Shown: positions 1 to 64,000 of the stretch, piece by piece
Position numbering within the stretch: the first letter of the stretch is position 1
Layout of the letters: each line of letters opens with the position of its first letter
Source: Sanghuangporus weigelae
Lineage: Eukaryota > Basidiomycota > Agaricomycetes > Hymenochaetales > Hymenochaetaceae
DNA: 64,000 bases
NCBI GenBank assembly: GCA_033182465.1
Contig: CP137319.1
Span: 2,604,001-2,668,000 of the forward strand
Reading direction: 5' to 3'
Program-made: the position numbers and the translations under genes
The notes under the pieces: generated by a model
Database searches by the model: none
What the model was told of the DNA's origin: nothing
The model's input: only the letters and a program-made list of their open reading frames with translations

Positions 1-1524
1 ACACAGAAGAAACTAACCCATATGTACTTGACCTGGACACAGTTTGCAAATCGTCTTTAGCTTAATGGTCACCTCGGGAGCATGATTTTCTTACCTCGTC
101 CGCCAGAGTGTCAACTGGATTCACAGACCCTCATGAGCATGGAGGCTTGCTTCAGAAGGAGAACTTCACAAACTCACAGTAATCAAGCAAAACCCAGGTT
201 AGGGCGGTAGCTAACGGACGTGTTGAGCAATTGACCAGCGCTGAGGATAAAAGTACCTACGGCACGTATACAATGGAATCCGTGCTGATTTGACAAGCCT
301 GGTGGCCAACGCTAAGTCAGAGGACGACATGTTGCAGGAGACGGGGCGGGTCCGGCAAATGGGTCAGTGGAGCGGACGATTGTGAGCGGGACGGAGATAT
401 CGCAGATTATATAGGAACGCCCTGGCTTGTTCTGATCAAAACTGATATGTCCTCTGAAAGATTGATCTTCTCGGCAGCATGATCGAAAAAGCCTATTGCA
501 TGCGCCTCCCACGCATATCGGCTAGAAGGGGCAAAGACAACGCTCGAAATGAGTGTGGCTGTGACTAGGGTATGGTGCGTCCTGATTCGTCGGCACGGAT
601 TCAGACCTGCTTTAGGCAACTATCCGCTGGATCTAAGAACAATCGAGTAGAAGTCCGGTCAGTTCCAAGATGAATGAAGTTAGATTTGCAAACCACGTTT
701 TGAATGATGCCAGGGCCATATTCTTTAGAGTGATCGACACTTTGTGCCGATCGCGTGACTTTGCCGAGACCAACCCTGATTGATAACGTACCCATAGCCG
801 CGGAGGTTCAAGTTGTTCCATCTCCATCTCCATCACAGCAAAGCACAGCGAGAAAATATACCGTCCGGCATGGTTTACCATGGTTTCGTAATTTCATCCT
901 CTGTGAAATGAGGAATCAACTCAGCTCCCAGTATTCTCAGGTACCCTCCCTTCTTTCGCTTATTCTTACATCCATATTTTTTCAATTTATTCTTTATCTA
1001 TTGAATCCTTCCAGAAATACTATCACATGGTATTTGGTTGGATGTCGGGAGTTTTGCTCAAAGGTTAGATTCCGATCCTATCAATCCCACTTTCCCCAAA
1101 AGTCAGCAACTACTCACGGACATCTCTGCATCTTTGATTCAGCAGTACATCAGACCTGATGGGTATGAGGCGGTATGCCAATGATATGTCGTTTGGTTAT
1201 GTCAGGCACATCAGGTGAGAAACGATGGAACGAACGTGTGGGCCGGCCTTTTAATAACTAGTCCTGGACTGAGTAATCCGTGTCTGACTCTGTCTTCTAT
1301 AATCAGTAACTCCACCCATGAGGGCTGGTAGGCGCTGGCGAGGTTTGTTGAGGTGGCAGTCTTTATGTGAAAGCCACAAGTTCCGGAACAACGGACCAAA
1401 ACGTTTGCGGATCTTCGGTGCGCACACACGGGACTTTTGCCTCTGAAGCCCGCTCGGATCCAATGACATCCATGTCGACGTGAATATGAACTACTAAGTA
1501 TGTTGACCAGATCAACTGTGAAAC
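1..1524. other. No supportable gene; scattered coding-like scraps
   Basis: I see no complete gene here. On the plus strand about 860-1170 there are short open stretches flanked by usable GT and AG sites that could be exons of an unrecognised gene. On the minus strand 310-800 there are further short frames. None shows a domain I can name and the frames do not join convincingly. This may be the eroded end of a gene lying off the window, or an old pseudogene. Treat it as unassigned. Confidence 0.3.
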
Positions 1525-3548
1525 CTATGCTTTATCTGTACACCTGGCGTTTCCGCTGTCGGCGTGATCCTCGACTCGTTCAACGATGGACACTAAGCTG
1601 TTTGATGACTTCGTTGTCGTATCGCAGGCGTTCGTTAATCCATCAAGCTCCTGTTGATCATACATGTCTGCATAAGCTTCACGTGGCGCTTCAACACGTA
1701 TCCCAGGGTTTTCCGGAAACACGATGTAGCTCAAGTAGTACCTGGTCCAGAGAAGATTTTAGCTATCCCTGAGTCTCAATAGCTGCTATCGAAAGAGATA
1801 TCACGTACATAATTGCAGCGATGATATACGTGAGGAGAAAGGAGAGAAAGAACATATGTTGTGCTCCAGTCGATACTGACAGTTCGTGTGTCGCAATAGT
1901 TGACGCGAACGATGGCAGGCACGGAACTAGGGAAACAATTGTCACAACTACGGCGCGTAAATTCCACCCCTTGTAGTACCAGTAGCGTCCCGAAGGGCTA
2001 CCGGTGTACAGGTGTGGTACGTCCACATTCCCATTTTTCACGAAGTAGTAGTCCACCTTGCCATGCCACCGAGTTGTAAACATGTCACAAGAGGCAGCAG
2101 AAAGAAGGACGAACCATCATAATTGCTGCAATAGGTGCCATCCAATATCCATACCCTGAGAGGAACGCGACGAATGTCGAGGCGTTGGCGAGAATCTTCC
2201 AAGGACAAATAACTATGCCAAGCGCACAACAAATGAATTGTCCGCGCCGTATGGTCATCCATTTCGGGAAGAGTGCAGACATATCGGAACCGAAAGGGAG
2301 ACAGTTTGTAGCAAGATTGATTCCGATATAAGAAAGTGCCAAGGATCCAGAACAGAAAAACAAAAGGAAGCGTGCACCGGGGTTATGTTCATATTGTACG
2401 AACATATAATCGAGCACGTCCCAAAGGTTCCAGAATGCTGTTCCCGTTACAACCTGGGAAGCACTCGCAACAAGGATACCGTACAAGATTGGCAATGACG
2501 ATGCGATCGGATAGCCTACTAGTTGAGGCCAAAACTGGGCGCGTGGTGAAGTAGCATACCGCGCGATATCGCCTTGGTTGACGGTCAACGATGCGCCGAC
2601 GCCAAGCCCAGTGTTGAAAGCCTGCATGAAGAGCCAACCCTGCGTACTCGCACTCTGCTGCTTCTTAGCGTAAGACGTATTAAGTGAACCGTTGGCGACG
2701 ACCATCCACCAAATAAGCACACCGTGCATGCAAATGAATACGAGGACAGCTTTCACCCAGTAGAAGTACTTCATGTCGCGTGCGTGTATGACTGTCATAC
2801 ACTGGAAGACGAACCAGAAAATGAAGACAGCACCGAGATCTGTGCTACTGATTCCCGCACTCTCGGGTAAGTGATTTGGAAGAGTCTAAGCTGAAGCATG
2901 AGTGCGTGGTGTAAATTTATCACGATGGCATTTACCTTCCATCTTGGCCATATACATGTAATAGCGACAGACACAAGGCGGCCACCATAATAGGAGTTCA
3001 CACCATTCCAGACGATGCAGATTGTTGCGCGCATCTTGGCACACTTAAGCAAATAATACGTTGCGTCGAAGGAATAACAGAGTGGACTCACAAAAACGGC
3101 CATGTACGAGCCCCATACGCCATAGGAAAGACGCACCATTACAGGGAAACCGATGTGGTACCGGGCTGGCCCACGTCCAGCAATAACCTGAAGGGGTGTA
3201 AGCTCGAAGTGGCCGTCTAGCGGATTCTCTGAAACGACTTACGATCATGTAGGTGATAATGATATGGGCAATATTGAGCGCAATATACGCATGCCACCAC
3301 TTTATACCGAGAGCAATAGTAGCGGATCCGGCAGTCCAGGAGATGCTATCCGCAGCGAAAGACAACCAAAAGGCTAGATAGGTGACTGGACCCCATGTAC
3401 GCTCATGAGGAGGTGTCGGATCCAAATCGATATTCGACCATTGGTACTTTTCGCCAGTCTGTCGAGAGTCGTATTGACCGCTTTGATTGGCTTGAATGGC
3501 CTTCAAGAATGACTTTCTGGACTTGAAAGCATCCAAATTCAATACCAT
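1525..3548 (-). CDS. NCS1-family nucleobase/ureide permease
   Basis: Plasma-membrane nucleobase:cation symporter-1, the family of the yeast uracil, uridine and allantoin permeases. Reading on the minus strand, exons are 3243-3548, 2936-3187, 2115-2885, 1809-2056 and 1525-1741. All phases agree and give 597 residues, the usual length. Family marks are the N-terminal WSNIDLDPTP and RTWGPVTYLAFW, then AGRGPARYHIGFPV after intron 1, LPNHLPESAGI after intron 2, the long helix-rich exon 3, and VDYYFVKNGNVDVPHLY with GRYWYYKGWNLRA near the end. About twelve hydrophobic segments are present. The last intron starts GTACGT and its removal gives a normal cytosolic tail. The gene is divergent from the deacetylase-fold gene at 3829 and shares 280 bp of upstream DNA with it, so joint control is plausible. 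The substrate (uracil, allantoin, hydantoin or other) cannot be read from sequence. Confidence 0.93.
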
Positions 3549-3828
3549 CTCGCTTTATTTAGCTGACTTTGGCTCTCAGATGAAGACCGGAAGCGTGTAG
3601 ATAGAGAGGTGATGCTTTGTGTGCATACTGCACCTTTTGAAGCTGTACAAACGAATAGCTACCGGGCGGCGTGTAAACTGCGACTTCCACGAATTCTGAG
3701 GAGAAGCCACCCGGCGTTCTACATTCTGCCCTCATTGCTTATCTTGAAGCTATATTCAAAACTATCAGTCAGCTTCATATCTACATAGAGAGTTGAAGCT
3801 CGCACCGAGCCCCGTCTTGCGCCCTATC
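3549..3828. promoter_or_regulatory. Shared upstream region of the permease and first PuuE-like gene
   Basis: These 280 bp separate two divergent start codons, so both promoters must lie here or overlap the genes. I see no clear TATA box. The region is the natural place to look for GATA-type nitrogen-control sites, but I claim no specific operator. Confidence 0.4.
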
Positions 3829-5093
3829 ATGACCGCAAACGAATCCGCATTCGACTTCATCCATGAGCGCGAATTCATTGGTTATGGAATGAGTCCGCCC
3901 GATCCTCAGTGGCCCAAGGGCGCGAAGATTGCGGTGTCCTTCGTCGTCAACTACTACATGGGCGCCGAATTTTCGCCCGAGTACGGCGACCCAGGCTCAG
4001 AATGGCTTTTTCTAGAGCTTCCTCGAGTGCGACCGAAGGAGGGAGGCCCACGGAGCGACATTAACGAGAGCATATACGAGTATGGAGGTCGAGAAGGAGT
4101 TCCGCGAATCCTGAATCTTTTCAAAAAGTGAGGGGAAATAATGTCAATCTGTACATTGCTGGAATATTTCAACTTATGACACGAAAAGGTACGATCTCAA
4201 ATATACATGGAATATCAGCACCCAGGCCCTCGAGAAGGCGCAGTACTGGGCAAGGCATATTGTCGCTTCAGGCGCAGAACTGTCTTGTGCCAGCAAGCGT
4301 TATATTGACTATATGAACGTCGACGTCGACAGCGAAGCAACGCACATCGCCGAGGCTGTCGATTCGCTGCAAAAACTCTCTGGAGACGCAACACTGCCGC
4401 ACGGGTGGATGGTGGACCGTCGCTCCAACGCCAGCATTCGTCTGTATGCGCGCGAACATGCGAAACGCGGACTGCCTCTGATTTACAGTTCCGACTCGTG
4501 CTCAGATGACTTGCCATACTGGACCCCTTCTCCTCTTGTGACTGACAATCAACCGGATACCGGACTGCTAATGCTTCCGTTCTCATAGTCAGTAAAGCGC
4601 TTCGACTTCCCGCTCCCATGGCTTATTTTGTTATCTCTTAATTTCCGACTGGTGAACTTGCAGTGATACGAGCGACTTCCGCTTCAATGCATACGGAAAT
4701 GGATGGTCATCTCCAAAAGACTACGCAGAGTACCTCGTCAGTAATCAGTCGACTTGCTGATGATCCAACTGACGCACCCTCTCAGCGGGACACATTTGAC
4801 GTGTTCTACGACGAAGGTCTCGCAGGAGAGGCCAAAATGATGACTGTCGTGCTGCATCCGCACATCATCGGACGAGGTGGGCGGCTCGCATATCTTGAAG
4901 AGTTTCTTCAATACAGTTCGTTCCGTCAAAACCTTTTCTTGAGAAGGTCAGGACTAATTCATTCCTGAACATAGTTTTATCCAAGCCCGGAGTCTGGATA
5001 GCTCGCCGAGATGAAATCGCTGCACACTGGGCAAAGCAGTTTCCGTATGATGCTAAGAATGCGTTTGGTCAGACGAAACAGGTGCCTTGCTGA
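3829..5093 (+). CDS. PuuE-like polysaccharide deacetylase-fold protein, copy 1
   Basis: Five exons (3829-4127, 4189-4587, 4664-4736, 4786-4915, 4975-5093), phases consistent, 339 residues. The protein has the NodB/polysaccharide deacetylase fold in its PuuE/HpPgdA branch, which includes cofactor-free bacterial allantoinase and peptidoglycan deacetylase. Visible marks are FIGYGMSPPDPQWP at the N-terminus, VVNYYMGAE, YGGREGVPRILNLFKKY, KRYIDYMNVD, YSSDSCSDDLPYW, YDEGLAGEAK and VLHPHIIGR. The usual ACHG before the aromatic pair reads SCAS, so the conserved His-Gly is replaced by Ala-Ser although the following YIDY is kept. The second copy at 7604 shows the opposite pattern. No signal peptide, so a cytosolic amidohydrolase or a non-catalytic partner is more likely than a wall enzyme. 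The start is the first ATG giving the family N-terminus. Confidence 0.88.
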
Positions 5094-5364
5094 TTAGTAC
5101 TGGAATCACGTGGATGTCACATGTAGTTACAAAACTGAAATATAAGACGCGTTTTTCTCTGATATTAATTGAGAATGAGTGCTTATCAATGAACGCCTAT
5201 GTCAATTTTCGAGAAAGTTTTGATCGTCAATCGCTCATAGTGTCCTCCTGCGAACGATATAGCACTTTCTTCTAATACACCCGTGTTCCCCCCACAAGGA
5301 TTCCCGCGGTTGCTCGATGTTATCTAGGCTATTCTGAAATCATGGGCTCGTTCGGGACTCTACT

Positions 5365-7322
5365 ATGACTTCTGTCGCACTGTCTGACGTCCTGTCGGTG
5401 GCGGCGCGTCTCGGATATGATTTCCCGGAAGAACACAAAACTGACTATCAAAAGCTCACTGATCAGCTCGTCAATGCGGTCAACAATGTTATGAACCAAG
5501 AAGGTGAGTGTTTGGTGATATCTTCGTGCTGCTAAACCTGACGAAATCCAGACTATGTAACACCAGTGGACTTGAATGAATTTCCGCGGACAGATATCAA
5601 AGCAGTTCCTGAAGATGAGAACCCTTTGAACGGGTGGGCTTGCAAAGTCACCGTTAAAGGTCGCGAAGGAGGGTCTCTTAGTGGACGAACAATTTGTTTA
5701 AAGGATAATATATGCCTTGCGGGCGTACCCTGTTCATTCGGCACAAATGCTGTCAAAGATTTTATTCGTAAGTCTCTTTCCTTCTTCAGGTCGGCTATTG
5801 GACTTAAGTTTTCTCTAGCTACCATTGACGCGACTATTGCGACGCGCATCCTTGAAGCAGGAGGGACAATAGTCGGAAAGGCTACTTGCGAGAACATGTC
5901 GCACGGAGCCGCATCGTTCACCGCATGCAATGGACCCGTGCATAACCCACGTGCTTATGGTTTCAGCACTGGTGGTAGTAGCTCTGGGTGCGGAGCGCTT
6001 ATTGGCTCGGGCGAAGTCGACATGGGTATGGGTGGTGACCAGGGTGGAAGCATTCGTCTTGTAGGTGCTCATTTACTTTCTTCAGCGGAAATTTCTCATT
6101 TATCTGAATAGCCTGCTGCCTGTTGTGGTGTTGTGGGCCTCAAGGCAACGTTTGGGCTTATTCCGTACACCGGTGTTCTTCCTTCTGAACCGAGCATAGA
6201 CCATACTGGCCCTATGGCAGCCTCGGTCGAAGACATTGCTTTACTCCTGGAAGCGATAGCGGGATATGACGGTATAGATGACAGACAACTTGGTTGTCCA
6301 GCTCGGGCTCTTGTCCCAAAATATTCTAGAGAGTTCCACGAAGCTCGTGGAAAAGGTCTCAGAGGCGTGAAGATTGGTGTATTGAAGGAGGGATTGGAGA
6401 TCCCACGTCTGCAGCCTGACGTTCGCACAGCAATCGAGTATGCTATTACGACATACCAAAAACTCGGTGCAGAGGTGGAGGAAGTCAGTGTGCCGATGCA
6501 TGCACAAATCCGCTCAGCCACGTTGATCATCAATAGAGTGGGCTCAAAGCAAACACGTCTAGGTCGCCAATACGGTAGACGCGGGCTCTACATCAACGAA
6601 TATTTCGAGAAATTGCTTCCGTGAGTTTCTTTCTTTCTCATTAGTCGCGGCCAAGCTAATTAACTGATATCAAAATAACATAGATGGACACAGGCTACTT
6701 GGAATAGTGTACATTCATTCGTTATCAGCACCTCGTTATGCGGCGAGTACGTGTGGGAGCATTATCCAACAGCTTATGGCCGCTCTGTCAATCTAGTACG
6801 CAAAGCCAAAGAACAGTACGACGCCACCCTCGCGAAGTATGATGTTCTCATAATGCCGACAATTGGATTTGGAGCTCGCCGTAATCCAAGTTCAGATCCC
6901 GGACCATGGGACGCTGCTCAGCGGACCGGTGAGCTTTCTCTTCCTTTTCAGTTCTCTTATCTTCAGGATATGCTTTGGTTTATCTATTGACGGCTGAACC
7001 CATGTTCCCTCACCTTTCTTCTGCGTTATCTCTCGTTTAGCCGACATGATAGCAAACACAGCGCAATTCAATGCGACCGGACATCCAGCGCTGAGCATTC
7101 CGATTGGATGGACGTGTCCTGTAGAAGAGGATATTCTCCAACCAGAAGACAAAAATATCAAGTTGCCCGTAGGATTACAAGTGGGTTCTTATTCAAAGCA
7201 TTGAAGACTTGAGGCTGATCATGTTGCTGCAATAGATTGTCGGAAGTCATTTTGGTGAAGCCATGGTGTTGAAAGTCGGCGATGCCTTTGAACAGGCGGT
7301 CGATTGGAAGACTGTCGGGTAG
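5365..7322 (+). CDS. Amidase-signature family hydrolase
   Basis: Seven exons (5365-5503, 5552-5767, 5819-6060, 6112-6620, 6684-6928, 7041-7180, 7236-7322) with agreeing phases give 525 residues, normal for a fungal amidase. It should hydrolyse a carboxamide to acid plus ammonia or amine. The Ser-cisSer-Lys triad is visible: Lys in LKDN, the cis-Ser in the GGSSSG loop, and the nucleophile in GDQGGSIRLPAACCGVVGLK, which spans intron 3. Downstream VGSHFGEAMVLKVGDAFE fits the C-terminal family motif. No signal peptide, so cytosolic. It lies 271 bp after the first deacetylase-like gene and 281 bp before the second, all on one strand, suggesting one pathway. An upstream ATG at 5341 runs into a stop after eight codons and is not the start. 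The substrate is unknown. Confidence 0.94.
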
Positions 7323-7603
7323 TCTTTAGCTAAAGGACCTGACGAACCGTACGGATAGTGCTATAAGCCTGATATGTACAACATTGAATATCGATGCCTC
7401 CGTTTCAAATGCACGTAGATCCTTGCTGACTCTTTCACTTTATAAGAGAGTACGGATTCGTCGATAGCAAGACGTTATTCTTCTTGTTGAGAAGTCGAAG
7501 CTAGTACTTCGAAACGCGGGAAATAACGCCTCTTTTGATTCGTGAGTCCATATCATTTGACCACTTGAGACGTCTGGGTTCATCTGCTTGTCTGCTGTAC
7601 CCC

Positions 7604-9018
7604 ATGAGCTCTGAATCAACAACGTACAAGACGTTTATCCCACCCCGCGATTTCGTTGGGTATGGCTTTGAACAGCCGACTGATTGTTGGCCAAACGGAT
7701 CCAAGATCTGCATATCCTTCGTGCTAAACTGTACGTGCCTGTTTTCTCACTAGCTTGTGAAATAAGATTGAAATTCACTCTCTAGACGAAGAGTGAGCAG
7801 CGTTCTTGAGAACCACTGACTGTGCTCAAATATTTCCCAGAGGATCCGAACATACAGTATGGAATGGAGACAAGTGCAGCGAGGAATTGTAAGTAACGAT
7901 CAAATCCAGTGCTAATAGCTCATTTTGACGTATGTTGTCAGCCTACACGAGGTCCATTATCACCGATTACCGGCGGAAGGCAGACGCGACCCTATCGTGG
8001 AAAGCATAGTATGCCTGCTTATTGCTTATCTGCGATCTCATGCTTGACATCATCTACCGTTTAGTTTGAGTATGGTATTCGTCAAGGACTACCTCGAATT
8101 TTGAAGCTCTTCAAGAAGTTTGATTGGCCCTTCACTGTCTGGGCGAATGCACGCGCTCTTGGTATACTAAACTACGATTCCTGTTGGCCCGACAGTGTAC
8201 TGAAAGCCTCTTCTTTCCAGAGGTCACCGAGCCATACGGCAAGATCCTCCTTGAGCACGGGCATGAGGTTTGTCTCGCGTTTACGGCACTTATTCTATTT
8301 GATCAACGTGCGTTTCTAGATCGCCTGCCATGGTAATCGCTGGCGTAACACTGCGGACCTCTCGGGCCCGGACGAGGAAGCTGCGCATGTCAAGCAATCA
8401 ATAGCTCGTCTTCAGAAAGCATCTGGCCGACCCGACGTACCTAAAGGCTGGTTTCTAGGCAATGCATCTAATGCGCACAAGTACATACGCGCAAGAGTTC
8501 ACAAGGAAGCTGGTGTTCCACTTCTTTACTGTAGTGACACCTATGCGGACGACATTCCATACTGGATACCTTCTCCACTCACCTTGGATGGCGAAAAGGA
8601 CGAAGGGATGCTTATGATTCCTTATAGCTTGTATGCGAACTCATCACGAACACGTGCTCTCGGTCGTACTGATTCATTTTCCGATTTATTCTTCAGGACA
8701 AACAACGATCACCGGTTTATAGTTGCAAACGGAACAGGTGTCAGCGGTTCGCAAGACTGGTTTGATCTTTTGAAAGGTGACTTCGACGTGTTTTACGAGG
8801 AAGGTATGCAAGGCCATCCGAAACTTATGTGCGTCAACATGCACAATCGTTTGGTTGGGAAGCCAGGGCGAATAATTGCACTTAAGCGCTTCATGGAATA
8901 CATCAAGGAGAAGCCGGATGTGTGGGTCACGACGCGCGAGAAGATTGCGGAACACTGGCGAGAAAAATATCCATACGAGAAAGTGGGACCAACTCGCAAC
9001 ATGCACTACAGCGATTAG
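7604..9018 (+). CDS. PuuE-like polysaccharide deacetylase-fold protein, copy 2
   Basis: Eight exons (7604-7730, 7786-7792, 7841-7888, 7942-8008, 8065-8161, 8221-8267, 8320-8630, 8697-9018), 341 residues. Same family as the gene at 3829. Marks are FVGYGFEQPTDCWPNGSKI, VLNYEEGSEHTVWNGD, YGIRQGLPRILKLFKKF, GHEIACHGNRW, YCSDTYADDIPYW and YEEGMQGHPK. Exon 2 is a 7-base micro-exon that supplies the codons of the conserved YEE; joining exons 1 and 3 directly would create a stop. This copy keeps the His of ACHG but has RNTADL where copy 1 and the family have YIDY. No signal peptide. It follows the amidase on the same strand and ends 116 bp before the stop of the GMC gene on the other strand. Probably an amidohydrolase on a ring amide; the substrate is not readable. 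Confidence 0.9.
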
Positions 9019-9134
9019 GGGTCAATATTTCAGGCCTCGGTCGGTTGCTTGGGGATCTCAAATTATCACTCAACCGAATAGCTTCCCAATATTGAAATAT
9101 GTACAGAGATGAATTGTCTTGTTCTTACATTTAT

Positions 9135-11777
9135 TTACTCCGCAAAGGATTCTGACTTCAACATATCGGCAGCCTTAAGACTGAACATCAATGGCTGATA
9201 TCTTCAGGTAAAGACGAGTACTGAATACCTTTTCTCCGACGGCGTATGCAACAGATTGTGTGTGACAGGATAGCTCCTGAACCAAGCATTATGCTCATTG
9301 TTGAGGAGAAAGAAGGAATTACAATTACCAAAGGCACAATCGATAAGTCCACCTACAATATTCGCGGTTCAGTCGCTTCTCAAGCCAAGGAATCTGAATA
9401 CTTACAATGCGAAGATTAGATGTTCCATAAACTCGAAGTTTACTGTCAACGACACCCCCATCCTCCCGAGGAAGCATCGAGGCAGTACCAACAGGGTGGT
9501 ATACCGAAATAAACTGATCTTTGATATATTCTTTTAGGGTGTTATCATCTTTGAGGGCCGCAATGGGAGGGAGCACCAAGGACTTCACAATTTCGCTCAG
9601 AGGCGATGTCTTATATAGTCGAAGAGTGAGTCGAACGGTGCGTGCGAGAAGGTCCAGGTCTACTTCGTTTGACAAATAGTTCGGGTCAATTTCCGGGGAA
9701 ACGAGCGGGTCCGCAGAGGCAATGTGAACCGATCCTCGGGATAGAGGGTGCATGAGGGCGCACGTAAGCCTGGTATACTTCTTCCCCTCTACCGGAACAG
9801 AATTGGGAACAACGGGATGCCCTATGAATTGTAATATTCTTCGGTAGCAGAACATCGAAATTTTAGTAACGCAATTTTTGACTCCACAATGGAGCAGCTT
9901 ACTCAGCTTGGGCTTGCGTTTCGTCTTCCATGAACTCTTGCTGGAATTTGTATTGCTTCTCCAAACCCGCTCTCAAAGAAGGCGAGAAAGCCGTTAGACA
10001 TTTGGCGAAACTCGAACGGCAATGATCCTCCCAGAATGAAATCGCCTCTGTAGAACCAAGTTGTTTGGCAGAGAGGAATATATAAGCAGGTATTGGTATA
10101 AAAGATAAATGTCCGCGCTGTTGCTTGCTGGTGAAAAATTAGCATGATCCTGTGCTGCAATCGAAAAGCATTGCCTTACTAAAGATCCTCGTGTTTTTTG
10201 ATAAAAGCAGGCTCTCTCATTACATCGAATGTTTCGTCATCGTTATCGATTTCGGCAATGGTGGCGACCGATATATGGTCCTCTAGATCGCTCAACTTCA
10301 TCACTGCTTGATAAAAGGACGGGATTTGCCAGACGTACGCAAATTTTCGCCGACGCCAGGCAGGTCTACTACGCAATTAATGCCATGACGCGCCAAAAGT
10401 TCCGAGCTCCCAATTCCAGAGAGTTCAAGAATTTGTGGTGTCTGGAGTGAACCTATGCAATGGTAAGTTGCCAGTCAAGTATACTAGTTACAGTACATGA
10501 TGCTATTCTCACCCGCAGATAGAATTACGTCTCGTCGTATCCTTTTAATGTATGAGGTGAGACCATCCTTGATAATTTCGACTCCGACAGCCTTTTGGAG
10601 AGCATCATTTCTGCGAACAAGAATTACCTACAGGGATGGTTCGGTCAGCTCCCGCACGTAAGTTGCTCCTATTGCCAACATTTACCCTCGTAACTTGTGC
10701 CGCACTAAGTACATGGAAGTTGTTACGATGTATATTTGGCCGGAGGTAAGCCGTGACTGCATAAGAACGAGTCGATGTGCGAGGATCAATAGAACAGAAC
10801 GCGGTTATACTGCCGACATTAGTACCGGTGCCCTTAGGAAAGTCAGTTCTCGCATGAACTTTGCTTCCGCAGCGGAGGCATGGACTGTGGCAGCTTACTG
10901 TTTCCGGATTTCTTGGGATCCCTAAATTGTCCGCGGAGTCAAAAAGTCTTGCATGGGCATCAGTCCATTCTCTCGGCAGAGATTTGATGATAGGACCTGT
11001 ATCTAATGCATCAGGGCAGATTCTAAGATTCAATTGTCTCTTACCCTCGGTACCGTAAAGTTTAGTATCGACGTGTTGAATGGCTGCGTATCGTTTTGCA
11101 TCCCCTACAGATAGCATAATGTCCGGGACAGTGGTCTCGCTCTTGATATAGCAACCATGAGCAGATCAGTAGAGCGACAAGCTATCCTAAATGAGCAAAA
11201 CAATACAACTTTCTTCATGTAGTGAAGGAGACTCTCCCAGTTCCAACCCTCATTGCCGAGTCCTTCTATTGCATCGCATTCTGCCTTTGACGGGTGGAAC
11301 ATTCCCATATAATTGAGCTACATACAGCAACCGTTCAGGATATTCGCTACTTGAACACTAAATCGGGCGTACCAAAGATGATCCCCCAAGGCCTTTCCCG
11401 CGCGGCTGGACGACAACTTTATTATTCGCGTGCTTTTGAGGAACGGTCACAAAAGACCAATCATAAATAGGATTGCCAACGGCATGGCCGATCATGCCTG
11501 ACATCACGATCAGTTTGGAATATAGACCGTACATGGAATGTGTTGTGTCTTACCTGGTACATCGATTTCTGGTACAGAGTCATGGTAGCCGCCCGCCTCA
11601 ATGATAAGGACAGAGATCATTGGGTTTTCCGTCAACCTAAGGGACACTCAGTGGGCTGTCATCTAGCATACTGGCTGAGGCTCACCGTGAAGCGAGTGCT
11701 AGACCAGCTGTCCCCCCTCCAACAATAATATAGTCATGTTCGATAGACTCCGCACTAGAAATGTCAATGAAAGGCAT
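9135..11777 (-). CDS. GMC oxidoreductase (aryl-alcohol oxidase / choline dehydrogenase-like)
   Basis: FAD-dependent alcohol oxidase or dehydrogenase. Fifteen exons on the minus strand give 616 residues with all phases consistent: 11686-11777, 11554-11636, 11373-11497, 11210-11317, 11045-11141, 10899-10996, 10686-10832, 10513-10627, 10339-10452, 10180-10282, 9903-10127, 9406-9838, 9329-9352, 9229-9276, 9135-9173. Marks are the N-terminal dinucleotide fold [31 protein letters not shown], the middle signature [16 protein letters not shown], and the C-terminal [12 protein letters not shown] and [18 protein letters not shown], which carry the expected two catalytic histidines. It begins MPFIDISS with no signal peptide, unlike secreted aryl-alcohol oxidases, so an intracellular enzyme is likely. 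It is tail-to-tail with the second PuuE-like gene, 116 bp apart. The late exons are very short (24, 48 and 39 bp). Confidence 0.92.
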
Positions 11778-12203
11778 AACAAAATCACAATCGAAGAATT
11801 GTAAGACCAACGTCAAACGAGATAAAGCGCAAACTTGTTGACTTGACGAAGGTCAGGAGATAACGATATGAATAATCTACTAAAAATAGATAATTCATCA
11901 CAGACAACCCAGAAATGCATCGTCCCCACCCAAAGACTGAATGGCCATTGAAGAGACTGTGACACTCGGCTTCTAAAGGTGTCGCGCACGCCCCGCATTG
12001 CCACACATCAGAAAGCATATTAAGCAAGAATAAAAAACTGACAAGCTTGAACAATATGAAAATCATCGAATATCTTTGGCGGGTCGCAGAATAACTTTTA
12101 ATCAGCAGCGGTTGCCTAGACTTAGAGCGGCAGCAATGCAAAACACGCAAAGAGAAAGACGATTGTGATTTTAAAATAGTCACGGAACATAAAGCACCGA
12201 TTC
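11778..12203. other. Intergenic: GMC promoter and left GH7 3' flank
   Basis: No coding signal. It should contain the promoter of the GMC gene and the terminator of the left GH7 gene, both on the minus strand. The sequence just after the GH7 stop differs completely from that after the right-hand GH7 gene, which fixes the outer edge of the palindrome within four bases of the stop codon. Confidence 0.5.
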
Positions 12204-13631
12204 TCAGTGTGCAAAGGTGGAACCGATGTCACCGAATTTGATGTTGGAAAAGACAACAGAAGCACTCGCACTCTGCGACTCAACCTGCGTCGGCTGCCCA
12301 GACGTCGTCGCACAGTTCCCCCGAGCCACTCCAGGGTTCGTCGCAGGAACGTCCGTCGGGTAGGCGCTGTCCAACCAGAGCATATTCACAGCATGGTCAT
12401 CCCACACGCTCATCACCAACGACATCCCGTTGTCGAACGCCGTGCCCATCTGCTTCAGTCCGCCGAGCGACTCGAACGTGTTCGTGTCACCGAACGCCTC
12501 CTTCTGAGCATTGCAGAACTCATCCGTGATCGAGTCGTACGCCGCCATTCCCGGAATGTTCACCTTCGAGTTCTGGATCACCCTCCCGTTCTGCACGTAC
12601 AGCCGCCGGATCTCCGACAGCGGGCCAGTCGTCGTGTTGTCCGCCGTCAGGAACTGTGTCACCACAGTGAACTTGGACCGCGTGTCCACCGTCATCCCCG
12701 GGCCGAGGAACGTTTTGTCGCCCATACGGAACGAGTTGAAGTCGCACCCGTCCTTGTCGCAGATGCCTTCGTAGCGCTCGTCTCCGTCGCCGCACTGCGT
12801 CCCCGAGCACCGCGTCTGGCTCTGCACGGAACATACGTGAGGTGTCACCGCAGCTGCCATCGAGTTTGCCTCCCACACGTCCATCTCATTACAGCACGAA
12901 CCGAACGTGCCCGATCCCGCGTTCGGATCGCTTGCCGACGCAGCCCAGCCCTCAACGTTTGCCTGAGCAGGGTATCAGTTTCTAACATGGAATAACAGAA
13001 AAGAGACAGATGTGCGTACCTCACCGTTGATGAACTTGATGTCGTGCGGACATTGCGTATCGCAGTATCCCGTTCCGAACCTCGCGCCAGCCTTGTTCGT
13101 CGGGAACCGTGCCATTCCACCGTCTGCATCCATCTCCACAAAGTACAGAGCTCCGTTGAGACCACATGGCAGGTTTGACATGTCGACATCGAATGTAAAC
13201 TCCTGGTTCTTCAGGTGGAACATCTGGTAGTGGCTCTGGTCTGCCATCAGGTACACGCGGGATCCGATGTTCTTCTGCTGTGACTGAGTCACGAACTTGA
13301 GCGTCAGCGCATTCCCCGATGTCGATATCCCGTACGTGCCAGCATAGTCAGCGCCATCGAGCGCGCAGTTCTGCGCACACGTCGCGCCGTCGGGGCAGAG
13401 AGATGTGTCCCAGGTGTTGCCGGTGTAGCAGTTCGTGTATCCGCTCGTCGTGTGCAACCAACGCCAGTTCGAGTCAAGGACGATGGACCGAGACTGAGTC
13501 GAGCAACTCCCGCTTCCAGTACATTGCTGAACAGACAGAGACGGATGGTTTTCCGCAGTGACCGTGCCCACTTGCTGGCCACGGACGACGGCAAGGAGGG
13601 TGAAACAGAGTAGAGTTGCGGCGGGGAACAT
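12204..13631 (-). CDS. GH7 cellobiohydrolase, left copy
   Basis: Secreted reducing-end cellobiohydrolase of glycoside hydrolase family 7, acting on cellulose outside the cell. Exons are 13020-13631 and 12204-12962 with a 57-bp intron; 456 residues. Residues 1-18 form a signal peptide ending before [12 protein letters not shown], the typical mature start. The catalytic motif [10 protein letters not shown] has the two Glu and the Asp in order (nucleophile, helper, acid/base). FINGEANVEGW spans the intron and the protein ends [14 protein letters not shown]. There is no linker and no CBM1, so it is a catalytic core only. The start is the ATG just before FPAATLL; an in-frame ATG 18 codons upstream would bury the signal peptide. 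The protein is identical to that of the right copy at 19327. Confidence 0.96.
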
Positions 13632-14593
13632 CACTTCGATAGACCGTAAAAGAAACCGATGTCGGTAGACCGATGATATTTGCAATGAGCCAAAGCGTAG
13701 ACTTTATATCAAAAGGACCGCGAAGTCATAAACGAAAACACGCAAATCGCTCTCTCGCTCCGTCTGCTTGTAGCCTCCAGAAGCAGTCTGGATCCTCCTC
13801 GGATGATGCGGCCTGGCCAACGTTACTCATACCGACGACTGTCCGCTCCCTCAAGAGGCGCGTCCGGGTGTGCAGTTACTGCGAAGGCGCAAGAACATTA
13901 AAGTTATATCTCGGCAGCTTCTGAAGGATCAATTCCCGCCACTCAACGCGACAATATCTCGGCCAGAAACGTCGCAAGCCTATTTTTGTGTACCAATATG
14001 ACTGTGGGATTGGCGCAAACTCCAGCCTGGCTCTACCATAGAAACCGCGGTACTCGGTCCCGGAAGCAAGAACACGTCATCACGTGGTCGTTCCTCTGCT
14101 GAATATTCGGCCATCATGGGTCTTCGACTTCGCAGACAGCGTTCTATATCGCCTCTGATGCATCCAGACTGATCACGAGCTTCTACAGATGTCGTAGCGT
14201 AGCTTGCTGCTTGCAGTGACGGAAACACTGCGACAACAAGCTGCCGACACATGCTCTTGCCACACTCATCTCACGGATCATTCTGCAAGGAACGAATAGC
14301 TTCTCTGACCGTTATTTCAAGACCTCTCGGCCCTGTTTCGGTGAAACAGTTTTTGAAGAAGCCTGGTCAGATCCGGCATTCCTTTTGTGAGTACGCAAAG
14401 ATGCACCCTGATTTCAGAGCCTCAAGTCCTCGATTCCGTTGTCCGCAACATTCTGAGGCCAAGTTTCTGAGCGGGAGTAACGCACACAGTATCCCGCTGG
14501 ATGGTTGAAGTAAGAAAGTTCGACGCATGGACTTGACTTGAAAAAGTTGAAGTTGCGAGAGGTGTTGACACGATCACGTGAGACTTTCTACCG
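13632..14593 (-). promoter_or_regulatory. Upstream region of left GH7 gene
   Basis: Mirror of 18364-19326. A TATAAAG lies at 13702-13708, about 70 bp before the start codon. Two CTGGAG hexamers that fit the Cre1/Mig1 catabolite-repressor pattern occur at about 13775-13780 and 14020-14025, and a CCAAT box near 14009-14013. Single hexamers are weak evidence. Open frames in this stretch are mirrored exactly in the right arm but have no recognisable domain. Confidence 0.5.
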
Positions 14594-15620
14594 CAATTGG
14601 TCCGAGTTCTTTGCCAATACAATACTTCTCAGGTAATTTCTCAGGTAATAGATAGGCAGCTCGAACTTTCAAAATAAATACTTACCAGTCTCATTTGGTG
14701 ACCTTAAAGTAAGAATTTTTCATGCATCCATCAAGGAAAAGGTTGCCAACTTAATCAGATTTAAAATGAGTAAAGTTAATACATGCTCGAAACTGTTACA
14801 CACCTATTAGAGCTCTTTTGTTATGTTATCGATCGCCGCCTGATTTTGACTCTGAATTTCCCCGCTTAATTACTTACTGTGTTTCTGCCCCTTACGCTCA
14901 GTGACCCCGTAATGCTCAGTTTTGCAATCTCTCACTCAATTCTCATCCAAAATTCATGAAACTTTGTATATAGATAGTGCACCATTATGACTATGTTATT
15001 ACAAAATTTGGGCCAAAAGTACTCAGTGCATGCTGAGTTATAGTGCACGCATTCTGAACAGATACTTGATTTGAGTGATTTGAGTGAATCAAAATTGTTC
15101 TCACGGTATGTGCATCATCTATAAATGTTTCCCGTGAATCAATTAAGATGAAACTTGGTATAGATGTGGTTGAAGGTATCTGAAAGCTATATGTAAAGTT
15201 TCAGAAGCTGATGTTATGTGTGAGGAATACTAGAGCATGTCGGAAATTGCTCTAATTTTTATCATGTAATCATACAGAAAATGAGGTGCAGCAGCCTCTT
15301 GAATTTTTTTTATACAATTTTCAGAAAAGCAATCTCCAAAACATAAGTACAATATGGAGTGATTCTTGAAATTTCATGCTGTGAGACTCAAGGAAAAAAT
15401 TAATATTACAATAAAGAGTGTAAGGCCAAAAAACATTGGAATTGGCCATTTTTCAGTGTTATTTCATCTCTTTCCATCAGATGTCCAAGTGAAAAGATGG
15501 TACAACCTCCCTACCTGATCCAGCATGATAATTGCCTTCTCTATAAGTGACTCTATGAAGGCCTGCACGCTGTCAGAAAGAGATACTGAAGACACACTGT
15601 AGATTCCATATTATAGTTTG
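14594..15620. other. Left half of palindrome spacer, AT-rich, no gene
   Basis: No coding signal. About 14780-14910 is a diverged inverted match to about 17700-17800: both hold the words TACTGTGTTTCTGCCC and CGCTCAGT in opposite orientation. This suggests that the duplicated region once extended inward and has since drifted apart. Confidence 0.5.
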
Positions 15621-15625
15621 ATGGT

Positions 15626-17137
15626 TGAAAGGATCCGCTCAAAATCTCGCATCAGGATCGACGCGATCAACAGATCTACACAATCAGCTTTCCAAATGCG
15701 ACCAATAACCAAGCCAGCTATTACAGGCCCAAGCGATCGAGTGGCCTAGGCAACAGTAACCTGTCACCACCCGAGCGCTAGAAGTACCGAAGCGGATACG
15801 TAACCCCGCTAACAGCTAACACCACCGACCGCCTATTACCGCGGACTACCACTCTAACGCCGCCGACCAAGCAACCAGAGCGACCTCAATCAAAAGAAGC
15901 GATCAAACTTCTTAGAAGTCCAGAAGCACAACTACTGAAGCCTAAACACTAAAAGGCTAAAGGCTAATAAGGTTTATGGAGACCTCACTGGCATTTCAGC
16001 ACTGTCAAGTCTGTGCATGAGTTTACATGGTCCTTTATGAAGTATACTACATAGTATGCACGGCAACAGTTGGTATACGTGACTGTCACATCAAAACCGA
16101 GCAACACCTTCAAGATACAATGCATTCCAATCCACCAAACCCAATAATACCCAAGAAACGAGAGGAACTTATGATCACAACTCAGACCCCTCGAACTGCG
16201 AACCCGATAACCTGGAGAATGATTGGATGGTATAGACCGGAGTTGCACATACTATGTCCAGCATCTACGATACAGGCAAACCTTTATTTACCGAGAGATG
16301 CAAACCTGGAGACCAAGCAATTACAACTCCTTATACAACGAAGGATATGGCATTACATTCGAGATATACGATACGAAGGCAAAGCATGGCTAGTCACCAG
16401 AATTCAGCAGAACCCACTAGCAGCGCTTATGCAGTTCATGATATGCCTTGGACCATACTCTACACCGACCCGACACCTTAACACTGATGTGCGAGTTATG
16501 CTTACTCTCGCTAGACCTTGAGATGAATTCTGAAGAATCATATACCGAGCAGCCTACATCGCCCCAAGAGCAAAGATGCCACTCAATGACGGCAATGACA
16601 TTGTTATGGAGTACTGACAGTAGAGCAATCCATATCGAAGCACTACCTCTATTGTATCAGTTAGCAACTCTACAGAATTCTGTCATAGTGGAGACAACCT
16701 TACAAAGATTGGAGCAAAGTGGAGCAAAGTGCAGCAGGATGACAAAGGGACAGATGTAAGGGTGGAGAAAAGCGGAGTAAAGTGGAAACAGGATGAGTAA
16801 GAAATAGGACAGAAGATGGAATATCTGGGAGCATAAATAGCTGTAGGATTAGGCCCTCATTTCCCCATCTTTTGATCCTCTTAACACACTGGTGTAAAGC
16901 TTGCCCTATAGCGAGCTATTACTGTGTGCTTTGTACTATCACACCTCTTGGAAATCCCAATCTGCTTTACTATCACCTCGTATCTGGAAGCATCCATAAC
17001 TCGGACCGCGACTAGGAAGGCTAGTAAGGGACCGCGTGGTACAGCCAGACGTGGGTAGATAAGATCACCTCTGCACAACACACTGCTGCTTAGGCAAAAG
17101 GATCGAACTGGTGTAACCCCGGGCCTACTCCCTAACA
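15626..17137 (+). mobile_element. Family C solo-LTR-like element, copy C1 (fossil)
   Basis: A 1512-bp unit beginning TGAAAGGATCC and ending CCCTAACA, flanked by a perfect 5-bp direct repeat ATGGT at 15621-15625 and 17138-17142. TG...CA ends with a 5-bp duplication are typical of an LTR retrotransposon remnant reduced to one LTR. Two more copies of the same family lie at 53693-55201 and 59742-64000 (reverse). C1 is more diverged from these than they are from each other, so it is the older insertion. I see no reverse transcriptase, protease or integrase. Confidence 0.8.
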
Positions 17138-17142
17138 ATGGT

Positions 17143-18363
17143 GCTTGATTGTAGAACGACTCTGAGTATGATGCAAATCTCATAAAGCAATACAGATTCA
17201 GACACAGCACCTCCTTATCCATGAGCCAGAGAGCATATCCATCCATTGAGTGAAGAGCTCATTGCTATGCACCATTCTTATTCTTCACCGTCTCACTTAA
17301 ATCAGACAAATTTGTGGGTGTCTTATCATGAAATTGTCCATTAATGCAGTGTCTGAGTATTCATGACAATCTATAGATGTCTTCCAGATGTTAAAATGGT
17401 GCTTTTGTGATCATCTTCAAGTTGCTTTCCAGCAAAGATGAGGGGTGAATGGGTGAAAGGAGATGATGTGAGAGCCGTCAAGACGTGTCAAATCTCCTTT
17501 CCCACGACTGAGCATTTCCGGGTCAGATGCGTGAACAGTCAATTTTTGAGACTCCTGTCTCATAAATTCAATAAAATATTCTACTTAGGTTTTTTTGTTT
17601 GAATAAAGTGCAAAATATATTCTAAAGATGTGCACCTATTCTAATGACAATGTTTTGTGGCGAAAAGTATGAACGGAAAATTTGTGGAAGGAAAAAAAGC
17701 TTAGACTGAGCGTTTCGGGCAGAAACACAGTACCATGCTGCACCATTTGATTTTCGAGCAGTGTCTGATAGCAAAAGAACTCTGTTCTCAAGGCAACTCA
17801 TTCAGGCATTTCATAGACAAGAGGGAATTTCATGGATGTAATTATATTTAATTTCTGTTGAAAGCCTCACAAGCATTGACATATAAAACTTGAAGCTTTT
17901 GTGCTTTGTCTGGATGGAAATAACTATCTATTAGAGCATATCAGCAACATGTTTCATTTTTCCCAAAGGCCTCATCCAATTTATCTCATTCCTTCTAAGG
18001 AATGTGCTGTCATTTTTCTGTAAGCCTATTCAGGTTTAGTGTTGGCTAGGCATCACAATCACTTCAGTTCTCACGTTCAGTGATATACCAGAATATTTAT
18101 TACTGGCAGTGGGCTGTCATTACACACAGAATCTCTTCTGGCTCATATTTACATTTTTCGATGCTGCTTTATGCAGTGACAAATGGTCAAAATCTATATT
18201 CCCAGTTCACTTGAAATCTGGCCATGCCGAGCGGGATTAGGTCGGCTGTTGGTTACGCGAGATAGCTCCTTAAAGGAAGATAAGGAAACATCCCAGCACA
18301 GCTTTGATATATTCGTTGGAACGTGTTTTTTCTGATATGCTCTATTACCTGTTGCAAAGAACT
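17143..18363. other. Right half of palindrome spacer, AT-rich, no gene
   Basis: No supportable coding region. It holds the diverged inverted partner (about 17700-17800) of the sequence at 14780-14910, and short repeated words around 17935 and 18340 (variants of GCTCTATTA). The tight palindrome arm starts at 18364. Confidence 0.5.
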
Positions 18364-19326
18364 CGGTAGAAAGTCTCACGTGATCGTGTCAACACCTCTC
18401 GCAACTTCAACTTTTTCAAGTCAAGTCCATGCGTCGAACTTTCTTACTTCAACCATCCAGCGGGATACTGTGTGCGTTACTCCCGCTCAGAAACTTGGCC
18501 TCAGAATGTTGCGGACAACGGAATCGAGGACTTGAGGCTCTGAAATCAGGGTGCATCTTTGCGTACTCACAAAAGGAATGCCGGATCTGACCAGGCTTCT
18601 TCAAAAAATTGTTTCACCGAAACAGGGCCGAGAGGTCTTGAAATAACGGTCAGAGAAGCTATTCGTTCCTTGCAGAATGATCCGTGAGATGAGTGTGGCA
18701 AGAGCATGTGTCGGCAGCTTGTTGTCGCAGTGTTTCCGTCACTGCAAGCAGCAAGCTACGCTACGACATCTGTAGAAGCTCGTGATCAGTCTGGATGCAT
18801 CAGAGGCGATATAGAACGCTGTCTGCGAAGTCGAAGACCCATGATGGCCGAATATTCAGCAGAGGAACGACCACGTGATGACGTGTTCTTGCTTCCGGGA
18901 CCGAGTACCGCGGTTTCTATGGTAGAGCCAGGCTGGAGTTTGCGCCAATCCCACAGTCATATTGGTACACAAAAATAGGCTTGCGACGTTTCTGGCCGAG
19001 ATATTGTCGCGTTGAGTGGCGGGAATTGATCCTTCAGAAGCTGCCGAGATATAACTTTAATGTTCTTGCGCCTTCGCAGTAACTGCACACCCGGACGCGC
19101 CTCTTGAGGGAGCGGACAGTCGTCGGTATGAGTAACGTTGGCCAGGCCGCATCATCCGAGGAGGATCCAGACTGCTTCTGGAGGCTACAAGCAGACGGAG
19201 CGAGAGAGCGATTTGCGTGTTTTCGTTTATGACTTCGCGGTCCTTTTGATATAAAGTCTACGCTTTGGCTCATTGCAAATATCATCGGTCTACCGACATC
19301 GGTTTCTTTTACGGTCTATCGAAGTG
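18364..19326 (+). promoter_or_regulatory. Upstream region of right GH7 gene
   Basis: TATAAAG at 19250-19256, 70 bp before the start codon. CTGGAG hexamers (Cre1-like) at 18933-18938 and 19178-19183, CCAAT at 18945-18949. The same elements exist in mirror image before the left copy, so the two genes should share control unless chromatin or the spacer differs. Confidence 0.5.
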
Positions 19327-20754
19327 ATGTTCCCCGCCGCAACTCTACTCTGTTTCACCCTCCTTGCCGTCGTCCGTGGCCAGCAAGTGGGCACGGTCAC
19401 TGCGGAAAACCATCCGTCTCTGTCTGTTCAGCAATGTACTGGAAGCGGGAGTTGCTCGACTCAGTCTCGGTCCATCGTCCTTGACTCGAACTGGCGTTGG
19501 TTGCACACGACGAGCGGATACACGAACTGCTACACCGGCAACACCTGGGACACATCTCTCTGCCCCGACGGCGCGACGTGTGCGCAGAACTGCGCGCTCG
19601 ATGGCGCTGACTATGCTGGCACGTACGGGATATCGACATCGGGGAATGCGCTGACGCTCAAGTTCGTGACTCAGTCACAGCAGAAGAACATCGGATCCCG
19701 CGTGTACCTGATGGCAGACCAGAGCCACTACCAGATGTTCCACCTGAAGAACCAGGAGTTTACATTCGATGTCGACATGTCAAACCTGCCATGTGGTCTC
19801 AACGGAGCTCTGTACTTTGTGGAGATGGATGCAGACGGTGGAATGGCACGGTTCCCGACGAACAAGGCTGGCGCGAGGTTCGGAACGGGATACTGCGATA
19901 CGCAATGTCCGCACGACATCAAGTTCATCAACGGTGAGGTACGCACATCTGTCTCTTTTCTGTTATTCCATGTTAGAAACTGATACCCTGCTCAGGCAAA
20001 CGTTGAGGGCTGGGCTGCGTCGGCAAGCGATCCGAACGCGGGATCGGGCACGTTCGGTTCGTGCTGTAATGAGATGGACGTGTGGGAGGCAAACTCGATG
20101 GCAGCTGCGGTGACACCTCACGTATGTTCCGTGCAGAGCCAGACGCGGTGCTCGGGGACGCAGTGCGGCGACGGAGACGAGCGCTACGAAGGCATCTGCG
20201 ACAAGGACGGGTGCGACTTCAACTCGTTCCGTATGGGCGACAAAACGTTCCTCGGCCCGGGGATGACGGTGGACACGCGGTCCAAGTTCACTGTGGTGAC
20301 ACAGTTCCTGACGGCGGACAACACGACGACTGGCCCGCTGTCGGAGATCCGGCGGCTGTACGTGCAGAACGGGAGGGTGATCCAGAACTCGAAGGTGAAC
20401 ATTCCGGGAATGGCGGCGTACGACTCGATCACGGATGAGTTCTGCAATGCTCAGAAGGAGGCGTTCGGTGACACGAACACGTTCGAGTCGCTCGGCGGAC
20501 TGAAGCAGATGGGCACGGCGTTCGACAACGGGATGTCGTTGGTGATGAGCGTGTGGGATGACCATGCTGTGAATATGCTCTGGTTGGACAGCGCCTACCC
20601 GACGGACGTTCCTGCGACGAACCCTGGAGTGGCTCGGGGGAACTGTGCGACGACGTCTGGGCAGCCGACGCAGGTTGAGTCGCAGAGTGCGAGTGCTTCT
20701 GTTGTCTTTTCCAACATCAAATTCGGTGACATCGGTTCCACCTTTGCACACTGA
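19327..20754 (+). CDS. GH7 cellobiohydrolase, right copy
   Basis: Exons 19327-19938 and 19996-20754, 57-bp intron, 456 residues, protein identical to that of the left copy at 12204. It has a signal peptide, the [10 protein letters not shown] catalytic motif and many Cys pairs, but no linker or CBM1. The two genes are transcribed outward from the palindrome axis. Being intact and identical, both should be functional unless a promoter is impaired. The 3' flank (from 20756) is unrelated to the left 3' flank, so the two transcripts can be told apart by their 3' UTRs only. Confidence 0.96.
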
Positions 20755-21020
20755 GCGTAGAATCAGAAAATACTACTTTTTCCCATTTCTGTCATTTTGT
20801 GTTTTAAGTGGTAGATCTCTAAAGTGATGTCGATCCAAACAAATGATTATCTATTTATGGATTACATGATTATATTGTCTCATCGGTTCCGACTATTACA
20901 TTACTAAACTGAACTGTGACCGGAAGCGGACGTCGCGTCGCCGCGTCTGTCGGGGTCTGGGTCTGCAATGGGCGTCAGGCGTAGTCGTCTTCTCAACGAG
21001 CGTTTGCACCTCCCTGCGTC

Positions 21021-24000
21021 ATGGACAGTAGTGAGCTATCTCGAAAGCTGACTAGCTTTGCTCGTTGGTTGCGGTCTCGAAGAGCCGTTTCCGTTTACAA
21101 GGGTATCCATTATTTCGTTCCTCGTCGCTCTCGTTTCTCACTGTCTTCATGTAGGTGCGACAGCATATGTTATCGGATTTATCCTCATATTTTTACGGTC
21201 TTTCGATGATTTGAGCGCCTTTCCGCTAACGTTCACGTCCATGACCATTCTGCTCATCGTTGGCGGGGCCGGGATGTCCTTCGGCACCTGTGTCCAGTCG
21301 ACAGCGCTGGCCCTCATCGGTGTCGGTGCTGGTGCTGTTGGATTTTTCATCCTTGCAAAGCTGGTCGAGAGTCAAATCGCGCAAGGTTTCGTGTTCGCAG
21401 CATTGGTATACGGGTTCGCACTCGTAAAAGCGCAGGGTTTGAAATGGTTCCCTCTCGCCCTGTTAGCCATCCTGATGTCGTTTAATGGGATATATACATC
21501 GTGGGTCAACTTATTGGCTCCTTCGTCATTCAGTCTCATTCTGGAAATCGCCTAGGCTACTAGTAGGAAGATTCGATTCTGCCTATTTTGAAGAGTACCT
21601 CAAGACGTATTGGTAAGAGCGTCTCGTCAACTCTGCTTCGGACGAATTTTGAATCTCACCGATTAGTTGGGCTGCTGCGATTGTCCTCACCGTCAATATC
21701 CTCATATTGCCTATTTCAAGTGAGAAAGAAATGCGCCAGACCCTGATTCTTAGTTTGGAGCACGTCTCCACATTTCTTCATCTCCTTGCGAAGGTATGGT
21801 CACTATCCTGTTCTATATCCTGTTCTACTTTGACTGGGGTGCTAATATAAGACCGTTTCGATGCTCTAGACCTATACGATGGAGATCACGGAGGAGGAAA
21901 GGGCTGTTCGAGATCATTTGGCGCAAAGCATTCGGGTGAGATAGCATGATTTCTTCTTCTAACCATGTCTGACTTGGGAAACAAAACAACAAAACATTTC
22001 TAAGGCGGACTTTGGTCTGTTGTCAAATGTAAGGCGTCGTTCTTGAGCATCCTTATGATACTTAAATTATGTGCTTCTATAGAAAATTGATGAGACTTTT
22101 ATCGAGATCAATTACTCTCGATTTTCGACGAAGGAATACCAAGTGAGTTTCCCCGATTCATGAAGTGTCATTTCATCCGGCTCATTGCTTATTTCTCTCA
22201 GTCCTTCGTTACAAGAGTACGCAGGATGCAACAGGTAACGATGGTTCTACTTCTATCACAGAGCATAGCTTAACTGGGATCCATTCTTTATATGTCAGAG
22301 CCTAATCGCAGTGTATTCGAGTCTCATCAATGTGGAGAAGAAGGACACTGACCTATTCAGAACGGAATTTCTACCGAATACAGTAAAAAGCTTCAATAAG
22401 CTTCGCGGAGGTGCGACTTCAGCAACTATTCTTAAGAGTGACTAAAGTTGGTGTCTGACAATGTCGTATTTCTGGCACAACCTTCAATTTTTTTTGTCTT
22501 GCAAAGCCTTGAACGCGACAATGCGTGAAATAATTGGTGCTCTGGGCTGCCAAAGGTTCATAATACCCGCGTCTTCGGCTGGATATGCAGAGTTCATGGA
22601 TGTCGAACGTCAGGAGTCCTCTACTAGCCTGAGACTGAGACGCGAGCCAACCCGAGCGAGCTCTGCAAGAGATACTGTGGACGAGAGGCTTGACTACGTG
22701 GCGAGACGTCTTGCAGAAGAACTAAACGACAATGAGATTGATGTTGATGGTTCCGTCGATGCATCACACAACGATCAAGATCTAGAAGGAGAAGGACAGG
22801 GAACGAATGTTCAACCTCGCTCAGCAGTCGGAGATGGTCTTCTCGATGTCCATGCGAACCAAGATGTCGGCTTGTCTAGATCAGGTTCCCAATCACTGAC
22901 ATATCCTACGTCTGACCGGGAGAAGGAACACGAAATGACTTCGGCAAGGAAAACTTCATCTGATGCGTGTGTTCGTTCTTTGCGTCGGATCTTCGACAAT
23001 TTTTGCACCGTTCAGCATGATATCATGGTGCGATGTCTAAGTGACGGACAGCTTCATGGTGGTGACGATACTCTACGCCTTCTCGAGCCGCTTCCGTCGC
23101 TAAAGGCCACATATCAGTATCGATACGTTCCGTCAGCAAGCGGTCCAGAATTAACGACATCGAGTTCACGACCTCGTCGAAGACGCAGATCATGGATGGA
23201 CGACGTACTAGACGACGGGCCCGCAACGCCTCCGGCCACACCTTACGAAAAGCAAGGTGACATTTATTATGAGATGGCACGAGAAAAAACGAAGTGCGAT
23301 CACACGAGCGATGAAATCACTGCTGCGAGTCATCATAGTCTGATGCGCGTCTACTCGTTTTTGTTCACCACGGAGTAAGTGCTGATTTGTTCCACGTCTC
23401 CTTCGAGAGAAGCTAGAGTATGCCATGATCGTTTTTCTTCCAGGCAGCTCGTCAGCGAAGTAGAAACTTTGTATCATACTTGCAAGGCTTTATCGACGCC
23501 TCGGCTCCGTATTCACTACTTTCCTCGAATAAATCGTCCAGACAACGGGTTTCTGTACAATGTCAATAACTTACCCACAAAGCGCAAAGAAACCTCTTTT
23601 TCCTTGCGAGAGGAGCGTACAGATGATCCCGAAAGCGCATCTTTCCGTGAGCTCAGCGTCGCGGAGGCTGTAGCTTTGTTGGAACATCGAACGTACACTC
23701 GCCCGGGACCTTCCATTTTTCAACGCATTTACGCAGCGGAGCAGTGGCTTCGCGGCCCGTCTAGTGTTTATGCTGCGAAGACTGCTGCAGCGACGACCAT
23801 ATTTGCGGTGCTCATCCTTCATCCGGTTCCACGACAATGGTTCATAAGCTTCGGAATGGTGGGTGGCGCCCTGACAATTGTCACAGCCCTGCAACCTACA
23901 CTGCAAGTACCTGTCCCCCCTTTCTACGAAGCCAGTCGACTGACACTATCTTTGTCGTCAGGGGACAGAGCGTTTTCTCGTTCATTTTGCAGATTCTCGG

Positions 24001-25504
24001 CTCTGGGGTCGGTTACTTATGGGCACTCATATTGCTTGAGGTGTTTACTGGCTGTTATGTATCATGCGCAACATTCTTCTCATCGAGTACACCCTCTAGA
24101 TATTCGATAATGTTGGAGGGTTCCACTTCAACCCGTGAGGAACCTGGAGTGCAGCAGCTACGGATGATTCTTACTGACTCCGATCCCAACCTCCAGATAT
24201 GGAATTGCTGCTCTTCTCATCCCCTTCGCTCTAGCTCTCTTCTACATTCTTTACAACAAGCCGCAGTTTTTCGTTGCTGGAATTCTTGGTCTAAATGGAG
24301 CCGGTATGTAAAGCAATTCCTGTGAGCCGCGAGTCATCCCTAAACCTCCTTCGGATCTCGCAGGCACTGTTCTTATTACTGAATGGATAAACGTGGAGTA
24401 TTTGGGGAATTCCCGATTCGATTCTCCTGTGCTAAGATTCGGGAAGGCTTTTGCCACATTGGGTGTAGCTCTTGGACTCGTGGCGGTCTTCCAGGTATGG
24501 ATCCGTCATTCAAATGCCTGACGCATATTGATATTTCTAAAGCTATTCGTTCTTCGCAACCCTGCACGGAGGACTTTACGGAAGCGAGTCGGCACGATGC
24601 TCTTTTCGCAACTGAGTTATCTCACACTTCTCCAGGCTTTTGTCCGTGGAGGTGTGTATCAAGCTCTGTCATTGTGTTCTGTTCAATTCAGGAAGCGATC
24701 GTTGAAATTCGGCGGAACATTTCTTTCATAGTGATGCCAACAGACCCATCTCGCCGTGCACCAGATGCAGCTATCTCTCGGGTGATTCAGGAATTGCGAC
24801 ATCGTGAATTAAAGCTTCAAGCTGAACTCATTTCTCTTCGTCCTCTTGTCAAGTGTGTTCCTCGTGTGTTTTTAAAAGCTCACTATCTGAGATGAAAATT
24901 AGTTTTGCTGCGAACGAGGCGCAGTATCAGCAGCCATATCGGGATGACATCGTGAACAAGATACTACGGACCAGCCAGATCATGTTAGGTACAGCGAGTT
25001 CCTGCAGTACGTGATAAGGAAGCTGTTACTGACGGATATCACCAGATCGAATGCGTGAATCCCGTATTGCGATATCTTACGAACCGCTACCAGACGTCGT
25101 TTTGCGTAACTACGTGCAAGTTCTGGCTCCATACAGAAGGCGAAACAGTCAGATCTTGCAATTGGGTTACTATCTGGTCGCAAGCTCCATTCTTGCGAAG
25201 GCTCCCCTATTGCGCGAAACACCTGCAGAACTTGAAAGCGCCGGAGAAGCAGCAAATTTCATGCATGATATGCTTGTCCTCGCCGGAAGACATGCTCGCA
25301 CACCTGAAGGTGCTCGTACCATTCGTAGTGGGAGCTTTACGAGATATTTCCATTATCTTGTTAGCATTACGAGCTTGAGTGAACATCTTAAGGTCAGTAG
25401 CAGATCTTGTAAAAGAGTCCCACATAAACTTATGGAACCATTACCAGGCCCTCGAAGATGCTTGCAAGGACCTTTTCGGAGAATTAGAGGATCACCTCAC
25501 TTGA
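21021..25504 (+). CDS. BRE4/FUSC-type multi-pass membrane transporter
   Basis: Fungal brefeldin-A-sensitivity (BRE4-like) protein, a relative of aromatic-acid exporter (FUSC) and ALMT proteins. An N-terminal six-helix block lies at about 21100-21550. Next come acidic exons at 21590-22420 with LTVNILILPISSEKEMRQT and a YSRFSTKEYQSF segment. A long exon (about 22510-23375) encodes a soluble, charged middle with the Arg/Ser-rich ELTTSSSRPRRRRRSW. A second membrane block lies at about 23740-24730 with AAATTIFAVLILHPVPRQWF and ending in the family motif LRNPARRTLRKRVG. The C-terminal soluble domain ends WNHYQALEDACKDLFGELED, stop at 25502-25504. More than ten introns. The first exon and the intron near 21510-21580 are not resolved; ATG 21021 with a GTAGTG intron is my best start. 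Likely an endomembrane or plasma-membrane anion exporter; the substrate is unknown. Confidence 0.82.
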
Positions 25505-26084
25505 TAAAATTTGTAGAGATGTCCTTAGGACAATACCTAAGAGATCGCCGCCGCTGATCATGATCGACGTGATTGAAGAAACAAACGCGATCGAATACCC
25601 ATGACATGTATATCATATTGAATAGAACTCATACATTTTTTCCCCATCCTTGTAATTTAATTTTACGATCATGACATCTCTGTCATCGACTCGTGTCGTG
25701 AGTGAAAGTACGACTAAAGCAGATGATTCTCCAAAATCACTTCAGGAAAGTCCGCGATACGAAGTCAAGATCTAGCAACGAGGTTGCAGTACATCAAAGC
25801 ACTGCCAAAGCAAGCCAGTTCCTCAGTTTCCGTCATGTTGATGTGAATCGACATGCCTTTTTCATGTCCACATTTCGTGAGGGAAGAACTCAATGGCGGC
25901 TTCTATTCACAACGAAATGAGCGTCTAACTTTGTCCAGGCTCTAGTCCGAAGTTACACCATATATCAATCCTGATTCCTACAACACGTTGGTGCCTCGAC
26001 TCAGTGCAAACTTAAAGTCCGAACTCGTGTGGCTATCTATCGGTCCTGTGCCGTCAAAGTTTGATCTATGTTGGCATTTAACCA
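25505..26084. other. Intergenic between convergent genes
   Basis: Lies between the 3' ends of the BRE4-like gene and the RBR gene, so it should hold both terminators. No coding signal recognised. Confidence 0.5.
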
Positions 26085-28306
26085 CTAGTCCTCCCGCGGG
26101 ACATGAAATAGCGCGCAATTTGCGTTGTAGTGCCTCTTGACTTCTGCGTTAATCTCCGCACGCTGAGAAGATCGGACAATGAGGCCGCCGCAGGTATAAC
26201 AAAAATGGCTGCAGAGTTAGAGTTCGAATGAGCCAAAGCAGTATCGATGTAAGTGGGCATCACATACGTGTTGCAGCCTGGTGTTCCGCACTGCCCGATA
26301 CGTAAGAATAAGAAGTTTCTGATTATGCCTGTCACTTACGGTCATATGGTTGCAGCCTTCAGTCTTCTCTGTTGGTGTCTGACATCCAGGGCAATGCTTC
26401 CAACCCTGTCGAGACATAAGGTGATTGAGTTCCTCGCTTCCATCACAGGAATGAATAGGACCATCCGTCGATGTGGGAACTTCCTGTTGACAATCCTTGC
26501 ACCAAGAGTACGTGCAATCACGAAATGGACAAAAGAGAATTTTGGTCCGTTCAAATTCGCGCTTGTCCACAAAGGCACTTTGATTACATCTATTGAAACG
26601 AGAGATGATCAGTACTGCTCAAGTGACATGCCGAATGAACTTGCCTTCTGCAATGAATAGGCACAGAAAACTTCGAAATCTGAAGTTCATTGAAGATTGC
26701 ATACGCTCGTTCTGAGATCCCTATCTGATGGATCAGTGTGACCGAGACAGCTAAACCAACGACATAGTGAGCATCGTATCAGAAGCAGCAGTGATAGATC
26801 CACTACCTCCTACTCTTCCCCCATCGTTCGCGGTAGTACAGCACGGACATGGGATAGGGAACTTCCGCTCATCGAGCTTAGTAGAAATATATTGCCGAAT
26901 ACAGGCGCGGCAAAATGAATGTTCGCAGCCGTCGAGTCGAGCAACATCATCGATCGGGAGTTCGTCCACGCATATGCTACAGTCGAATGTTTCCTGCACA
27001 AGTGAAGCCTGCAAATATTGCAGCTGAGCTGCAAGCTCAGCTTCCTCGGCTTGAAACTCTAAGTGGGTCCGAATGGCTGTGTTGAAATCGTCCTCGTCTT
27101 CAGAATAGCGGGCTTTCTGTTTCCCCTTTGCGGAGTTGTGCAGGGACGGTTCATGCCACTGATGAGAGTGACCATCTTCCTGATATGACACGGAATCCGA
27201 TTTGGTTACTTGGATAGGATTATGATGGCTCGAGGCGAAGCCAGTCCCGTTCCTCATGGCCGAAGAATGCAGCTGCCATACACTGCTATCTGGTTCCAAA
27301 GCATGCTTGAGCCAGTATGGTTCCGCGTGATCTAGGAAAGGTGCAGCTTTTTTCCGTTTCAGCTCCTCCACCTGATCTTCGGCAAGACCTAGATCTTTCT
27401 TTAAGCGCTCGTTCTCGGAGGAAAGCATCATGCACTTTGAAGATGATTCCTTCTCTTGAGCCCTCGCAGAGAGAATGGCACAGCTTGCTTCCAGAAAGGC
27501 CTGTTCTGCGACTTGCGACATCCTCATGTCATTGTTTGAGCAAACGAAGAAGTGACCAGATACGTGAGCGAGAAGCTCAGCCTGCCACTGCAGGTCGCTT
27601 CTAGGACCAAGAAGATTCTCGTTAACCGGAAACAACCCCGTAAGATGGTCCACCGAGTCCTCGAGAGATGAGGAAAAGAAGAAAGCGGCACCGCCCGGAT
27701 GTGCTGGCCGAGGATGGGAATCAAATATAACGAATAAATCTTGCGGAACACGAGCAATCTTTAGGCATGAGACTATCTCGGGCGGACGGGTTATAACCAG
27801 CGCGCACGAGACGTCGCCGTCCCCCGCCTTGGAATCTTGGCATAGACGCCTATCAGGTGTTAGAATATTCATGACACCGAGCAAATTCAAACACTTGCAC
27901 GTACGAAAGCATGCTTTTGAATTGTGCTCGTCCAGCTCGGTCATAATTCGTCCGAATGAGTTTCAAGGATGTTTGGAAGAGCGGCGTTTTATAGATTTCA
28001 TCAACCTCAAGATGAGCATTGCTAGTCCATCGAGCGCAAATTGAGACTATATCCTATAGGACGATGACCATTAGTAATCGTCAGACAGATCGAACAACTC
28101 GCCTCCATTGTCTCACTTGACAGTAATTTCTCTATGAGCTCAGGTCCTACAGTTCCTTGCCTCTCGGATGAAAGTACGAGTCGAACGCAGTTCATTGCAG
28201 CCAACCCGCATGCAGAGGAAGATCCATCGGCACTGTATTGACTTGATCCTGCATGAGAACAAATATAACTGTCACCGCCGAATATGCGCTGTATTTCTGG
28301 AATCAT
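26085..28306 (-). CDS. RBR (RING-IBR-RING) E3 ubiquitin ligase with DUB-like N-terminal domain
   Basis: Transfers ubiquitin through a Cys thioester. RING1 at about 26790-26990 has CSIC, CEHSFCRACI and CPCC. The IBR follows at about 26400-26680 with CRRCNQ, CPFRDCTYSWCKDC. RING2 has CPGCQTPTEKTEGCNHMT, then across an intron CGTPGCNTHFCYTCGG. The first Cys after HMT is the expected catalytic residue. The last intron (GTATGTG to GCAG near 26200-26260) is needed to reach the natural end RHYNANCALFHVPRED. The N-terminal exons (about 27560-28306) contain SACGLAAMNCVRL and later VIFDSHPRPAHPGG: a Cys and an Asp-Ser-His in the spacing of papain-fold deubiquitinases. Between the two lies a short coiled coil (ENERLKKDLGLAEDQVEELK). 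Starts at the ATG at 28304-28306. It is divergent from the giant GTPase gene at 29024. Confidence 0.87.
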
Positions 28307-29023
28307 GAAGTAAAATCAAGCTGTTGACGAGCCCAGGAACGAACGCTCTTTTGTTGGTGTGCAGCGGTCAAGAAGAAAGGGAAGAAGACGTAAGACGAAG
28401 TAAAAGAGATCCAGACGCTGGACGTTGTGCCGCGGCGCTTAAGTTACATGAGGCTTTCGGCACTGTGACCCATACCAAAACACGCTTCAAATGGGATAAC
28501 TACGATAGCCGGTCCGTTATGAGGGGTTAAATCAAACTCCTCGCCTATCAGGAGATAACACACCGGGCAAAAACTCATTCCGCGCCCTTAGAAATTTTGA
28601 TCGGAACGGGTGAGCTCTCATCCGATTGGCTCTTTTTCCATTCTGGGTAACGTTTTCACGGTTCGGAAATGAGTTTTTGCCCGGTGTGTAAAGTAAACTC
28701 ACGCATCTACAAATAGTACACTTTAAGGTAACGATCACGTGAACCAGGCTGAACCTGACAGACCCTGACCAGCGCCTATCCAAGGTTCAACCTCTTACAT
28801 TCTTCCTTTAATGTGACGAGCGGAACGCGTTCCAGTGCTTCTGCACTGCATCTCATATCAGCATGTGTTGTTCTGGTATTAGGGGGTTGTGAAGAAATAG
28901 AGAGCGAGATGCCGCCTATCAAACTCGAGTCACTCGGCATATCTATCCATATATAAACGAATGTATTGGATTGTCAGAAAGGACGACTTTGTATCTCGTC
29001 GCAACATCCACTCGTACCCTCTC
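28307..29023. promoter_or_regulatory. Divergent promoter region, RBR and giant GTPase
   Basis: 717 bp between two divergent start codons. A strong TATATAAA lies at 28950-28957, 67 bp before the ATG at 29024. The ATG at 28961 lies only a few bases past the TATA box and would fall outside the transcript. A 130-bp MITE occupies 28559-28688. Confidence 0.6.
28559..28688. mobile_element. MITE with 21-bp perfect TIRs and TAA target duplication
   Basis: The two ends are inverted copies starting CACACCGGGCAAAAACTC; 21 bases match perfectly and similarity continues for several more. Direct TAA repeats flank it at 28556-28558 and 28689-28691. A 3-bp TAA duplication and short TIRs fit the PIF/Harbinger superfamily. 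It is 130 bp long and noncoding. It lies about 250 bp from the RBR start and 335 bp from the GTPase start, so it could affect either promoter or form a hairpin in a transcript. Confidence 0.85.
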
Positions 29024-32000
29024 ATGTCTAGCACGGCGAACATTGGCTTCGGTGAACCAATGGATGTCGACAAACTTAGACGTGACCCATCACAAGAATC
29101 GGACGATTTGTATCTTTCCGACTCCGATACCGAGTTTGCGGACGCTGAAAGTGACATCTTTGACGCCCCATTACCTATAGACGGCCAGGTTGGACCTGGT
29201 CGTGATGGATCGGAGGAAGGATCCTCAAGTTTCGACCCAGTCGAACCATCATCGTCTGCGCAGTCCTCCAGCATCGGAACGACACAAGAGACGCACTCCC
29301 TGCCATCGAATCTCCCTGGCAGGCAGTCGCACCCTGCGAACCAACACGACGAAGGCCCTAACTTTCCGAATGGGCAGGCAACTCAAGGAGACGATAGCTT
29401 CAATCGCAAACGATCGCTGGACCTTGTCGAAAATATCAAGGGTCTATACCGCATCCTAAACCTTATATCAGAGCAGGGAAGTGGCGGTCTAGGTCAGTCT
29501 CTTCTAATAAGCCCATCCGATTGGATGTACTAATGTTATCGCATGTAGTTGATAAGGTCATAATCGATCAGGAGTCGACCGGTCGCTTCATAAACGAGCT
29601 GTGTCCAGGTGCTTACAAGGACCTAACGAAAGTAGATTTCAAGGCTCTGGATGACGTGGACGTGAAGCCGGTGGGCGTTTATGGGAGCAAGTGCGAGATC
29701 GCCCGACTTCTTGGCGAGCAGGGTGTGCTTGACGATGAAACGTTCGTGTTTTATAACGTTTCATCGTCTTTGAGCCGAATTGATCTCACCTTTGCGTTAA
29801 ATAGAACACGCTTTCTGCTAATGCCACAGACTGAAGATTCATTGTCAATCTCACCATGCTTACAAGCTGGACTATACGCCCTTATTGTACCAGGAAATGC
29901 GACGCGCGAACGTCAAGTATTTGTCATATTCTGGCCGGAAGAAACGACTTGGGATGACAACGCAATTTCATCTGTTCGGCGCAATCGAATTACGTTCATA
30001 AAGTCAGTTCTCCCAAGTGATCTCGCCTTAGAAACATTGTCTCTCTGTTTCTTTTGTACTAAGTGGTTTACTAGGTACTTAACGAAAATTGTGGATCAAA
30101 TCGTAGCATTAGTATCCGAAGAACATGGCCGCGCTCTCGTTTGGGATGATCCAGACGACATTGATGACAACAACTCGTCCTTCGTGGACCTCGAAGAAGA
30201 CACTGATAGGCTTTTTGCGTTCGAAGTTTCGAAAGCCAGTGAGCAAGAAGAAAATGTCCGCATCTACGAAGGCATAAAGGTACGGAGTTCATGCCTGAAT
30301 CTATGCGCTTGAATGCCATTGACAAAAAGGATTATAGATCAATAATTCGCTTATCAGGAACGGCACAATGTCCAGGTTGGAGGCTACTGGCAAACCAGAC
30401 TCACAGAACGAGACTTATTTGGTCGGTGGGGATACGAGACAAGCGCTTCTAACCTCGGAATTCATACCTAGCCGAGACGTCAGCCATCGTTTAAACGAGT
30501 CATTAACGAATGTGTTTCAAGTGAAGGCTCGACTGTAAGCTATTCACAAAGTGTCTAACCACATATCGCATATTTAGTGTGCTTTCAGGTTTGACAAAGA
30601 CAGCAGTCTACGTCTCGGTACGGACATTTCTCGAAATGCGATTGCCCTGTTATTGCGGAATGGTCTGGCCGAGAGATACCCTGAGCCAGTCACGGCGTTC
30701 ATTGCACGAGAGAGAGAAATCGAGGAGCGCAGCAAGTGCGATAGACGATCGAAGAACGAAAGTATTAAACGAGACGTTGAAGCAACCGAGCCAGAACTTG
30801 TAGCTGCTGTCGAGACGCATCTGGTTAATTTGGTCTTAAGCTCGTATCCGTAGGTTGAATCAGTAGTCGACTACAGTTTACTGATGCTCTCGAAATATGC
30901 AATGATAGGAAACTTGATGAAACTATTTTGCGCGGTGGGAACGAATGTCGGGAAGGTATACAGAGTCACCCGGACGGTACGTCCGTTATTAATCGGACAG
31001 ACCGTCAAAACTTAAAACCCTGCAGCTTTTCTGAAAAACCTATTCGCCTTACATCCGACATTGCGACAAAAGATCGACGAGCTAGCTCCAATCGTCGATT
31101 TCACAACCATGAAATCCGAGGGTCGTGCGTTTACGAAGGCAATGAGGAAGATCGTCATCTGTGATCATTTATTTTCCCACAATGAACTTTCTGAAAATGA
31201 ACAGAAAATCGTCTGGAGTCTGGTGGAGTCAGGAGTGGAGAGCGGAGACTTGAAGGACGCTGAGAGATATCTGAAAGATGACAACGCGCTCGTCTTTTCG
31301 AGTATCGTGCGCGGAGTCAGTAAAATTGGTCGGAGCATCTGGACAGCCTCCGGGTTTTCGATACAGCACGACGGTCCCGTAAAGGAAGCATTGGAAGCTG
31401 CACGAAATACGAAATCTTCCGAGTTCTTTGATAAAGTTGATGACATTCTACAGCGTTGGCCGTTGCTTGAGACAGGTGTTCTGGAAGCTTTCAATGTTGC
31501 CCATGCGCATTTTGCCAACCGCATCGCCAGTGCATTGAGGACAATCCCTCATAGACTCATCCACGAGCAGATCAACCTTTGCAAAGATGCTCTGGAGAGG
31601 GAACTTGGGAAGAGCCTTCATCAGGAACAAGAATGCTCTCGTTCTCAATTACTTGCAGACATTGAGAAAATGCGATCCACGGAAGGATCTCGGTGAGTTT
31701 CAATGTGCTTCGTATTCCTCATAATTGACTTAGTGTTTTTTAGGCCGCAGACCACCATCCTTGAGGGACTGGAGAAGGAAGTCCCATATAGATACTGTAT
31801 GGCTCTTTCTCACCATACCGTATATGAGTGTTAACATTTTACTAGCATCATATGAGCGTTATCGAGTCAGCGGATGGATTTCTGAACAAACAGAACCAAG
31901 TATCAGATACAGCGTCCATCCTCTGGAATTGACCGAAGAGGACAAGCATCGTCTTAAAATGGATTCAACTTTCAATCCTCGACCAAAGGTCTCAGAACGA

Positions 32001-35000
32001 GGCACCTTTGGTTTCAGTCTTCCGATCGGTACATCCATTAGGTGCATTTAGTCACTCCGAGAGAGAAAAAAGAAAGGCTAAATTCTTAACGCCAGACTGA
32101 TACGACTTTTGCCAAATGATCAATGCCTTATCGTGGCCGAAGGGAATGATCGCGACCTCTTCGTATATATCGGCAACGCGAGTACTCTGGACTCGGCGAT
32201 CTCAGGGAAGCGCACAGCAAAAGTCATCAAGCGAGAAAAGACCGGTCAAGATATACTTTTGGCTTATGAGGAAGGCAAACGCACTCTCGTTGTCTGCGGC
32301 GTGGATGTGCAGAAGGTTCGTAGAAACATCGTCATCCCTCCGCGTTTATTCATGCAGCCTTCCCAGCCTCTGGTGCATGTCTATTATTTCGTTTTCGACG
32401 AAAAATACCAAACTCTATCAGCTCAGGGCAGTGCTATTAATTTAACAGCTTGGTATGCTTCAGACTTGCCCAGGATAACGGATGTCCTCGTCGTCAATAG
32501 TGGCGATGAGCTCGCTCTCGTAGAAGATAGCGGGAAAGTGCGAATCTTCTCAAATGTAACGCAACAATTTCGGTGAGCTGTCAGGTCGTGATGTCGTTTG
32601 CACATTACTCTTACTCGTGATTCACCGAAGGCCTGCTCATCTTCAACTCCCTTCAGCACCCATAACAACATTTGCTACGCCTGATGGTGCCTGCTTCGGC
32701 GCAATCTATGTACGAGATAACGAATCAATTCTGACGATGTATCACTGGGCATCACTGGGCTCTCATGAAGGATTCACTTTAAAAGTTGCCGACTCATTCG
32801 CCTTGCGACCGCTTGTCTCCGCTTTTGATGATCGAAAAAACGTGCATCTATTTACTCTGGATTCCAGTTCTGCGACTTGCGTGTCGATTAGAATCAGCAT
32901 TACCCGTCCAGTTACAGAATTTCAGTTTCGCGAAAAGCACAACCAAAGCTCCTCTGGCCAGGGCGAGAGACGAACAATTCACAACTCTCTCATTGATTGT
33001 CATTCCGACGTCTGGACTCGTTTCCCGGTGATCCCCGCGGTACAACGACAAACTATTGTGTCCAGAGAACGCAGGAAAGCGCGGTCGATACGATTCGTTA
33101 CGGCTTGGCAGACCCAGGTTCCCTTCAGAGCTTATTTCAAGGACATGATCCAAAAATTCGAAAAGAGCACAAAAAAACCCACTGGTTCTCTACTGAGCGA
33201 CACTGTCATTTCGACATGTGACTTCGCCTCTGACGATGCATTTTGGCAGGACACTTCTGTCTTCAAGGGTGGAGAATGGATTGTCGACATATTCTGCCTG
33301 ATTCCGATTCACATTGCAATAGCTCGGGACAATCGTTTTATTCCCCTGAAAGATGGCGTCTGGGCTCCTGAAGTGGAGAAATCCTTGTTAGGCGCTGACG
33401 TTGGACGCGTAGCAGATAGTTTGTCCTTTGGATGGTACGAGAGTATATTCCAATCGTACATGTCAACGAAGGTACGGCTATCGTGCGATATTCGCGACCC
33501 TTTGCTTACCTAGTTGATCGCAGAATGTGAAAGTTGTTTCATCGATGGGTGCATATTTCTTGTTCTTTCGCTTCAAAAATGACGCTTAGATCGCTATCTA
33601 TAGGGGAGCAATCGGTGGGGAAGAGTTTTGCTCTTAATCATCTTGCGGATACATCATTTGCGGGGTCAGCGATGCGAACGACGGAAGGTGTTTGGATGGC
33701 CGTCACCCCAACAGAAACAGATCTCATCGTAGCGCTTGATTTTGAAGGTTCGCCAAGTTTCATCGCACTCCACTTCCATGACTGAGACCTCCGCTTAGGT
33801 GTTCACAGCATCGAACGATCAGCTCAGGAAGATACGCTTCTCGTCCTCTTCAATGCTGCGATATCTAACTTGGTGAGTGACTGCACAGTCCACATAAAAT
33901 ATTACTTATTCGGTGCAGGTCTTGTTCCGAAACAATTTCGCACTCTCGCGAGACATCACTAATCTCTTCCAGAGCTTTCAATCATCATCTACAGTACTTG
34001 ATCCAGAGGCAAATAGGTCACTATTTCAGTCCACGCTGGTAATAATCATCAAGGTAAGAGATGATTTTTACTGATGGAAAGGAAAACTCTGACAGATACG
34101 CATATATCCAGGATGTTGTGGATTCTGATCGCATCGAGATCGCAAAGGAGTGCGTTTTATTGCATTTGACTAGATGCTCGATCTTATGTTGTTCCAGATT
34201 CAAGCTCAAATTACACAAGATTGTTCAAGAGGAACAAGGAGCGAACTTCATTACCCGCTTATATCGAGGTCGACTGGACATCATGCCATGGCCTGTCATC
34301 GAATCGCGTCAATTTTACACGCTTTTCACGACTCTGAAAAAACGTTTAGATGGCCAGGGCTCAACGCACGAGGGAGGCGGTGCATTCCTACATAAGCTCA
34401 AAATGCTCATGGCAAAACTGAAGGTGCGCACGCAAATCACTCAATACTGGTATTCGCAATAATCTTAGACTTATGAAGACAAACGATTGGGGCTCTCTGT
34501 CTCGTATGTCGATCATAATAATAAAGTCCATAAGCTGATCTTGTCTGCAGAGAATATGGCTACGCATAGAGCGCAGCATCTGCTATCTCTCTTGCCACGA
34601 GCGATGTCATTTGGTGCTACAGAGTTAGAGCCAGACGTCGAACTTCTCAAGGTATATTTAATCAAATATAAAACTGTCTCCAACTGACCGTACTGCCAGA
34701 ATTTCGACACAAATCTCGCAATAGAAAGCGACGATTCCAACGCTATTTTCTGGATTAACCAGTCAGACCGACCTCAGGCTGAGCAAAAGACTGCTGTCCG
34801 CAGTCTCATGCGTATGTGGCCGGACTTCGTGAAACGACATGAAGAGGTCGAAACAGAATGGATGGAGAAGCTTTGTTTGTACCTGCAGCAACTTGTTGAC
34901 AGACGCATAGCGCACGTCGAAGCGTGGATCGACTCCAATTTATCGCGGTTCAGGAGTAACAGTGCGGCTATCGAAGAACTCCGGAGAGCTCTGGATACAA

Positions 35001-38000
35001 AGACAGTGGAGATCAAGCGGAGCGTGCATTTGTGTAAGGCAAAATGCACCCAATGCCACCTCTTATGTGTCGGCGTTCAATTCCATGAAGACACTCATGA
35101 TTGCTCCACAAATCACCTTTGTCCAAGCTCGTGTCAATTTGTCGACGAGCACGATAATGAAGAGGATCCATGTTCACTGTCGTGCGTACTCCTTCCTTGC
35201 TCCTTTCAATGTGTCTTATATTATAATGAAGGGCTGGACACGAGGGACCTCACATGTAAGATCAGCCCGTTTCGGCATTTGTGTTTACCTTCGCTGACGG
35301 ACGACCGAAATAGGTGCGATCCTGCCGCTCACCTTTGCGGTTATCGGTGTGACTTGAACGAGCGGGAAGGTTGCGTAGGAAGTTGTACAAAGGTAGGTTC
35401 TCGGTTCCACCCCAATATTTGACTAACGCGATGTCATTCACCGAAAAGGTGGCAAGCCATCCAGAAGCCGGCCATATATGCTCCGCGCGTCGTCATTTGT
35501 GTGGAGAGGTATTATCATCCATTTGTCTTCGCCTTCCTCAGGACTGAAAAAAACCAATTGCCAGCCGTGTGAGCTGCGCGACGTGAGTGTACCTGGCGGT
35601 AAACCGTATTCCTGCCAAGGAACCTGCTCCGCTGCGTGGTACGTTAGAAATGCCCAATGACTTCTTATGGGAATTGAAGACGTCGATATAGGGACGAGGA
35701 GCACGATAGTCATGTATGCGGTGCAACATCGTGCCCAGTTACATGCCAGCTTTGCAAGAGACTGTGTGCAGCAGCTAACCACTTACATGGATTACATGCC
35801 GACGCGGTACATCTTTGCGGGTACGTGGATTCCCTAGGAGACTCGTGGCCATTGTCTAATACGCTCTGCAGCCAAGAGCATAAATGCAAGGAAGAATGTG
35901 CTAGTGACGGTGTCTGCGAGATAGACACTGTACCGCAGTCAATTGAGGCAACTTTCAGCGGGGCACATGATCGATTCCAGTATACGAAGGTACGTTCATA
36001 CTCATTATCCTATGTACCGCTGTCTCGTTTCTCATCTCGATTTTGAAGTACTCTCAAAGTACGTAGTTGATGTGCTATCTCGGTCTGCTATTAACCGCGA
36101 CTACAGAAACCAAGCGGCTTCCGTGTGCGATCTCTATAGGTTCTGGACTGATTACTCACGATGGACCGCACATTCATTCGACATCAGCAAGGATATTTCA
36201 TTTCTGTGATGCTCGGTAGGGAGCGCTGCTGATTTTCTTACCAGCTAATGCATAGTGACAAATGGTCTTTGCCAGATGCTCCAATTGTGACTATGTTTGT
36301 ACATTGCCATACCGTGCGTACCCTAACATATTCTATTCTGGTCACTCATGTGCCCTTTCCAGAGCATCCTCAACCTGAGCATTCTACGAATCATGGATCA
36401 ATGTCTCGGACCCGTTGGGTCGTAGATGGAAGCTCGCTTGAACTTGACGGCCACAAGTTTGGGTCTAACGATGATGGCGCGCCTATGCTTTGCAATCTCG
36501 TCTGTAGTGCTATGGGTCGTCACGCTCATATTGACTACTGTCGTGCTTCTGATCCCAACTCATGTAATGCACCGGAGGTAGATCATATCAGGACACGAAT
36601 CGATCCAAATCCTGACAGACCGAAAGACTGGATATCTCACGGTCTGTATTGGCGTCGGTTAGGATTCAGGGGTTAGTATGCTAATATATACTATGTTCAT
36701 TCAACTGACGCGCTTCTTTAGATCCATACTCCAGAGAGGAGCAAACTACGTTTGCTAAATGGTAAGTCATTCGTAGTCACAGCTATTTGTCAACGCAGTC
36801 TTACTTTGTACAAATTAGTGATGCGATGTGCTCGGGTATGTGACGACGTTACATGTATTATGCATAGACCTGAATATTCCACTGGGGCGTAAAGGTCCGG
36901 AACATCAGGAAACGGCAACCAATACCGCTCAGCCGTCATACTGTACTCTACCAATCTTCCATCCACGAGCCGTTCTTAGTCAGACTCCAGCTGGAGGTCA
37001 TGTTTCGGACGATGGACATGCATTTTCATGTAAAAACCCTGCTGTCTTGACGCAGGCGTTCCACGTGTGAGTAAGATTATTATGCACCTAATGGATGCTC
37101 ACTTACGCTTGCTCCAGGATATTTGCCATTGACAGGTCTGGATACTTTGCGAAAGCCAGGAGGTCGTGCATGCTGATCCTTTCTTTATCAGGTCTAGTTC
37201 GATGAGCATACAGGACAGAAGGCCTGTACCAACCTATCCGGCGTCCGCTAGGATCATGAGAACAGCAAACAATAGACTTGGTTCGGTATATTATGCACTA
37301 CACTCCTTCTGGTCAGCTCGGGCAACAGCAATGAATCAGGCCGGCGTTCAGAATAGACGCGATGCATACAGTGCTATACTCTTCAATGGCTTGGCAACGG
37401 AGGTTTACACCAATGACTTTAGCAGCGCACCTGATGTTCTGCTCGATAGCATCCTTAGATACTCTGCAGAAGGTGGAACCAATTTTTCCGCTGCTATTTC
37501 TATGGTGGAGCAAATTATGACGAGGCATTGGAGCACGGAAAGGTACACTTCTGCTACAGGCTGTCTCAAATATCCATGCTGAGAGGTGTCCAGGGCACCG
37601 GTCGTGATTTTCCTATCCGATGGGGAGTGTTCCATTGGGGACGACGTCGTGTATAGTCTTTGTCGAAAGGCTGTTAGCCTCGGGTTCGTTAGATTGTGAA
37701 GTGAAACGTTAACACTGTGACTTACGAAATTTTCAGACGGGCACTCTCCTTTCAGGCGGTTTCTTTTGGTCCGGACAGTTCCTCTACGTGGCTGCGACGC
37801 ATGGTCCAGATCGCTAAGGAAGTTCAGGATCGCGCACCTCGTGATCCTCTTCTCCCCGCAAGTGCAGTGGTGGGGTCTTCTTACAGCATCGCACTCGATT
37901 CAGTACGTGAGATCCTAGAGTCATTTTGTCCATCTTGCTGACGGTTGCGTTGATAGGTACGACTTGCCGAGACCTTCCTGGGCATTGCAGAATCGCTGAG

Positions 38001-38028
38001 GAAAACACGAGGTGGACTGATTCGTTAA
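29024..38028 (+). CDS. Giant GBP/VLIG-like GTPase with Cys-rich region and C-terminal vWA domain
   Basis: One gene of about 9 kb and some 30 small introns. In order: an acidic low-complexity N-terminus (29024-29480); helical and beta-rich regions of unknown fold (29550-33500) including LIRLLPNDQCLIVAEG and a run that resembles repeated blades; a GTPase domain from about 33550 with P-loop SSMGEQSVGKSFALNHL (joined across an intron near 33550-33610), TTEGVW, DFEG as the G3 motif, and TLVIIIKDVVDSD as the G4-like motif (34030-34120); a helical region; a Cys-rich region (35030-36600) with repeated CxxxC and CxxC groups such as CKAKCTQCHLLC; and a von Willebrand A domain (37110-38028). The vWA MIDAS reads FAIDRSSSMS across an intron at about 37136-37190, followed by FLSDGE near 37610. 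It ends ESLRKTRGGLIR. The architecture is that of large fungal VWA proteins related to interferon-inducible very large GTPases. The cellular role is unknown. Confidence 0.85.
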
Positions 38029-38873
38029 GAAACTGGCCAGTTTGAGGAGCTCATGAATGACGTTGGTCTTATATCAGTACTGTCGATATTTGGTATTTGT
38101 ATGCGCCGTACCCCAATTGTATGTTGTACGTAGTGAGCACACAATTGAATGGATTTGTAATGCAGATATTGCTCCTACGAGCGATTGTGGATCAATACTT
38201 AACACACATCGGATCCAACAAGTTTTGTGGTATGCGGACTTTCTTTTCAAAATCAATCAATCTGTTGTGTAGTCCCTACGTCGTCGCCTACGATCGTCGA
38301 ACAAGAAGAAACATATTCTGAAAGGTCCGACATATTTCCGTCCATCCCTATCGCAGAGGCAAGTAATCATGAACTGCGGTGGTGGAGTCTTCTTATGATA
38401 TATATTGCACTCGATTCAGTATGTGAGGTCCTCGAATCATCTTGCTGATGGTGAAGTTGGTAGGTAAGGCTTTCCGAGACTTTCCTAGGCATTGCACAGT
38501 CGCTGAGGAAGCCACGTGGTGGACTTATACGATGAAGGAGGGAGGTTAGAGGAGAGGGAATCCTTTGCTATTGCTATGAGTGGAACCATGTTATGTAATA
38601 TACGCATATTTTTGATTGCGGCAATTTCCGGAGAAACGTGAGGGAATCTCGACTTCATCAATCACATCACTCACCTGCCTGCGTCTGCCCCGATGCCCTT
38701 GTACCATATCCATTTCTTAAATATTCAACTATCTCGACCTAGGAGACCTATCTGACTTTGTCTGCGTCTGCGACAACCACTTCCAGAAGTACTTTAGGCG
38801 ATCCCCGCGTAGAAGTCCCCATCGCGGCCCAGTAATTAGTCTGGGCTCACATTTGTTGGATCCAGACAGACAA
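38029..38873. other. Intergenic with decayed tail copy
   Basis: Contains the 3' flank of the giant gene, a decayed copy of its last exons (listed separately), and the promoter of the Kre9-domain gene. No other coding region recognised. Confidence 0.5.
38375..38537 (+). pseudogene. Tandem decayed copy of the last exons of the giant vWA gene
   Basis: Reading on the same strand, this stretch repeats 37865-38028: GTGGGGTCTTCTTA, GCACTCGATTCAGTA, CATCTTGCTGA, GAGACCTTCCTGGGCATT and GGTGGACTGAT all recur in order with scattered changes. It includes the final intron. It lies about 350 bp after the true stop and has no upstream vWA sequence, so it is a partial tandem duplication left behind after unequal exchange. 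It is unlikely to be translated. Confidence 0.8.
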
Positions 38874-40082
38874 ATGCCGCTCACCTCTCGAGCCGGTCTC
38901 GCACTTTTCATTCTGCTGCATTTCTCCTCATTTCTTCCTATTGTCCTCGCAAGCGTTTTTGTAAGTCTTGTCTGTCCGCGTGCCAGGAAATACGGCTCAC
39001 GCGTGGCATCTCACAGATAACTCATCCTTACCGAGGCATTTCTTGTAGTGGTGGATCAGAATGTACCGTCACTTGGGCTGATGACGGACGTACGCCTCTA
39101 CTGGCAGACATCGGACCGTCAGACTTTGCACTCTACCAGGGGACAAATGTAGTTACTGCATCGCCAGATATGTAGTACGATCTCTCATTGCTCTGCTTTC
39201 AGACCCTTGTTCAACAGCTCACGGCCGGATTAGATGTTTCACAGACGCGAGTCCTCACATTCGTAGTGCGTATCTCTTCCATCCGTTTCTCACTCTTTTG
39301 CTCTTCTGTATATCTTGACGACCGTTTTCTCTCATCGCACCGCTTCGTACCCAACACTGAGATCATCTCACGTTCCGTCTTTCATTGATTGTTTCTGACT
39401 GGTATTATCAATATCCACAGCCGAACATAGATGCAGGACCAAATGCGAACTCATAGTGAGTTTTCTGATTTCTCTTGTTTTTTGATCCAGGTATCTGATT
39501 CATATTCTCCGGGTTACAAGTTGGATCAAGATGACGTCTCTATCTGCAAAAAATCCGAATGATACGTCTCAGCCATATACTTCCTTCTCTGGATTTTTCA
39601 CGTAAGGTTTCCCAAACGCTGTTCTTGCTCGTCTAAGCACGACTAATTTTGTTAGATTGGACAACATGTCCGGCGTGGAAGAGAGTCCTATCGCTTCTCT
39701 GACTTCCTCGATCCCGTTCTCTGGCTCTTCGACAGCGGCACAGTCAAGTTCTGGCACCAACGGCATTGTGGGAACTACAACGCTCCCCGGAGTTATCCCC
39801 ACTGGTTCCGCGTCCACTTTATCCAGTGCACTTTCAGCCCTCTCGGCGATCAGCTCTGCAGCAAGTGGCAGTTTGAGTCAACTCTTGACGACTTCATTGG
39901 CGAGCAATACGGGCACGGCAACTGGAACGAGTAGCACATCCACGGCATCGGCAGCATCAAGCAATTCGAACGGTAGCAGTAGATGCTTTGGACGTGCTTC
40001 TCGTCTCATAGATGCGAGCAAGCTCAGTGCGGCGCTCGCCCTAGTTCTGGTGACAACGGAACTTAGTTTTGACCGTTTATAG
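38874..40082 (+). CDS. GPI-anchored Ser/Thr-rich protein with Kre9/Knh1 N-terminal domain
   Basis: Signal peptide at residues 1-27 (LALFILLHFSSFLPIVLAS). Then ITHPYRGISCSGGSECTVTWADDG, DIGPSDFALYQG, PNIDAGPNANSYWIKMTS and FSGFFTLDNMSG, split over six exons. This is the pattern of the Ser-Thr-rich GPI-anchored membrane family that shares a domain with yeast Kre9/Knh1. A long Ser/Thr/Ala tail (39690-40000) should be O-glycosylated. The C-terminus KLSAALALVLVTTELSF is a hydrophobic GPI-attachment signal. It belongs in the cell wall or outer membrane face and is probably linked to beta-glucan. The intron at about 39458-39528 must end at TTACAAG to keep the frame. Neighbours give no pathway hint. 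Confidence 0.85.
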
Positions 40083-40808
40083 TCAAGATCTCATGGCAGT
40101 TCTGCATTCTGGACGACTGTTACTTGGGAGTTATTTGTGCTTGCTGTCTCTTGACATTTCTTGGAAGAGAACCGATAGACTCATGGACTACACACCTTTT
40201 CGTCACTTTCGCTTATCACAGTTACAAATTGCTATCTTTATTGCTCTTTTTTTTCTTTTCTTTTTCTTGTACAGTACAGTCTTCATTCGATACCCGAACC
40301 TTACTGTTGTAGGTCTATATTGTTCTGTACATGTCATCTAGCGTGTCTCTTTCGCTTCTGGTTGGTAGAATTCTGGGTGAATAAATACATATTTTGCGAT
40401 GGTAAAACCGGCTATGGCGCCGTTGTTCTGCACCCGAGCATCGGCAGTGATCTATATATTTCGTTCCTCGGCCAAGGGACAAGCGGAAACTCTAAGTTTC
40501 GGAAGAGGAAAGTGATTATTACATAAGAGCAATATTTTACGTCAATATTATACGAAAAGTTCATCAGAAGGTCGAGCAAGCACCTCTCCTTGTTACATAC
40601 ACCACCCATCGCCGCCCGAATGTTACAATAAGGGCATCTCATATCTGTCCCTCGACCACTCGTCCTTCGCTTCCTCATTCATGTCTTGCTCTATCTAGGT
40701 GCACTCTGGGAGCGTCCGGGTAAGCTCAAGGACCTATCGTCCAAAGATATCCGACAATTGACCGTTTCTACTCGCCGCATCGCAGGACAGAGCAAGGAGA
40801 GCGTGATA
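40083..40808. other. Intergenic between Kre9-domain gene and Zn2Cys6 gene
   Basis: 726 bp with a pyrimidine-rich tract at 40235-40270, consistent with a fungal promoter or 3' region. No coding signal recognised. Confidence 0.4.
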
Positions 40809-43800
40809 ATGCATGGGCGAGGAAATACTGGGCATACCAACGAATCGAACTCGTCTGGCTTTCCTAGAGATGACGATGAGAGTGCGAAAAGCGAAGCTGA
40901 TACTGGCAACGATGCAGCGGGAAGTGGCAGGACATTTGATGCTCGCCCTGATACGAGACAGGCTAGCTCAATCTCTATGACGAGCCTTGGTAATAATGCA
41001 CCGACGTATGCAGCTCATGGTTTCCGTTTTGGGCTTGAAGTCACTCATGCCTGATGCTCTAGTATGCGCTCGAGAGTTACGGTCGTATGCGCAGAGGTAC
41101 GTCGTCTTGATATTAATGGTTGACATCTTTCTGAACGGCGCTCGTATTCATTTGCAGTGCAAGAAGCAGAAACTCAAATGTGACAGGCGAATTCCTTGCG
41201 AATCATGCTTGAAGCGGAACACAGTAGCCCGGTGCATTTATACTCCTGCAGCAATCGAAAAAGTGTAAGCATCTTTGGCGAATAAATTTTCATACCACCC
41301 AACTGAGACTGTTTCAATGTGTACAGGGATATGACGTCCATAAATAATCGTCTTCGAGTCGTGGAGGGTAGCCTGAATGCGCTCGGTGTTCCTACTCAAG
41401 GTCATTCGCAATCCTTTGCGGCATTTCCGTCTCTTCCCCAACTGAACGTGCAACACACCGGTGCTCTTCCCTTCTTGAATGCAGGCGCGTCCGGGTTATC
41501 CCCCACGGCAGCTCAAGCTGCTAATTTAACCATCAAATCGTCTCCTCGCAAAGACGGAGAACCATCCGGAACAGCTGATGGTTCTGGACTGAACGCTCCT
41601 CCTCCTCGGATACTCGCACTAGCAAACAATTTAAGATGCGCGAGCGCTGTAGCTCCACTGGACGGTACGACGGCCTTGTGGATGCGGGAAATCACAGGTG
41701 AAACTGGGCAGGTATCTTCTGATGGCGCATCTATGAACAGGAGTTTGCGAGATCTGGAACCGCGTCCTCGCTCTGCATCGGCAATAATGGGTTACAACAA
41801 ATCATTGAAAGTGGATCTACGACCGATTGACCGCGAATGTCTGGGCAGTAATCCTGCGTTTGGGTGCGGAACGGGGCAGGGTTTAGATGCACATCAGCTG
41901 CTTTCGCTGCACGCCGGCCTCGGTATATCGTCGTCTCCTGCTGAATCTGCAGGCCGATCGCCGGAGGCAGAAGCGGAGTATCGATCACATAGGACCCCGC
42001 ATGCAGTGGATTCTTTGGCCTCCATCTATACTCCTCTCGCAAATCAACTTTTGGCTCAATTCCCATCTCGATGTTGGAGGCGCGAAATGCTTCTTCGTCT
42101 CGGAACGGCATTCATGGTGGAAGGCATTAGTTGTGTACCGTTTGGCGCTTTTTGCGAGAGCATCGAAACAATGCTTTCGTCCGCCTTATCACTACATGAA
42201 GCGAGTTCAGAGGGTTCTGTCCATCCGCCAATACCCGCTTTCAGTGCCATTGCCGAGGCTGCAGCAGGGCTAGCTGTGGGAGCCTTGATTTGGGCGTCCG
42301 AGCCATCTGTTGCTGAGACAACCCATGATGAGGCATTAAGACGAATAATATGTCGAACAATTGATCCTTTTCTGAGTGCCGCAGCTGCTCACTCGTCGAG
42401 AGCACCGCTTGGTGGGGCATCTCCGAGTCGATCTACCGCACAAGACAATGCAGACCTTCGACATGATGAGGGCGAACTCGAACGGCCAAATGCGGAGGAA
42501 GCTTTCGCGTTGTATCGACTTGCTCAACTGGCGCTTTCCATCCATACTGCTCGACATGGTCATGCTGCGCTAGACATATCTCTGATTCATGCTCGTATCC
42601 TCAGTGCACATTACCTATTTGTAGCCCAGTCAACAAGTGCTGAACTTTCCGACGCCCTTCTGCCATCAGAATTTCCGGCTCTCGTAGGCGCGCTCGTCTG
42701 GGAAGCTCGCGGTATGGGCTTAGGTATAGACCCGGACGAGTTTGATCAACTGGGTGAAGCAGTGCATGACGCCGTTGCGGACGGTGGGAACGACTCGAGT
42801 AGTCCCGTTAAACGTGAAGACGGAGGAGAGATTTTGAGAGAGCCACTGCGGGGGAAGAGAATGAGCCTCTTTGTGAAGGAGGTGCGAAGAAGGATGTGGT
42901 GGTGGATAATTTGGCTTGATTTGTAAGTCTTAACCTGAAGTTGTAGGGCGCAAAGAACGCATATTCATCATTTACTCGTATGTGTAGCTTAGTCTCTGAT
43001 GCATACGGATACAACGCCGCCATTCTTCCTGGAGAGTACAGTACACGCTTGCCAGCCAATGTTGATGACACGTGCTTTCGTCCTAGCTCTGTAGTTTTAC
43101 CTCCACCGGACGACAATTGTTTCGAAAAGAACATCGCCTTTCTTATCACTAAGCTTCGGTTCGTGTTTTTATTTACGTCTATCGTATCGTGTTTTTTTGA
43201 CTGTGCCTTCTGTCATCTTATTGTTTATTTCCCCGCGAGGGCCTTCAGTTTACTGGAGATAGCCAAGCAGGTGCCAGTCAGAGCTTTTCGAAGTGGGGTA
43301 GTTCCTAAGAGTGCGGAAGATATTGACAACGCCACGATTGCTACTTCCCAGAAGCTAGCCGACGATACAATGCAGTGGCTGGACGAGCTTCCTGAGCACT
43401 TCAAGCTTGACGCCAGTGATAGCGATTCACCTCCAGTTACGTTTTCGCAATCACCAATGACGTCCCTTCGTCCGCAATCCCACGTAGAAGAAGAGCACAA
43501 GGCTGGCAAGGCAATGCTTATTGCTCAGCAATGTGATATGGCTTTTCACGGGTATCATACCTTGATACGACTTTTCACGCCAAGGTCACCATCATCGACT
43601 CTCCCTACTATCCGCTCGCGTGACAGCTTCTTATGGCCCGGCGATAAAACCATGTCTGCAGACCGCCAGCTCGCTGGTCTGAAGGTTATTCAGCCTGCAC
43701 TCGCTCTTGTACATGCTGCAGAAGTACAAATGACGAGCGCTCCAGACTTGTCGCGTGCAATTTACCACATGTATTTGTTCCCGCGAAGGCTCTTTGATGC

Positions 43801-45133
43801 AGCTGTTGTATTGGCATATACCGCGATCCAGCATCCCCTCTATACGGCACCGATTGTGATTGAAGCTGTCCGTACTGCGCGAGATATTCTTTCGAGGATT
43901 TTGCAGGGCAGCGCTGCCAGGGGCGATGCAAGTGAGAACCGAGAAACGGAAGCAGAATGGGTCTTAGAATTTCTTCTCAAGCGAGCTGAGAAAGCGAAGA
44001 CGCAGACCACACCGACAATGGCTGGCGTGAAGCGTAAACACGAGGAAATCGAAACGGAGATTGATCAGCTTGGTAGCCCGTTTCGCTTTCCCTTCATGGG
44101 CACTGGGATCGTTAACGTCTATGAAGCACCGGCCACGATTTCTGTGCCGCGCAGAGGCCATATAGATCGGTCTTTTGATCGAGACGAGGTGGTCCTTGAT
44201 AGATCACAACCTTGCGCCACACCGTCAACCCGCGCGAGTTCGGGTTCTCGAAAGGATGACTCTCGTTCTCGAATACCAACAAACATCGTCTCGGAGCACC
44301 GAGAAAGAAGTGTCCCCGCCGTTTCTATTCGTCAACGTGTCAGAGATAGTCGTACTAAAGTCGACGTCCCCCGAGTGGGATTGAACCATGTGGAGTCTGG
44401 CTTTCGCTCTCCGTCGTCCCTTATGTTGCCTCCTCAGTCTGTGTCGCAGCAGGCTCAGATGACTATCTCCTCGGGTCCTTCTGTCTCACCGTCACCCTCG
44501 GGTTTTGCCAGCGAAGTGATGTCTGCCAGTCCTATCTCCCCGGCAGCCCATTACGATCTGGTCCAGGGACCAAGAGCGCCAACCAGCGGAATGAACAATG
44601 GCTTATTTGCAGCCAATGTCGTACCTACTGGATCCATGCCTTTCCAAGGGCCCCAGGCATTATCCGCTACTCATCAGTATCCCTCTCCTGCTATTCCGGG
44701 CCCGGCTTTTGGTGCTCCTTTGCACCTGCAGCACCGACATAATCGTGAGCTTCCAATGCCTGCAGTCTCTCCAATTAGCAGTACGTATCGATTTCCATGG
44801 TCGCATTCCACGAGAACCCTGGCTAAGTCTTTTATTCTAGCTCCGGAAGGTGGCATTCAATACAATGTGCACTCAGCCCATCCGAGCCCTACTTCGCAAA
44901 GGGTACAGGAGAGTGAAAGAATCGGTGGTGCTCGATCGTGGACTCCTTCAAACTACGGTGATCAAGGACAGAGCAACCTGGATCACCCTCATGCAGCTGA
45001 AACGTTTCCACCAGGTCAGCATGCTCAACAAAGTCAGTCCGGTGCATGGACCGGAGGTGAAAACATGCTCTCCGGTGATCTCCCTCAGCCTTGGAATATG
45101 GCTTTGTTCACCAACTGGCATCATGATTCCTAA
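40809..45133 (+). CDS. Zn2Cys6 fungal-type transcription factor
   Basis: Nuclear regulator with a binuclear zinc cluster. Exons are 40809-41005, 41063-41096, 41158-41264, 41327-42922, 42988-43158 and 43240-45133; phases agree. The cluster VCAECKKQKLKCDRR then IPCESCLKRNTVARC has all six Cys with C-x2-C-x6-C-x5-C-x2-C-x8-C spacing. It is split by intron 2 between CAE and CKK. A helical dimer region (NNRLRVVEGSLNALG) follows. The fungal-specific central domain ends with the typical KEVRRRMWWWIIWLD at 42870-42925. The C-terminal third is rich in Ser, Pro and Gln, as in activation regions. A GTACGT...TTCTAG stretch at 44781-44840 is in frame whether or not it is spliced, giving about 1312 or 1332 residues. 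The start ATG at 40809 is the first in a disordered acidic N-terminus; a shorter start at 41064 is possible. Target genes unknown. Confidence 0.88.
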
Positions 45134-45959
45134 TGATAACTCTTTTCAACATTATGTTTTCTCACGTCATCTTCATCGTCATGTAAGTTATCGACAATCC
45201 ATTTCTTGCTTATCGTACCAAACCCCGCTACCTGCTGTATTCTAGAGAACTCTTTCACTCGTTTTCGTCATCGTGTCCCACGGCATAATCCCCCGAACAC
45301 AATCCCCATTTTCTTCCTTTATACCCGTTTGGACACTGTTCCTTGGATTCGCTCTTCTGCCTGGTTTGTTCTCTTTGAAAATGTGTTATCCCTTTTAGCT
45401 AGTCATGCGAAGCATCTTCTGCATTGAATTGTGCTTGCATGAAGCGAGTGGCGTCATAAAACGACGGTGGATGCTATTTATAATGCTGGTTAGAATTGCA
45501 CCCTAGGAATAAATATCTCGGCGAAGCTCAGCAGAATATGCATCTGAGTTGCATTTCTCGCAGTTACTTGTGATGTGTTTAAGTATCTGTTTCAGCTAGA
45601 TGATAACTCTGCCGGGGACATGGAGGTGGCGGCCGATCACTGATCAGCGTAGATAGATGCGCTAATCAAGGACGTTAGACTATCATTGCCGCAGGACAGC
45701 GTAAGCGGTCTAGGCATTCATTCATTGTCCCCGAACACCTTTTTCTTGACCTCCTCACTGTCACTAAGGTCGAGTATTTCCAATTCGTCGCATTCCTCGC
45801 TCTCACTCCTGTATTTACCTAACGACACCTTCCCCACTCTCACGCGGTGGAATGGCCCTAAGTCTCTCCTGTTCTAGGGTTCTCCTGTTGGACCTGTTCG
45901 CTCTGAAGATACACAAACGCTGGAGTGCGACACGAGAAACGTTGCAATGAATTCCAGAC
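45134..45959. other. Intergenic, 3' of the Zn2Cys6 gene
   Basis: No coding region recognised. Compositionally ordinary; a pyrimidine-rich stretch lies at 45720-45860. Confidence 0.4.
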
Positions 45960-47100
45960 TAGATATTGGACACTTGTTGACCGTATTTCATCGACTGTTC
46001 AACCGCATGATGGCGTGAACCTTCTCAACCAACTAGGTGATGAACTGCAGGGCTTCATACAGCTCTTTGAACAGGTAAATGAACGAATTTTTGTACGCGT
46101 GCTGCTTGCCCCCTGATAGCATTCTTCCATTTTTCCAAATGAGGAACGCGAGACGCTGTGCCAGAACCTGTGGACTGACATTCAGCTGCAGTGTGAGGAG
46201 CACTCCCATCACAGATATCGGCTGGTCGTCGAATACGTACATACGGGAGGAAAGGGCCTTTTGTCAGGATCGACCCAGAATTCCTTAGAGTCGCGCACGA
46301 GATCATTTACACTCAGAGGATTGTTGCATTTCTTGGAGTCGGCAGAACCGTCGTACGGACACATCTGTTCGAACTTGGACTAGCCGAACCCGAACCTCAG
46401 GAATATCCACTCACGGAGAATTCCTCGGGTACTCTTTCTTACACCCGAACGCGTGTCCGATGTCAACGATGAAGAGCTGGATGTGCTGGTTCAGTGTCCT
46501 GGAATGGCATTAGCATCAGGTGTTGCCGTGCTGCGCGGAACTTTTTCTTCCATGAAAAATATCATCTCAGAGCGGCGTCTTCGGCAATCCCTGCGGAGAC
46601 TTCAACCTGGACGACTGTTCGCTTGTGCTCCCGTGACACGTTGGTCTTATACTGTGCCCGGACCGAATGCTTTATGGTACCATGATGGCCAACATGGTGA
46701 GTCCTCGGCCAAATGTCACTCCTCTAATGCTGATGAGACGTTCGAAAGGTTTTATTCGATGGCACATAGCAATACACGGTTTCATGGATGGAAATTTAAG
46801 ACTTATCACTGGTCTTCAGTCATCCGACAATAACAGAGGAGAGACTGTACTGAAATGTTTTTTGAAGCAGCTCGTCGTCTTCATATGGACCCGATGTGGC
46901 TTCCAGGAGATCATGGTGCAGGAAATATCCCCCACATACACAGACGCTTCGATGTGGGAATTTCGGTCTCATCAATTAAGCAGACTGCTCCCCCGCGGCA
47001 TCTTCGTAGCGCGGAATAGCGTATACGTCAAGGTCGCGCTTCCTACCTCGATTAACGCTACACATTGTCAGTCCGTTTGAGTTGCGAGGAAGTATGCGGT
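45960..47100 (+). pseudogene. Decayed integrase-fold (rve/DDE) transposase of the Agaricomycete type
   Basis: Fragments in different frames recall a single-gene integrase-core protein that is common in Agaricomycetes: an N-terminal helical part (LLNQLGDELQGFIQLFEQ), a helix-turn-helix-like part (RIDPEFLRVAHEIIYTQR, GVGRTVVRTHLFELGL), and the core start VPGPNALWYHDGQHG followed by GLQSSDNNRGETVLK. The final part of the core is poorly recognisable. Several interruptions mean it is not active as it stands. No terminal repeats were found, so the type of element is uncertain; an IS3EU-like DNA transposon is one option. Confidence 0.6.
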
Positions 47101-47106
47101 CAGAAC

Positions 47107-47787
47107 TTACATTACCCTCCTCCTAGGCTCCCCTCCTTTCGAAGTGGTCACTACCCTAGGCCACAATTCCGATAACCACTCGGTTTTCTTCAGATGCGCA
47201 TCGGTCGGAAGTAAGCTTACATCGTTGGGTCGAGCCCTATGCGTCGAAAATCTCCACATGACATCTTGTCCGTCACCGTTATTGTCATCCGATCCGAACT
47301 CTGAAGAGACGCTGGACGACCGGAATACGGAAGCATTCCTTGAAGCCTCAGCAGCATCGCTTGGTGGTGGCAACGGTCGTGGCACAACATTCGTTGTGAA
47401 CTCCACCCACGGAAAGCGTTCATTGAATTGTATCATCCATGCTAAAGGTTCGTCCGATAATGTGGTGCCTCGGGCGTATGCCACATCTAAAGCGCGGATT
47501 CGTCATCGTCATTACGTGTTGTATGACATGTAGCTGACCTGTATGCTCTCCGTCGAATTGAACCTCCCTCACGTTTGTCGAATCTGCCGAATCTTCACTG
47601 CATAACGCGGGAATGTAGTCGACCCGTCGTTCGTCGGCAGCAACCGTGTGACGTACGTACTCGACTGACGGGTTGTAGATCTCGTAAGGGAATGGCTTTT
47701 TGGGCCAAAACGACACATTCCCCACGCAGTCCCTGCGGAGCCAGTTAGCTTTACGCACTTCTCTTCGATGACCGCAGCACCAACCAT
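47107..47787 (-). other. Unrecognised minus-strand coding candidate
   Basis: Two long frames on the minus strand look coding by composition and might be two exons: one contains PYEIYNPSVEYVRHTVAADE, the other LAWMIQFNERFPWVEFTTNV and a Ser/Asp-rich tract SEFGSDDNNGDGQD. I could not fit an intron that joins them in phase. No domain recognised. It may be part of the same decayed element as the upstream integrase scraps or an unrelated small gene. Confidence 0.3.
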
Positions 47788-48654
47788 AATCCGAGAAACG
47801 CTACTTTAACATCAAAGCTATGGAATTCCTTCTGAAGGGAATTCAAATCCAGTTCTAAGGCATTAAGTATAGGACGCCTACCGCTCTTACACACTCTTCG
47901 ATTATCTCTGGGTCACTTGATCTATACTGAAGATATGCCGTCCTCATCGCAATGGTCGTGTGAAGCAATCCCAGCTGGCCAGAAACAGTTCCAGTAAAGT
48001 ACATCTTCAACTGCAGTGAACGCGACTACCTTATGCAACATGCCCGCCAGAATGCGAGCGTAACGCGCGCCTTCTCCTGCCCCAAGCAGACAGATGGCGA
48101 TGTCACTGATTTCATCTTTGTGCCTTTTGTCTATTCATAGATTACTCAACAATCAGAGTACAGGATAGGATACGCACATTCAGATCGCAGGTGCAAATAT
48201 CCATCGAGCACTTTCCACATCGATTCATCGACTCTCCCCCCTCCGGATCGCCGCCAATCTAACAATCTCTTCTCCAGACGCTTAGAGAAGGAAGTCGAAG
48301 TCTGCAAGTGGTACGTAATTCAATTCATCGTAAAGTATGGAGGTATGCCTAAAACACACCGCTTTGTGTACAGTCACAAGTGGTTGGTTCTTCTTGATCA
48401 GCTTGATGAATCTCCATGCATTCGATCTGTTTACTAGTGGATCCTTTGGATTTCTGCGAAAGTGTGAGCCAAACGATCTGTCTCGCGGCAGTGAGACATA
48501 CGCCGGACAGACGGAATCAAACCAGACAATCGCTACTCGACGTCGACGATTGGGCGGTAGAAGTGAGTCTGACATGTCTGAAAGAGAAAATGCGACGCGA
48601 CGATTGTGAGAGGAAGGAGGCAACGACAAGCGCCACTGAGTAATGCGGTTCAGT
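47788..48654. other. No gene recognised
   Basis: One minus-strand frame (48282-48719) is open for 145 codons, but it runs into the repeat block at 48655, has no domain and is probably chance. Otherwise nothing is supported. Confidence 0.4.
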
Positions 48655-49144
48655 GATTGAAATATGAATTTCGGGTTGCAGTAGTGAGCGGGCTGTTTAT
48701 ATAGACTACCAGATGACAAAATAAGAACAAAACGAGTGATCTATGACTGTAAGTCAAATCGAGGAAAAGAGAGAAGTGAAACATAAGGAAAACACAGCAA
48801 GGAGTGTGAAACCAACATGATGAGGGTTGAAGGTACTGCAAGGAACTATGAAACAAGATGAAAACTGTCCATGAAAGGTCCTCTGAGAGGTGCACTTGAG
48901 TCAATGGGCAAGGTGGATGGCATACTCAAGCAGATGTGGCCAGCCGGCAAGTGCCAACTGGTGTATGATTGATAGGGTGGGTGGACGATCGGACTAGGTC
49001 TGTAGGTGCGATCCTAGCAGGCTAGGGCATTCAATCCTATAGGGAGCGAGTGAGAACAAATTGGGGTAACCAAACAAGGAAGGGTGATCTGGAGGACTCC
49101 TCTGAGATAGACCGAGACTCCGGCCTACTCTGCAGGAACAGCAG
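48655..49144. repeat. Fragment of the D repeat interior, blocks in changed order
   Basis: 48655-48957 resembles about 55935-56350, with a run of GTGAAAC-type words and TGAAAACTGTCCA. 48962-49144 resembles about 55306-55480, including GATAGGGTGGGTGGAC and CTATAGGGAGCGAG. The two blocks stand in the opposite order to the D copy, so this is a rearranged or permuted relic. It stops where element A3 begins at 49145. Confidence 0.65.
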
Positions 49145-49690
49145 TGAAGAGTAAGACTAAAGCTTGGGAGCGTACGAAGTCATTACGACCAGTTCCGTGG
49201 TATTCCGACTGGTTTCACCTGGTTTCGACCGGTTTCGCTGAAGCAAGTGGACTTAGCAAGAATGCCATAGTCTAAATGACACGTGCACCGTTCCTTGATC
49301 GGCCATCACTTTGGACAAGGCAGAAGAATCACAGGGGTGAGTGTACATGCATCGATCACAAGTCTTCGGATCTTGGATCTGCACTCCAGACAAAGAGATT
49401 CAACCCTGCAACATCATCCACAGTCCCTCTCCCTTTCAAAACATCACAGACTTACCTTGTCAGGCTAGCCAAGGTCTTTCCTCATCGTCTCCCTGAGTTC
49501 CGATTCGTTCTGCTCAAAAACACCCAGTTCCAAAGGTTTCGCTTATGTTCGCGCCTTTCTATATGCATTGTAGTGCACCGCACTTGCCTGTACTGGTACA
49601 TCGGTACAGGCCCCTCAGTACTCTGTACAGTATACCATTGTGTGGTGACCGCTACACCTCCGCCGCTCCTTATGACTATCCGATCGCCGC

Positions 49691-51175
49691 TGAAACTCCT
49701 GTGGGCGTTCTGATACCGGACAGGGAGTATAAAGTTCGAGGGGCTGCCTTAGAATACCTTTGAGTAGTTAGCAGAGAGATACACCTAGACCAGAGGCAAG
49801 TGGAAATGAAGGGATAATGGAATATACGAGAGAAGGGTTGTATGAGGGCTGAGGAACGCGTGGGAAGCGCTCGAGGAAGGATTCCGAGGATGGGCTTCCC
49901 CCGAGATTGATGGTGGTGGTGCAAAGGCTAAATTGACTCTCCGGCTCAACTGCGAGCTCTGGACTAAAGCCGACTTACACAAGGCACGAGAACTAATCTA
50001 ACTAAGGCTACGCTAGTCGAACCACCAACTCGAACGTGACTAATTGGCCGTGCTAACTCACTGGGAAGTGACGGCAGCCGATCTCACTCGGAGTCTAAAG
50101 TGTCGGAACACGGCGTAACGATTCGAAACGCGATATGAAGGACGGGGACGGTAACTGAGCGACCTTAACGTGATACAAGAGACGGAGGGACTTTACGGTG
50201 ATGAAAAGGGATAATATGGTGTCCTTTTCCGACGACAGTGGAGAGGGGAAGGTGTTACGAGACCGAAAGCACGCGGCACGCTAAATAACTGGGTTACGAG
50301 CGAAACCAGCGAAACCGATCGGAACACGCAATGAAGTTTTGAACCGGATGACAGAGACAGGATGGGTCCTTTATACGAACCAGGCGAACTATACGAACGT
50401 ACGAACGGCTCTACTGCGATGAGAGGTCACCGATCGACTGTACAGAACACGAAATATCGTATATTATGCTTTAGAGACGAGAGAGTTTTCTATGAACAAG
50501 AAGAACTCGAAGCTGGGGGACTAGAGACCGTCCGAGAACTCTCCCTCTCCACTACGAGAGTCGTGCTAAATTTATACTAAGCGTCCAAACTGAGCCTCCC
50601 ATCGGTCAGAAAACATAAGCTATAAGAAAAAGGGGAACGCATATCACTTATCCACCATGGAGAGGGGCGCATATGAATGGTTAAGGGACACATAAAACAG
50701 AAAGAAACAATACTAAGCATGGTCGGAACGAGAGCATAAAGAAATAAACGGGACGCATATAGAAAGGTGAGATCATAAGCGAAGCCTTCGGAACCGGGTG
50801 TCTTTGAGCGGAACGAGTCGGAACTTGGGGAAAAGACTTGGAAAGACCTCGGCTAGCCTTACAGAGCAAATCTGCGACGTTTTGAATGGGAGAGGGACTG
50901 TGGACGACGCTGCAGGGTCAAATCTCTTTGTCAGGAGTACGGATCCGGGATCCGGAGACTTGTGATTGACGCGTGTAGGATCGTCGCATGATTCTTCCAC
51001 CGTGTCTTATATGATGGCCGATCACGGAACGGTGCACGTGCCATTTAGACTATGGCGTTCTTGCTAAGTCCCCTCGCTCCAGCGAAACCAGTCGGAACCG
51101 GGCGAAACCAGTCGGAATACCGCGGAACTGGTCGTAACGACTTCGTACGCTCCCAAGCTTTAGTCTTACTCTTCA
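49691..51175 (-). mobile_element. Family A solo-LTR-like element, copy A2 (fossil)
   Basis: 1485 bp. On the plus strand it reads TGAAACTCC to TTACTCTTCA, the reverse complement of A1. It is flanked by the 4-bp direct repeat CCGC (49687-49690 and 51176-51179). It lies within element E and is the clean reference for A1 without the B1 insertion. Confidence 0.8.
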
Positions 51176-51179
51176 CCGC

Positions 51180-52209
51180 TCCTCGATTCGCCGCTTGACC
51201 AATAGGGCTGCCGACTCCCCTCATTTGAAAGCGGGTTCAGCCTCTCTCGAACCAGACACCCTTAGGCAAGCCTCCAGACAGTCAAGAAAAATGAAGTTAC
51301 TCCAGGCATCAGTTCAAGCAGACTGGCGATGTCTGTCGGACCACCGCTGCTCTGCAGTGCCGATGTACCATCACGTCTTCAGTTGCCTCTTTCCGTGTGC
51401 CCGGCGTCGCCGCTTCGCATCTCTGGGCAGTCTCCCCAAACCGTCTTGGCATCATAGACGAGGTACCCGGATCCTCCAGACTTTCCAAACCGAGTACACT
51501 TGGCCAGCTGAGTCTTCCGATATGCGGGCGCTAGGGACATTGCGGCAGATGTATCTGCTACAGTGGCGGAAGTATATTGAACCATACAGCCAATCAAATG
51601 TTTGTCAGCTCCTGTCAACTGGTTTACCCAACGTCAGCTGGAGGTTTTACAAGGTCCAAGGTACCACATTTCATGTTCATACTATGCCACTTTGCGTGCC
51701 GAGTCCGGTGTCGGACGCGGCGGCCACTAGCGTATTCCCCACTTTAGTATTATTGCCTCCCCTGACGTTTCATATTCGTATGGTGCAACCACTTAGCGAT
51801 CCAAGCACGCCCGATAATATGATGTGCCGTGCCAATCGCCACCAGCCCGATCAGTGCGTGCCTGTGTCTTGGCAGCTTCGCAGTGTGCCCCAATCTTCAG
51901 GCCTGCCCTGATCGCACGCCTGTGATGCGCCATTGCCGTTGCCGCCTCTGTTGCGCTCATCACCAGTATTCCCCAGTATATATAGACCTCATATATGTAG
52001 TGTCCAGAAGAAGTCCAGAATAGATCCGAGTGCACTCCTCTCCTCTCTGTTAGTTGCTTCGCTCCCTATCGCCTCCACCGGGGATCGCGCACCGACCCAA
52101 GACTCTGCTCCCATTTAGGTAATATTAGGGGCACGTGCTTCCCCGCCACTGCGCAGGTGATCAACGAGGTTACCCCGGGTCCTGAGAGTCAGCAATGCCA
52201 TCACCCTCT
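51180..52209. other. Interior of element E, no gene recognised
   Basis: Open frames exist but none has a known domain. GC-richer than the surrounding LTR-like repeats. Confidence 0.4.
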
Positions 52210-52580
52210 TGACAATCGGCGACACCATCGCTCTTCTGGTGATCGCTGACGCCCGCACAACCCGACGACGCCATTGCTCTACTACTTATCCACGATGCCG
52301 AAACCTTACAAGCGATTGCCGACCGAGTTCTCTTCCTAGTGATCGGCGAAGACGTCACTCTCCTGGTGACCGCCGACGTTCACAACCCGACGACGCTGTC
52401 GCTCTACTACTTATCCATGACACCGAGACTGTACAAGCGATCGCCGACCGAGTTCTCCTCTTAGTGATCGGTGAGGACGTCACTCCCCTGGTGGTCGCTG
52501 ACGCCCGTGCAACCCGTCGACGCCATCGCTCTATTACTTATCCATGACGCCGAGACCTTACATTTGATCACCGACTGAGC
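52210..52580 (+). repeat. Tandem array, about three copies of a 127-bp unit
   Basis: The words CTGGTGAYCGCYGAC, CTACTTATCCA and GCGATCGCCGACCGAG recur at about 127-bp spacing (for example near 52235, 52362 and 52488). Copies differ at a few positions. The unit length is not a multiple of three, so it is unlikely to be coding. Confidence 0.8.
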
Positions 52581-53692
52581 TCTCGTTGTGGAGATCAACG
52601 ATGACGCCAATCTCTTAGTGATTGTCGGTGCCTCTGTCCTGTGTGCTATTAGTGGCACCCCTCCGTACACTGACCGTGTTCCAGTCTTTACGATTGAGCT
52701 CTCCCCCACGACTGAACGTCCATTCCAATTGGTGGCAGTGCTTCCGGGTCAAATTGTTCGCCGTGGCATCGAGCTGTCTAGGAGGCCTAGCCACGAGTTG
52801 CACCCTTTCTTACCTCTCCGATCTTTGACATCGACAACGCCTCCCTGTGGTCAAACGCAGCCGCCTTCACTGCTGCTTAAGAGGGTCTGATAGTCTACAG
52901 CGTCCCTTTTATTTCTTGATACTCTTGTTCCGATCATGCTTAGTATTGTTTCTTTCTGCTTTATGTGTCCCTTAACCATTCTTATGTGCCCCTCTCCTTT
53001 GTAGATAGCGATATGTGTTCCTCTTTTTTTATGGCTTATGTTCTCTGACCAATGGGAGGCTCAGTCTTGGACGTTTAGTATAAATATAGCACAACTCTCA
53101 TAGTAGGGGGACAGCTTAGTGGGAGCTTAGCAGTTCTCTCATCGTCTCAAGTCCCCCAGCTTTGAGTTCGACCTGTTTGTAGTGAACTCTCTCGTCTCTA
53201 AAAGTCTAATATACAATATTTCGTGTTCTGTACAATCGATCGGTGATCTCTCTTTGCAGCACAGCCATTCATACATTTGTATAGTTCGCCGTATTTATGT
53301 AAAGGAGTCCTCTTATCTCTGTCATCCATTGTAGCACACACCACTATTCTGGGCATCAGTGGTCGAGTATTGTACATACTTCACCGGTGTCCAACACACT
53401 GGTGTATCAGCTGCCCGAGCGACTCCAACAGTCACAAAGGGTATATACGACTTGATCCGATCCTTCTGAGCGCCCCGCCATACCTTAGGACGTGCCTGAG
53501 ACTTTGTACATATTTCGGTTCATGCCATTTCACCTTCCCTTGCACATATGTCACATTCCGAGACCCCAAAGACCCGCTAATACTGCGCCATAGGCGCCAC
53601 GCCATATTTCATTGTCCATACTTTGTCACACTACCACTCGCTGACCTCCACTTTATTCACCCGAGTGGATATCGGCACTCCGAGGCCTGGAC

Positions 53693-55201
53693 TAAAAGGA
53701 TCTGCTCCAAATCTTGCATCAGGATTGACACAATCAGCTTTCCAAATGTGACTGATAATCAAGCCAGCTAACACGGGCCCAAGCGATTGAGCGGCCCAGG
53801 CAACAGTAACCCATTACTACCCGAGCACTAGAAGCACTGAAGCAGATACATAATCCCGCTAACAGCTAACACCACCGACCGCCTATTGCTGCGGACTACC
53901 ACTGTAACACCGCTGACCAAACAACCGGAACGATCTCAATCAAAGAAGCGACCAAACTTCTTAGAAGTCCAGAAGCACAACTACTAAGGCCTAAACGCTA
54001 AAAGGCTAAAGGCTAATAAGGTTTATGGAGACCTCACTGGCATTTCAGCACTGTCAAGTCTGTGCCCGAGTTTATATGGTCCTTTATGAGGTATACTACA
54101 TAGTATGCATGTCAACCACTGGCACTCGTGACTGTCACATTGAAACCGAGTGACACCTTCAAGATACAATGCATTCCAATCCACCAAATCCAGTAGTACC
54201 TAAGAAACGAGAGGAACTCATGATCACAACTCGAACCCCTCGAACTGCAAACTTGATAACTTGTAGAATGATTGGGTGGTATAGACCAGAGTTGCACACA
54301 CCATGTCCAGTATCTACAATACAGGTGAACCTCTACTTACCGAGAGATGCGAACCTGGAGACCAAGCAGTTACAACTCCTTATGCAACAAAGGATATGGC
54401 ATTACATTCAAGACATACAATACAAAGGCAAAGCATGGCTAGTTACCAGAACCCAGCAGAACCCGCCAGCAGAGCTTATGCAGTTCATGATATAACTTGG
54501 ACCATACTCTACACCGACCCGACACCTTAACACCGATGTGCGAGTTATGCTTACACTCAATGGACCTTGAGATGAATTCCGAAGAGTCACATACCGAGCA
54601 GTCTACATCACTCCAAGAGCAAAGATGCCACTCAATGACAGCAATGATATCATTATGGAGTACTGACAGTGGAGCATTCCACATCGGAACACCACTCCTA
54701 TTGTCTCAGTCAGCAACTCCACAGAATTCTGTCATAGTGGAGACGACCTTACAAAGATTGGAGTAAAGTAGAGCGAAGCATAGCAGGATGACAAAGGAAC
54801 AGATGTAATGGTGGAGAAAGGTGGAGAAAGGTGGAGAAAGGTGGAGTAAAGTGAAGACAAGATGAATAAGAAATAGGACGGAAAATGGAATATCTGGGAG
54901 CATAAATAGCTGTAGGATTAGGCCCTCATTTCCTTATCTTTCGATCCTCTTAACACACTGGTGTAAAGTCCTAACCAGACTATTACTATGTGCTTTGTAT
55001 TATCATGCCTCTTGGAAATCCCAATCTACTTTACTATCACCTTGTATCTGAAAGCATCTATAACTCGAACTGTGACTAGGAAGGCTAGTAAGGGACTACG
55101 TGGTACAGCCAGATGTGGGTAGATAAGATCACCTCTGCACAACACACTGCTGCTTAGGCAAAAGGATTGAACTGGTGTAACCCCGGGCCTACTCCCTAAC
55201 A
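53693..55201 (+). mobile_element. Family C solo-LTR-like element, copy C2 (fossil)
   Basis: 1509 bp, flanked by the 5-bp direct repeat TGGAC (53688-53692 and 55202-55206), inserted in the left arm of D. It ends CCCTAACA like the other copies. It holds a short tandem run of GGTGGAGAAA at 54811-54850. Closer to C3 than to C1. Confidence 0.8.
54811..54850 (+). repeat. Short tandem repeat (GTGGAGAAAG)n
   Basis: Three perfect 10-bp units followed by a degraded fourth, inside C2. The same place in C1 and C3 has fewer or more degraded units, so the run grew after the copies separated. Confidence 0.85.
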
Positions 55202-56807
55202 TGGACCCAGACTCCTGAGAGGACCTTAGGCCTTTTTGTCAATGTTTCACATTGCCAGGGACCATTCCCACCTGTTTTGAGGTACCAAACAGTCGCTGTA
55301 TGACTGATAGGGTGGGTGGACAATTGGACTAGGTCTGTAGGTACAATCCTAGCAGGCTAGGTCATTTGATCCTATAGGGAGCGAGCGAGAATGGATCGGG
55401 GTAATCAAACAAGGAAGGGTGATCCTGAAGACTTCCCTGCGATTGACTGAGCCTCCGGCCTACTCTGTGAAAACTGTTGTCAGTCGGAATGCCTCTGGCC
55501 AGAACGGTCGGGGTGAACTATCGGAGGGGTGGATGTGAATAAGCATCTAGGTCCATACTCGTGTGATCGAGCAATGACAACCTATCTAAAAAGGGGAAGA
55601 AAAAGGGGGGGGAGCGAATACACGTAGGCAAGATGTGATACTCAATGGTCGTCTAGAGAGACCAATCTGGACGTGCTGCGGTGAACCGAGTGAATACTTC
55701 GGCAACTTGATCACCTCAGAGATGAGTCGATGGAGAAAGAAGACAAGCTGAGTGTATCTGAGTCACTCTCGGGACGTCCAGACTAGTCTAGACAAGGAAG
55801 ACAAGACACCCAAAATGGGTACTACATCTATCTATAAATGACAGAGTCAGTCGGGACGGTCTGAGGGGCTTCAGAGCAGAAAATGTATGCGCTGAACAGA
55901 TCTCTGGTATTTGCTATCTGAAAACTACAATATCTGGGTGGGTTTTATAGACTATGTGGGTCCAAAACATGTACAAAACAACTGATCTGGGACTGGGGGA
56001 GGATCGTGACAAGATGTGAGATGAAACACAATAAAACCGCAACAAGGAGCGTGAAACCGACAAGACAGAAGTCTAGTGGACTACAGGAAACTGTGAAACA
56101 GGATGAAATCATACCAAGGAGTGTGAAACTGATGCGATAAAGGTCAGATGGACTGCAAGGAACTGTGAAATGACATGAAAACTGTCCAGGAAGGGTCCAC
56201 GAACGCCGCACTCAAGTCGGTGAACAAACTGAACTAAGTGACCAAGCCGATGTACCAATTGGCGAACTCTGATCAGAAGTCCGAACCTCGGAGGCCACTT
56301 CGGCAAAGTCCAGACAACAGAGCACATCTCGTGGAACGTCTAGGTTGAAGGTACGCGACTGTTTGGTACCTCAAAACAGGTGGGAACGGTCCCTAGCAAT
56401 GTGAAACGTTGACGAAAAGGCTTAAGGTCCTCTTAGGAGTCCAGGTCCAGGCCTCAGAGTGCCGATATCCACTCGTGTGAATAAAGTGGAGATCAGCAAG
56501 TGGTAGTGTGACAAAGTATAGACAACGAAATATGGCATGGTGCCTATGGCGCAGTATTAGTGGGTCTTTGGGGTCTCGGAATGTGACCTATGTGCAAAGG
56601 AAGGTGAAATGACGTGAACTGAAATATGTACGAAGTCTCGGGCATGTCCTAGAGTATGGCAGGGTGCTTAGAAGGATCGGATCGAGTCGTATATACCCTT
56701 TGTGACTGTTGGAGTCGCTCGGGCAGCTGATACACCAGTATGTTGGACACTGGTGAAGTATATATAATACTTGACTGCTGATGCCCAGAATAGCAGTGTG
56801 CGCTACA

Positions 56808-57300
56808 CTGTTCCTCTTCCCCTCTATCTTCCTCTCCATCATCCTCACCTTCCCCCATCTTCACCCCAGCCAACTTGAGCAGCAGATGGCGATCGGCATG
56901 CACCTGCGCTACAAGGATGCTGATCTCATTCAGCATCTGGGACAAGACCTTGTCCCGGTGATCTATCCGTGCCAGCACAAACTGCAGCTTGGATTCCCTG
57001 ATCTCCTACTGTAGAACTTCATGCTCGACGTGACCACCTATCAAACTAACTGCCAGAGCTTTAACTTTCCAGCATTTAGCTTCCCAATCAGGCACCTCCC
57101 GAGCAGCTTTTTGCTTCACAGCTACAGCCCTTCACCTGCTTCAAGCATGGAGTGCAGGTCCTCTACGGAAGACCCACACAATCATGGTCATGCTTCTGAC
57201 ACTGGTTGCATGGAACCCAATGATGAACCTGCTCATCACCTAATTACTTGTCGTTGTTGTTGTCATCAACACTAGATTCACCACCATTAGCTGGAATCCT
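56808..57300 (-). pseudogene. Broken gene piece with CxxC-type zinc-cluster motif
   Basis: On the minus strand about 57130-57240 reads HHWVPCNQCQKHDHDCVGLP and then a second CTPC-like group, the pattern of a small Cys cluster that is frequent in repeat-associated basidiomycete proteins. Downstream comes a helical part (VLSQMLNEISILVAQVHADR) and an acidic tail (GEGEDDGEEDRGEEE). The frame is interrupted. No catalytic domain is attached. Confidence 0.5.
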
Positions 57301-58065
57301 AGAAGGACCAGCCTCAAGTTGAGAAGACGCTCATCGCTGTTAGGCCATAAATGTATTACATAATAACTAATAGCGGTCACATCTCATTGCTAATAGACAT
57401 AATTCACAACAACATATAACAGTTCATGAATACTGCAAAATGCTCTAACACTCATCATAACACTATTCCTCTTCAAAATTGTCAAATTTGATATGTCTAA
57501 TGATGTATGAATGAAACCTGCTTGTACAGTAAAGAATGTATGGGCTTACCGAACAATTCTAGGAATAATGCGATAACCATCAAAGAACCATGCAACCCAT
57601 TCAACTTCCACAGAGGTACTTTGATCGACCCAGATTCTATATATGACACTATAAGTGATCATCTATGAAGTTAGAAATGAATAACTACCTTATGGACTCA
57701 TGAGTTTTACGAGAACGAGACATGCAGCAAAACATCAAAAGATGCTTGAAGGGAAGATGTAGATTCAGAATATTTTTCATGGGACAAAGATGCATGATAA
57801 AGAGCATATTGTATAATTCCGCTCACTGATGGGTTCTTATCAGACTGCTAGACATGCCAAGGTGTACAATAGATGAATAGAAAAGGTACCCGATCAAAAG
57901 AAGCAGAACACGTCAGATAAAGCAAAGGTTTCAGGGTGCATGCCAAGAATGGAGAGGTTCAGAAGACTGAGTCAATACCCATAGCAAACAATAAGCACCA
58001 ATTAAGTTAGTCTACTCCATAGATACAGTCATATTGAGAGTAGTAATGGAACTAACGATAAGGAG
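57301..58065. other. AT-rich stretch, no gene
   Basis: No supportable coding frame. Probably repeat interior or old intergenic DNA. Confidence 0.4.
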
Positions 58066-58620
58066 ATATGAGTTATAATTAGTGTGCATTAGCCAGGAAT
58101 AGACTAGAATAGACCAGAACATTCTAGAACACTCTATCTTTGGACATTCTAGAAGATTCTGAACTGAGATGAATAGTAGTGGAAGGAGTTATATTTATTC
58201 GTTATTAGTACATATAAGTAACGAGATCTAACACATAAGGAGATAAATTGATATCTTATATGGTCTAGTGTAGAAACTATTTATGATTCATTTGTAGCAT
58301 AGCCACAGTCTGTAAATTATAAAAGGGCAGCCTTTGGGCCCTGTAGAGACAATCAAATTTCAGTCAAGTACTATTGTATCAGCTACATCGCTCACTCTCA
58401 GAAGCACCTTTGTGTGTATAACAAGTCAGAGCTAGGACACAGAGTCTTAGCTAATCAGTACATTAAGTGATCAAGAACCAACTTGAGCTTAGTGTAATTC
58501 AGTTTGTCTACAGAGACATAAGTCAGAACTAGGACACAGAGTCTTAGTTATTCAGTGTATTAAGTAATCAAGAACAGTCTTGAGCTTAGTACTATCTTTC
58601 AGAAACCAATACATTTATCA
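58066..58620 (+). mobile_element. Copia-like LTR sequence (fossil, ends uncertain)
   Basis: It has the look of an LTR promoter: TTATAAAAGGGCAGCC near 58317, then CCCTGTAGAGAC, then a transcribed-type region with two near-identical 60-70 bp units (58425 and 58512) and an end near AATACATTTATCA. I could not find matching target duplications, so the boundaries are a guess. Confidence 0.4.
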
Positions 58621-58653
58621 GGCAGCCATCTTATTACTTAGACCACCCTTGCC

Positions 58654-59610
58654 TCATAATGAACAACTGGGAAAACTACCTAATTGTATAAACAATCCAG
58701 TTGACTCAGAAGTAGTATATTGATTGAGTCTATTTGCATAAATATCCTCAATTACAAAAACTACTTGACATCGCGCCAAAGAAATACGTTTCGCTCGCGT
58801 TTTGACAGTTCTGCATGGAACAGCAGCAGTACCACTATTGTTGTTGCTGCTGTTGTTGTTGCTTGTGGTAATGAGAGCCCGAATCTCTCCATGGCTTGCG
58901 TCCACCTCAAATGGCTCATTCAGCTCCATTCCCACATCACTGAAATCCATTTCACCTTCACCTTGGTTCATGATTACAGAGTCTTCCCCTCGATGACCAG
59001 GAGGAGAGCTTTCAGGACTCTCTTGAATCATGGGCGTCTCCTCGTCTGAGTCCACCACCTGCCGACCACCATGAATGTGGCGAGTCGCAGTATCCTGTTG
59101 TCTTCGCATGTTGGCTTCAACTACGGCAGCCATCCGGGAGATTTCAGTGTGTTAAGCAGTGCGTTCCTCTTCTTCACGTCTTTCACTCTTGCAAAGCTCA
59201 ATTTCAAGCATGGTAGGTTCGAGTGAGGTTAAGGGTGTAGAGCGAATAGCCTCTTCCAAACGTTTCACTCCAGTTTTGAGCATTTCAACTGATTCCGAGA
59301 TTTCCCTGTCCTCGAGAGTTTCGCCAGTTTCAACGTAAAGGGGAGCAGAATCAACCTCCATTGAACTATAGGCATCTTTAGGCAGCACTTGCTGTTGCTG
59401 CTGTTGTTGTTGTTGTTGCAAAGGAATTTGTTCAGGCAGCACTTGTTGTGGCTGCTGCTGCTGTTACGGTTGGGAGAGAGGCGAAGGAGGTTCGAGCAGT
59501 GCTTTTTGCAAATATTGCTGCTGCTGCTGCTGTTGTTGTTGTTGCGTTTGAGATTCATGGGTCCGAACGAGCTGATCGAGTCGACGACGAAAGATGGGAT
59601 ACCCAAAGAA
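58654..59610 (-). pseudogene. Broken Gln-rich coding region with CAA/CAG tracts
   Basis: The minus strand keeps one reading frame over most of this length apart from about two stops. It encodes two polyglutamine runs (CAA/CAG tracts at about 59388-59418 and 59515-59545), LETGETLEDREI-like acidic text, VKRLEEAIRSTPLTSLEP, and DSDEETPMIQESPESSPPG. A third CAA/AAC-type tract at 58838-58866 encodes Asn. Composition is coding-like but no domain is recognised. It lies among LTR fossils and abuts C3, so it may be an element gene or a captured host gene. Confidence 0.45.
59388..59545. repeat. GTT/GCT (CAA/CAG) microsatellites
   Basis: Two interrupted trinucleotide runs, 59388-59418 and 59515-59545, within the Gln-rich frame. 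They also make Leu-rich frames on the plus strand that are not genes. Confidence 0.85.
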
Positions 59611-61056
59611 TTACCAGAGGAGCATGATCATTCTCATTTTCACTTTGTCGATGCGAAGGATGTGCTCTGCATGAAGGTGTCGTTGCTCAACTTCCTCCCA
59701 GTACTCAAATGCATGCTGGAGAAAAGATTAGGTGGAGTTGATGTTAGGGAGTAGGCCCGGGGTTACACCGGTTCGATCTTTTTGCCTAAGCAGTGGTGTG
59801 TTGTGCAGAGGTGATCTTATCTACCCATGTCTGGCTGTACCACGCAGTCCCTTACTAGCCTTCCTAGTCGCGGTCCGAGTTATGGATGCTTTCAGATACG
59901 AGGTGATAGTAAAGCAGATTGGGATTTCCAAGAGGCGTGATAGTACAAAGCACACAGTAATAGCTCGCTGTAGGGCAAGCTTTACACCAGTGTGTTAAGA
60001 GGATCGAAAGATGGGGAAATGAGGGCCTAATCCTACAGCTATTTATGCTCCCAGATATTCCATTTTCCATCCTATTTCTTACTCATCTTGTCTCCACTTT
60101 ACTCCACTTTTCTCCACCATTACATCTGTCCCTTTGTCATCCTGCTGCGCTTCGCTCCACTTTGCTCCAATCTTTGTAAGGTCATCTCCACTATGACAGA
60201 ATTCTGTGGAGTTGCTGACTGAGACAATAGAGGTGGTGCTCCAATATGGAATGCTCCATTGTCAGTACTCCATAATGATATCATTGCCGTCATTTAGTGG
60301 CATCTTTGCTCTTGGAGCAATGTAGGCTGCTTGGTATGTGATTCTTTGGAATTCATCTTGAGGTCCAGCGAGGGTAAGCATAACTCGCACATTGGTGTTA
60401 AGGTGTCGGGTCGGTGTAGAGTATGGTCCAAGTTATATCATAAACTGCATAAGCTCTGCTGGCGGGTTCTGCTGGGTTCTGGTGACTAGCCATGCTTTGC
60501 CTTTGTATTGTATGTCTTGAATGTAATGCCATATCCTTTGTTGTATAAGGAGTTGTAACTGCTTGGTCTCCAGGTTCGCATCTCTCGGTAAGTAGAGGTT
60601 CACCTGTATTGTAGATGCTGGACATGGTGTGTGCAACTCTGGTCTATACCACCCAATCATTCTCCAAGTTATCAAGTTTGCAGTTCGAGGGGTTCGAGTT
60701 GTGATCATGAGTTCCTCTCGTTTCTTAGGTACTACTGGATTTGGTGGATTGGAATGCATTGTATCTTGAAGGTGTCACTCGGTTTCAATGTGACAGTCAC
60801 AAGTGCCAGTGGTTGACATGCATACTATGTAGTATACCTCATAAAGGACCATATAAACTCGGGCACAGACTTGACAGTGCTGAAATGCCAGTGAGGTCTC
60901 CATAAACCTTATTAGCCTTTAGCCTTTTAGCATTTAGGCTTTAGTAGTTGTGCTTCTGGACTTCTAAGAAGTTTGATCACTTCTTTGATCGAGGTCGTTC
61001 TGGTTGCTTGGTCGGCGGCGTTAGAGTGGTAGTCCGCAGCAATAGGCGGTCGGCGG

Positions 61057-63879
61057 TGAAGAGTAAGACTAAAGCTTGGGAGCGTACGAAGTCGTTACAA
61101 CCAGTTCCGCGGTATTCCGACTGGTTTCGCCCGGTTCCGACTGGTTTCGCTGGAGCGAGTGGACTTAGCAAGAACGCCATAGTCTAAATGGCACGTGCAC
61201 CGTTCCGTGATCGGCCATCATATAAGACACGGCGGAAGAATCACGCGACGATCCTACACGCGTCAATCACAAGTCTCCGGATCCCGGATCCGTACTCCTG
61301 ACAAAGAGATTTGACCCTGCAGCGTCGTCCACAGTCCCTCTCCCATTCAAAACGTCGCAGATTTGCTCTGTAAGGCTAGCCGAGGTCTTTCCAAGTCTTT
61401 TCCCCAAGTTCCGACTCGTTCCGCTCAAAGACACCCGGTTCCGAAGGCTTCGCTTATGATCTCACCTTTCTATATGCGTCCCGTTTATTTCTTTATGCTC
61501 TCGTTCCGACCATGCTTAGTATTGTTTCTTTCTGTTTTATGTGTCCCTTAACCATTCATATGCGCCCCTCTCCATGGTGGATAAGTGATATGCGTTCCCC
61601 TTTTTCTTATGGCTTATGTTTTCTGACCGATGGGAGGCTCAGTTTGGACGCTTAGTATAAATTTAGCACGACTCTCGTAGTGGGGGGACAGTTTAGTTGG
61701 AGCATAGCAGTTCTCACACCGTCTCAAGTCCCCCAGCTCCGAGTTCTACTTGTTCGTAGTGGACTCTCTCGTCTCCTAAGTCTAATATACGATATTTCGT
61801 GTTCTGTATAGTCGATCGGTGACCTCTCTTCGCAGCATAGCCGTCCGCACGTTCGTATAGTTCGCCGTGTTCGTGTAAAGGACTTCTCTTGTCTCTATCC
61901 TCCGTATCGAAACCTCCTCGCGAGTTCCGATCTGTTTCGCTGGTTTCGCCCGTAACCCAGTTACTTAGCGTGCCGCGTGCTTTCGGTCTCGTAACACCTT
62001 CCCTTCTCCACTGTCGTCGGAAAAGGACACCATATCATCCCCTTCTATCACCGCATAGCCCCTCCGTCTCTCGTATCACGTTTCGGTCACTCAGTTATCG
62101 TCCTCCGCCCATCGTATCGCGTTTCGAATCGTTACGCTGCATTCCGACACTTTAGATTACGAGTGAGATCGGCTGCCGTTGAAACTCCTACGTACTTTCT
62201 GTTAGCAGAGGAGTGTCACAGTTCTGTTGGGGGCTGTCCTGTAGGATCAAGACGAATGGAATGGCGGAAGGATGACTATAGGCTAAAGCTGGGATGATTT
62301 CCGAAGGGTTAAGCTAAGTTCCGAAGCGGTTTCGGAGGGGATGAGTGAGTTTGAGATTTGAGGCTGCTGAAAATATGCGGGGGTGGGGATTTGATCGGAG
62401 AAGAGATGCTAAGAAGCAAGCAGGAGAAGTCGAAGCGAGGGGGATCGGCGGCGGCGATACGATGGTACGAACGATATCCTCACAGGTAATCCTTCAATGG
62501 ATTCGAACCCTGGGGACTAGAAGACGATGAGACGAAGCTTGGGACGATATTCCCAAGGCTTAGAACGAAGCTAGAGTGATCCTACGAGGATCCGATACGA
62601 TGCGACGGGATGCGACGAAACGCGAGGTATTCCGCAGCGTAACGACGCGAAACGACGCGGAAACGGAGCGGGGAGACGAGAGCTGATTAGGGAGACGAGT
62701 AGTTTTCGAGTGAAGATTCTCTAACAGCAACGCGAGTCGAACTGAGCACACTAATCTCAGAACGCGACTGTTAAGCAGAGGTTTCGGGACGTGTGAAGCA
62801 GAACTATCGTATATTTGATAGAGGCAGGGGAGTCGAAGTGAGTACAGTGAGAGTTGAAGTGATTCGACTATAGCAACGAGAGAAGACGAGCAGGACTAGA
62901 AATGGGCTTTCAGATCCGGACTCGACTCCTGTACTGAACTGAACTCTCCTCTACGCGAATAGATTGTCTATTTATAACATTGTCCATCCTGAGCCTTCGA
63001 AGCATCAGGGAGCATAAATGAAGAGAAGTCGGAAGGCATATCATAAAAAGGGGAGCATGGAGAACAAAAGACGAGGTGAACATATCTGGAAAGTAGCGAG
63101 CATATAGATCATAGGGCATAAAACAAAATATGAGCGCATATAGAACATAAAGGGGAAAAGTCGGAGCACAATGCATCGGTTCGAAGCTTGGGAGGCGTCG
63201 GTGGTCGAGTCCGAGTTTCTCAATTCAAACCTCGAGATTGGGACTGATAGGACGAATCAACTGAGCCTTCCTTTGTGGAGTCGACTGGGTGGCTCAGGTG
63301 TCCGATCTGCTACCCTTGTGTGATTTCCAACGTCGTAAGTCCTCTTCAGGCGGCAGTCTGATGCACGAGGCTGTAATAGACCATTCCGCTTCGAATCTTG
63401 TCGATCCGCGCTGGGTTAAGCTGTTACGACGCGGAACGTGGCGGAATATGTGTCACGTGCGTGATTTCGGACTTAGCGTGTCGGTGCTTCTTACACCGTT
63501 GCTTCCCAGTGTGTTAGCACGGTCAATTAGTCACGTTCGAGTTGGTGGTTCGACTAGCGTAGCATTAGTTAGATTAGTTCTTGTGCCTTGTGTTAGTCGG
63601 CTTTCGTCCAGAGCTCGCAGTTGAGCCAGAGAGTCGATTTAGCCTTCGCACCGCCACCATCAATCTCGGGAGAAGCCCATCTTCGGAACCCTTCCTCGAG
63701 CATTTCCCGCGCGTTCCTCAGCCCTCATACAACCCTTCTCTCGTATATTCCATTATCCCTTCATTTCCACTTGCCTTTGGTCTAGGTGTATCTCTCTGCT
63801 AACTACTCAAAGGTATTCTAGGGCAGCCCCTCGAACTTTATACTCCCTGTCCGATATCAGAACAGCCATAGGAGTTTCA
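61057..63879 (+). mobile_element. Family A solo-LTR-like element, copy A1, hosting B1 (fossil)
   Basis: Starts TGAAGAGTAAG, ends GGAGTTTCA. Flanks GCGG (61053-61056) and GTGG (63880-63883) are a 4-bp duplication of the GTGG present at the same place in C1, with one later change. Without B1 it is about 1.5 kb, like A2. A TATA-like TATAAATTTAGC lies near 61657, supporting an LTR promoter on the plus strand. Confidence 0.8.
62180..63495 (-). mobile_element. Family B solo-LTR-like element, copy B1 (fossil)
   Basis: 1316 bp, TGAAACTCC to CTTCTTACA on the plus strand, flanked by a perfect 4-bp repeat CCGT (62176-62179 and 63496-63499). The uninterrupted site is seen in A2 near 50100. A TATA-like TTATAAATAG lies on the minus strand near 62970, so its sense is minus; then both A and B end GGAGTTTCA, which suggests related families. 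It is the youngest layer of the nest here. Confidence 0.8.
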
Positions 63880-64000
63880 GTGGTGTTAGCTGTTAGCGGG
63901 ATTATGTATCTGCTTCAGTGCTTCTAGCGCTCGGGTGGTAATGGGTTACTGTTGCCTAGGCTGCTCAATCGCTTAGGCCCGTGTTAGCTGGTTTGGTTAC

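Follow-up and report, generated by a model that had tools for sequence, protein, structure and literature searches.

Two genes stand head to head in the genome of the basidiomycete Sanghuangporus weigelae, and they are probably two separate genes of recognisable classes that happen to face one another, one of them (gene A) a predicted ubiquitin editor and the other (gene B) a predicted intracellular GTPase scaffold. Based on motif, residue spacing, domain fusion and copy number, gene A reads as a member of the VTD-RBR family, which has already been described, and gene B has the sequence hallmarks of a little-described GTPase of the GBP class that is equipped with Cys/His-rich and vWA arms.

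The locus and its gene models

The window, i.e., the whole stretch of DNA that was analysed, covers 64,000 nucleotides (C2:2604001-2668000), and the genome in which relatives were sought comprises 33.9 Mb in 13 contigs. GH7 and Zn2Cys6 domains (Pfam) are present in the window, as are short introns, all in keeping with a fungus, and the VTD-RBR fusion, known from Agaricomycetes, points to that class. The first-pass annotation had described a divergent pair with outer ends at 26085 and 38028 and a gap of 717 bp, and splice-site curation reproduced both the strands and the coordinates. Both genes are intact and intron-rich, and their spliced models are open throughout:

26085-28306, minus strand: gene A, VTD-RBR, 7 exons, 625 aa (splice curation, finder score and exon-wise self-matches in the genome search)
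28306-28117, 28046-27905, 27849-26807, 26750-26645, 26589-26340, 26290-26268, 26208-26085, minus strand: exons of gene A
28307-29023: intergenic region between both start codons, 717 bp
29024-38028, plus strand: gene B, encoding in 38 exons a giant GTPase/Cys-His/vWA protein of 2337 aa (splice curation and finder score)

All 37 introns of gene B are GT-AG and have lengths of 46-72 nt, and one of the six introns of gene A is GC-AG. The uncurated gene finder scored gene B at 253.5, against 15.8 for the best of 20 dinucleotide shuffles and 14.5 for the opposite strand, and gene A at 80.1, against 19.7 and 13.0, respectively; as the codon table of the finder was partly trained on long open frames of the window and its loci, these shuffle comparisons are not fully independent, and their margin is wide. 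The length of gene B depends on the choice of exons (2275-2494 residues including the stop in uncurated runs), and exon edges are uncertain in places within its N-terminal half. The first uncurated model of gene B was dropped, since the G1 motif of the GTPase had been spliced out of it.

Gene B is single-copy: queries with its GTPase and Cys region, its vWA domain and residues 127-1300 returned 6, 3 and 8 matches from the genome, respectively, and all of them were at this locus. The same search with gene A returned gene A itself and two distant RBR places, at 26% and 30% identity, and with B single-copy and A having only these two distant relatives, the genome offers no second A-B pair for comparison. 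Introns weigh on profile searches of the raw genome. The IBR profile produced nine matches at five loci and missed gene A itself because introns split the domain, and the Pfam GBP model had no match at the locus in a search that detected none of 14 controls, introns splitting the domain here too. Viral contigs scanned with parts of gene A contained 12 pattern-matching stretches, none of which encoded a relative, and those scanned with parts of gene B contained a single such stretch, with no relative encoded.

A remnant of the gene B 3' end lies downstream of the gene:

38372-38531, plus strand: decayed duplicate of the gene B 3' end, in three blocks 82-88% identical to 37860-38024

This decayed tandem copy is a sign of past duplication, and querying the genome with the DNA of 37600-38600 revealed no additional copy.

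Elsewhere in the window, an inverted duplication (12203-14593 / 18364-20755; 2392 aligned bases, 99.9% identity, arms ~3.8 kb apart) has a GH7 cellulase gene on both arms, one of which was checked with Pfam and gave the match, and could reflect very recent copying, a pair undergoing active conversion or an artefact of assembly. Dispersed repeats of ~1.3-1.5 kb that are 88-93% identical (15678-17141, 53728-55204 and 59741-61058), one of which sits between the GH7 arms, are perhaps transposon remnants. The region 1363-9015 holds a cytosine/purine/allantoin permease on the minus strand (133.4 bits for 2088-2885, Pfam) together with an amidase (100.8 bits); a frame resembling a polysaccharide deacetylase stays below its cut-off (16.9 against 23.1), and the region is possibly a nitrogen or purine-use cluster.

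Gene A: a predicted ubiquitin ligase fused to a VTD-type domain

Gene A had been annotated at first pass as an RBR ligase with a DUB-like domain, and both parts of that description were borne out, the one by RING and IBR matches above the Pfam cut-offs and the other by the presence of C33 and D154-S155-H156. The ligase half is located as follows:

26085-26860, minus strand: RBR module with RING1 (from C401), IBR and RING2 with GCNHMTC (C573), extent approximate (Pfam, ARIH1 alignment)

Three Pfam families were matched in this half, zf-C3HC4 at 24.7 bits (cut-off 21), IBR at 27.4 (24.3) and IBR_2 at 31.5 (27). ARIH1 aligned to it from RING1 through RING2 (query 4-197 of 229, E 3.8e-6), and the best of 35 solved sequences was the RING2 of parkin (E 2.3e-7). 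The RING1-IBR-RING2 order that defines an RBR protein is present together with a RING2 cysteine, found in GCNHMTC at residues 572-578, and we take this residue, C573, to be the catalytic Cys of RING2.

The other half of the protein is as follows:

27620-28306, minus strand: deubiquitinase-like (VTD-type) domain, N-terminal ~225 residues, extent approximate (motif positions, and the family description in PMC9741609)

Its sequence contains C33 within SSACGLAAMN and, further along, D154-S155-H156, i.e., the catalytic Cys and the Asp-x-His motif by which VTD proteins are recognised. The spacing between C33 and D154 is 121 residues, identical to the Cys-Asp spacing (C319-D440) of Wc-VTD1, whose residues are given as C319, D440 and H442 in the text of PMC9741609 and as C313A in one of its figure legends. 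In that paper (Erven 2022, PMC9741609), the Asp-x-His motif is reported to be invariable in VTD deubiquitinases and is not exclusive to them, UFSP2 and ATG4 also using D-x-H; fungal VTDs are described as quite unlike those of viruses and transposons, K6-specific cleavage is shown for two fungal members, and the VTD-RBR protein is found once per genome in most sequenced Agaricomycetes. The Agaricomycete proteins named there, Serendipita indica PIIN_06337 and Serpula lacrymans LOC18815922, have the same D-x-H motif, the same fusion to an RBR and the same one gene per genome as gene A, and in a comparison by description, rather than by alignment, no difference from gene A was seen. A literature search with the Serendipita gene name found PMC9741609 as the sole paper.

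A single-sequence search with the N-terminal 227 residues of gene A against solved structures gave nothing at E up to 10, though VTD structures have been deposited, and Pfam likewise returned no family for the DUB-like domain at E up to 1. Because solved structures gave no match, the VTD assignment is based on the motif, the spacing and the fusion. Since the D-x-H motif, the 121-residue spacing, the fusion and the single copy all agree with VTD-RBR, the family to which gene A would belong is one already described.

The intergenic region and the head-to-head arrangement

The space between the two start codons contains a mobile element:

28559-28688: 130-bp MITE-like element, perfect terminal inverted repeats, TAA either side (repeat arms, genome copies, flanks)

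The 717-bp gap is, therefore, partly an insertion, and subtracting the element together with a single flanking repeat leaves 584 bp. The terminal repeat, with at most one mismatch, was found 66 times in forward and 62 times in reverse orientation (0 and 0 for a reversed control), from which a family of ~64 copies in the genome is estimated. Of 70 candidate copies, 40 were scored, and the 40 long matches, counting the copy in the window, were 97-100% identical, the others being 97-99% identical to that copy; such high identity among copies suggests that the insertion is recent. Four copies were inspected on both sides and were flanked by TAA in two cases, TTA in one and TTT in one; such 3-bp flanking repeats fit a Tourist-like MITE.

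The adjacency of A and B is probably incidental. With random orientation, one quarter of adjacent gene pairs are divergent, and the window itself has a second close divergent arrangement, in which the minus-strand permease gene, roughly modelled at 1363-3548, is opposed by a rough model on the plus strand that starts at 3829. A functional link between the two genes is possible, and the adjacency is the one fact in its support, a weak one.

One form that such a link could take is a shared bidirectional promoter, from which A and B would be co-expressed without having a pathway in common. The divergent orientation across 717 bp, or 584 bp once the transposon and one target-site repeat are subtracted, agrees with this, but random orientation would leave one in four adjacent pairs divergent, and we regard a shared promoter as fairly unlikely. 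Within the portions of the literature drawn on, an intergenic region of 767 bp is given in work on a bidirectional promoter of Trichoderma (PMC9604776), whereas anti-correlated and independent cases are also noted elsewhere (PMC7012866).

It is distinctly unlikely that the pair forms a defence or self/non-self module, in which A would mark or unmark a target with ubiquitin and B, as an assembling GTPase, would be recruited to it in the manner that GBPs follow ubiquitin in macrophages. The two genes adjoin, 717 bp apart, and this adjacency and the analogy with animal GBPs make up the entire case for the module; against it, B is single-copy and A is of a type that occurs once per genome in most sequenced Agaricomycetes, and a gene held once by most of them seems less like a fast-changing self/non-self locus. 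In addition, Pfam reported no NLR-type or HET domain in A or B, and the terms GTPase, dynamin, ubiquitin and GBP had 0 occurrences in the searched text of two reviews, one on fungal immunity (PMC10197012) and one on fungal cell death (PMC12881547). A broader version, in which an ancient module kept by Agaricomycetes would unite an editor of K6-ubiquitin with a giant scaffold of the GBP class in cell-autonomous defence, as the fungal counterpart of the ubiquitin-guided GBP immunity of animals, is highly improbable.

Gene B: a giant GTPase of predicted GBP class

Three regions were delimited in gene B:

33524-34700, plus strand: GBP/Sey1-class GTPase region, extent approximate (Pfam GBP, SEY1 and GBP structure matches, motifs)
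35015-37060, plus strand: Cys/His-rich region from ~residue 1658, no known family (Cys+His count)
37056-38028, plus strand: C-terminal vWA domain with D-x-S-x-S (2111-2115), T2208 and D2238 (VWA_2, motif positions)

The GTPase region has a G1 motif, GEQSVGKS, at 1305-1312, followed by TT at 1330-1331, DFEG at 1350-1353 and KD at 1422-1423, a set of intact GTPase motifs. With residues 1285-1665 as the query, the Pfam GBP family (PF02263) was matched at 27.5 bits, above its cut-off of 21.1, over residues 9-85 of 381. The best raw score was that of RHD3, at 37.0 bits, which is below the RHD3 cut-off of 42.4, and URGCP_GTPase reached 21.7 bits (E 9.4e-05), far under its cut-off of 55. Five weak matches to solved structures, confined to residues 11-96 of 381, were with SEY1 (E 0.0034), GBP2 (0.0044), GBP1 (0.012) and, twice, GBP5 (0.029 and 0.055).

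The proposal from the first-pass annotation of a giant VLIG-like GTPase with a vWA domain can, thus, be kept in part. The large GTPase and the vWA domain are both supported by Pfam, but the VLIG label is too narrow, because the URGCP score is far below its cut-off while GBP passes, and gene B is better read from its sequence as a GTPase of the GBP/Sey1 class. True membership of the VLIG/URGCP family, to which gene B is alike in its great length and in the weak URGCP_GTPase match, can be given almost no weight when that match is so far under its cut-off and GBP is above its own, when gene B is divided into 38 exons and vertebrate VLIGs have a giant coding exon, and when it carries a vWA domain, which to our knowledge is not known in VLIGs.

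The two nearest classes each share something with gene B and each differ from it. With the GBP family, of the dynamin superfamily, it has in common a GTPase domain above the Pfam cut-off, but its GTPase is embedded in 2337 aa that also include a vWA domain and a Cys/His region, and a Pfam search of pieces covering gene B reported no C-terminal helical GBP domain at E up to 1. The Sey1/RHD3 GTPases supply both the top raw Pfam score and the top solved match, but gene B stays under the RHD3 cut-off and has another architecture and size. Like gene B, DdGBP of Dictyostelium is a GBP-class protein that occurs singly outside the animals; the part of its description drawn on here (PMC5758549) mentions neither a vWA domain nor a Cys/His region.

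Beyond the GTPase, residues 1661-2140 hold 77 Cys+His (window sums along the protein), and Pfam gave nothing for this Cys/His-rich region at E up to 1; NF-X1 zinc fingers, a candidate for it, were rejected on that result. The vWA domain scored 35.4 bits with VWA_2 (cut-off 27) and 24.2 with VWA (cut-off 23.8), and its site is complete, with D-x-S-x-S, T and D, which we take to be the MIDAS motif; its matches to solved structures were weak only (E 0.21 and 0.83). Pfam likewise gave nothing for residues 1-860 at E up to 1. A mere impression of a beta-propeller between residues 850 and 1230 was not retained, the sole Pfam hint being Vps16_N at 12.8 against a cut-off of 23.4. Structure predictions for single exons had a mean pLDDT of 31.9 (exon 11) and 39.0 (exon 10) and were set aside. 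No description of the gene B architecture was present among the literature matches listed, which consisted of titles and the starts of abstracts, with most subscription journals outside their scope.

Predicted activities and their significance

With A and B taken as two separate genes, we infer from the domains what each protein would do, including its activity, bound metals, assembly and location in the cell. The RBR half of gene A would accept ubiquitin from an E2 on C573 before handing it to a substrate, and the thiol protease at the N-terminus (C33, D154-x-H156) would cleave K6-linked chains, an activity reported for two relatives in fungi. The product of gene B would probably act as a scaffold inside the cell, its GBP/Sey1-class GTPase dimerising or assembling on GTP and its putatively metal-binding Cys/His region and metal-dependent vWA domain serving as protein-binding arms.

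A term search of the reviews PMC10197012 (fungal immunity) and PMC12881547 (fungal cell death) found no mention of proteins of the GBP type, and gene B is a candidate for GBP-type function in fungi. Gene A appears to combine, within one chain, a writer of ubiquitin and an eraser of K6.
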